Assembly: GCF_032854445.1 (NCBI RefSeq)
Contig: NC_088300.1
Span: 2,666,001-2,730,000, forward strand
From: Liolophura sinensis
Taxonomy: Eukaryota > Mollusca > Polyplacophora > Chitonida > Chitonidae
Length of the DNA stretch: 64,000 nucleotides
Reading direction: 5' to 3'
The first letter of the stretch is position 1. The number at the start of each line of letters is the position of its first letter. This document shows, one piece after another, positions 1 to 64,000 of this stretch. A model generated the notes under the pieces. It did no database searches and was not told the origin of the DNA. It saw nothing but the letters and a program-made list of their open reading frames with translations. The translations under genes were made by a program, and so were the position numbers.

Positions 1-343
1 ACAGCTGTCACTGATCGACCACTGGTAATCCCCTATTCCCCACAGAGAGTGTACGACTTAAGACAACATCCCTCACAAGGCATTGTGGTATACATTATCT
101 GAAATTATTGAGAAGGTACAGTATGATTGCGAATTTATTGGCACAAATATTTATGTATAATAAAGATTTGTTGTTTGAAAATCCTTTTTATTTTGAAAAT
201 CTGTCTTCATCAACTATTTTAAGTAGGCATGACCCTGTCTATTTTTGAAAAGTAGTTTGTAAGGAGGCATTTATATTTTTTTTAGGTTCGTCGAAGTTTG
301 AATGTAAAAAGTTAACCAATCAGGAAAAAAGGTATGGAATTAA

Positions 344-6795
<6,452 letters not shown>

Positions 6796-7581
6796 ATATC
6801 ACATAGCAACCACCTGACCTCAGAAAATATTCTCATTGGCTCATAATATCATCTGATTAATTGAATCTTGATGGCTTTTGTCACGTGACTACTGTATATA
6901 AATAGTTGAGCAGTGTGTATTCTTCTAGAGAGTCACATGTTGAGTACTATAATGGATATGTGCATTTAGTATGAATGGCATTTTGTTGTCATCTTGGAAA
7001 TCGGAAGTAACTTGTCTGGTTGAGGAATCAAAAATAGTGAGTCAAAAATCAGAGATGCTGAGTTAATTTTTACCATTGAATGTTGTTTGGCAGAATGAAG
7101 CAGCCTGTGTAATAGAAACTGACCAATTATCAGAACACAATTCACTTGACTGAACTGGTCAGCGGGCAGAACAATGGTGTTACTGAGGTTACCTAGACAA
7201 CGATGCTCAAAGTGCACCCGTAGTCAGTCAGTAATTACGGAGATGTTGATACAAGAAATAAGTCAAAGCCATACCTGTACATTTTATACATTAGTGGAAC
7301 AAAGTATTTGTCATAAATATTTATGTGTTGAAAACTAAGGATTTGTATTCTTATATTTAGAACAGAGAGAATATTATTTATAGCAATGTGTTAAATGTAA
7401 TGGTGCTGCAATCACTGGTGATCGTAGTGATAATTAAATTAAATTTAAGTCAGGTCTTTGTCTGTTGCTGGGAGGAGTGAAATTTCATAAACTGATGATA
7501 TTTGTGGAGTTTTTTTTCTTTTTGTCTTGGAATAATTTAATGACACACTCCAAATGGTGAGGATAAACAAAAATCAGCCCA

Positions 7582-7587
7582 AATAAA
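7582..7587 (+). promoter_or_regulatory. Candidate EPRS poly(A) signal
   Basis: AATAAA about 790 bp after the EPRS stop. It is the first clear hexamer noticed by eye; other hexamers were not excluded. Confidence 0.35.
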
Positions 7588-7746
7588 ATTACAAAAATTC
7601 ATGATTTATGAGATGCAACACAACCTTTCTTCATTCCCTGAAAAAGTATAAAAGTAGAAAATCCCATAGAAATTTGTGTGAAACTATTTGAGAAACAAAG
7701 CAACAGTTATCAGTGTGCTGCGGGCTGTGATAAATATATCTGTCAT

Positions 7747-7832
7747 TATGCAATGTAGTGACATTACAGACCACTACGCACTATAGTGACATTACAGACC
7801 ACTACGCAATATAGTGACATTACAGACCACTC
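7747..7832. repeat. 28-bp tandem repeat, 3 copies
   Basis: Units read gtgacattacagaccact followed by acgcactata or acgcaatata. The last unit is cut off at accactcag. Confidence 0.9.
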
Positions 7833-8309
7833 AGTTGAACTGCTATAATATAGACTCATTAACTAGCTTTCAGGTATATCATCTTGTTTACATCTAAATT
7901 GTTTACATTTTTAATCATGAACTCTTGTAGCACATTTTGTTGGGAAAAACAAATATGGCAGTTTGAATCAAGTTCATATTTTAAAATGTGTGTTTCAGAG
8001 ATTGGTGATATAAATATTTTCAGCAGAATTTTTGCAATTTTTTTTTAAATCAAACAGTTTATTTTCTGATATGTATTTATTTTGTGTGATTATATGTGAT
8101 ATCAGTTGTCAGATGCGTTCATTTTTGTGGTGTCAGACTCCCAGCTTATTCGTGTACAGCAGGGAGAAAAATGGTTATTCATTTGTATTAAACTAATGTG
8201 TAAACTGCAGCTCATCTCAGTGTAACTGGCCTTTAATGGCCTTTTGCCAAATTTTGATTCAGCTCTGTGAACTACATTATTTTTTCTACATTAATTAATT
8301 TAGCCCTGT

Positions 8310-8452
8310 GATGTTTTTCTGCACACTTTTACTCTATTAGTATATTGTTCCTTCTACACACTTTACTGTATATTGTTTGTTCTGCACACTTTAATGTATA
8401 GCGTTCGTTCTACACACTTTACTGTATAGCGTTCGTTCTTCACATTTTACTG
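8310..8452. repeat. ~31-33 bp tandem repeat, about 4 copies
   Basis: Units of the form gttcgttctacacactttac plus tgtatagc, diverged at the left end. Confidence 0.8.
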
Positions 8453-9094
8453 TTCATATAGATCTGCCTCTGCTACTGCGTTTTCTACAGCAGTTTTTGT
8501 GAAGCGGATTTGAAGCATTACACAGAGAATCTTCAGGTGACTCTGGCAGCTGCATTTTGTTTATTCTAGACTTTCCCTTTCACAAGGTGTTTATTTCTGT
8601 TCTTGTCATATTGTTGTACTGATGTCATACCTTTAACAGTATCTTCAGTAATAATTAATTTTCAAAAAGATCTTAGAGCTTGTAAAGAAAATGGTAATTG
8701 ACGTAAGGCCATGTGTTTCGCAATTCCCAGACACAGGGTTAAAAACCAGACCTTCTCCACCCCTTCTGTTAAAAAGCCATGCAGCCATCCAGTTATGTTT
8801 TTTTATTTGGCTATTGAGGGAGATTTTATCTTCATCTGTAAAGTCAACAGAGACAAGTTGTCCATCTTCCTACATGAGCTATGCAGATCGATGTGATGTT
8901 GTCATATTGCATAATATATTGTTCCAACACCTTGTCACAAAGGAAAGAGTTGTTTGACTTGATTTACTAATATGCTTCAGAGGGGAAAACTGTTTACATG
9001 TAACACGCTGTCTGAGGCTTTAAAAGGTCTATTCCAAAGATTTTTCGCAAAAAATTTATGTGCTAATCCAATGGTGAAGTCTCAAAGTAAATTT

Positions 9095-9400
9095 ACAGCT
9101 CAAAGGGAAGTACCAAAATCAATACACAGCTCAAAGGGAAGTACCAAAATCAATACACAGCTCAAAGGGAAGTCCCAAAATCAATACACAGCTCAAAGGG
9201 AAGTACCAAAATCAATACACAGCTCAAAGGAAGTACCAAAATCAATACACAGCTCAAAGGGAAGTTCCAAAAATCAATACACAGCTCAAAGGGAAGTTCC
9301 AAAATCAATACACAGCTCAAAGGGAAGTACCAAAATCAATACACAGCTCAAAGGGAAGTTCCAAAATCAATACACAGCTCAAAGGGAAGTTCCAAAAGTG
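9095..9400. repeat. 31-bp minisatellite, about 10 copies
   Basis: Unit aatacacagctcaaagggaa plus gtaccaaaatc, with gtacc/gttcc/gtccc variants and one-base indels. A period of 31 cycles through all frames, which explains the 148-codon open frame 8972-9418 as an artefact. Confidence 0.95.
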
Positions 9401-10854
9401 AATTTCATGCCTATGTGAGTATGTTTGTCTCTTGCTGTTTTAGGCCAAGCTTGAGCTGAGCTAGAATGCTGGAAATGTTTTCACTACATTATGTTTTCCT
9501 AACCTCCTGTTTCAATGAACAAGTGCATTTCACATGTTCTGTTCACATCCCAGCAGGGTCAGAAAGCTCCCTTTGCGTTACATGCAACGTTACCATGACA
9601 GTCAGTACTGTATGCTTTGGCACCATATCACCATGGCAATGCCCTGTTTGTAATGCTAAGAGATCTTCGTGAAAGTGGACCTTGGAGCATATTCCACAAG
9701 CCATTTTTCAGCAAGGTCAGATTTTGAAACAGGACCTAAACATGACCAATGGAGTTAAAATATTGACCACTTCTGCTCGTTAAATTTGCGGTGCTCATCC
9801 TATTATGACATGTAGCAGGAAAAAGGCCACCACACGGCAAAGGCGCTAACCAAACGTGTCCCTATTAAAAGGGAAATAACTCCGGGATGCACATAAATAT
9901 TGCATAATTGTGTGGTAACTACTGACGCCCTGTCACCTTGGTGCAGGCGAGCTAAAATGTCTTTGTTGAACACCATGTACTTTTATTCAGTCAACAAAAA
10001 AAAAAGCACAAGACAAAATATTTCAGATAGAAAGAGCGATTTATTATTCTCAACTACACACAGTTGAACAATAACGTGAGTAACAAAATCACCGGGGTGA
10101 CAAAACAAAACATCAATAAAACAGTAAGCAATAAATAAGCAGCTGGCGAAGCTGTGTTGATTTTTAAAATCAGTTTGCACATTAAGCACTAATTACATGT
10201 TTAATAACTTTGCTTTAGACACGACTATCTTGTGTTCACTTAATGTATTTTCATCTCCTCAGATGTTTTGTGTTTTGTAAAAGTAGATACAATTGCAACC
10301 ATGTATTGGCAATTTTAAAAGTAAAACGACCAGAATTGGAAAATTTAGCTCAATCACAGATTACCTGTAGTTTTGAGGTCTAAAATAGTGCAATTCACAA
10401 CTGGTAATACCAACATCAACCCAATTGAACAACATCTCTTAACATGAACTGGTATATACATTTTAATAGCTGATTCACAGACTTCTAAACATTAAATTCC
10501 AACAATACTAGTATTTAGGATCCATTAAAATTTAAGTCCTGGTTTAAATTAACGTAATCCATGAAGATATTTAACAATTTTAGAATTCATGCAACTGGAA
10601 TACATTTTGTCGGAAATTTTCATGACTTAAAGGGCCTCCCTTTCCCAATTCTCCATCAATATCAACATACAGGGTACATGTGTGTTGCTCTAGTTGTAAT
10701 AAGTTTAGGGCGTCAATTTTATAACATAAATGTGTACATAGTATGTAACATAACAGTGTAATTCAGTGAAGAGAAGTATCAGGTACGTTTACAATGTTCA
10801 CACACCAGAAGACCTACTTGTGATTGTATCAGGCAAGAAATCATAGTCTACAAC
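9401..10854. other. Intergenic DNA without recognised genes
   Basis: AT-rich sequence with only short open frames (60-70 codons) that match nothing I recognise. No tRNA, SINE or array seen. Confidence 0.55.
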
Positions 10855-11235
10855 CATGATCATCTTTCTACAACCATCACCCCACATCTACCGCCAAGAT
10901 TATACTTCTCAAAGCAAGATCACCTTTCTAAAGCAAGATCACCTTTCTAAAGCAAGATCCTGCTTTTACAACCAAGATCCTGCTTCTACAACCATAATTC
11001 TGCTTCCATCAGTCAATCCTGCTTCTATAACCAAGACCCTCAATCCATATCCCAAGATCCTGGTTCTACAACCAAGATCCTGCTTCCATATCTCAAACCC
11101 TGTTTCTTCAAACCAAGATTCTGTTTCTACAACCAAGATCCTACCTTCACATCAAACATCCTATTTCTTCAACCAAGATCCTGCTTCCACATCTATGATC
11201 CTGCTTCTACAACCCAGACCTGCTTCTAAAAGCAA
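10855..11235. repeat. ~20-bp minisatellite (CTACAACCAAGATCCTGCTT)
   Basis: About 18 imperfect 18-22 bp units of the form ctacaaccaagatcctgctt, quite diverged. It directly precedes the 61-bp array. The 185-codon open frame across it is a repeat artefact. Confidence 0.9.
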
Positions 11236-11289
11236 AATCATTTATAATGTTGTCACTGTTAACCAGCACTTATCACACTATTGCTGTCC

Positions 11290-14200
11290 TGAACTAGAAT
11301 CACCTTGTGCAGTCCTGATCAGCCATGTACAAACAAAACCACTGTCATGTAGAACCAGAATCACCTTGTGCAGTCCTCATCAGCCATGTACAAACAAAAC
11401 CACCTTCATGTAGAGCCAGAATCACCTTGCTCAGTCCTGATCAGCCACGTACAAACAAAACCACCCTCATGTAGAACCAGAATCACCTTGGTCAGTCCTG
11501 ATCAGCCATGTACAAACAAAACCACCCTCATGTAGAGCCAGAATCACCTTGTACAGTCCTGATCAGCCATGTACAAACAAAACCACCCTCATGTAGAACC
11601 AGAATCACCTTGTGCAGTCCTGATCAGCCATGTACAAACAAAACTGCCTTCATGTAGAGCCAGAATCACCTTGTACAGCCCTGATCAGCCATGTACAAAC
11701 AAAACCACCTTCATGTAGAACCACAATCACCTTGCTCAGTCCTGATCAGCCATTTACAAACAAAACCACCCTCATGTAGAACCAGAATCACCTTGTGCAG
11801 TCCTGATCAGCCATGTACAAACAAAACTGCCTTCATGTAGAGCCAGAATCACCTTGTACAGCCCTGATCAGCCATGTACAAACAAAACCACCTTCATGTA
11901 GAACCACAATCACCTTGCTCAGTCCTGATCAGCCATTTACAAACAAAACCACCTTCATGTAGAACCAGAATCACCTTGCTCAGTCCTGATCAGCCATGTA
12001 CAAACAAAACTGCCTTCATGTAGAGCCAGAATCACCTTGTGCAGTCCTGATCAGCCATGTACAAACAAAACCACCCTCATGTAGAGCCAGAATCACCTTG
12101 TACAGTCCTCATCAGCCATGTACAAACAAAACCACCTTCATGTAGAACCAGAATCACCTTGTGCAGTCCTGATCAGCCATGTACAAACAAAACCACCCTC
12201 ATGTAGAGCCAGAATCACCTTGTACAGTCCTGATCAGCCATGTACAAACAAAACTGCCTTCATGTAGAACCAGAATCACCTTGTGCAGTCCTGATCAGCC
12301 ATGTACAAACAAAACCACCTTCATGTAGAACCAGAATCACCTTGTGCAGTCCTCATCAGCCATGTACAAACAAAACCACTGTCATGTAGAACCAGAACCA
12401 CCTTGCTCAGTCCTGATCAGCCATGTACAAACAAAACCACCTTCATGTAGAACCAGAATCACCTTGTGCAGTCCTGATCAGCCATGTACAAACAAAACCA
12501 CCCTCATGTAGAACCACAATCACCTTGCTCAGTCCTCATCAGCCATGTACAAACAAAACTGCCTTCATGTAGAGCCAGAATCACCTTGTGCAGTCCTCAT
12601 CAGCCATGTACAAACAAAACCACCCTCATGTAGAACCAGAATCACCTTGGTCAGTCCTGATCAGCCATGTACAAACAAAACCACCTTCATGTAGAACCAG
12701 AATCACTTTGTGCAGTCCTGATCAGCCATGTACAAACAAAACCACCTTCATGTAGAACCAGAACCACCTTGTGCAGTCCTGATCAGCCATGTACAAACAA
12801 AACCACCCTCATGTAGAACCAGAATCACCTTGTGCAGTCCTGATCAGCCATGTACAAACAAAACCACCCTCATGTAGAGCCAGAATCACCTTGTGCAGTC
12901 CTGATCAGCCATGTACAAACAAAACCACCCTCATGTAGAGCCAGAATCACCTTGTGCAGTCCTGATCAGCCATGTACAAACAAAACCACCCTCATGTAGA
13001 GCCAGAATCACCTTGTGCAGTCCTGATCAGCCATGTACAAACAAAACCACCCTCATGTAGAACCAGAATCACCTTGTGCAGTCCTGATCAGCCATGTACA
13101 AACAAAACCACCTTCATGTAGAGCCAGAATCACCTTGCTCAGTCCTGATCAGCCATGTACAAACAAAACCACCCTCATGTAGAACCAGAATCACCTTGTG
13201 CAGTCCTGATCAGCCATGTACAAACAAAACCACCCTCATGTAGAACCAGAACCACCTTGCTCAGTCCTGATCAGCCATGTACAAACAAAACCACCCTCAT
13301 GTAGAACCAGAATCACCTTGGTCAGTCCTGATCAGCCATGTACAAACAAAACCACCCTCATGTAGAACCAGAACCACCTTGCTCAGTCCTGATCAGCCAT
13401 GTACAAACAAAACCACCCTCATGCAGAACCAGAAACACCTTGCTCAGTCCTGATCAGCCATGTACAAACAAAACCACTGTCATGTAGAACCAGAACCACC
13501 TTGCTCAGTCCTGATCAGCCACGTACAAACAAAACCACCCTCATGTAGAGCCAGAATCACCTTGTACAGTCCTTATCAGCCACGTACAAACAAAACCACC
13601 TTCATGTAGAACCAGAATCACCTTGTGCAGTCCTGATCAGCCACGTACAAACAAAACCACCCTCATGTAGAACCAGAATCACCTTGTTCAGTCCTGATCA
13701 GCCATGTACAAACAAAACCACCTTCATGTAGAGCCAGAATCACCTTGTACAGTCCTCATCAGCCATGTACAAACAAAACCACTGTCATGTAGAACCAGAA
13801 TCACCTTGTAAAGTCCTGATCAGCCATGTACAAACAAAACCACCCTCATGTAGAACCAGAATCACCTTGCTCAGTCCTGATCAGCCATGTACAAACAAAA
13901 CCACCTTCATGTAGAGCCAGAATCACCTTGTACAGTCCTGATCAGCCATGTACAAACAAAACCACTGTCATGTAGAACCAGAATCACCTTGTAAAGTCCT
14001 GATCAGCCACGTACAAACAAAACCACTCTCATGTAGAACCAGAATCACCTTGTGCAGTCCTGATCAGCCATGTACAAACAAAACCACCTTCATATAGAAC
14101 CAGAATCACCTTGTTCAGTCCTGATCAGCCATGTACAAACAAAACCACCTTCATGTAGAACCAGAATCACCTTGCTCAGTCCTGATCAGCCATGTACAAA

Positions 14201-15394
14201 CAAAACCACCCTCATGTAGAACCAGAACCACCTTGCTCAGTCCTGATCAGCCATGTACAAACAAAACCACCCTCATGTAGAACCAGAATCAGCTTGTGCA
14301 GTCCTGATCAGCCATGTACAAACAAAACCACCCTCATGTAGAACCAGAACCACCTTGTGCAGTCCTGATCAGCCATGTACAAACAAAACCACCCTCATAT
14401 AGAACCAGAATCACCTTGCTCAGTCCTCATCAGCCATGTACAAAGAAAACCACCCTCATGTAGAACCAGAACCACCTTGCTCAGTCCTGATCAGCCACGT
14501 ACAAAGAAAACCACCCTCACGTAGAGCCAGAATCACCTTGTACAGTCCTCATCAGCCATGTACAAACAAAACCACCCTCATGTAGAACCAGAAACACCTT
14601 GCTCAGTCCTCATCAGCCATGTACAAACAAAACCACCCTCATGTACAACCAGAATCACCTTGTTCAGTCCTGATCAGCCATGTACAAACAAAACCACCCT
14701 CATGTAGAGCCAGAATCACCTTGTACAGTCCTGATCAGCCATGTAAAAACAAAACCACCTTCATGTAGAGCCAGAATCACCTTATGCAGTCCTGATCAGC
14801 CATGTACAAACAAAACCACCCTCATGTAGAACCAGAACCACCTTGCTCAGTCCTGATCAGCCATGTACAAACAAAACCACCCTCATGTAGAACCAGAATC
14901 ACCTTGTGCAGTCCTGATCAGCCATGTACAAACAAAACCACCCTCATGTAGAACCAGAACCACCTTGTGCAGTCCTGATCAGCCATGTACAAACAAAACC
15001 ACTGTCATGTAGAACCAGAATCACCTTGTGCAGTCCTCATCAGCCATGTACAAACAAAACCACCCTCATGTAGAGCCAGAATCACCTTGTGCAGTCCTGA
15101 TCAGCCATGTACAAACAAAACCACCCTCATGTAGAACCAGAACCACCTTGCTCAGTCCTGATCAGCCATTTACAAACAAAACCACCTTCATATAGAACCA
15201 GAATCACCTTGTGCAGTCCTGATCAGCCATGTACAAACAAAACCACCCTCATGTAGAACCAGAAACACCTTGCTCAGTCCTGATCAGCCATGTACAAACA
15301 AAACCACCCTCATGTAGAACCAGAACCACCTTGCTCAGTCCTGATCAGCCATGTACAAACAAAACCACCTTCATGTAGAGCCAGAATCACCTTG
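11290..15394. repeat. 61-bp minisatellite, about 67 copies
   Basis: Unit accagaatcaccttgtgcag, tcctgatcagccatgtacaa, acaaaaccaccctcatgtag, a. The period is exactly 61 across most of 4.1 kb. Variant positions recur in a shuffled way (agaAcc/agaGcc, tgtGca/tgtAca/tgCTca, ccaCcct/ccaCtgt/ctgCctt), as expected from unequal exchange or gene conversion. Every unit has the palindrome CTGATCAG or its variant CTCATCAG. No long open frame, since 61 is not a multiple of 3 and stops occur in each unit. Confidence 0.98.
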
Positions 15395-15419
15395 GAATAA
15401 CCAGGAGAGCCAATGCTCT

Positions 15420-15979
15420 TAACACAGCTCTATCCATTCTTTTACAACCAGGACACCCTTATCTTTTCACACAGCTCCATCCATTCTTTTACAACCAGGA
15501 CAGCCTTATCTTTTCACACAGCTCTATCCATTCTTTTACAACCAGGACACCCTTATCTTTTCACACAGCTCTATCCATTCTTCTCACGACTGGGGCACCC
15601 TTGTTCTCATTTCACACAGCTCTATCCATTTTTTCACGATTAGGACACCTTTGTTCTCATTTCACACAGCTCTATCCATTCTTTCACAACCAGGACACCA
15701 TTGTTCTCATTTCACACAGCTCTATCCATTCTTTCACAACCAGGACACCCCTGTTCTCTTTTATCACAGCTGTATCCATTCTTTCACAAACAGGACCCCC
15801 TTATCTTTCAACACAGCTGTATCCATTCTTTCACAACCAAGACACCCTTGTTATCTTTCAACGCAGCTCTATCCACTCTTTCATAACCAGGACACCTTTG
15901 TTCTCTCTTCACACAGCTCTATCCACTCTTTCACAACCAGGACATCTTTGCTCTCTTTTCACACAGCTGTATCCTATTC
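15420..15979. repeat. 47-50 bp minisatellite, about 12 copies
   Basis: Units such as cacagctctatccattcttt, cacaaccaggacacc, then cttatcttttca or ttgttctcatttca. Left units are 47 bp and right units about 50 bp. It begins only ~25 bp after the 61-bp array ends, so two unrelated arrays abut. Confidence 0.95.
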
Positions 15980-18900
15980 TGAGGCATTCACTTACTTTAT
16001 ACTTTATATCAACAGTCAAACAATAATTGCATATTGTTCTTCCACAGTAAATACCAGCACACCTGGTGAATACCTGTACACTTGGTGAATACCAGCACTG
16101 GCCAAATAATATGTGAATTTCTGCATTTTAGCAAATGTATTCACATCCAATTCAACATGCAGCTTCCCTCCTCCTCCCCCCCCCCTCAAGATCTCTGTAC
16201 AAGATGTTCTAAACATACACATAATACTGTCTCTCTATTAAAGCTTTGTCCAAATTACTCCTTTACATAGCCAATCTAAAAATACTCTTCAAACTCTTCA
16301 CCCATAATATAGTGCCAGTTTGGCAGAAAAAATGATGTTGAATGATTTATCACACAGCTTTAGCCAAACATAGACAAAGAGATTATTACAGTGCCTAAGT
16401 ATCATTCATCTATATACATACACATACAAACAACTTTGTCTGATTCAATGCCATTTTGTGTGCACAAATGTAGTTTGATTAAACATAATACAAGTATGTG
16501 GGTTCAGCAAAGAATTCACTCTGAAATCACAAGTAATAAATAAAGTACACAACAAAACCCACTGAATCTTTGACGAGACATTTGATATCCTAAACTACAT
16601 TAAATTACAATAATAAAAATCTGGTAAAAATTGGTCCAGTTGTTTGGGCACCTTACATATTAACTACTGTACATCAATCTATAGACATTTCACAAAAAGT
16701 ACAATAATAACAATGTCAATGGAAGGTGAAATTCTGTATCAGGACATATCATAATTAACAATCTTTACAATTAACTTTTTCAAAACATGGGGACTGAAGT
16801 AAAATCTAAACAAACATTGCATGATTTTCTGCAATTTTGAAAAATTGATGAAAATAATAAATTAAGTAAAACTCTTCATAGATTAAATGAATCTGTAGAG
16901 TACATTTACTCCGCCGTTTCTAGTATTCTCACCAAATCAATGATTTTGTGTATGTACACACACAACTTTAGGGGAGGAGTTCATCAATGAATTGATCTTG
17001 ATAAGAAGTAGAATTTATAACCGGTATTTCAGTTATCTTGATAACACAAAGAAATCACTCAAATACAAAAACAGTTAACCACGAAAGCATCATCTCAAGT
17101 CCTTAAATTCACATCTAACAAGAACTGCCATGAGAGTAAGGGTATGAATAGCTTTTGTTCTTTTCCAGCTGTCTATTGTAACAGTTACATATCTTATAAA
17201 ACAAAAATATAAAGCAAGTAATGCTCTCTAAAACTTTTATCTACATTCGACATCTCCTGTGAAAGCCTGGGGGCGATAAACATCAATAAGTTTATATCAA
17301 CTGCCAATATTTTATGCGACACCCTACATCCCCAGCTAATACAAAAAAAAATTCTAAACAAATTTAAACTCATAAAAATTAAGATTATCAATACCATAAA
17401 ACACTCTGTATTGAATTTAAGCCAGTTTTAAGACATACCCACATAAAATCTCTGCCACTTAGTCTTATGATATGACAAGATGCAAAGCACTAAATAAGAA
17501 GACACGAATGCCATACTACAGGACAATGGATGCACCACTCCATTCTCTATACTCACTTTATCACCAGCTATGGCAAATTTTGCACAGAAATCTTGAACAA
17601 GACCACAGTTACTGCGGTCAGGCAGGAATTTGAGAAATGATGTCAGAAATTATTCTAAAAATACTTGTGTCACTGTTGTCACTTGATACTAATGTGCTCA
17701 TCAGGCATTCCCTGTGGTATAAGGTGTGCACAAAATGATTTCAATGCACAATTCAAGCATTTTTATCATAGTACCATGTGAGGACCCATGATGAGGCTCC
17801 ACCATACGAAAAAGGATCAAACTTAGCTACTGGTGGCAGTGTTTTAAAGTAAGCTTTGGGAGCAGAACATGCGCTCTGAAACATATTTAACAGTCAAAGC
17901 AGAGGGAATTTTGTTCTTTACCTCTTTTTGGACGATTTAAATGTTTAGAAAATCTATTCATTTTAAGTGACCTATTATAAACAACCTGTATGTTAGTTAA
18001 CATTGATTTAACCACACCCATTGTTATTTTTTTTTCATCTCTTATTTTCCTGTGTTGTTGACAATAGCAATATCAAACTACAACTGAAAATACTTAGGAC
18101 ACAAAAACTTAAACTCAACCACATTTCAATTCACTGAATTAAAGTTAGGCCAAATAATGTCACCTTTCAAATGACATTCACACCACGTCACATATGTAAC
18201 TGGACAAAATTCAATAACACCATTAGATAAAGAAACCAGTGGTATGCCCCCTGAAAAGTTATTTAATCCTTAGCTTTTGAACATTAATCATGGAAATAAC
18301 CGAAAAACTGAACTGAACTGACAGCTGAAGTCAAGTTCTAGCTGCTACATGTACCTCTTAAGTAATGTTCACACTAACCATATTGTTCACTGGTTAGTAA
18401 AACCCACGGTGACTCGGCGCAATGTCCACCAATCACCCTTTCTTGTTTTGTCGTGAAAATCAAAACTTCAGCCGGATATGTTACTGGAAAAAGATCACCT
18501 CACAACATATCTGAAATATGAGAAAACAGGATTCATTGAATCCTATCACAGCATTTTCAAAAATGCAAGCACAAAAAAAAAGAGTTCAAGCTTGTCTTGA
18601 AGGTCGACTGAAAATCTTTAAAAAAAAAAGCATTATTATTCCAACACTTTGTCAACATTTAAATGACAAAACAAACTTTTAAAATTTTAAACAAAATTTT
18701 TTTTTTAAACATCTGATGTAAATTTTAACCAATTTTCTAAATTCAAACAACCCTACTTCATAATTTCAGTGAATCAAAATGGGTTAAAGGACTGTTATGC
18801 TTGAAATTCAATACGATGCAAAAAAAATATTTATACTATGAGCAAAAGCTGCCGACCTTAATCAACTTAAACAAACCAAAATAATCACTTCAGCCTTTTT

Positions 18901-19430
18901 GTGGAACAATCTTGATAAAGCCATGCCAACCATCACTTCTCTCTAGTATCACCAAGGGTTATTTCCCCTCATCAGCTCTCCTATTACCAATTGTTATGGT
19001 AAACACAAACATTTATGTACAGTTAATATTTCCTTAGCTTAACAATAAAACCAGATTCATTGTAAAGAGAAGTCTAAAACAATTTTAACAGCTTCTGTGC
19101 AAGAATGCAAAAATATGACAACTATCTTAAAAATTAACAACCATACAAAACAGCAAAGCTATGTACATAGGGACAGGTAATTATGCAGAATATTCCTGAT
19201 TGGTAGAAGCCTTTGGTCATGTCAAGTTTCTGTCCACTCACATCTTTGTTGTTAAGAGAGATTTTCTAGAAACCAGAGGACGAAATCATGTATTCATGGC
19301 ATGTTGCCAAACCCTGTTGTCAAGGTGACATAACAAATTTAGCCTTGTTCCACAAACTCTAATATTCATCTCTAGAGTGTATTTGCAACATGTACACCAT
19401 GAAGGAGAGATGGGCCTTGCTTTGCAAATA
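15980..19430 (-). other. Noncoding region, probably includes MEN1 3' UTR
   Basis: AT-rich, with no coding exon recognised. The part adjoining 19430 should be menin 3' UTR because the MEN1 stop is at 19431. The transcript end was not located: no strong AATAAA on the minus strand was found by eye. A C-rich run lies near 16162-16187. Confidence 0.5.
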
Positions 19431-20610
19431 TTAATCCCTTCGACCTCGTTTGCGTGACAGCTGAAAATCCACGTCACCACCACGTTTGTTGCCATGGCGA
19501 ACCTGCACTTGGGACTGAGCAGTCAACTGAAGTTTTATTGCACTGGCATTTAACTTTGATGCAGACAAAATCTCCTTCAAACCCTTCATTTTTGCACTAC
19601 ACAACAGGAGAGTAGGCGGGACGACATGGGTGGACTCTTCAGTAAGCGCCTCTAATGGCACCTCTGTATTGGAATGAGAACTTCCTGGACGTTTACGATA
19701 CATCATCATATCAGCAGGACTTTCGGCCTTCATCACCGAGTCCATAGTCATGTCCACAAATGTTGAGCCATTGGACTTTGAGCTCAGGAATTCGTGGACA
19801 TCTACCCGTGTGTCTGCCAATGAGGATACGTTACTGACCGGCGCCGACGAGGTGGCTGGGGTGGCGGTTGACGTGGAGGCGAATGGTTCCCCGCCACTCA
19901 ACAAATACTTGGGATTCAGAATGGCATCCCCGCAGGCCTGAGCCAGGGCGATGATGTGCGGTGGTGTGTCGGTCTGACTCTCATCACCAACTTTCGATAC
20001 CAGATCCTCAAGCGTACTTTTAACACCAGCAGCTTCCCCATTATCCCCAACTGTGGCATCTCCAGCTCCATTTCCATTTGGGTTGTTTGACGTGTTAGAC
20101 TCTGACTTTGCAGCCGTGCGCCCAAGTTTGCGGGGTGAGTCACGAACATGTCCCTTATCGTCTTTGGCTTTTTTCCCAGGTGCAGCATGGGGGACCCTGT
20201 GCCCGTTTTCTCCGCTAACCTTGTTATCCGTGTCACTTTTGTCCCTTTCAGAGTTCTCCCCCTCTTCATCGGAGCTCTCCTCCCCTTCTGCATGAAGCTC
20301 AATCAAATTCCTGACTTTGTTGTCAAATTTTGACAATGAGAAGACAAGGTTTTTGGCCCAGCCCACATGCAGAACAGGTGTGGAACTGCACTCTTCCCAC
20401 TTACAGATACCGTCATAAAACTTCAAAAAGTTCACGTAACTTTCAGGATCTCCCAAAAATGTGTTTTTTAAGGTCTGCGTTTTATTGTGATTCTCTCCAG
20501 AGCTGTCTGATGCACCCAAAGAAACAGTCCGTACCATGCTGGGTAACAAGTCATTTGCGATCTCAAAGAATTTCTTATAGATTTCCTCATCTTCACGATT
20601 GTAGTTAAAT
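19431..20610 (-). CDS. MEN1: MEN1 exon 6 (last): residues 342-734, insert and NLS
   Basis: Acceptor tttacag lies just above 20610. It opens with [20 protein letters not shown] and holds the end of the helical core ([18 protein letters not shown]). Residues about 449-468 are an acidic Ser/Glu/Asp tract, followed by a long low-complexity Ser/Thr/Gly/Asn/Ala region. RKRPGSS near 647 and RKRGRRD at 728-734 resemble nuclear localisation signals. The conserved helix MKGLKEIL and [13 protein letters not shown] starts near 683. The TAA is at 19433-19431. Confidence 0.97.
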
Positions 20611-23600
20611 CTGTAAACCAAAACATGTTTATGAACACATTAATAGAACAAAGAAATTATTAAATCATAAAGGATTAAACTAAAATGAAAAATTTAAACT
20701 AAAACAAAAACTACTGGTAACCCCTTATTACTATCCAAATAATTCTGGCAAATCATATATCATACAGGAAATGTTGCACGGACTTTGAATTTGCACTTTG
20801 CTGTTCATTGCTAAATTTGGGGCTATCAATAGCTACTTTGATGGGCTGTGATATCATGTTCAAGTGGCTTGTTGTGAGTGAGTATGTAACCAAGAGGGTG
20901 ACACACTTCTTCCTCTGCCTCACCAGACATAACGTGCACTTCTACTGAAGGCACAAATTCTCAGGAACGACAGTTTTACTCTGTTGGTAGTCTCATGATT
21001 GTTTTACTGCGTCTAGTCTCATGACTGATTTTACTACTTATAGCCTCATGATTGTTTTTCTGTGTGTAGCCTCATGATTGATTTGCTATTTGTAGTTTCG
21101 TGATTTTACTACTTATAGCCTCGTGATTGTTTTTCTGTGTGTAGCCTCATGATTGATTTGCTATTTGTAGTTTCGTGATTGTTTTACTGTGTATAATCTC
21201 ATGATTGTTTCACTTTGTGTAGTCTGATGACTGTTTTACTATGTGTAGTCTTATGATTTTTACTGTGTGTAATCTCATGATTGTCTTACTGTGTGTGTGA
21301 CCTCATGACTAATTTACTCTGTAGTCTGATGATTGTATTACCATGTGTAGTCTGATGATTGTTTTACCGTGTGTAATCTCATGATTGTTTTACTGTTTGT
21401 GGTCTCATGATTGTTTTACTGTGTGTGTGGCCTCATGACTAATTTACTCTGTGTAGTCTGATGACTGTTTCATGGCATGTAGTCTCATGAATAATTTACT
21501 CTGTGTAGTCTCATGATTGTTTTACTCTGTTTTACTCTGTGTGTAGTCTCATGATTGTTTTACTCTGTGTAGTCTCATGATTGTTTTACTGTGTGCAGTT
21601 TCATGTGTTTTACTATGTGTGTGCCCTCATGACTAATTTACTCTGTGTGTAGTCTCATGATTGTTTTACTGTGTGTGTGGCCTCATGATTGTTTTACTGT
21701 GTGCAGTTTCATGATTGTTTTACTGTGTGTGTGCCTTCATGACTAATTTACTCCATGTAGCTTCATGGCTATTTTACTGTGTGTTATCTCATAATTGTTT
21801 TAGTGTGTGTGGTCTCATGACTAATTTACTCTTTGTGTGGCCTCATGGCTGTTTTACTGTGTGTTATCTCATAAATGTTTTAGTGTGTGTGTGGTCTCAT
21901 GACTAATTTACTCTTTGTGTAGCCTCATGGCTGTTTTACTGGGTGTAATCTCATAATTGTTTTACTGTGTGTGTGGTCTCAGGACTAATTTACTTTTCGT
22001 CTAGTCTCATGATTGTTTTCCTGTGCGTAATGTAGCCGTCAAGAGCCAGTGGTTCTCAGCACAGAACTTAACACTAAACTAGAGACAATAAAACATTCAC
22101 AAATATCCCTGTCTAGGGCACATACTGTTTGATGACGCAACTGGCCTCTGCCCAGTTTCTCAAAGCCTCCTTATAGTTAGCCCGCCTGTAGTAGTAGGCA
22201 GCTAAGAACATGTACGGGTAAACATGCTGGTTGTCGTAATACTTCCGCGACGACTCGATGGCCTCCCTGTATAGCTGCAGTGATGTCCCGCTGGGCTTCC
22301 CAGAGGTGGGGTCTGCATCTTCTAGCTCCGCCAGATTGCCCAGCGCCATAGGGTACCTGGAAGGTAAGGTAAAATGGAAAGCCTTGTAATATGTCACAAC
22401 ACATACAGTGTAGTTTCAGTTAGGCTTCTCTTGCAGCTGGTTTTATGCCTCCAAAACCCGCTATGACAGGGATGTACTTTCAAATATCTTATGACTTTGA
22501 TTGTCAACTGGCTGACCCTTTATAACCTAGTCCAAAAATTTAAACTTTTCTGCTTTCTTTCAGAAATAATGTTTTATATTCACTCTTGCTGATATCAGCA
22601 CTTTGCTTCTAACCTTATAGGGTGTTGATCAACACCATGATGGTAGAGGGCGATAATGTATCCGTAAGATGAGATTCACATCCAGTACACGAGCACAAAT
22701 GAGGAGCCTTTGTGTACTTAATCACTGATGTGTGTTATGATATTGACAACACAAGAATTGTGAGAAAGTGTAGTATTATCTGTGGGTAGGACTAAATAAC
22801 AACTCTTTTAAAACAACAACTAATCACTCCGTGGCAGCTGGCATGATTTAAGACACATCTTTAGCCGCATTTCTTGTCAGACAAAACACAAGGCCAGCCA
22901 CCCAGCTCCATCTCATATCCAATCACATCACGTGTACTCTATACTTCCCGACACCAAATGAACATAAACGTGTGCTCTGGACAAACAAATGACCTCTACT
23001 GAAAGCCCTCCAGCCCTACACCTGAGGTCATGGTTTCAAATCCACCTCCACTTATGGTTTTAAGTCAGGAGGTTTTATGAAGTAACTGATAAGGTTTCCA
23101 GTGGCCTTTGTCCAATTCTCTCCATCCATACACCTGATCTTTGTGAAATAAGTAAAATATTCTGTATTTGGCAAAAAAAAACCCCACAAAGTATAAAATA
23201 AAAACATTACCTCTTTTAAATAGGGAACCTTTGCCATCTAAAATGATCTTAGGCCAATAAAGCTATGTAGTCTGTTCTTTATTTCTGACAATTTGTGAGC
23301 AAACTATTAACACAGTACATTGTACTCCTGTATTACAGTGGTCAGTCTGGCTTGGGCCCAAGACACCTTTGCACAGGAAAAGGTATCTAATGGTGAGTGA
23401 CAAACTAAGAAGGTGCTCACAATTGTGAGTGGCAAACTAAGAGGGTGCTCATAATTGTGAGTGGCAAACCAAGAGGGTGCTCATAATTGTGAGTGACAAA
23501 CTAAGAGGGTGCTCATAATTGTGAGTGACAAACTAAGAGGGTGCTCACAATTGTGAGTGACAAACCAAGAGGGTGCTCATAATTGTGAGTGACAAACCAA

Positions 23601-26600
23601 GAGGGTGCTCATAATTGTGAGTGACAAACTAAGAGGGTGCTCATAATTGTGAGTGACAAACTAAGAGGGTGCTCACAATTGTGAGTGACAAACTAAGAAG
23701 GTGCTCACAATTGTGAGTGGCAAACTAAGAGGGTGCTCATAATTGTGAGTGGCAAACCAAGAGGGTCCTCATAATTGTGAGTGACAAACTAAGAGGGTCC
23801 TCATAATTGTGAGTGACAAACTAAGAGGGTGCTCACAATTGTGAGTGACAAACCAAGAGGGTGCTCATAATTGTGAGTGACAAACCAAGAGGGTGCTCAC
23901 AATTGTGAGTGGCAAACCAAGAGGGTGCTCATAATTGTGAGTGACAAACTAAGAGGGTGCTCATAATTGTGAGTGGCAAACTAAGAGTGCTCATAATTGT
24001 GAGTGGCAAACCAAGAGGGTGCTCATAATTGTGAGTGACAAACCAAGAGGGTGCTCATAATTGTGAGTGACAAACCAAGAGGGTGCTCATAATTGTGAGT
24101 GACAAACCAAGAGGGTGCTCATAATTGTGAGTGGCAAACTAAGAGGGTGCTCATAATTGTGAGTGGCAAACCAAGAGGGTGCTCATAATTGTGAATGACA
24201 AACCAAGAGGGTGCTCATAATTGTGAGTGGCAAACTAAGAGGGTGCTCATAATTGTGAGTGACAAACTAAGAGGGTGCTCATAATTGTGAGTGGCAAACT
24301 AAGAGGGTGCTCATAATTGTGAGTGGCAAACTAAGAGGGTGCTCATAATTGTGAATGACAAACTAAGAGGGTGCTCATAATTGTGAATGACAAACCAAGA
24401 GGGTGCTCATAATTGTGAATCACAAACTAAAAGGGTGCTCATAATTGTGAATGACAAACCAAGAGGGTGCTCATAATTGTGAGTGACAAACTAAGAGGGT
24501 GCTCATAATTGTGAGTGACAAACCAAGAGGGTGCTCATAGCTGTGAGTGACAAACCAAGAGGGTGCTCATAATTGTGAATGACAAACTAAGAGGGTGCTT
24601 ATAATTGTGAATGACAAACTAAGAGGGTGCTCATAATTGTGAATGACAAACCAAGAGGGTGCTCATAATTATGAGTGACAAACCAAGAGGGTGCTCATAA
24701 TTGTGAGTGACAAACCAAGAGGGTGCTCATAGTTGTGAGTGACAAACCAAGAGGGTGCTCATAATTGTGAATGACAAACCAAGAGGGTGCTCATAATTGT
24801 GAATGACAAACCAAGAGGGTGCTCATAATTGTGAGTGATAAATCAAGAGGGCGCTCATAATTGTGAGTAACCAACTAAGGGGGTGCTCATAGCAGTTTTA
24901 AGGCTTATGTAACAGCCAGGCTTTAACTCAGTGTTTGAGCATCCTACTAAGAAAGCAGTAACCTAAAATCGTCTCACATTGTACAGTATTTAATACTATG
25001 TCTTCTAGACATATAGTTATTAAATCCACATATAATATATATAATATACATTTGCGCAATGGCAATACTGCACTAAATTACAAACAGAACTCACCTTGCT
25101 ATGAAATTCATGTCATAAAGTAGCCACAACAGCTCCTGAAAGGGACAGTCAACAATGTTCATTGCAAATCAAGCAGTGTTCCATCAAATAGAGAAATCTG
25201 TGATTACATTTAATACAAAAAGCAACAAGTTTTATTTCATTCTTTCTGCGCTACATAAATTAGAATAGAAAACACAGCTGGTGGTAAAAAAATAGACGGG
25301 CATATCATTGTTTTCACACCATCACACCTCAAGAGATTTTACAGTACCATGAAAAGGTTTCTGAACCAAAAAGTTACAAATATTACAGTGAAGCATGTCA
25401 GTATTTATCCTGTAGGTGCTTTATTACAAAAAAGAAAACAAAAAACCTTTTCTGACTGACATCTCAAAATTCCCTTCAAGCATTTCTACTCTGAAGTTCA
25501 TTCTATCCCTTCTTAGAAACACTAGCTGTACTTATCAGATTGGCTTACCTGTTGCAGAGCTTCCATTTCCACACTAGTTGTGCTTGCATTAATAGCAGGG
25601 TTTATAGCAGAAACCATGGCAGCCACTTCCATGTCCCGCGTGCAGATCACCACCTGGCCATTGAGGTACAGCCAACTCTTTTCAGCAACACCCATGCTGA
25701 TTGGCTGACCTCGTTTGTCCTCATTACCCTTCCCTAATTACAACCAAAAGAAACAAACTTAACAAGCAGTTTATTCATAACAAGGTTTTTGTTATCTTAC
25801 ATTATTTGAGCACAGAGAAATTTGAAAAGAATAAATGAGCCTAGACAACAACATGAATGCACACTTATGAGATCACACCTTTATGTGACTTGTTGTGTGC
25901 TGGATAATGTCAGCAAAATTTACTAGGTACACATCGTCCTAGGGAAGTTGCCAGTTCAAACTCTTTTATCGCTGAAGGTAAACAAGGTACTGAGAGACTA
26001 CCGATAACTCGCCACATTCAGCAGTTCACACAACTGTATTATGTTCAAGTCGAATATAGACCATTAAACCAACATTAGAGTAGAATGGTTGACACTGTCC
26101 AGGTGTCATATACAGATAGTATTAAAATCTTACCATTAAATCAACAAGAAAAGCCAAAATTATTATGTTGTCACAACTATGAGTAAATTTCACTGTATGC
26201 GTAAGCATTGCAGAGAGTGACTGGGTTGGTTACGTGAATCAATACAGTAGTAAAAGACACTGTGACGAGTTCGTGCACAAATTTATCCCCAGGCCTTTGA
26301 TACATGCATGCAAATCGCAACCTGCATTCGTCAATCGATGTACTATGGGTGACAACTGCAACCCTGTGCATGCCTGTGGAAATGTACCTTATGACGTAAA
26401 AAACTTTCTTGGTCTTTGATATGCAAATCACTACCGATGTTTGGCTATCTGTGTACTATGGATGGCCACTTCCAGAAACTTTTATCAAACTGGACACCAA
26501 CACCGCCACCGCTAGCATCTGATCCCCCTCTGAAAATACCCCTTACTAAAAAAAACCTACACTGTCATGTGACCTGAACAATTTTTGTTTTCTATGGGGA

Positions 26601-29600
26601 AAACTGAAGAGCTGAACATTTGTGAATTTAAGTTTCTGAATGAAAGAGGTGATATTGGTAACTCTGGAACATGTTGAGATAGGTGGTAAATTAATTAAAA
26701 AAAGGTTGTCTAACATTTTTGATGAGTTACATTATACAATAAAATGTTTTTTAAAGATTTAATGACAAGATAGTTTGTTGAAACTCGAAAATCCTATATT
26801 GGTTTGCCCTACAATACAGAGGATTCTTTGATCAGAATGAACTGTCAATGGTTACCAAGCTTACAGCATAAATTAATCTGTCAATAGACCTACCATGCCA
26901 TGTGACTTCTGCTGTTTCTTTGCCATTCTTCCCATATATGACCCAGGCATGATCCTCCGACAAAGCCAGGTGGACATCGTTAAAGCCTAGAACCTGACAG
27001 GCTGCTACAACGCCAAATGCCACCCCAAAACAGTCCAATTTGTTCCCTGAGAAAAAAAGATGAAAGCTATTTGTAGCTTAGTAAATGTATCCTGGGTCAC
27101 TTGAATATAACAAAACATCAGAATTTACCACTGAATTGCAACAGCACAAAAACCTCTTTGTGCCTTTATAATGACATCAGATTCTATGAGCAATTACTGT
27201 TCAATTGAAAAATTACTTGAAGTGCTGCTTCAGTCCCAAGAGGAACCAGGTGAAAATATTAAATTGAAATGTTCCTGATGTGATATGATAATATTCCTTA
27301 TGTTAGGCTGAATCAGGCCGACATGATGTCGAGTTAGGCAGTTTTGCTGGAACAATGTCATTCATTTTTGAAAGTACAGCGTCTTTTGTGGATATACGTC
27401 GGCAATGGGTAACGCAAGTGTTCTTACATGACATCAATCCTTATCAATTAACCCTGCTTTTAACATATACAGGTCTTGACATGGGGTAGCTCTTTAAGTT
27501 ATGATCTTATAAAGTTACTGATTGCCTCAACCGCTACTATAAACTTCTTCTAGCTTACCAGAGACCATTACAGGCAAATGGCCAATGAGTGGACATCACC
27601 AATTCCAGCCTTTACTAAATTGGCTGCCAATCTGCTCTGCTTTACAACCATATGAGGGTTTCCCTACACTCATATTTCCCCTAACCATAATGCTGGCCGT
27701 AAAACACCATTCAAATAAATTTAAGTACAGCCATTACAGGGCATATGACACTAATACAGGAGTGAAATATCCTTCAGCATTGTGCACAACATCAACCAAA
27801 TAAATGAATGGACAAATGAAAATACTAGTAATACTAGCACATAGAGACTACACAGGACACTAAGGTATTTATTTATTTACTTGGTGTTTCAGCTGTGAAT
27901 ATTTCACATACAACAGTGGCCAGCATTATTGTCTGAGGATCCCTGGTAAAGCCTGGGGGGAAACCCATGTCGATCAGTAGGATCATGCAGAGCAGCTGTC
28001 ACAAACCATATTGCTTTACTTGTTTATGCCCTTAACAAAAAGACTTGGAAACTTTTAATGCATTCAAAACCAGATCACACACCACAAATTTGTGATACCT
28101 TTTTTATTATTTTAAGTGTTAAGCTTCTCCTCAACAAAATTTGTTCACATCAACAGCATTATGCTAAAATAAGTGAAAATTATTTATTTGACCAAACAAA
28201 TGTCACATGGACGGTCTGACAGAAAGGGGAAACTTGAGCAAAATGCCCAGTGGTGGCCCGTGATTGACAAAATATGTCAATAATTTCTCTCCAAATACAT
28301 TATAATCAAGAAGTGTCCTACCTCCAGTCAAAGCATGAATATTTATTTCTTCATTTGATTTGTGTTTTTTACGTCATACTCAAACATTTCACTTAAACAG
28401 CCTGCATTATGGTGGAAGAAAACTGGGCTGAGCCAGGGGGAAACCCATGACCATCCGCATGTTGCTGGCAGACGGTCTCACCTGCTGCTGGAGAGGAAGC
28501 TAGTATGAGCTTGACTTGAAATCCCAGCAACCGTATTGGTGAGAGGCCAAACCATGAAGACATCAACTACTTATGAAAACTTTCCCAAATTATCAGGTGC
28601 CAAGAAAACGTAAACCATTAGTTTATCTGGACAGTTAGCCGAACCTGTTGGAATGTGTTTATTAACCCCATCCAAAAGGGCACCCCAGTTGGGTGATTAC
28701 TATTATTTGGGACTAATGTAATCTTTTATACAGAGTCTCAGCTATTATTATGAATTGTTGTTCAGATCTCAGCATTGCACAATGCTGCCCTTGCAGAGAT
28801 CTATAAAAGCAGTGGTTTACAAGCTACAGGAAAACACCAGCATGGGTCTAATATACATTTAGCAATGGTTTGTGCATTCACAGCAGATAAGCCCCAAGGT
28901 GAGTTAATCCCTATGATCTGTGGAAACTATTAAACTCCACTTTTGTTAAAAAAATAAAATTGTAGTCATACATTTTGTACAATATAAGGTATTCTAATTC
29001 TTAATTTGAAGTTAGCTTACATCTTGGTAACAAGACAGCACCAAGCTAAAACATATTTCAATTGAAAGCATGATAGCCAAGCTTCCTGAAAAGTATCATA
29101 TTTTGTTATTTTAATGAGATTTCACTAAATAACATGTAGAACAAAATGACAATACTGCACAAATGGCTGGTGTGAATCAAGGCAACCATCTTGAGAATTT
29201 TATCCAATCAAACATGTTGCTATCAGACTGAGATTCGTCTCAGCTGTGACGTAGCCTTTACCCATTCATTCCGTGAAGTGAGATATGATAACACAGAACT
29301 ACAGCATAAAACATCCTTTCAAAACATCTTTTACAGCGATTTCTTTACATGTAGCCAAAGGGCCATTTCACAGCACGCTGAGGGACAGGTCTGTATCATT
29401 TACGGACCACCACAGACGTAAAATCAGTTGATTTACGAGCAACGACAGAATGACAAATTATGTGAGACAGCATCATAACGTCTTGGCCCAAAACGCATTC
29501 ATCTTCCCAGTTCTTAGGCCTAATTAGTCACGCTGTTCAAATTATACAACTACATTTTTGTCCTTCATGTTATCGCTTAGTCACCATGCAGTTGGTAAAT

Positions 29601-32600
29601 AACAAATATCAGAGTCAGCGAAAAAATTCATTAGGGAATGCCGAAGGTTTATGTGAATGGGAAGACAGCATCTCATCAAACAATGCATAGAATTAATTAA
29701 ATTTTATGATATCATTTTTTTCCCCCTGAATTTATTAGAACTGAAGATTTTTAATTCTCTCCCTTGTTTTTCTCGCATACATGGGATGTTTTTTTCGGTT
29801 TTATGAAATAAAGTAAAATTACTGAAAAGCCATGTTCAAGTCGAGGTGCTTTCTCTGACATCTGTGATAACTAGATCAGCACTGCTTTCATCTTAGAAGC
29901 CACCACTACAAAACTGAAAATCCAGCCACAGTCGAATGCCTAGATCAACCTCAGTGGTGCTCAGATTTATTTCCATTTGTGTAAAAATTTGGCATGAATC
30001 TCGTACAACAATCCCATTGTAATTTTGTAACATTTAATAGTAGTTAGAATTACTCCTATCAGCAACAACCCCTCCGGAGGCTATGACCTGATCCAGGAAT
30101 ACCCCGACCGGATATCTGCAGGTCACTTGTACCTGTATAAACGATATAGCAGGCCTACTGTATGGACAGTTCAAGCAGTGGAAGAAATATCCGTGCAGTA
30201 TGCCCAATTTCTGAGAAAGCCATTTATTACTTGGTCCTTCATCGGCAAAATCCACAACTTTAATTGGCCATAGGCTACTACTTAAACTATTATGCGCAAA
30301 TACCTTCCTTGTTAGAGAGCTAGAGTAAACGTGACCTCTCGATAATGGAGACATGCTGAAGCTGTGACAAGACGAAGTTTCACTAAACTTTTACTGGGTT
30401 GAAAAAAAATCTAAAAAATATTGAATGGTAGTCTTTCAGTGGACATAAACAATTATAGTCAGGTGCTGTCTTTCACTTTAAGAGAAAAATAAGTAAAGGT
30501 TGAGTCAAAATTTAAAAAAGAAAAACCAAAAACACCTTGAGTCACTTCTAGTATCCTTAGGGCTCACATAAGAAAATAATCCCCTGAGTATTCTGAGCCT
30601 AGGAGAGACGATTGTTTCGCTTCACTTAGAGCTCTATCTGAGCTCTGAAACCACAAGTAACATTGCAAAAATGAATCAATAATAACTAAAAACAATAAAA
30701 AAAAATACAAGCACAACACCTGATATCCATTTATGCAATTTTTGTTTGGCTCAATATTCTTTGACACAAAATACTTGTAATTTAGACGGATTATGCAGCA
30801 AACAGTCAGCACCGTTCAACAACTAATAATGCATCAAAGTATTAACTCGACCAAAAATCAACAAGAGACCAAAATATTATATTCACAACAGTTGGACAAG
30901 TGTATATACTGCTCCGGATAATGATCCATTTTAATGGAACAGGTGAATCTGTCTCATTTCACAATCAACTATATCATTCTTTTATCACTTCAAAAAACAT
31001 ATCTGTCCAAGGCTTAAACAAGTTGCCAATTAATCACTAAGGTAGCCCCTGGAAACGATGTGTAACACCTGAGTCCTACACCTACAGATTGTTTTGTATA
31101 GCTTTGCAGCCATTATGACAACACCTGGGCACTGGGTCAATTTACAGATGCAAAGTGACTATGCTGGCATTACCAACAACATCTGACTCAACATCAGTAC
31201 AATACGGCCTTCAGAATGTTGGGGATTTCACCTATATACATCTACCCAGAAAACCAAATAACAACTCACTGGAAAGACAGGGATATAACTCAGCAACTGT
31301 AAACCTTAATCTCAGATTTCACATGCTGCCCACAAATCCCACATACATGATACCTTTACACTTAATGGATTTATATCCCCTCCATCAGCTGGGAGTAGAA
31401 GATATCATAAATGTGGCATAACTCCAAAAATTAAAATAAGATACAAAAGCATTTCAACAGAATCTCCACACTTCCATCTTATGATGGAATTACCATAGAA
31501 AGAGATTTTCAATTCATAGAACAGCAATAATGAGGAAAGTAAACATAGGAATAGCTGGAACTAGACCAAACATAACAATTTATAAATACACATACATGAA
31601 CATAAATATTCTATACCAAGAAATTCACTTTCACAGTTTTAAAATTCAACATCCCTGCTAAATTATATGTGTCAAATTAAGTTCTAAGCAAACGGAATAC
31701 TTAGAAAAGGAGAACAGCAATGTAAACATCAAATTTAGGATACCCTGTTTTTTTTTCTTGCGGTAAGGTTTTGGATCAATTTAAGGCCAAATTACGAAAA
31801 CTAGGTCACTGATCCTATATATTATTTCAAAGAGCAGGGCATTTTGACTGCACTCAATGAACCGCCCCAGGCAGTGAAGACAACTCGGCTTAGATCTCAC
31901 ACCAATGTGTGACGTAATGCCTCCAAAAGAGTCAACAAGGGCAACAATATAGGCGGGAAATTTACTCCATATTTACTGTTTACCCACAAACGCGACAGCC
32001 AACTGGCAAGTGCGCTCTGCTCAACAAGCCATTATAATATTATAATCGCCAGTCCTTGAGGAACAGTCCGTATGGCAACCAGCGAGAAATTATTGATTGA
32101 GCCGGTGAGAGCAGCTCGTCGAGTGCCGGGGCGAACTAGATCGCGGTCACCGTGAACATATAGCCGAATCGAGCTGCCTAATCCAGATTGGAGTCTTCTC
32201 CCACGCATATTTTCTCGCTGCAAACGCTGTTTTACCCTAATGACACCTCTTTATTTCACATTCTTATGACACCTCGTGTACCACCGAATCTTTTAAACCG
32301 CATAGCATGCATTTGTTATGACTCCATAAAGAATAAATGTGGGCAAACGGCATGAAATATCCGAAGGATGAAATCGCGCGGGGGTCGAGACCATGCAATG
32401 GAAACTCACCTGTCAAAAGGCTGTACAGCGACTGAAGATGCGCGCGATCTTTGTAATAACTCCTTGTCAGCGTACTCCAAACTGCATCTGACACCTTTTT
32501 TATCAGATCTCTTGTTGCGTAGTCCGTTTGAAATTTTGTCAAGTCCACAGAACTTTTCACTAATGTCACAAATTTCGTGTAAAGTGCTTCCACCGTGGAC

Positions 32601-32824
32601 AATTCCAAGACGGGAAAAATCGTCTTCAACGTTCTCGACGTATCGACATCATGTGGCGGTGCCCTGTTCACAGTCAGAGTGTTTTCTATGGATCCAAGAA
32701 CTATGGATAAAAGGGCTAAATTTGCGTCCGTCTTGTTTTTCAACTGGTCTTTAAATAATTTCACAACAGCCGCGCTACTCTCTAGTGGGAAGTGTTGCTT
32801 GTCGCGGTCTCGAAAACCCGCCAT
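19431..32824 (-). CDS. MEN1: Menin, complete, six coding exons, 734 residues
   Basis: Nuclear scaffold that recruits KMT2A/KMT2B (MLL) H3K4 methyltransferase complexes and binds JUND in vertebrates. Minus-strand coding exons in order: 32410-32824, 26894-27046, 25549-25733, 25095-25135, 22126-22356, 19431-20610. They sum to 2205 nt with every phase consistent. The start ATG has a good context (caagATGG) and an in-frame TGA 24 nt upstream. Conserved blocks include [90 protein letters not shown] and [13 protein letters not shown]. It is longer than the ~610-residue human protein; the extra length is a disordered C-terminal insert. Introns hold two minisatellites and SINE fragments. Confidence 0.97.
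20980..22035. repeat. 26-30 bp degenerate minisatellite in MEN1 intron 5
   Basis: About 36 diverged units of the form tctcatgattgttttactgt plus gtgtag, with gactaattt and ggcctcatg variants. It fills most of the 1.5-kb intron between 20611 and 22125. Confidence 0.93.
22126..22356 (-). CDS. MEN1: MEN1 exon 5: residues 265-341, MLL-binding pocket wall
   Basis: 231 nt. Acceptor ttccag is just above 22356; donor gtatgt is below 22126. It encodes [16 protein letters not shown] through [20 protein letters not shown] and [10 protein letters not shown]. Human pocket residues Tyr276, Met278, Asn282, Tyr319, Met322 and Trp341 (610-residue numbering, from memory) are kept as Y266, M268, N272, Y311, M314 and W333. 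Tyr323 is F315 and Cys329 is Y321. Confidence 0.96.
23387..24892. repeat. 32-bp minisatellite in MEN1 intron 4, about 47 copies
   Basis: Unit gtgagtgacaaactaagagg plus gtgctcataatt, very regular. Common variants are gtgagtGG, caaaCCaag, ctcaCaatt and gtgaAtga. GTGAGT and (on the other strand) tcactcac-type strings recur in each unit. Confidence 0.97.
25095..25135 (-). CDS. MEN1: MEN1 exon 4: 41-nt exon, residues 252-265
   Basis: Encodes [13 protein letters not shown] plus two bases of the next codon (R265). Acceptor ctttcag and donor gtgagt are both clear. It joins in frame to MEALQQ upstream and RYPMALGNL downstream. Confidence 0.95.
25140..25548. other. MEN1 intron 3, nothing recognised
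   Basis: AT-rich intronic DNA between exons 4 and 3. No array or mobile element was seen. Confidence 0.6.
25549..25733 (-). CDS. MEN1: MEN1 exon 3: residues 190-251
   Basis: 185 nt. Acceptor ctaattag[gg] and donor gtaagc. It encodes [48 protein letters not shown] and on to MEALQQ, the central helical core of menin. Confidence 0.95.
25734..26893. other. MEN1 intron 2, nothing recognised
   Basis: AT-rich. Short overlapping open frames near 26177-26431 have no recognisable domain or splice support. Confidence 0.55.
26894..27046 (-). CDS. MEN1: MEN1 exon 2: residues 139-189, transglutaminase-like fold
   Basis: 153 nt. Acceptor ttctcag and donor gtaggt. It encodes [20 protein letters not shown] and then [20 protein letters not shown] up to AEVTWHG, the conserved part of the transglutaminase-like domain in which catalysis is not retained. 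Confidence 0.95.
27640..27722 (+). mobile_element. SINE fragment with internally deleted tail
   Basis: accataatgctggccgtaaa followed by acaccattcaaataaat, which is the SINE body joined to the tail with the ataagtgaaatattcttgag segment missing. Confidence 0.55.
27862..28005 (-). mobile_element. Degenerate SINE copy
   Basis: On the minus strand it ends with a taaataaataaat-type tail preceded by gtgaaatattcacagc. The body cataatgctggcc...cccagg is diverged. The tRNA head is absent. Confidence 0.6.
28345..28535 (-). mobile_element. SINE copy, head-truncated
   Basis: On the minus strand: caagctcatactagcttcct, gcggatggtcatgggtttcc-like body, ccaccataatgcaggctg, then gtgaaatgtttgagtatgac. Same family as 40057-40321, diverged, with no clear target-site duplication. 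Confidence 0.7.
32410..32824 (-). CDS. MEN1: MEN1 exon 1: residues 1-138
   Basis: 415 nt. Starts [20 protein letters not shown]. It encodes the N-terminal domain with [17 protein letters not shown], the conserved [20 protein letters not shown] and LQSLYSLLT. Donor gtgagt immediately follows 32410. The insert between VNR and FPV is shorter than in human menin. Confidence 0.96.
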
Positions 32825-33047
32825 CTTGCTCTTGAATATAATGCGTCACGGAATACTCTTCAATAAAACTACATAGTCTTTAACACCTTACTATTCCTTT
32901 CTACACAAAATCAATAACCTGTCACACACAGTAACAATTGTCGTTGTTAAAAATTGCCCTCATTTACAGATAAACAATAACTTAGGGCTAACTAAGAAAA
33001 TCTCCTAAACGCTAACAGGTAACAGAGAGTATATTAAGCTTGTCATC
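32825..33047. promoter_or_regulatory. Probable bidirectional MEN1/CLPTM1 promoter
   Basis: Only 223 bp separate the divergent start codons, so both 5' UTRs and both core promoters must fit here or overlap. A CRE/ATF-like tgcgtcacg lies at about 32841-32849. No convincing TATA box was seen in either direction. Function is inferred from geometry. Confidence 0.7.
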
Positions 33048-33131
33048 ATGGCGGACCAGAGCTCTTCTTCGGCAGGTGAATCGACAGAAAATGGTACTGT
33101 TCAGCAACAGGGAGATGGACAGAACGTTCAG
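33048..33131 (+). CDS. CLPTM1: CLPTM1 exon 1: start, residues 1-28
   Basis: MADQSSSSAGESTENGTVQQ and on to NVQ; polar, low-complexity cytosolic N-terminus. Start context catcATGG has A at -3 and G at +4. Donor gtatgt at 33132. Confidence 0.85.
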
Positions 33132-36100
33132 GTATGTACAAGAGGTTTCTAGTTTGCCTCTCTGTGTGGTTCTATAGCGTTCTTAACCAGCTGGGCGTCT
33201 TATATAGGCGGACAAAGCACCTGCTGGGTGACATGCTGCCTTGGCTCCGGACACGCATCACATGGTCGCCTCTTCCCTGTCACTGCTATATCCTCCGTTT
33301 TAGTCCAGGTGTTACACAGATGTGCTTTGACTTAAATCACTTAGCCAGATCGTCTTCATCTGGATATTGTGCTCTGCTTTTGTAGACACCCATGTGTTCA
33401 TCTTTTCTGGATGGGTCGATCGGTGACAATTGTTCTGTGATACAAGTAAAGTTACAACTGTGTCAGGGTGTACACTGTAATGTAACCCAGTATCGATGCT
33501 GATTCAATACAAAACTTGACCACATACAAGTCAAATCAGTGAGTAATAAAAGAGTCACCATTTACCAGCTTGCTGTTGGGATCTTGATGTACAAATAGGG
33601 ATTCATGTGAGTCATATTTTATTAGATATATGCATTACTCACGGTGATCTAGCCTCAGGTGGCAACTTCAACTCCTCTTTTAATACTGGTCTGGCGGGTA
33701 TGGTAGCCACAGGGGCAACCATGGTAACTGAATCAGGCCATGTTCAATAAGTCATTTCTAAACAATGGCTTTTATCCAAAACTGGTATCAACTATTTCTC
33801 TTACTTCTCAGTTCCCCGGCACATGCGGTGACCAATAATTTTTCAACTTAAGATTCATTTGTGAAGGTAAATTCTAGTTTAAAAAAAAAAATAGTGGCAT
33901 TATTTATTCATAGCTTTGAGCATCCAGGTTTATTGCAAGGGCCAGGAGGTGATAAATAACATAGAGCTAAATGGATAAAATGCTCATTTTTGTAGATTTC
34001 TAAAGTTGAAGGAACTATAGGACAACAAGACTATCATAGTTGAAGATTAGGCACATTCTGATTACTTGTACAGAACAAAATTCTTACCTAAAAGCTATAT
34101 TTTTCATTATTCATGCTAAAATCTTATTCAAGACCTATCTTATCTGAGTTAAATTCAGTTTGTTTTCACCTCCACTCCTGCACTGTAATCAAATGACTAA
34201 GGAATATGCTGATGATTAGCTCAGGGCAGCTATGACATCACTTCAAAACTATGAATTCGGTTCTTGAAACTGTTACAACTGATTTATGAAGATTTGTGTG
34301 AGGCCTGTTACATGAGTTACACGGGAGTTGTAGTATAATAGAGATCCTCCCAGATCTTGTTTTACTAAGTGTTGTGTAATGTTGCCTTTGGGTTGAACAA
34401 ATCCCAGGAGATTTCCTTTCTTACTGATTTACTTTGAAGACTGACAGAGGACTATAGGGACCTAGATTTGAGAGATTCTAACTTCTGAGCACTCCCTGTC
34501 AATGAACACAGGCAAATTAAATACCTTATGAAACATTGCTTCACAAGAACTCGATTTCCAGTTAACGTGAAGTGCTTTAGTCCAACAGACCACTATGCTA
34601 AAATCACGCTTCATCAGCTGTCAGAAGTCAGTCTAGCAATTTATGAGGTAAGCCAGTCCACAAGATGTGTTTTGAAGACTGTCAAAAAATGATCAGGTAG
34701 AGGGAGAACAGTGCCATCCTTAAAAAATATAAACCCATTAACCCAACCCTATCAGGCCTTCCGTCTGTACTCCTCCGGGTGCTGTAGGCTAGCAACTTCC
34801 TACAGTTAGTGCCACAGCTGGCTGTGTCTGACAAGGAAGTAACAACCTCTACGTACCAGGAGTGAAATTCGGGAGTTTCTTTTCTTTTTTATTTGGCTTT
34901 ATTTTGGGATAAGCTTCGTCCTTTGGCATTTGGTTGTAGAAGCTAGACCTGATTGAATTAACGAGTCTCACATGGCCATGATCTAGTCCTCGGTAATCTA
35001 AGGGTGTTTTCAATGAGATATATCTACATTTTCTTAATCTGTGGGATTTTGAAGTCATATATTTAAGTTTACAATATCCTGTGCTGCAGTCGTAAGCCAC
35101 ACACGGGTATGGGATAATCTCAAAATTAATTGTGAAAGTAAAACGATTGTCACATAGAAATGCCCCACATGCCAGCAGGTTATGTACTGCGGTGACATCA
35201 CAAGGTCAACAGTGGCATGATTGTAGTGGAGTAGATTTTCCTTCACTTTTCGACAGTTTAAAGGATAGGAATCGATATTGGGGATTTAAAGAATCAGTGC
35301 TATAATTGAAACTGCTGCTGTTGTATTTGTTCCTCAGGGCTCTGCACAACAGGCCCAGGCAGCCCCCAGAGCTAATGGCTGGTCAATGATCAAAGGGTTC
35401 GCTATCAGGATGTTGATCATCTACCTCATAAGCAGTTTCTTCAGACGGGGAAATACCCCAGCCCCCCAAGAAGGTGGGACGGCCCCACCCACTGCACCAG
35501 GCTTCAACACCTTCTCCAAGAACATGGAAATGGTAAGTTTATTCTCCACTAATGCCAGAAGTATTTAGGATCACTTACTGGCTGCTTGTAATCCAAACCT
35601 CAGTTACATGCAGATACATGTATATTCTAGTATTTTTCATGAGTTAGTTATCTCCCTATATTAAAGGCAACTAATTGTGCAAGGCCAAATTGGTAAAGAC
35701 ACAACCAAAACAATGTCCCCAAATATTGTTGGTTTATTTCTCAGTCTTTGTGAACTAGATATTGTGAACTGCATAGACTTTACTAAGTGCACGTATCACA
35801 CATGTTCCCTCAGGGTTAAATATGAAATAGAAATAGAAATAAATATAAAGTACACAGACACAGAAATGATTCACAAAATTGAATGAAAGATCTATATTTA
35901 GATTTAAAGCACGGCTACATTTAGGTATGTAGTGCTCTGTGTAACTTTGTGGGAAACAAGATGCCAATTGCATGTGGGAAGGTCTGACAGCAGCTTGCGG
36001 ATGGTCCTGGCTTTCCTCCGGGCTCTGCCTGGTTTCCTCTCATCATAATTCTGGCCGCCGTTGTATAAGTGAAATATTCTTGAGTACAGCGTAAAAAACT

Positions 36101-39100
36101 AACCAAATGAATAAATAAATAAACTAGTTGCCAATCATTTTAGGCTTCCAGCATAAAAAGTGTTATGTGCTTGTAATCTGTCCATAAATAACAGTTATAA
36201 AATGGTCCACTTACCAGGGAGTTAAAAGAGTGAAAACTAAAATTCGTGTGTAAAACTGATTTTACATGGATGAAAATTTACTCCATGTCAGCATGAATTA
36301 GAGGCACTAAAAGGAAATATTATGCAACATTTTTGTTTCATCCTATTAATATCATGTTTTCTGCTGCAAGCCATATTTTGCTACATAGACCAAATGACCT
36401 CATTCCCCTCAGGTGATAGACTGCTCCTCTGACAATTCTCTCCCTTAGAGGCTGTTGCTCTTGCCTGAAGCAAGATGTCGTGAACATGATGTGTGTCTTA
36501 AGAGACGATGAATTTCAAGTCAAGCGAAATTTCATACAATATCACAAATAATGCACAATGTTCTGGGCCATATTGCGTTTGAGGGATATAGGACACAGTC
36601 TCTCTGTCCATCCATAATCATTACCTTGGCAATGCATCCCTACAGTTTTGATTGGATTGTCATGAAACTCTGTAGACATGGCAGAGATCATGTGAGGATG
36701 TGCATGTGCTGTTTTAGGTTGTGCCACACCAGTTATTTCCTGAACTATTGCTCAATAAACATATAATGTGTACTTGTACAAGTAGATGGCAAGTCCTTGG
36801 CATTACCTTGTTAATGCATCTCTTACAGATAGTTTTAACTTTACCTTTACCCACATGAAAGTACTAGAAAGTGCTGCACTTTATGGAGCTTGCAGACTGC
36901 AAACTACACTGAGCCATGGTGTGGCACCAGCCTTTGTAAACTTATATGCCTATCAACACAAACAAGTTTGCATCTGCAGGGATTCATAGAAGTCAAAATT
37001 TTTACAACTGGAAACTCAAAATTGAGTTTTTCACTTGTCCAGATTGAGTTTATTTAAATTTTAAACTCCAACTATGACCTGGTATTGAGTTTAATCCCAC
37101 TTTAGCTACTGGTAATTTGAATGTGAAAGTGAGAGAAAGAAGGTTTAATTTCTTTTGAGGTTCATTTCATGATTTTATTAATGATATTTACATATACTTT
37201 TACAAGTATATTATCATGATCAGAGATATACATTGTATAATAAAACAGTGATTAACTGTGGTGATGCTCAAACTAGAGGTGTACAACGAAACAGTTATAA
37301 ACCATGCTGATGCATGTTCATGCATGTTTAGTTGTTTGTTGTTATATTAAAGGACAGAAAGGAACTAACAAACATTACATCAAAAGTAAATATGTGTAAA
37401 ATACAGAGATACATGTAAGGCTTGTGCAGTTCAGAGTACAGGAGTACATGTATAGTAAAACAGTCATAATCCATTCATGATCAGTTGTTGCTTTTTTCTC
37501 TTGTTAATTTATGTAGTTTTTATGATGTGGATTCCTCCTGCATTGGAATGATAATTTCTGTTATAATCAAAGGAACCCTCCATACAGGTACATTGTGTGC
37601 TTGGCTGTGTGGAATAAGCACCCAAAGGAGCCTCACCTCAGATCATATATATGCATAGTACAGGGTAGCAAGACAGGTCTATGCCCTGGTCCAAACTGTT
37701 CTCACACCCTTTGTTCTGGGACATATTTGTTTCCACCATGCAGTACCTGTTTGTAATCACTGTTCACTTCCTCACAGACCTGTCTTGCTACCCTGTACTA
37801 TGTATATATACTGTACCATAATGAATGTTCCATGAAGTTGCCACATACTCACCCTGAGGATGACTATAGTTATAGTTCGAAAGCTTGGTAGATAAAGTGT
37901 ACATAATGTACAAAATTATATTGGTCGCGTTATTCATGTGCAAATCACTGATCTGTTATTTGACCTCATGTCCAGAATAAACTATATGCAGGAACATAGC
38001 ACATCCATTGCTAGGACTTACTAGCACTAGGACTTAAACGTCACAAGTTTTGTTGCGCAACATGAAACATGGTGCATGCTGCAGTTTCATCGGTGACGTA
38101 TTTGGTCTACCCTCTGTAACGTTGCGCTGTTCACACTAGGGTCCATCCAGCATCACTGAAATAATTTAATAAGTCCCACTTCGCACTTGTGCTAGTATCC
38201 CATGGGAGTGTGATCTCACGTGATAGACGTGTCAAAATGGAAGCCCTTATCCAACCTGTGAGAATGAGTCAATACCAATGGTGTGAATGGTGTGAAAACA
38301 TAGGTGAAATGCCGACCAATATGTTCATTCAAAACCTTGCATGGTTTCCTGTAAGGCCAGCATTATCAACTTCCCCATCCTTTTTCTTAAAAGAATATTT
38401 GTTTAATGAGAAAGCTGCCATGGAAATAAGAATAGATTGAAGTCTTTTCAGTGGGGCAGTTTGAAGTTACTGCCCTCTTTAGCAAATCCTCTGCTAAATG
38501 AATGTGGTTTTTATTTTCAGGATATGTATGTGTACGTGAATGAGGAAGAACAATTCAGTGAGTTTGACAAGCCAGAGAACCTCTTCTGGTTAGAAAGAAG
38601 CCTGATCTATGGAGACTGGGAAGCAGGACCTAATCATGATGGAAGCATTGTTAAACACGGACAGATTTCAGTCACAGAGGTTAGCCAATGGAATCCACCC
38701 CTCTTTAGTTCAATCTTTTTATTTTATGGTGATATCTTAGAGCTGCTGGTGTTTTAGTACCAGGCTTATATAAGCATATTTAAAGCAGATAGGAAGTTAA
38801 CTCAGGCCAGCATGAAGAGTGTCAAAAAGTCTGATTCTACTTTTGTCTTTGCTTCAAGTCTTAACTCTGTTATTGCCTATAATGTGAAAATATGGAATTT
38901 AAAAGGTTGACAATGAAAATACAAAGCCTACAACAGTTAATTTTGGTGGTAATGCACAGCGCAAGAATTTCTTTCTTAGGTGTTCTGAAGTGCAGGCATT
39001 GCTTTTGCTTGTTGATAATTTATTGTTTTATACCATGAAATTGATTTTTTTTTTGTTGTTTCCAGAATTTACAGAACAACGGCTCACTTTTTATCCACGT

Positions 39101-42100
39101 GTACTTTGTTAAAAATGGTAATTCCCCTAATCCCAAAGACAAATCCTACAGGAGAGATAAAACTGCCTTCAAATCCAAGAGTAAGCATATTATCTTTTCC
39201 TTTGTTTCTTTTTTCTTGTACACGTCCATATGGCCTATGTCGTTCTTCTAATATTCCAGACTGAGCATGTTGATTGAGGCGTAGCATTTAGGGGGGTGTG
39301 GACATCTGGTATACATATTCATGAGGTTGCCCTCCACTCAGTAATGCTTTTGAGGTTGTCATGGTAAACCGGATTGCCATTTACTTGTCATTAAATCCAT
39401 ATGTCAGTACAGGTATGCTAATTCTTAGGGTTGGAAGAGACACTTCTTAATTCTGTTGAGATTATGATTGGTCAGAAAAGGCAGATTCAGTGGTAATACA
39501 CTTCTTATTTCTGTGTGGTACCAGACCTATACAGGTACTTGGTAAATGCTTATTCCTGTATTGTACCACACCTCTACAGGTACTTGGTGAATGCTTATTC
39601 CTGTGTAGTACCAGGCCTGTACTTTTTGAATGGCAGTGGTTTGCTCTGGACACTCTCATTTCCTCTGTCTATGAACAGCCATATTTGTCAGGTAAAACTA
39701 GTCACATGAATACCAGACATTTGTAAGATAGGACAAAGAGCCATCTTATGTCAAGAAAGGTTATCTTTTGACCCAATTTGGTTATGATTCCACCCAGTAC
39801 CTGTTTCTCTCATGTTTTTTCTTCAGTGTTGAACAAGTATAAGAAGAGGCATTTCCACACAACAGTGAATTTGTTAACTGGCCAGACGGATGCTCACCCA
39901 GACCTGATTAAGGTAAACTCTTCTTACACTCAAGAATACTTCTTGAAATTTGTAAGAATTTATAGGATAAGTTCTGGAGATGTATACGATCATTCCAGCC
40001 AGTGGATGGGCTGTGTGGAGAGCATATCGTGGGCAAAAGGGGAACAATGAAACATTGGGGCCTCCGTAGCTCAGTCGGTTAAGCGCGCTAGCGCAGCGTA
40101 GTGACCCAGACGCCTCTCACCAATGTGGTCGCTGTGAGTTCAAGACCATCTCATGCTGGCTTCCTCTCTGGCGGTACATCGGAAGGTCTGCCAGTAACGT
40201 GTGGATGGTTGTGGGTTTCCCCCGGGCTCTGCCCGGTTTCCACCCACCATAATGCTGGTCGCCGTCGTATAAGTGAAATATTCTTGAGTACAGCGTAAAA
40301 CACCAATCGAATAAATAAGTAAACAATGAAACATTAGTACTCCTGCAACATGTGGAAAGTTACACTCATGCTTTCTGGCTTAATGTCCATATACATCAGG
40401 AGCCTTGCGTCGACCACCAGTAACAGTTATGGGTTTCCTCCAGACTGTGCCCAGTTTCCTCACACCATCATGACTTCCTCTCTGGTCATGCGTGGAAAGG
40501 TCCACCAGCAACCTGCTGACAGTTATGGGTTTCCTTCAGACTGTGCCCAGTTTCCTCACACCATCATGCTGGCCTTCTCTCTGGTCGTGCGTGTAAAGTC
40601 CACCAGCAACCTGCTGACAGTTATGGGTTTCCTTCAGATTATTCCCAGTTTCCTCACACCATCATGCTGGCCTTCTCTCTAGTCGTGCGTGTAAAGGTCC
40701 ACCAGCAACCTGCTGACAGTTATGGGTTTCCTCCAGACAGTGCCCAGTTTCCTCACACCATCATGACTTTCTCTCTGGTCATGCATGGAAAGGTCCACCA
40801 GCAACCTGCTGACAGTTATGGGTTTCCTTCAGATTGTTCCCAGTTTCCTCACACCATCATGCTGGCCTTCTCTCTGGTCGTGCGGGTAAAGGACCACCAG
40901 CAACCTGCTGACAGTTATGGGTTTCCTCCAGACTGTGCCCAGTTTCCTCACACCATCATGACTTTCTCTCTGGTCATGCGTGGAAAGGTCCACCAGCAAC
41001 CTGCTGACAGTTATGGGTTTCCTTCAGACTGTGCCCAGTTTCCTTACACCATTATGCTGGCCTTCTCTCTGGTCGTGTGTGGAAAGGTCCACCAGTAACC
41101 TGCTGACAATTATGGGTTTCCTTCAGACTGTGCCCAGTTTCCTCACATCATCATGCCCCTTTTCTCTGGTCATGCGTGGAAAGGTCCACCAGCAACCTGC
41201 TGACAGTTATGGGTTTCCTTCAGATTGTTCCCAGTTTCCTCACACCATCATGCTGGCCTTCTCTCTGGTCGTGTGTGTAAAGGTCCACCAGCAACCTGCT
41301 GACAGTTATAGGTTTCCTCCAGGCTGTGCCCAGTTTCCTCACACCATCATGACTTTCTCTCTGGCATGCGTGGAAAGGTCCACCAGCAACCTGCTGACAG
41401 TTATGGGTTTCCTTCAGACTGTGCCCAGTTTCCTCACACTGTCATGCTGGCCTTCTCTCTGGTCGTGCGTGGAAAGGTCCACCAGCAGCCTGCAGACAGT
41501 TATGGGTTTCCTCCAGACTGTGCCCAGTTTCCTCACTCCATCATGCTGGCCTTCTCTCTGGTCGTGTGTGGAAAGTAACCTGCTGACAGTTATGGGTTTC
41601 CTTCAGACTGTGCCCAGTTTCCTCACACCGTCATGTTGTCTACATGAGTGAAATGTTCTTGAGAATAGTGTAAAACACGAAAAGAAATAAATGATTTAAT
41701 TGTACAACTGGGAATGTCTGAAGTAGGGACAGATTTTTAGACATTCCATAATGTCTGATAACCTGATAATTGTTAGCATCCATGAACCCTCTTAGTACTG
41801 GAGATTATATGTCATTTGTGTATGGAATACTTTGTTTGTTATGATCATGGCAAACAGGTATGGACAGAAATTCTGTAGAATTAACCCTCCTCATACACAA
41901 GCATTGTTTGTTTTACACAGAAAGAGAACTCGTCAAAGTTTGAGATCTTGTCCCACTGGCATCCTAACCTGACAGTTAACATCCTGGATGACCACTCCCC
42001 TTGGCAGAAAGGCGCTCTCCCAGCCCCGCTAGATGAATGTGAGTCACTCAGTCTAGGGTGAGGTGGGGTGTGAGGCTGATATAGTCACAATAACTAGGAG

Positions 42101-45100
42101 TGGTCTAATAAGGTATCCCTCAGGACATTGCATCTCCTAACGACTGAGATTGCATGTTCAGCTCCTACTGGAGCTGCTGTAGGCTGAAAGATTGGTTGTG
42201 TAGATACATGTATAAAGGCAGCCCTTTGGTCTTCTCTGTATTCCTTGGTAGACTGGACTACTGTTGTGTAGGTTATATATACATGTATATGTTGTATATA
42301 TATATGAAACCCATGAGTACAATTACATTAGTCTCTTGTTGTCTTCATTTTCAATCTTGTTTAATAGTTGTTAACATGCTACATTGTCTATCCAATGTAT
42401 AGCTCATTATGTCGTACCCTGAGTGTCGCCATCGAATAACAGGGAAAGCTGTGTTAAAAAAATGTTAGGGGCGGTATCTTAAAAAGTAATGCCGGTATTG
42501 AGATCAGAATTTGAACATGTGTAGAGCGCAATAACACAAGGGGAATATTACGTCCTTGATTCATTGTGTACATATTAAATACTTTATGTTACTGCATATA
42601 ATATATCATATTTCTGACTCTGTATTGTGTAGTAGAATGAAAGTTAAACAAAATGTTTAAGGTGGTATCTCAAAAAGTACAGCATGTATTGACCTGAAGT
42701 TTTACATGCATGTAAAGCACAGTGGCACAAGGGGGATGTTCCATCGCTGATGCTCTGTGAGCATATTAATTACCGTAAATTACCAAATTCACAATTTCAG
42801 TACTTTATATATTGAGCTGAAGTTTTGTATTATTGTGTTACAGTCAAACAAGAAACTTTGTTAAATTCTGTTTGGATGCATTGCAACACCAGATAATTCA
42901 GTAGTATTTCCATTTAATACTTGGATTAGTGAATGCCTTGGTGGCACACCACCAAAAAGGATAATTACCGTGATGACCCTTGGCTGAAGCATTACTCTAG
43001 CTGTAGCTTGGTGGCTGTTGATCATTTTAATGGCATGCTGGAATCCAAATACACTTGGTTCATTTGCCAGGTTAGGCCATATGCCTGGCAAATGGTGGCT
43101 GTTTTCTCCAGGCTCAGTTGAGTGTTCTGTACCCATTGACCTAACCTGACCACAATATTATGGTGTGAAACCCCAACCAGTCAGATAAATAAATAAATGC
43201 ATCTTATTTTAAACATGACAGTGGCTTTTTCTGATTCCGTTTGAGATACATACTTAAATCAAAATTCCAGCTTAGCACAGGCCTGATACTTGTTGGTTCC
43301 TTGTCAGCTCTTGCTCTCAGAATGTTTACATTTACATTGTGTTCTTTGCAGATGTCGAATTCTTACCCACTCCCCCAGGGAAACCCTCGAAATATCTACC
43401 TGTCATTTACTTCAACGATTATTGGAACTTGAACAGCGAATACACTCCAATCAATGAGACTACCAAGTAAGTGATTTCTGAAGATGACTTCTATTCTGAG
43501 ACTACCAAGTAAGTGTTTTCTGAAGACAACTTCTGTTCTGAGACTACCAAGTAAGTGTTTTCTGAAAAAGACTTCTTTTCTAAGACTACCAAGTAAGTGT
43601 TTTCTGAAGACAACTTCTGTTCTGAGACTACCAAGTAAGTGATTTCTGAAGACAACTTCTGTTCTGAGACTACCAAGTAAGTGTTTTCTGAAGACAACTT
43701 CTGTTCTGAGACTACCAAGTAAGTGTTTTCTGAAGACAGCTACCAAGTAAGTGTTTTCTGAAGACAACTTCTATTCTGAGACTACCAAGTAAGTGTTTTC
43801 TGAAGACAGCTACCAAGTAAGTGTTTTCTGAAGACAACTTCTATTCTGAGACTACCAAGTAAGTGATTTCTGAAGACGACTTCTGTTCTGAGACTACCAA
43901 GTAAGTGTTTTCTGAAGACAACTTCTGTTCTGAGACTACCAAGTAAGTGTTTTCTGAAGACAGCTACCAAGTAAGTGTTTTCCGAAGACAACTTCTATTC
44001 TGAGACTACCAAGTAAGTGTTTTCTGAAGACAGCTTTTGCTCTGAGACTACCAAGTAAGTGATTTCTGAAGACGACTTCTGTTCTGAGACTACCAAGTAA
44101 GTGTTTTCCGAAGACAACTTCTGTTCTGAGACTACCAAGTAAGTGATTTCTGAAGACGACTTCTGTTCTGGCTGTTTTACTGGTATTCATCTTAGTTGAC
44201 ATGTACAAATGTACATGTATATATGCTGAAAATGGTGTTTGATTAGAAGTATTTTATGAAGACCTTATGTACGATTTTACAGCGTAAAGTTTCTAATGTA
44301 ACACGGTACCATCTTGTGATGTGATACCCAGAAAAAAAATGTTTGACATCAATTAAATGATGTCTGAGTCTTGCTGCTGGACGGTTGCCGTAACTGCAGT
44401 ATGTGTGTGAGTTTGCTGTCTGCCATGTATTATGGTCACAAGAAATACCCATATTAACATAAAGGAAACTTGGCATAAAAAAGAAACATTCATGTCTGTT
44501 TGCTTGTGGTTCATCTCTAATGCTCATCAAGGTTAGTTCTTGACATACTTTACATGAATGGTTAAAAGTCCCTTTCAAATGTCAAACTGGTGGTGGAGAC
44601 GTGTGTTGGTGATTCAACATTTCGTCTAAAACTGAATTTGTAGAAATCGTATCCATCTTATGTGTACCTGTGACTACCACAATATAAGTAAGAATATCTT
44701 ACTAATGGGTATAATGAAATAACTATTAATCAATAAATAAATACTGCTCCAGTTCCAGGTAATACATGATTGGCGGGTTTCCTTGTATTTTATTGGTTAC
44801 TCAGTGGTTAAATAGATGCTCATGTACACCCAGGGGAATCCCAAGCCTGAAAATAGGTGGCTGAGAGGTTTTTTTTTTTGCATCTCTTTGGAGAAAGTAT
44901 TAGTACCCATATTATGCAGGCTGTATAAAGCTATACCAAGGTTACTTGATCCAGTACTTGCATTACTTACACAAGGACAATGTGGATCTTGCCACTTTAC
45001 GCAAATTAGTATTTTAAAAACTGAAAGCCACCTATTTTCATTCTTGAAAACACCCAGAATTTAGACAGTAGACATCGGTATTCAGTGATCCTGTCTTTGT

Positions 45101-48100
45101 TTTACAGACAGTTAAACCTTAGCCTGACCTTTGGTCCGATCTCACTGTTCCGCTGGCAGCTATATGCCGCCCAGGGCATGCGCAATAAGTGGTACTCCAT
45201 GTTGGGTGCAGACTTCATGGAAGAGTCGGACGAGGACCAGGACTCGCTCAAGGTTGGTGCAGTGATATTAATACAAATTCGTCAGGATATTTTGCTGGTT
45301 CACAGGATTTTATCTTGGCCAGTGTGTACATCTGTGGGAAATCTTTTGCCTTAGATGGTATGGGTTGAATCCAGGCCATGATAAGAGAATTTCTAGAATC
45401 TGCTCCTTTCATCAGTCAAGGGACCTTGGTGACAATAAACGGTCGGCTCTGCTCTGGTGGTCATTGGTGACAATAAACAGTTGGCTCTGCTCTGGTGGTC
45501 ATTGGCGACGGTAAACAGTCGGCTCTGCTCTGGTGGTCATTGGTGAGAGTAAACAGTCAGCTCTGCTCTGGTGGTCATTGGTGACAATAAACAGTCGGCT
45601 CTGCTCTGGTGGTCATTGGCGACGGTAAACAGTCGGCTCTGCTGTGGTGGTCATTGGCGACAGTAAACAGTCAGCTCTGCTCTGGTGGTCAGTGGTGACA
45701 ATAAACAGTCGGCTCTGCTCTGGTGGTCATTGGGGACGGTAAGCAGTCGGCTCTGTTCTGGTGGTCATTGGTGACGGTAAACAGTCGGCTCTGCTCTGGT
45801 GGTCATTGGCGACAGTAAACAGTTGGCTCTGCTCTGGTGGTCATTGGCGAGATTAAACAGTCGGCTCTGCTCTGGTGGTCATTGGTGAGAGTAAACAGTC
45901 GGCTCTGCTCTGGTGGTCATTGGTGACCATGAACAGTCGGCTCTGCTCTGGTGGTCATTGGCAACAGTAAACAGTCGGCTCTGCTCTGGTGGTCAGTGGT
46001 GACAATAAACAGTCGGCTCTGCTCTGGTGGTTAGTGGTGACAATAAACAGTCGGCTCTGCTCTGGTGGTCGGTGGTGACGGTAAACAGTCAGCTCTGCTC
46101 TGGTGGTCATTGGTGAAAATAAACAGTCGGCTCTGCTCTGGTGGTCATTGGCGACAGTAAACAGTCGGCTCTGCTCTGGTGGTCATTGGCGACGGTAGTC
46201 GGCTCTGCTCTGGTGGTCATTGGCGACAGTAAACAGTCAGCTCTGCTCTGGTGGTCATTGGCGACAGTAAACAGTCGGCTCTGCTCTGGTGGTCAGCGGT
46301 GAAGGTAAACAGTCAGTTCTGCTTTGGTGGTCATTGGTGACAGTAAACAGTCGGCTCTGCTCTGGTGGTCATTAGTGACAATAAACAGTCGGCTCTGCTC
46401 TGGTGGTCACTGGCGAGAGTAAACAGTCGGCTCTGCTCTGGTGGTCATTGGCGACAATAAACAGTCAGCTCTGCTGTGGTGGTCATTAGTGACAATAAAC
46501 AGTCGGCTCTGCTCTGGTGGTCATTGGTGACAGTAAACAGTCGGCTCTGCTCTGGTGGTCATTGGCGACAGTAAACAGTCGGCTCTGCTCTGGTGGTCAT
46601 TAGTGACAGTAAATAGTCGGCTCTGCTGTGGTGGTCAGTGGCGACAGTAAACAGTTGGCTCTGCTCTGGTGGTCATTGGTGACGGTAAACAGTCGGCTCT
46701 GCTCTGGTGATCATTAGGGACAATAAACAGTCGGCTCTGCTCTGGTGGTCATTGGTGACAATAAACAGTCGGCTCTGCTCTGGTGGTCATTTGCGAGAGT
46801 AAACAGTAGGCTCTGCTCTGGTGGTCATTAGTGACAGTAAACAGTCGGCTCTGCTCTGGTGGTCAGTGGTGACAATAAACAGTCGGCTCTGCTCTGGTGG
46901 TCATTGGCGACAGTAAACAGTCGGCTCTGCTCTGGTGTTCATTGGTGACAGTAAACAGTCGGCTCTGCTCTGGTGGTCATTGGCGACAGTAAACAGTAGG
47001 CTCTGCTCTGGTGGTCATTAGTGACAGTAAACAGTCGGCTCTGCTCTGGTGGTCATTGGCGACAGTAAACAGTCGGCTCTGCTCTGGTGGTCAGCGGTGA
47101 AGGTAAACAGTCAGTTCTGCTTTGGTGGTCATTGGTGACAGTAAACAGTCGGCTCTGCTCTGGTGGTCATTAGTGACAATAAACAGTCGGCTCTGCTCTG
47201 GTGGTCACTGGCGAGAGTAAACAGTCGGCTCTGCTCTGGTGGTCATTGGCGACAATAAACAGTCAGCTCTGCTGTGGTGGTCATTAGTGACAATAAACAG
47301 TCGGCTCTGCTCTGGTGGTCATTGGTGACAGTAAACAGTCGGCTCTGCTCTGGTGGTCATTGGCGACAGTAAACAATCGGCTCTGCTCTGGTGGTCATTA
47401 GTGACAGTAAATAGTCGGCTCTGCTGTGGTGGTCAGTGGCGACAGTAAACAGTCGGCTCTGCTCTGGTGGTCATTGGTGACGGTAAACAGTCGGCTCTGC
47501 TCTGGTGATCATTATGGACAATAAACAGTCGGCTCTGCTCTGGTGGTCATTGGTGACAATAAACAGTCGGCTCTGCTCTGGTGGTCATTTGCGAGAGTAA
47601 ACAGTAGGCTCTGCTCTGGTGGTCATTAGTGACAGTAAACAGTCGGCTCTGCTCTGGTGGTCAGTGGTGACAATAAACAGTCGGCTCTGCTCTGGTGGTC
47701 ATTGGCGACAGTAAACAGTCGGCTCTGCTCTGGTGTTCATTGGTGACAGTAAACAGTCGGCTCTGCTCTGGTGGTCATTGGCGACAGTAAACAGTAGGCT
47801 CTGCTCTGGTGGTCATTAGTGACAGTAAACAGTCGGCTCTGCTCTGGTGGTCATTGGCGACAGTAAACATTCGGCTCTGCTCTGGTGGTCATTGGTGACA
47901 GTAAACAGTCAGCTCTGCTCTGGTGGTCATTAGTGACAGTAAACAGTCGGCTCTGCTCTGGTGGTCATTAGTGACAGTAAACAGTCGGCTCTGCTCTGGT
48001 GGTCATTGGTGACAGTAAACAGTCGGCTCTGCTCTGGTGGTCATTGGCGAGATTAAACAGTCGGCTCTGCTCTGGTGGTCATTGGCGACAGTAAACAGTC

Positions 48101-51100
48101 AGCTCTGCTCTGGTGGTCATTAGTGACAATAAACAGTCGGCTCTGCTCTGGTGGTCATTAGTGACAATAAACAGTCGGCTCTGCTCTGGTGGTCATTGGC
48201 AACAGTAAACAGTCGTCTCTGCTCTGGTGGTCAGCCTACACATGAAAGCCTACACAAATGTCATGGCAAAGTTTGCCATTAACTTGCCCAGCTGTGTGGT
48301 CTATCCCGTGAAGGACAATTATTTTATATGTGAAATATTCAAGTTAACAACAACTATATAAAGAACATCATAGTCTTCTGTATCATGCACAGTATGGCTC
48401 AGGCTAAAAACCAAAACCAGACTGGAGATTAACGCGATCTTAAAGATCTTTTACATAGTTTGTACAGAGTTTGTACAGAGTTTGTAGAGCCTGGAGAGAG
48501 CTCCGGGACAGACAGTCACCTGCAGAGTCAGTTATCCGTTTACTGTGACTGATCACACACACATGGCTGAGCATTGTAATGCCTATACGCTGGCTGTGGA
48601 AAGTTGATGACGGAAAATTGAGTTCTTCATGAGAATGATTTAAATGAATTTGTCAAAGACTAACACCATACATGGAGCCGAAGTAAAATATCTGATGTGT
48701 GTCTCTTTGATTGCAAGCAGTGATTTATGAGTGGGTCCATGGAAGATTTGTAATGGATCACAACGACTGCTAAAACTAGCTCTTTCTTCATCTCCCGTAA
48801 AAGTGGACAAATGTCTTTTGTTTCTTCCGTAGAAGGCTTTCCTTGTTGTGGGAGTCGTTGCCAATGAAAAATTATCTGCCACTCAGTATTTTAGCAGACA
48901 AAATTGACACTTTGACATGTCGTACAACAACAACAACAATGCAGTATTACAATACAAATTTCATGTACAAACATGGTAAAAAAATGAAAACACGATGAAG
49001 GATAAGTTAGATTTTGTTCATATAATATAACTGTAGGGAGAATTTGTAGTTTGTACCAAACCATGTAGGCAAAGCACCCACATAGCAAACGCCTGAAAGA
49101 AAAAAGAAGAAATAATTTCCCATTTGCACCAATACACTTTATTTGAATTTTTAATTGGCTTATCGGGCACATTATAACATTTTCATTACTGACTTTTCTT
49201 GACTACAAAATACCTTCATGGAAATAATTTGACTCTGTTAATAGCAATGCATATTTAGAACCCAACAACCAGACGAAATGTGATGTCAAATTGTATTTGT
49301 AGACTTGTATAAAAGTTGAAGCAAAATGTATGTGAATAGCTTATACATGTATCATTTACATACGTTTACAAGTTGTTTTTTTTTTTCGGTTTGGACAGTA
49401 ATGTCTTGGTGTATACTATATTTGTGTAAAAAATATCATGGGTGTTAGCAGCAACAGCAAAGTGGATTATTGTAGGCTTAATTAAAATACTCAGAAGTTT
49501 CATGCAGAGACCTGGAAGAAGAACTCATGCAGGCTTAGTGTCCAGCTGTGACACTTTGCCAACATTGAAGAACAATAGGTATGATGTATTGGAATAAGTA
49601 AATAATACTCACAAGTGCCAAACTTTACTAACTGACACACACTGTATGGTTTTGAACAATAGAAATGAATTAATTTCTCAAAACTGCTGGGGCTGGATTC
49701 ACCGTTTTTGTGTAAATCCCTCTTCTGTAGAGCCTATTACTTCCCAGGCGGCATTTTGGTCAGCAATTACATCTGCAGACAATCAGTAATGTAGACTAAT
49801 GTTGAAAACTTCGTTAACACACCAGTCAAATAAAAAAGAAATGCCCAGCCATTTTGGGTTACTGGTTGAAAAAGCTGATAGCTCTGGCCAGGCCTACATG
49901 TCCGTCAACCTGATGTAGCCTGTGGTGAAAAGTCTTAAACTTGGTGATGTGAGATATTGTCCTGAACACGTGTTTTGGGTTTAGTTTATTCAGTTCTTTC
50001 AATGTGCGGCTTTCACGATCCTTACAGTAATATAAATACGATGTTATTTGAATGTAACTGTATACAAACAAACATGACAAATCCTAGGACACAAATATAA
50101 AGGATCAGACAAAGGCAAGGTTCACGCACAGACAAGGTTTAGGTAGAGGCCCAGCCACGCGAGACTCCTGTCTGCCTGTGTTGGGGTGAAAGCAAGGTCC
50201 ACGCACAGACATGGCCACACAAGACTGCTGTCTGCCTGTGCATGATTGCACGTGCTTTATGTAATGTGCGATAGTTTGTAAAGTTCAAGTGAAGATTTAT
50301 CAAGTTTGCTATAATATATCTGCTGTAAGGTTTTATATCATGTAACATAAATGTATGTCATACTTAGCACGCGACCATCCATACCAGTTGATGACTTCGA
50401 TCGCATATTTGCTCCCTGAATTAAATAGCTTAATCAAGTTGATGAACTGATTTTCTTTTGTGGATGTAGATTGCAAGATAAACTTTCTGCTTTTCACGGT
50501 TAGTATATGTTCACATAGGTGAATAACCGAGAAATGCACCTGGGTTTGCAATCTAGCTGGAATTAGTCAGTAGACAGAACTATATTCACACCTTAGAGGA
50601 TAATCCTGCTCACCTGAGCAGGCCTCCAACACACCTCAGTAGAGGGTTTGTGATGCATCAGTAGAGCATTATTCAGTGTGTGGGAGAGTGATGCGAGCAC
50701 TGAACATTGACTTTTAGTCTGACAGTACTGCATGGTGTACATGTACCTGCAGAATGAAGTAAGGCTGTTTGATTACATGTTGAATTTGTCATCAACACTT
50801 AAACCATGAATTCTTTAACTCATTAGGCCTCACCATAGAGCTCAGCAGAAGTTGTCAGTGTTTCTGCAGTGCCTTATTAAAACCAATGTTATCAAGAAGT
50901 AATGAACTTGCTAAAATGATTTGGATCAGTGTCTCTTCTAGTAACTGCTTATATTGTTTCAAATTAAAGAAATTTCATTGCTACACACTTTATAAATGTA
51001 TGATATATTGTTCATTTGTGACATTTCAGACGACTTTCCTGGAAACTAACCCCTACCTGCTGGCCCTTACCATCATCGTATCCATCATCCACAGCGTGTT

Positions 51101-54100
51101 TGAATTCCTGGCATTTAAAAATGGTTAGTGTAAACCACAACAAAAATAACGGAAAAAATGTGAATACCAGCATTACATCCTGCTTGGTCCTGCATGAATC
51201 ACGGAAATCGTAGAAAATTCTCAAGAAAAGTTTCATAAAAATTCCTAACTTTGATCTTTCTTAATTTTGGATGTATTAATCTGTTAAAACAAAAACTTTC
51301 ATAAAGAAAGTTAATTGTATTATTTCCTCACCAATAAATCTCCCTCCCCCCTTACCCCCTCCCCCCCCTTACCCCCTCCCCCTTTGAGTAAGTGAAAAAT
51401 TCTTGAATACAGCATTTAACAGTAATCAGACAAAATATATAAGTAGTGCTGGTTTCTGAATACACAGTTCTGATAGCCTTTGTCGTTGTTGTGACTATTT
51501 CCAGATATCCAATTTTGGAAGGGTCGTAAGTCTCTAGAAGGGCTGTCGGTGCGGTCAGTTTTTTTTAATGTCTTTCAATCGCTGATTGTTGTCCTGTATG
51601 TACTGGATAATGAGACCAACACTGTGGTCAGGATCAGTGTCATCATTGGACTAGCCATAGAAGTCTGGAAAATATTCAAAGTCATAGATGTTAAGGTAGG
51701 TCAAACACTAGTCAAACTAAACTGACTTTTGGACTGTGAACTAAGTACATGAAATTAGTCAGTAATATTCACGTGTTTATCTGTTCTGCATCTATAGTAT
51801 ATGTTAACTGTAAAATCTTCAGCACTGATATACATGTTATTGGCAAAATTAACCTCCATTAACAGGTGGGTATGGGCTGTGCATGTATATGTTAATTGTA
51901 AAGTCTCAAGACATGATGCAGGTCCTAACCAAACTTAGTCAAGCCTCTGTGTTATACAAAGATTTTCATTCTATTTGACTGGACGGACTAAGTGATATGA
52001 TTTATTGTATTGATACCTTGACACAGGTTGACAGAGAAGCCAAGTTACTTGGAGTCTTCCCAAAGATAACTTACGAAGACAAATCTACATACACTGAGTC
52101 CAAGACCAAACAGTATGATACAGTAAGTCTCTGCATTAATTAGCCTTTGTGGTTTGCAAGCTGTGACCACTGTGTAACATGCACCAATGTCTCAGTGGTG
52201 AGTAAGAGAAGTGATATATACTAAACTGTCTGCTTAAATGAGTTTGACAGCTTGCTGAAGTTTTCATTTTGCTAAATCAGGAGATCAAAATTGTGCTTGT
52301 TTAGCTTATGTCATATCACGAGCGTCAGCTTCGAGTAACAGTGAGAGTAATGTTAAAGTAAATGATGGTTGTGGAATCAGATGTTTACATAAATGTAAAG
52401 CACTATACAACAAAAGGAATTCATGACCTACACATCTCTCTTTGTGTGTGTAGGTATATGGAGCTGAAGCTCAGCATTCATGTGTCTCTTACAGGAGAGC
52501 TTTTTGTTAGACTTGCTACAAAATCCAAGTATGCTAACATACTTGTGAATGGATTGCCTTACTTCCAACTGTCTGACAAATATTTGCATTAGTTTTTCTT
52601 ATTCTTAAGCCATGGTTCTTATAGAATTTAGGACTCAGATGATCAGGTGTGGGAAGGCATTTTTTGTTTAACTGAATCAGTTTGAAAACAAAAAAAACAT
52701 CAATAAAAAAAAGAAATTTTTGAAATTGGTTCCACTCTTGAAATAAAAGTTGATCTTTTATTTTATTTCAAGAATGGTATTTACATCTTCTGAAAGGTGT
52801 TTCCTGCAAGGTGTAACAAACTAATCACCTAATCGATCAGGTGTCCTCTACACATGTGCATCTTGTTCTAATTTGTATTGGCATATCATGGCTGGTGACC
52901 AAATCCTGACCGGAAAGGACAACACATTTATAAAATTTGTCAATGCTGTATGTTTGACATCTGAATTGTAATCATTATAGTTCCGCTGCGAATAAGATTA
53001 AGTTTGATTTACTTGTGGCTGCTGTGGTTTCAGATGGCGTTTAAGTACCTGTCATGGTTGTTGTTCCCCCTGCTGGGTGGATATGCTGTGTACTCGTTGT
53101 TTTACATGGAGCATCGAGGCTGGTACTCGTGGGTTCTCAGTATGCTCTATGGTTTCTTACTCACATTTGGTAAGTCTCCCATTATTGTTACACCATGTCC
53201 TTGTTACTCCCACTGTTTTGTCATCAAAATGATGAAGTACGCTGTATTTGTGTCTATTATGGATGCTTCCACCATTTGAGTAAACTCTTGGGGTTGTGAG
53301 CCCTCTTCATTCTTTGATGGAACTGGTAAAGCCCATGCAATGAATAAAATAGATAATTATTTCATAAGGGTATTGAGTGTTAATTATTAAGTTTTCATAC
53401 ATTTAGATGGGATAAGTTTGTATTTGTTTAAGTGCTGTGTAAGGTAAACCTGTTATACTGTGTAGGTTTATGCCAGTTACCTGTAGGTTTGTACCATTTA
53501 CCTGTAGATTTGTACCATTAACCTGTAGGTTTGTACCCTGTATATTTGTAACATTTACATGTAGGTTTGTACCATTTACCTGTAGGTTTGTACCATTTAC
53601 TGTAAAGTACTTTTTATTCGCTGGAATTTATTTTCACAACTTTTCTCCAAAAATATGTTCGTGGGAATTAATTTTTGCGTGTTTAAGAGAACACTGAAAA
53701 ACAAATCTTTAAATTTTCCAACACATAATATGGCTGAAATTATTCAAGCACATCAAACAGGTATTATCAATAGTGGGCATAGCGAAGATTGATCAAACGA
53801 AAGACAAATAAACTCCCACTTTGTTTTATACCCACCAAACCTTACTCCCGTCACCCTGGGAAAGATTTCACTTCATTATTACTACTACCTGTAGTAGCTG
53901 GTTTAATATTGGATATTTTTTTTGCTGCCATTATTTTTCACTGTAAATTATTGACTGCGAAAATTAGTTCCACATGAAAATTAAGTACTTCACAGTAGCT
54001 GTAGGTTTGTAACATTTACCTGTGATAAAGGTTTGTAACATTTACCTGTGATAAAGGTTTGTAACATTTACCTGTGATAAAGGTTTGTAACATTCACCTG

Positions 54101-55304
54101 TGATAAAGGTTTGTAACATTTACCTGTGATAAAGGTTTGTAACATTCACCTGTGATAAAGGTTTGTAACATTCACCTGTGATAAAGGTTTGTAACATTTA
54201 CCTGTGATAAAGGTTTGTAACATTCACCTGTGATAAAGGTTTGTAACATTTACCTGTGATAAAGGTTTGTAACATTCACCTGTGATAAAGGTTTGTAACA
54301 TTCACCTGTGATAAAGGTTTGTAACATTTACCTGTGATAAAGGTTTGTAACATTTACCTGTTGTATATTGTAGGTTTCATCATGATGACTCCCCAGCTGT
54401 TCATCAACTACAAACTCAAGTCTGTGGCCCATCTGCCCTGGAGGATGATGACATACAAGGCCCTCAATACCTTCATAGATGATATATTTGCCTTTGTTAT
54501 AAAGATGCCAACGTTGTATCGAATTGGATGCTTTAGAGATGGTCAGTAAATTTCCTACAGTCTAGAAAGCGAAGAAATTGTATCGTATATCACAGTATGC
54601 TGCATGGAATCTGTAGAAAAAAACAATGCAAGATAATGAAATGAGGAATAAAAAGCCTCAGTCCTCATCAAGTAAGCCATGTCCTAGTAGTGTCAAAATC
54701 TGAACACTGCCGGCTGGGTAGGTATACATGCAGTTGTAGGTGTTAACCACACTTCAGACTGCTAGGCTGTATTTATCAAACAAGCTATCCTTAGGTATGT
54801 GTGATGGTTCTTTCTTTCTTTCTTTCAATAAAATTTGAGCGTGGAAACTCTTGATTGAGTGAGCCCTGTTTTAGTGTTCAACATAGTGTTCGAGTGTGTT
54901 TTGACAAATAGGTGGAAGTTTGCATCTGAATAGAAGTCCGGCTTTACATCACTGTGTTTCATATAGGTTTAGATAAAGGCTAGATTGGAATCTGTTCAGT
55001 AGCATGTATATTCAGTAAAGAAAGCACCCGATGCATTTACTCTTTAGGCGATGTCTTTACCAGGTAATCAGTGTGACTAACAGATTAATCTCCCTTTGCA
55101 GATGTGGTGTTCTTCATATTCTTGTACCAGCGTTGGATATATCGTGTGGATCCCAAGCGTGTGAATGAGTTTGGTATTAGTCAGGAGATGTTAGAAAGGA
55201 ACGGTCAGACATTCCAGACTGAGAGTGGAGCGGCCATCGAGGGGGGCGATGCTCAAGCCGCAGATCCACAACCTAAGACTGACAAAGAAAAGAAAACTGA
55301 CTGA
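33048..55304 (+). CDS. CLPTM1: CLPTM1 family membrane protein, complete, 14 coding exons, 634 residues
   Basis: Multipass ER membrane protein. Vertebrate CLPTM1 retains GABA-A receptors in the ER, and its paralogue CLPTM1L is reported to flip GlcN-PI. Exons: 33048-33131, 35338-35532, 38521-38679, 39066-39180, 39827-39912, 41921-42038, 43352-43466, 45108-45252, 51030-51123, 51505-51695, 52027-52122, 53034-53169, 54374-54541, 55102-55304; 1905 nt, all phases fit. One N-terminal membrane segment (~48-63) precedes a large lumenal domain. A C-terminal multipass block holds LLALTIIVSIIHSVFEFLAF, LLFPLLGGYAVYSLFYM, SWVLSMLYGFLLTFGFIMMT and VVFFIFLYQRWIYRVDPKRV. The NWQ/FRWQLYAAQ region and the short KEKKTD tail also fit CLPTM1 rather than CLPTM1L. 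Five minisatellites lie in its introns. Confidence 0.97.
33132..35337. other. CLPTM1 intron 1, nothing recognised
   Basis: 2.2 kb with no array, SINE or further exon recognised. Confidence 0.6.
35338..35532 (+). CDS. CLPTM1: CLPTM1 exon 2: residues 29-93, first membrane segment
   Basis: Acceptor tcctcag. It encodes NGWSMIKGFAIRMLIIYLIS SFF RRG; the hydrophobic stretch at about 48-63 is the single N-terminal transmembrane segment, followed by a Pro/Gly-rich linker and FNTFSKNMEM. Donor gtaagt. Confidence 0.95.
35958..36117 (+). mobile_element. SINE copy, head-truncated, CLPTM1 intron 2
   Basis: gcatgtgggaaggtctgaca, then gcttgcggatggtcctgg, ccgggctctgcctggtttcc, and the tail gtataagtgaaatattcttg agtacagcgtaaaa, ending in aaataaataaataaa. 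It is very close to the intact copy at 40057 but lacks the tRNA head. Confidence 0.85.
37655..37801. repeat. Foldback element: 26-bp perfect inverted repeat, 95-bp loop
   Basis: Left arm 37655-37680 and right arm 37776-37801 are exact reverse complements (core agtacagggtagcaagacag), flanked by tatatat on both outer sides. About 55 bp further right is ccctgaggatgac...gttcgaaagc (37853-37886). Confidence 0.85.
38521..38679 (+). CDS. CLPTM1: CLPTM1 exon 3: residues 94-146, lumenal domain
   Basis: DMYVYVNEEEQFSEFDKPEN, LFWLERSLIYGDWEAGPNHD, then GSIVKHGQISVTE. Acceptor attttcag, donor gttagc. The YGDW motif is typical of the family. Confidence 0.95.
39066..39180 (+). CDS. CLPTM1: CLPTM1 exon 4: residues 147-184
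   Basis: NLQNNGSLFIHVYFVKNGNS followed by PNPKDKSYRRDKTAFKSK. It matches the family NGS.YIHVYF block. Donor gtaagc. Confidence 0.95.
39505..39622. repeat. ~50-bp tandem repeat, about 2.5 copies
   Basis: Units carry tacaggtacttggtgaatgc, ttattcctgt and gtaccaggcct. Located in CLPTM1 intron 4. Confidence 0.85.
39827..39912 (+). CDS. CLPTM1: CLPTM1 exon 5: residues 185-213
   Basis: MLNKYKKRHFHTTVNLLTGQ then TDAHPDLIK. The NKYKKR...NLLTG block is characteristic. Acceptor cttcag, donor gtaaac. Confidence 0.95.
40043..40335 (+). mobile_element. Intact tRNA-derived SINE with 14-bp target-site duplication
   Basis: Element 40057-40321 (265 bp) is flanked by perfect direct repeats aacaatgaaacatt at 40043-40056 and 40322-40335. 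The head is tRNA-like: ggggcctccgtagctcagtc ggttaag has the A box, and gtgagttcaagacc resembles a B box. The unique body runs gctggcttcctctctgg to ccaccataatgctgg. The tail is gtataagtgaaatattcttg agtacagcgtaaaacacc, ending in taaataagtaa. The intact duplication means a fairly recent L1/LINE-type insertion. The family may belong to one of the animal SINE superfamilies with a conserved centre, but I cannot name it. Confidence 0.92.
40404..41640. repeat. 96-99 bp satellite derived from SINE body, about 12-13 copies
   Basis: Unit: gtcgtgcgtggaaaggtcca, ccagcaacctgctgacagtt, atgggtttccttcagactgt, gcccagtttcctcacaccat, catgctggccttctctctg. Two unit types alternate (catgctggcc 99 bp, catgactt 96 bp). 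The unit aligns end to end with the body of the SINE at 40057 (tctctctggcggtac...aatgctgg). Open frames of 110-223 codons here are repeat artefacts. Confidence 0.95.
41622..41700 (+). mobile_element. SINE tail closing the satellite
   Basis: Directly after the last satellite unit: gtctacatgagtgaaatgtt, cttgagaatagtgtaaaaca, then aaagaaataaatgattt. This matches the SINE tail ataagtgaaatattcttgag, so the satellite sits inside a SINE copy. Confidence 0.8.
41921..42038 (+). CDS. CLPTM1: CLPTM1 exon 6: residues 214-252
   Basis: KENSSKFEILSHWHPNLTVN then ILDDHSPWQKGALPAPLDE. The SHWHPN and DDH.PW motifs are family hallmarks. Donor gtgagt. Confidence 0.95.
42400..42815. repeat. Two diverged copies of an unclassified ~190-bp dispersed repeat
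   Basis: gtgtcgccatcgaataacag and ggtatcttaaaaagtaatgc near 42425-42490 recur in changed form near 42660-42690 (ggtatctcaaaaagtac), each followed by cacaagggggat-like sequence. A third related copy appears at about 52305-52480. No terminal repeats or tRNA boxes were seen. Confidence 0.55.
43040..43200 (+). mobile_element. Possible old SINE copy
   Basis: aatggtggctgttttctcca, ccacaatattatggtgtgaa, then a cagataaataaataaatgc tail. Resemblance to the SINE family is weak; only the tail type and a few words agree. Confidence 0.3.
43352..43466 (+). CDS. CLPTM1: CLPTM1 exon 7: residues 253-290
   Basis: YVEFLPTPPGKPSKYLPVIY then FNDYWNLNSEYTPINETT. Acceptor ctttgcag; the true donor gtaagt is at 43467. 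The last bases of this exon and its donor are the seed of the adjacent minisatellite. Confidence 0.95.
43457..44170. repeat. 42/28-bp minisatellite carrying copies of the exon 7 splice donor
   Basis: Unit gagactaccaagtaagtgtt, ttctgaagacaacttctgtt, ct (42 bp); some units are 28 bp (taccaagtaagtgttttctg aagacagc). taccaagtaagt starts at 43461 (genuine), 43503, 43545, 43587, 43629, 43671, 43713, 43741, 43783, 43811, 43853, 43895, 43937, 43965, 44007, 44049, 44091 and 44133: 18 copies. The coding end of exon 7 is therefore the first unit of the array. Confidence 0.97.
44848..45039. repeat. Inverted repeat, 15-bp arms
   Basis: tgaaaataggtggct at 44848-44862 and agccacctattttca at 45025-45039 are exact reverse complements. 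They span 192 bp of intron 7, perhaps a decayed foldback element. Confidence 0.6.
45108..45252 (+). CDS. CLPTM1: CLPTM1 exon 8: residues 291-339
   Basis: QLNLSLTFGPISLFRWQLYA, AQGMRNKWYSMLGADFMEES, DEDQDSLK. FRWQLYAAQ and SDEDQDS.K match the family. Acceptor tttacag, donor gttggt. Confidence 0.95.
45415..48235. repeat. 38-bp minisatellite, about 74 copies, CLPTM1 intron 8
   Basis: Unit cagtaaacagtcggctctgc plus tctggtggtcattggcga. Spacer variants ggcgacag, ggtgacaa and agtgacag recur. A block of 21 units at 46291-47088 is repeated at 47089-47886. Confidence 0.98.
48236..51029. other. Rest of CLPTM1 intron 8
   Basis: No exon recognised. It contains a two-copy direct repeat near 50122-50240 (cacgcacagacaaggt... 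and ctgtctgcctgtg), otherwise plain AT-rich DNA. Confidence 0.55.
51030..51123 (+). CDS. CLPTM1: CLPTM1 exon 9: residues 340-370, membrane segment
   Basis: TTFLETNPYLLALTIIVSII then HSVFEFLAFKN. The hydrophobic span at about 348-368 is the first membrane segment of the C-terminal block. Acceptor atttcag, donor gttagt. Confidence 0.96.
51340..51376. repeat. C-rich tract (G-rich on minus strand)
   Basis: ctccctccccccttaccccc followed by tccccccccttaccccctcc. On the minus strand it has at least four runs of four or more G, so a G-quadruplex is possible. A SINE-like tail follows at 51384-51440. Confidence 0.6.
51380..51445 (+). mobile_element. SINE tail fragment
   Basis: gagtaagtgaaaaattcttg, aatacagcatttaacagtaa, tcagacaaaatatataagta. 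It corresponds to the SINE tail ataagtgaaatattcttgag tacagcgtaaaac. Body and head are missing. Confidence 0.6.
51505..51695 (+). CDS. CLPTM1: CLPTM1 exon 10: residues 371-434
   Basis: DIQFWKGRKSLEGLSVRSVF, FNVFQSLIVVLYVLDNETNT, VVRISVIIGLAIEVWKIFKV, IDVK. Two hydrophobic spans lie around 390-405 and 412-428. FW..R.SLEGLSVRSVF is a signature of the family. Confidence 0.96.
52027..52122 (+). CDS. CLPTM1: CLPTM1 exon 11: residues 435-466
   Basis: VDREAKLLGVFPKITYEDKS then TYTESKTKQYDT. Cytosolic or lumenal loop with the conserved DKSTY. Acceptor gacacag, donor gtaagt. Confidence 0.95.
52736..52773. repeat. Small perfect hairpin in CLPTM1 intron 11
   Basis: tcttgaaataaaa (52736-52748) pairs with ttttatttcaaga (52761-52773) across a 12-nt loop. 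It is AT-rich and could be a chance hairpin. Confidence 0.5.
53034..53169 (+). CDS. CLPTM1: CLPTM1 exon 12: residues 467-511
   Basis: MAFKYLSWLLFPLLGGYAVY, SLFYMEHRGWYSWVLSMLYG, FLLTF. Membrane segments at about 472-490 and from about 498. Donor gtaagt. Confidence 0.96.
53462..53599. repeat. ~20-bp minisatellite, left part (TGTAGGTTTGTACCATTTACC)
   Basis: About six units of ctgtaggtttgtaccattta. It is interrupted at 53600 by an inserted element; a related array resumes at 54000. Confidence 0.85.
53600..53995. mobile_element. MITE-like element, ~396 bp, TA target site
   Basis: Terminal inverted repeats: tactgtaaagtactt (53598-53612, including the flanking TA) and aagtacttcacagta (53983-53997), one mismatch, with looser pairing further in (attcgctggaatttattttc against gcgaaaattagttccacatg aaaa). 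Flanked by TA on each side. No transposase frame, so it would be non-autonomous, Tc1/mariner-like by target site only. Confidence 0.7.
54000..54360. repeat. 26-bp minisatellite, about 13-14 copies, abutting exon 13 acceptor
   Basis: Unit tgataaaggtttgtaacatt plus tacctg (alternating attTacc/attCacc). It ends at tttacctg, only ~13 bp before the acceptor AG at 54372-54373. It is related to the array at 53462 (ggtttgtaacattta against ggtttgtaccattta). Confidence 0.95.
54374..54541 (+). CDS. CLPTM1: CLPTM1 exon 13: residues 512-567
   Basis: FIMMTPQLFINYKLKSVAHL, PWRMMTYKALNTFIDDIFAF, VIKMPTLYRIGCFRD. This is among the most conserved parts of the family. Acceptor atattgtag, donor gtcagt. Confidence 0.96.
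55102..55304 (+). CDS. CLPTM1: CLPTM1 exon 14: residues 568-634, stop
   Basis: VVFFIFLYQRWIYRVDPKRV NEFGISQEM, then a polar tail ending DKEKKTD and TGA at 55302-55304. The tail is shorter than in human CLPTM1 (669 residues). Confidence 0.95.
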
Positions 55305-57179
55305 GAAACATCGCAACATTTATACTGGACTCGTCATCCCTGAGCATGGGCGTGGCATAAATATAATGATTGACAGTGTCTGTGTTGGATTTAGAATTCC
55401 TGTGGGAAATGGGGTGCTGGAATAAGAATCTGCTCTGCTATACTCTGGATGAAAACTCTGAGCACTAACACATGCATGATTCCGTGTCATTTGGTGCCCA
55501 GTGTATAATTAATTCATCAGAGGTATAAGACAGATAAGTATACGGAAAGTGTAAATTTAACTTAAATAGCTGAATGGACATTCAGTTATTTGAAATTGAG
55601 TTTCTGTGGCAGCCAAAAAAAATAATAAAAGAACAAAATACAGATTTTTGCAGGGAGTGAATGAATTTAGCCAAAAACAGCCCAGGTAGTTGAAAGAAGA
55701 AAACTGTGGCAGGTAAGTTTGTCAGCTATTAACCGTCATCATCCAGGCACTTGTCACTCTTCCATTATTAACTGTATCTCAGATTCTGTGAGAGACTTCA
55801 TAAAACAACTTAAATAGGACTTAGCTGTCATAGTTCATCTTTCATCGGTGGTGTTCGTGGGTTTGCTGATTTTAAGTTAATAACGATTATGTAAGGTGCT
55901 GTTTCACTTCATTGATTGATATTGTATTTTGAGTGTATTACGAGTTTCTAATCATAACTGGTTTAGGTAATTTGATAGTTTAAAGTACTTCATTGTACAT
56001 GTGTTGTGCGTCAGAGAATGACAACATGAGCCAAAATGTGAATGTGACAGATTTGACAGGTGTACGGCTGCTTCCATCAGACTGGTTTTGTGCTAGAGGT
56101 TTGCAGGAATTTCATGTCAGCAGTTCACGTTTTGTAAATGAGATCTAAAATACCCATTTAAACATCTACATATAAGTATGAAAGTGTAATCTTTATCATC
56201 ATCGCACATGAATTTATTCTTTAGAACAGTGTCAAGCTTTGTTTAATATTTATCTTACCAGTTTTATTCAGACAAGGTATGATATCCTATAATTCAAATA
56301 GTTAATGTAATGGCATTTTTCTCCTGTTTGGAAGGAGAGTTTGTGCGCCTGCCCAAAGTGTGCAGGCTTCAATGATCAATAGTGAAATTGGTCAGAAATA
56401 ATTTCAGAAAAATGCAGATGGAGAAAGTGTTAGCAATAATTCTGTAAGTTTCTAGGATAGCCCCTGATTGTACACAGAGCTACATGTACACCTATACATT
56501 CACACATCTGTAGTTTACACCTGTAACGTGTACAGGTGTTGAAATTCTAGGTGACTTCCATGTGTCATTACAAGTTAAGACTGTCTCTGCTCTCTAATCT
56601 GTTTATAGAGATTGAAACACATTTATTTAGTCAAACATTTCACAATTACCAGTATTCTAACATAAACATAACACAGACATAAACCTTTGATTGCTTTATG
56701 TCACCCATTATTATCAAATAAGTTCATGCTGAAAAATACTTGTTTACTCAGTCAATATTTTCAGTGGTTTGAAAGCTTAGATTAAATGTTCTCATGATGG
56801 TGGTTGTCCCCCTTGAACAGATCTGCTCTATTGAGGTCTGGGGTAACCTGTATAAAAACTACCCTACCCTGGGATGTACTTATAATCAATTTTAGCCTGC
56901 ACCTGTTGTACAGGATTTGCACAGACAGTAGCCAGAACATATTTGTAACCTAAATTATGTGTTATATACTGTGATCAAAATAAAATTTATCCAGACAATT
57001 TTTTTTTAATGCTGTGGTAGAAATTTGTCTCTGCTTTTTTTGTTTCGGTAAGGCAGCAGTGATACATGTAATTAAGCAGGCAGAATGTAATGCTGTGTCG
57101 TGCACTACTACTGTACAAGCAACTGTCCCAGGTTGCTAGTTTGGTGAAGTCACCAGTAACAAAGAAATATATACATAAA
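55305..57179 (+). other. CLPTM1 3' UTR and flank
   Basis: No coding exon recognised. AATAAA occurs at 55624-55629 and at 56979-56984. Confidence 0.6.
56979..56984 (+). promoter_or_regulatory. Candidate CLPTM1 poly(A) signal
   Basis: AATAAA in gatcaaaataaaatttat, followed about 15 bp later by a T tract. It would give a ~1.7-kb 3' UTR. The earlier AATAAA at 55624 is an alternative. Confidence 0.4.
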
Positions 57180-57180
57180 A

Positions 57181-57388
57181 TGGGGTCCACCAGCCCTGTA
57201 CAAAGGGAAGCAAATCTTGTAACAGCAGTGCCCTCTACCTACATAAATAACAATACCACTGATTGTAATACCAACACCAGTAATCATGAATAATAAAAGC
57301 TGACATTGTTATTCACATGGATAGAGTGCACTGCTTTTTTATCAGTTACAAGATTTGCTTCCCTTTGTAGAAGGCTGGCGAACCCCAT
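57181..57388. mobile_element. Foldback/MITE-like element with long inverted arms
   Basis: Arms 57199-57223 and 57345-57369 are exact 25-bp reverse complements (core gggaagcaaatcttgtaac). Imperfect pairing continues outward to ggggtcc/gaacccc and inward (agcagtgccctctacc against gatagagtgcactgct). Total span about 208 bp, with no open frame. Confidence 0.8.
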
Positions 57389-57699
57389 TGGTTTCATTCG
57401 TGTGTAATGTACAGGGAATCTTTACTTATTTGACTAGACACCAGTCCAGTTTATGGCTGGAGGAAGCCAAAGTGTCCACCACTAACAAGTTAATGAATTA
57501 AATTTAATTTAAATGGCATCCAAGCTGGACACGCAAACCCACAGGCCAAGGGCTTGGTTGCCCCAGGGAGCCAGCATTTTAACCACTGGAACCAGATTAT
57601 ATATGTACATGCACGAGTAAGACTTGGTGCAGTTATACATACAGGGACGAGAGATTATACTTGTCATAAATGTGGATGAAATTCATGCTTGAAAGTCTG

Positions 57700-58895
57700 C
57701 TTCTCATGTGTACAGCAGCTGGAGTTGCTCCTCACGGACCAATGCCGTCGGTCGCTGCTCCTGCATACAGCAGCTGGAGTTGCTCCTCACGGACCGATGC
57801 CGTCGGTCGCTGCTCCAGCATACAGCAGCTGGAGTTGCTCCTCGCTGACCGATGCTGTCGGTCGCTGCTCGTGCATACAGCAGCTGGAGTTGCTAATCAC
57901 GGACCGATGCCATCGGTCGCAGCTCGTGCATACAGCAGCTAGAGTTGCTCCTCGCTGACCGATGCCGTCAGTCGCTGCTCCTGCATACAGCAGCTGGAGT
58001 TGCTCCTCGCTGACCGATGCCGTCGGTCGCAGCTCGTGCATACAGCAGCTTGAGTTGCTCCTCGCTGACCGATGCTGTCGGTCGCTGCTCATGCATACAG
58101 CAGCTGGAGTTGCTAATCACGGACCGATGCCATCGGTCGCAGCTCGTGCATACAGCAACTAGAGTTGCTCCTCGCTGACCGATGCCGTCAGTCGCTGCTC
58201 CTGCATACAGCAGCTGGAGTTGCTCCTCACTGACCGATGCCGTCGGTCGCAGCTCGTGCATACAGCAGCTTGAGTTGCTCCTCGCTGACCGATGCCGTCA
58301 GTCACAGCTCGTGCATACAGCAGCTTGAGTTGCTCCTCGCTGACCGATGCCGTCAGTCACAGCTCGTGCATACAGCAGCTTGAGTTGCTCCTCGCTGACC
58401 GATGCCGTCGGTCGCTGCTCGTGCATACAGCAGCTTGAGTTGCTCCTTGCTGACCGATGCCGTCAGTCACAGCTCATGCATACAGCAGCTTGAGTTGCTC
58501 CTCGCTGACCGATGCCGTCGGTCGCTGCTCGTGCATACAGCAGCTGAGGTTGCTCCTCGCTGACCGATGCCGTCGGTCACTGCTCATGCATACAGCAGCT
58601 TGAGTTGCTCCTCGCTGACCGATGCCGTCAGTTGCTGCTCCTGCATACAGCAGCTTGAGTTGCTCCTCGCTGACCGATGCCGTCAGTCGCTGCTCCTGCA
58701 TACGGCAGCTTGAGTTGCTCCTCGCTGACCGATGCCGTCGGTCGCAGCTCGTGCATACAGCAGCTGGAGTTGCTCCTCGCTGACCGATGCCGTCGGTCGC
58801 AGCTCCTGCATACAGCAGCTTGAGTTGCTCCTCGCTGACCGATGCTGTCGGTCACCGCTCGTGCATACAGCAGCTGGAGCTGCTCTTCATTGACT
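57700..58895. repeat. 55-bp minisatellite, about 21-22 copies
   Basis: Unit agcagctggagttgctcctc, gctgaccgatgccgtcggtc, gctgctcgtgcatac. It is GC-rich compared with its AT-rich surroundings. Each unit contains the hairpin gaccga-tgccg-tcggtc. Period 55 rotates frames, so the 66-101 codon frames on both strands are artefacts. Confidence 0.97.
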
Positions 58896-59734
58896 GATGT
58901 AATCAGTCACTCCTCAGTCATTCATTAATACAGTGAACAAGGTTTTGATGTGTTTGCAACTTTTCAAGAGGTGGGGCCCACCACTTGTTGCATGCCAGAG
59001 AAAATTTGATGCAGACAGAAAATACATGTAGCACTTGGTTCTAAAATTTCTGTACATAGAGAACTAGACGTTAGGAAATGCAAAACACATGTAGTGCCAG
59101 GTTCTGAAATTTCTGTACTTTCATACTTATTGAACTAAACTGATCAAGGACTAGATAAAAACCACTAAACTGATCAAGGACTAAATAAAAACCACTATTT
59201 AATCAAACGAATTAACTGCCTACATGAATGGCCAAAATCTTTGACTGTCATATAAAAGTCGGGGCCCCAGCGTTTCCACTCGCAGCCTCAGGACAATGCT
59301 AACCTTGGAATCATGACTCCTAAACAAGGGGCACTGACATTATTGTTAAATATTTCGGCTATACAGCTCTGCACTCTTCAGACTCGCATCTCGGGACACC
59401 AATTAACTTTGAGTGGTAATCTGTCACGGAGCTTCAAGGGGCCACCTATAAGCCCTGGCAGTTCATAGGTGACCTGTGGACCCTCACCTATTGTGCTGTG
59501 GTAGCCTCTCCCACCCCCTACCACCACCACACCCACCCGTCTTCCCAACCTGTTTTTGCAGGAGAAAATGTACCATAATGCTAAGTAAATTATTTCTCAA
59601 TTCAAATAAGTTTTAATTACACATCTAAATAAAGAACTAAAATAGTGTTGATAGTAGAATGATTACTCCACACAAGGAGATCTTTGATTCTTGCTGAATA
59701 AAAAGACAAACTAGATGAATCTGGGGCAGAAATA
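58896..59734. other. Intergenic DNA
   Basis: No gene recognised. A 30-bp two-copy repeat (aaactgatcaaggactagat aaaaaccact) lies at about 59136-59194. Confidence 0.55.
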
Positions 59735-60000
59735 CTTTCTCACCGTGGAGATATTCCTGCTCACCATGGAGATATTCCCACTCAACATGGAAATGTTTCT
59801 GCTCACCATGGAGATAATTCCACTCAACATGGAAATGTTTCTGCTCACCATGGAGATAATTCCACTCAACATGGAAATGTTTCGCTCACCATGGAGATAA
59901 TTCCACTCACAGTAGAGATATTTCCACTCACCATGGAGATTTTCCTGCTCACCATGGAGATATTTCCCTCACAATGGAATTATTCCTGCTCACCATCGAT
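59735..60000. repeat. ~42-bp minisatellite (CACCATGGAGATAATTCCAC)
   Basis: Units of caccatggagataattccac, tcaacatggaaatgtttctg, ct. About 6-7 copies, diverged on the right. Confidence 0.9.
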
Positions 60001-61320
60001 GGAGCTGAGTTTTTTACTTGCAGTAAAGTTGAAATCCTGTTGTACAGGTTGTTGGTAGGATGGAAATTTAGACTAACACTCGTATTAGGCTGAAATGTTG
60101 GTCTTGTGCAATGACTGGTCAAGTGCTGGCCACAACTGTTATGAGAGACACTCTACCTGGTTTAACTGAAGGCCTTTCCTTAAGGACTGGCTTACTGGAT
60201 GCATTCAACACAACAAATTCTGAGTTAAAACCTTTCACATTTATTTAACTGGCATCAGTTTTGTTCTCAACAAATGGTACGGTATCCAATACAGTTGATG
60301 AAACATAATAAACAAACATATACTTGACACAGGTCATTTCATTTCATGAGAATTAAGTAGATTATGTAGATAGCCCTTCATTCAAAAATGTTTTAAGTTT
60401 GCTACAAATGGAAGTACAGTGGTGAAATCACCCATTTTACTGTTCAGCATAATCCTGTAGGCTCCACAAAAAATGTTCAACGAACAATTATGATCACGAT
60501 TTGTCTAAAGTACTGAAGAAAGTAACAATTAAAACCGAAATACAGTTCACATCAAGAAAAGCAAAATCCCAAAAAATATGTGGCAGTTTACTAAACACCG
60601 TCCTAACCAGCATAACCTATGACCCTTTCTGTCACATATCTGAAGATTTGGTAGGAATGTCTTCCCAAACTTATCAACAGATTGTACATGGTGTCCACCA
60701 TATATCTCAATCCAACAAGGCAACTCGACAACCTTCCTTGCCTGAAAACTGACATACTTCAGTCAAAAATTTTTATTCGAACATGATGAGCTCACAACAG
60801 ACAAACTGTTTAGGCATTAACAATCAAATAAAACAAAGACAAGCAGATAGATTTTCTAGCTGTTGGCATTCACAGGTAATTTGGATGAATTTACGTTTAA
60901 GGCAATTGACTACATATATTATACTTGGTCATGTATTACCCAGCAAGCTGGTGACCAGCTTATGAAATCACCCACCTTTTATCATTGTTTAGCTGATCAT
61001 GTCATTTTTCTTTAATTAACCTAAACATAATACAGATTCCAAACCTGACAATATAACAATTAAGTTACAATAAAACAGAAATTCATATTTTCAGGGTGAA
61101 CAGAAGATCATCAACCTGTTGCCCACACAAGGTGGGCATAGAAGTGACTTGACATACACCGTACACGACCATGGGTGACTTCAACGAAGACTGATTCCGT
61201 GTTGTCAATGACTCATGCTTTAGTCGTCCTGGAAACGGTCACGGGATTGACTGATCCTTCATCAAATTTGCGATCGCTGTGAAAAGAGAAGTACATTTTA
61301 ACACATCGTCACCAAACTTT
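60001..61320. other. Intergenic DNA, nothing recognised
   Basis: AT-rich. Open frames of 60-83 codons at 60501-60965 have no recognisable domain. Confidence 0.5.
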
Positions 61321-61324
61321 CAAC

Positions 61325-61395
61325 CGGCCCCGATGGCTCAGTTGGTAGAACACCTGCTTTGGAGGCGGCAGATCCAGGTTCAATCCTGGAGCACA
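61325..61395 (+). mobile_element. tRNA-derived SINE head or tRNA pseudogene (second family)
   Basis: ggccccgatggctcagttgg, tagaacacctgctttggagg, then ccaggttcaatcctgg. A-box and B-box-like words are correctly spaced, but the T loop lacks one base and the 5' ggccccg finds no matching 3' strand, so it is not an intact tRNA. The head differs from that of the SINE at 40057. The 3' limit was not found. Confidence 0.6.
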
Positions 61396-61719
61396 ATGCA
61401 TGGTCTACTACAACACATTCCCAGTCCGTGGGAGACTCGAGGACGAGCTACACAAAAGGTCCAACTGACCACAGAACGCTTTTCTTCTGTGATGTTGCAG
61501 TGCATGTGTACTTCATACATGTTTTATGAGCACACGTACACTGATAATGGTGATGTATTAAAGAAAAGAACAAATCAGTTCACAGCTTTGGACCGTCTTG
61601 ATACAGGACGGAAAGAGTTTTACAATTTCCCCACTGTACAAGTAACAAAAGGATGAATGTACAGTCTAGCCACAGTAGCCCATACTGATTTGGCACTTAC
61701 CGCTGAAGGATAATCTGTT

Positions 61720-61790
61720 TTTATTTGTATATTTACTCACTTATTAAATGTTTTTTACGCCTTATTCAAAAACATGTTATATGACGACAG
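61720..61790 (-). mobile_element. SINE tail fragment
   Basis: On the minus strand: catgtttttgaataaggcgt, aaaaaacatttaataagtga gtaaat. It resembles the tail ttgagtacagcgtaaaacac...ataaataagtaaa. It ends where the 81-bp array begins. Confidence 0.45.
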
Positions 61791-64000
61791 GCAGTCTGTG
61801 AATCCAGGCACATGATAATCTAATGTATTACAATCCCCCAGTCTACCACACAGACCCATCTGTTGTCAAACAAGGACAGGCAGTCTGTGAATTCAGGCAC
61901 ATGATGACCTAATGTATTATAAACCCCCGCCTACCACATAGAGCCAGCTGTTGTCAAACAAGGACAGGCAGCCTGTGAGTCCAGGCACATGATGACCTAA
62001 TGTATTACAGTCTACCACACAGAGCCAGCTGTTGTCAAACAAGGACAGGCAGTCTGTGAGTCCAGGCACATGATGACCTAATGTATTACAGTCTACCACA
62101 CAGAGCCAGTTGTTGTCAAACAAGGACAGGCAGTCTGTGAATCCAGACACATGATGACCTAATGTATTACAGTCTACCACACAGAGCCAGCTGTTGTCAA
62201 ACAAGGACAGGCAGTCTGTGAATCCAGGCATATGATGACCTAATGTATTACAGTCTACCACACAGAGCCAGCTGTTGTCAAACAAGGACAGGCAGTCTGT
62301 GAATCCAGGCACATGATGATCTAATGTATTACAGTCTACCACACAGAGCCAGCTGTTGTCAAACAAGGACAGGCAGTCTGTGAATCCAGGCACATGATAA
62401 TCTAATGTATTACAATCCCCCAGTCTACCACACAGAGCCAGCTGTTGTCAAACAAGGACAGGCAGCCTGTGAATCCAGGCACATGATGACCTAATGTATT
62501 ACAGTCTACCACACAGAGCCAGCTGTTGTCAAACAAGGACAGGCAGCCTGTGAATCCAGGCACATGATGACCTAATGTATTATAGTCTACCACACAGAGC
62601 CAGCTGTTGTCAAACAAGGACGGGCAGTCTGTGAATCCAGGCACATGATGACCTAATGTATTACAGTCTACCACACAGGGCCAGCTGTTGTCAAACAAGG
62701 ACAGGCAGCCTGTGAATCCAGGCACATGATGACCTAATGTATTATAGTCTACCACACAGAGCCAGCTGTTGTCAAACAAGGACAGGCAGCCTGTGAATCC
62801 AGGCACATGATGACCTAATGTATTACAGTCTACCACACAGAGCCAGTTGTTGTCAAACAAGGACAGGCAGTCTGTGAATCCAGGCACATGATGACCTAAT
62901 GTATTACAGTCTACCACACAGAGCCAGCTGTTGTCAAACAAGGACAGGCAGCCTTTGAATCCAGGCACATGATGACCTAATGTATTACAATCCCCCAGTC
63001 TACCACACAGAGCCAGCTGTTGTCAAACAAGGACAGGCACATGATGACCTGATGTATTACAATCCCCCAGTCTACCACACAGACCCATCTGTTGTCAAAC
63101 AAGGACAGGCACATGATGACCTAATGTATTACAGTCTACCACACAGAGCCAGCTGTTGTCAAACAAGGACAGGCAGTCTGTAAATCCAGGCACATGATGA
63201 CCTAATGTATTACAGTCTACCACACAGAGCCAGCTGTTGTCAAACAAGGACAGGCAGTCTGTGAATCCAGGCACATGATGACCTAATGTATTACAGTCTA
63301 CCACACAGAGCCAGCTGTTGTCAAACAAGGACAGGCAGCCTGTGAATACAGGCACATGATGACCTAATGTATTACAGTCTACCACACAGAGCCAGCTGTT
63401 GTCAAACAAGGACAGGCAGTCTGTGAATCCAGGCACATGATGACCTAATGTATTACAGTCTACCACACAGAGCCAGCTGTTGTCAAACAAGGACAGGCAG
63501 CCTGTGAATCCAGGCACATGATGACCTAATGTATTACAGTCTACCACACAGAGCCAGCTGTTGTCAAACAAGGACAGGCAGTCTGTGAATCCAGGCACAT
63601 AATGACCTAATGTATTACAGTCTACCACACAGAGCCAGCTGTTGTCAAACAAGGACAGGCAGCCTGTGAATCCAGGCACATGATGACCTAATGTATTACA
63701 GTCTACCACACAGAGCCAGCTGTTGTCAAACAAGGACAGGCAGTCTGTGAATCCAGGCACATAATGACCTAATGTATTACAGTCTACCACACAGAGCCAG
63801 CTGTTGTCAAACAAGGAGAGGCAGTCTGTGAATTCAGGCACATGATGACCTAATGTATTACAGTCTACCACACAGAGCCAGCTGTTGTCAAACAAGAACA
63901 GGCAGTCTGTGAATCCAGGCACATAATGACCTAATGTATTACAGTCTACCACACAGAGCCAGCTGTTGTCAAACAAGAACAGGCAGTCTGTGAATCCAGG
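61791..64000. repeat. 81-bp minisatellite, about 27 copies, running off the window
   Basis: Unit acaggcagtctgtgaatcca, ggcacatgatgacctaatgt, attacagtctaccacacaga, gccagctgttgtcaaacaag, g. Some units carry an extra aatccccca before gtctacc, and two near 63040-63120 are shortened by ~24 bp. Because 81 is a multiple of 3, one minus-strand frame stays open for up to 293 codons (27-residue unit SLFDNSWLCVVDCNTLGHHV PGFTDCL). There is no sign of splicing, signal peptide or selection, so I do not call a gene. Confidence 0.97.

Follow-up and report, generated by a model that had tools for sequence, protein, structure and literature searches.

The window analysed here, a stretch of 64,000 nucleotides from the chiton Liolophura sinensis, is part of contig C6 of an assembly of 632 contigs (609 Mb) and carries the gene CLPTM1. 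The gene was identified by tblastn with human CLPTM1 as the query, which places its exons between about 35340 and 55190, and Pfam PF05602 matches the later ones. With exon 6 beginning at 41921, splicing exons 2 to 13 together at their GT-AG sites gives a single open frame; the number given to exon 7 presumes one exon upstream of exon 2. Exons 2 to 7 hold about 262 codons, and the protein reads NETT-K-QLNLSL across the exon 7/8 junction, with exon 8 starting at 45108 as an earlier reading of the same DNA, made from the letters alone (the sequence-only reading), had placed it. No solved structure matches the protein of exons 7 and 8 at E 0.001. The relevant features, in window coordinates, are the following.

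43352 to 43466, plus strand: CLPTM1 exon 7 (115 nt; ending in PVIYFNDYWNLNSEYTPINETT + AA), from tblastn, PF05602 on later exons and the open frame of exons 2 to 13
43455 to 44170, plus strand: minisatellite of 42-bp and 28-bp units, with unit 1 lying across the exon 7/intron 7 boundary
43467 to 43472, plus strand: authentic donor GTAAGT (CAA/GTAAGTGA), the sole copy that leaves the TAA at 43468 outside the exon, with an open frame into exon 8
43468 to 43470, plus strand: TAA read at once after AAG on use of any decoy donor
43509 to 44144, plus strand: 17 decoy donors, CAA/GTAAGTG followed by T or A, at 43509, 43551, 43593, 43635, 43677, 43719, 43747, 43789, 43817 (decoys 1 to 9) and 43859, 43901, 43943, 43971, 44013, 44055, 44097, 44139 (decoys 10 to 17)
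43719 to 43746, 43789 to 43816 and 43943 to 43970, plus strand: 28-bp units
45108 to 45252, plus strand: CLPTM1 exon 8, acceptor tttacag/ACAGTT, from tblastn and the open frame
54003 to 54361, plus strand: 26-bp array adjoining the exon 13 acceptor (...ACATTTACCTGTTGTATATTGTAG/GTTTCATC), whose units carry AAAGGTTT
2901 to 5467, 11291 to 15394, 23388 to 24891, 40423 to 41635, 57711 to 58899 and 61786 to 64000: long minisatellites of varied units

The end of exon 7 and its donor do form part of the first unit of a tandem array, as the sequence-only reading had proposed: unit 1 runs on from the exon without a break, with TGAGACTACCAA/GTAAGT there and throughout the array. The match between units begins at T43455 or G43456, which puts 11 or 12 exon bases inside the unit, and the array ends at 44170; unit 1 is therefore made of the last 11-12 coding bases of exon 7, the donor, and 30 intron bases. 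Tandem Repeats Finder (TRF) finds 11.8 copies of a 42-bp unit at 43455-43962, with further related calls up to 44170. The motif TACCAAGTAAGT has 18 exact copies on the plus strand of the window and none on the minus strand, which agrees with the 17 further sense-strand donors that had been claimed, while GTAAGT would be expected about 0.25 times by chance in 720 bp. The array had been described as one of 42-bp units, and this spacing between donors is indeed found 14 times, but three units measure 28 bp. These shorter units have GACAGCTACC in place of the GACAGCTTTTGCTCTGAGACTACC of a longer variant (the unit from 44013), and they may have arisen when a unit of that longer type lost 14 bp at a CT microhomology. 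When the 161 bases of exon 7 plus unit 1 were searched as DNA against the whole assembly, all 17 matches fell at the CLPTM1 locus. The two edge units, 1 and 18, have A at +8 and G at +20, where inner units mostly have T and A, as expected if inner units have been homogenised and edge units have not.

An assembly error that invented or enlarged the array appears highly improbable. The assembly is a near-chromosome draft showing one haplotype only, which leaves some room for such an error, but the units differ among themselves and the same structure recurs at other loci. The assembly was built on HiFi reads with a mean of 8.3 kb at 14X (PMC11068029), and reads of this length easily span 0.7 kb, which makes an error in an array of this size unlikely.

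All 18 donors read CAA/GTAAGTG, and they are identical from -7 to +7. Every copy thus keeps a full GTAAGT, in agreement with the earlier statement that all are strong donors. A weight matrix that ends at +6 gives 5.8 to every one of the 18, the third best score among the 12 CLPTM1 donors scored, so that all 17 decoys equal donor 1. The sites had also been called identical, which is correct from -7 to +7 but not at +8, where donor 1 and four decoys have A and the other 13 decoys have T. With a simple duplex model of the U1 5' end (unmodified U1 assumed), the form with T at +8 is predicted to pair at -7.5 kcal/mol and the form with A at -6.4 kcal/mol, and 13 of the 17 decoys would therefore pair better than donor 1. 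By predicted U1 pairing, the authentic CLPTM1 donor is not the best of its row, and the suggestion that the locus offers a natural test of donor choice is upheld. As a separate matter, the idea that RNA folding hides the decoys was ruled out, predicted accessibility being low for all 18 sites and third lowest for donor 1.

With a decoy in use, exon 7 would grow from 115 nt to between 157 and 787 nt. The TAA at 43468-43470 would then be read directly after AAG, as the sequence-only reading had anticipated. The premature stop that a switch based on nonsense-mediated decay calls for is thus present (AAG TAA at 43465-43470, via any decoy). The array might accordingly be imagined to tune CLPTM1 output, some transcripts using decoys, meeting the TAA and being degraded, with array length setting expression. 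Such tuning would draw on the 17 of 17 decoys that are full donors (13 of them with better predicted U1 pairing than donor 1), on the stop that directly follows decoy use, and on a block from -10 to +7 free of substitutions. However, wherever GTAAGT or GTGAGT stands after base two of a codon, the letters are read as NNG TRA. Every GTRAGT donor in that phase thus brings a stop automatically, and the TAA in CLPTM1 requires no special design.

The substitution-free block deserves comment. No unit of the array has a substitution at -10 to +7, letters that differ at -12 to -8 in three units being the deletion junction of the 28-bp units. Under random placement of the 10 variable columns, in a test devised after the data were seen, the probability of no change is P 0.002 for the block from -10 to +7, P 0.04 for any run of 17 positions, and P 0.06 for the 9-nt donor alone. 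This hints weakly at constraint or at a recent spread, and we read it as the mark of a young array or of chance. Changes in the 9-nt donor compared with its flanks number 0/153 versus 31/323 in CLPTM1 (flanks including the deletion junction). Four further arrays, which come from the survey below and leave CLPTM1L aside to make five arrays in all, give 3/99 versus 17/209 in CCT3 (L033; one diverged copy included), 10/45 versus 18/95 in CCT3 (L041), 5/54 versus 17/114 in CCT5, and 14/54 versus 10/114 in PSMB1 (one spurious upstream hit included). In two of these four non-CLPTM1 arrays the donor has changed at least as much as its flanks, and in the other two it has changed somewhat less, which yields no general rule of selection on decoys.

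To see how often exon boundaries lie in arrays in this genome, we surveyed the CCT genes, the proteasome genes and a second CLPTM1-family gene on contig C5, which from its weaker similarity to human CLPTM1 is probably the paralogue CLPTM1L. A boundary was counted as in an array when the 32 bases around it had a second copy nearby matching at least 26 of 32. Splice sites were picked on DNA by weight matrices and by reading frame, and positives, and positives only, were inspected by eye, so that wrong picks are possible among the negatives. The CCT sample comprised 30 loci of 50 matches, with four exons lacking a donor and six an acceptor (profile end or no scoring site); all 21 proteasome matches were used, three donors and four acceptors being dropped, and all six CLPTM1L matches, with one acceptor dropped. 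Arrays were found at 3/26 donors and 0/24 acceptors in CCT exons, 1/18 and 0/17 in proteasome exons, and 1/6 and 1/5 in CLPTM1L, for a total of 5/50 donors and 1/46 acceptors. CLPTM1 itself (1/12 donors, 0/13 acceptors) is excluded from this total, being the starting case.

Random positions in the same loci had a nearby copy in 210/1800 cases for CCT, 26/1260 for proteasome and 318/1000 for CLPTM1L, and from these shares 5.3 donors would be expected in arrays versus the 5 seen, and 4.7 acceptors versus the 1 seen. Donors are thus neither sought nor spared by arrays, which hit them at about the rate expected from random strikes, the counts being small. Acceptors (1/46) may be spared, which would fit a rule by which splicing takes the first acceptor beyond the branch point; this is a lead only, and the difference between donors and acceptors is not significant (5/50 versus 1/46, Fisher P 0.21).

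The donor arrays of the survey differ widely in their units. In CCT3, one exon (L033) ends MALAQ/GTGTGT and is followed by 66-bp and then longer units, in which 10 further copies keep GT; another (L041, assigned to CCT3 by its place in the same gene) ends RIA-AG/GTGAGT and has units of 47-60 bp with five further copies, one of these five decoys having lost GT. CCT5 has AAG/GTGAGT in units of about 109 bp with six further copies, and PSMB1 has AAG/GTTCGT in 80-bp units with five further copies, two of them without GT. In CLPTM1L (C5:1288001-1304000), the donor array has GCA/GTAAGT in 60-bp units with 16 further exact GTAAGT; TRF gives it 22 copies at 1128-2437 of the joined locus, and it is open in frame at its start, where our script picked copy 2 as the donor since the unit is open in frame (copies 1 and 2 both lie in the array). 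The acceptor array of the same gene (TCTTCACAG/GCCATGAAATACC) consists of 118-bp units x 2.9, counted as three copies, at 14568-14910 of the joined locus.

Decoys with better predicted U1 pairing than the first donor occur in three of the six donor arrays (13/17 in CLPTM1, 14/16 scored in CLPTM1L, 2/5 in PSMB1), and by the weight matrix in CLPTM1L and PSMB1 only. Use of the second donor would bring an immediate stop in CLPTM1 and CCT3 (L041), whereas CCT5 and PSMB1 would reach a stop in no more than 22 codons. In CCT3 (L033; 22 codons per unit) and in CLPTM1L (20 codons) no stop interrupts the unit in frame, and in these two arrays use of the first copy is assumed.

These arrays weigh against a tuning role. 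The same anatomy recurs in unrelated housekeeping genes about as often as the background frequency of arrays would predict, GT has been lost in 2/5 decoys of PSMB1 and in 1/5 of the CCT3 array L041, and a decoy in the open units of CCT3 (L033) and CLPTM1L would lead to no stop. Tuning of output by unproductive splicing, which the sequence-only reading had offered as one possibility, thus finds no positive support, the stop being automatic in that phase (as also in one CCT3 array), and we consider it unlikely.

Some boundary arrays lie close to the acceptor side. One CCT3 exon of about 100 nt (L042, C8 near 53412069-53412482) has no acceptor copy at 26/32, the best reaching 22; five upstream copies of the acceptor's intron side (TATGTACAG) are present, and the exon side is uncopied at the strict threshold. 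This exon has on its acceptor side a 41-bp array, to which these intron-side copies belong, and a 27-bp array starting within about 20 bases of its donor. The intron before CLPTM1 exon 13 contains similar arrays of 21 bp (53461-53604) and 26 bp (54003-54361), in which TGTAGGTTT or AAGGTTT is common to units and junction. The 26-bp array at exon 13 is possibly a decayed acceptor-side case, no copy passing the strict threshold.

Roughly 30% of the window is taken up by tandem arrays (TRF rows merged by hand). Among them is a 38-bp array of 74 copies at 45426-48233, which starts about 170 bp past the exon 8 donor. Genome-wide, the pattern of three AGGTAAGT gave 210+366 overlapping matches versus 238+156 for the reversed motif, the one control motif used, and this pattern does not include CLPTM1's own CAAGTAAGT. 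Distinct arrays counted by eye among the matches listed for the first 90.4 Mb of contig C1 numbered 15 for the donor motif versus 17 for the reversed one, with no enrichment. The idea that donor motifs are favoured seeds of minisatellites is unsupported by this comparison of 15 versus 17 arrays on the compared part of C1. Since donor-motif arrays are no commoner there than reversed ones and arrays make up roughly 30% of the window, dense minisatellite growth suffices to explain arrays that start at splice sites.

The same counts bear on another possible role, in which the decoys would give U1 additional places to bind within the intron and stay uncut, for example blocking premature polyadenylation or delaying splicing. 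The many strong U1 matches in series would suit such a role, but AGGTAAGT arrays show no excess over the control motif on the compared part of C1 and some decoys have decayed in other boundary arrays, and we regard it as very unlikely.

Elsewhere in the same assembly, the mitochondrial contig carries cox1, cox2, atp6, nad2, nad3 and cox3 on one strand and nad1, nad6, cob, nad4L, nad4 and nad5 on the other (genes named by eye), an order that we take to be the ancestral mollusc arrangement and that speaks against amphioxus as the source. A search of the assembly for the GFP family returned no match, which does not by itself establish absence. Contig C99 has seven COX1 matches (one partial) from 8348 to 102844, about 15.5 kb apart, and is perhaps a head-to-tail concatemer of mitochondrial sequence, either an assembly artefact or a nuclear insertion; contig C632 (15,209 bp) has one COX1 copy.

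The array at exon 7 is best understood as a neutral by-product of dense minisatellite growth, of the 'mirage' type described below, with the first, exon-proximal donor in use, a reading to which we give a probability of roughly 0.8. A short tandem duplication of 12 exon and 30 intron bases, with a microhomology of 2 bp (TG) at its edges, would have chanced to include the exon 7 donor, and the array would then have expanded by slippage or unequal exchange. By exon definition, the exon 7 acceptor would be paired with the closest good donor, giving an exon of 115 nt, before later donors count. Later donors, if ever used, would yield exons of 157-787 nt with a stop, and their transcripts would go to nonsense-mediated decay. 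The array would have no function of its own, and the remainder of it would simply be intron. The array anatomy, the reading frame and the recurrence in other genes are directly observed; that the array arose by slippage, that its first donor is used, that exon definition is the reason for this and that the array is neutral are all inferred.

Use of the first donor is supported by the frame, which stays open over exons 2 to 13 with donor 1 and would include the TAA with any later one. It is also supported by the amphioxus mirages, reported as harmless to splicing, and by the fact that housekeeping genes here carry such arrays. If the first donor is indeed used, strength alone is not the rule, given the decoys with stronger predicted U1 pairing in three of six donor arrays. 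A rule of position is not to be presumed either, since strength, SRSF1 and hnRNP A1 are the factors named for competing donors in one study (PMC5585400).

Choice among equal or better donors is usually studied with two-site minigenes. In this chiton genome several genes have such arrays, with as many as 18 donors, and their decoys range from weaker than the first site, through equal, to stronger, so that ordinary RNA-seq could separate position from strength. The case gains interest from its recurrence in the small survey and from the decoys that exceed the first site in predicted strength. Tentatively, and at somewhat less than even odds, we propose a broader reading: donor-copying arrays are common here (5/50), their decoys are often better and essential genes tolerate them, which would mean that the spliceosome picks a donor by its position next to the exon, almost regardless of strength, and that the genome is rich in natural experiments with multiple donors and is steadily supplied with material from which new exon ends and introns could form.

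Minisatellites across exon-intron boundaries were named 'mirages' in amphioxus, where two papers describe them in Adh3, the globins BflGb6 and BflGb9, troponin C and PGBD5 and state that mRNA and splicing are left undisturbed (PMC3087553, PMC3902484). Amphioxus mirages and the CLPTM1 array alike are tandem repeats across an exon-intron boundary whose copies retain splice signals, and edge units escape homogenisation in the former and appear to do so in the latter. The CLPTM1 unit spans the boundary, its 42 and 28 bp lie within the 10-160 bp given for mirage units (PMC3087553), and 17 of 17 decoys have GTAAGT. In contrast, the CLPTM1 array belongs to a mollusc, not to the cephalochordate lineage in which the term was coined (which is no structural criterion), and it has 18 intact donors in one array. 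Amphioxus mirages come with RT-PCR, haplotype and somatic instability data, whereas the CLPTM1 array is known from one assembled copy alone.

Two other systems share part of this picture. In human segmental duplications, internal tandem repeats at exon-intron boundaries (PMC2812944) likewise show minisatellite growth at a boundary, shifting repeats between exon and intron, but the paralogues concerned are of recent primate origin and frequently have alternative transcripts and a putative gain of introns. DOK7 intron 4 (PMC5585400) likewise has several usable donors for one acceptor, with strength and the SR and hnRNP proteins SRSF1 and hnRNP A1 governing the choice between competing donors; it differs in that two sites lie 11 nt apart, regulation has been demonstrated and there is no tandem array. 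A paper on Conus gene structure (PMC3862624) deals with intron microsatellites and not with boundary arrays, and our literature search, with most subscription papers outside it, returned no earlier report of boundary arrays in a mollusc. The boundary array itself is thus of a known kind, that of the amphioxus mirage, and the mollusc case is new. The extension of the phenomenon to a mollusc suggests that mirages follow from dense minisatellite growth and are not a lineage-specific trait.
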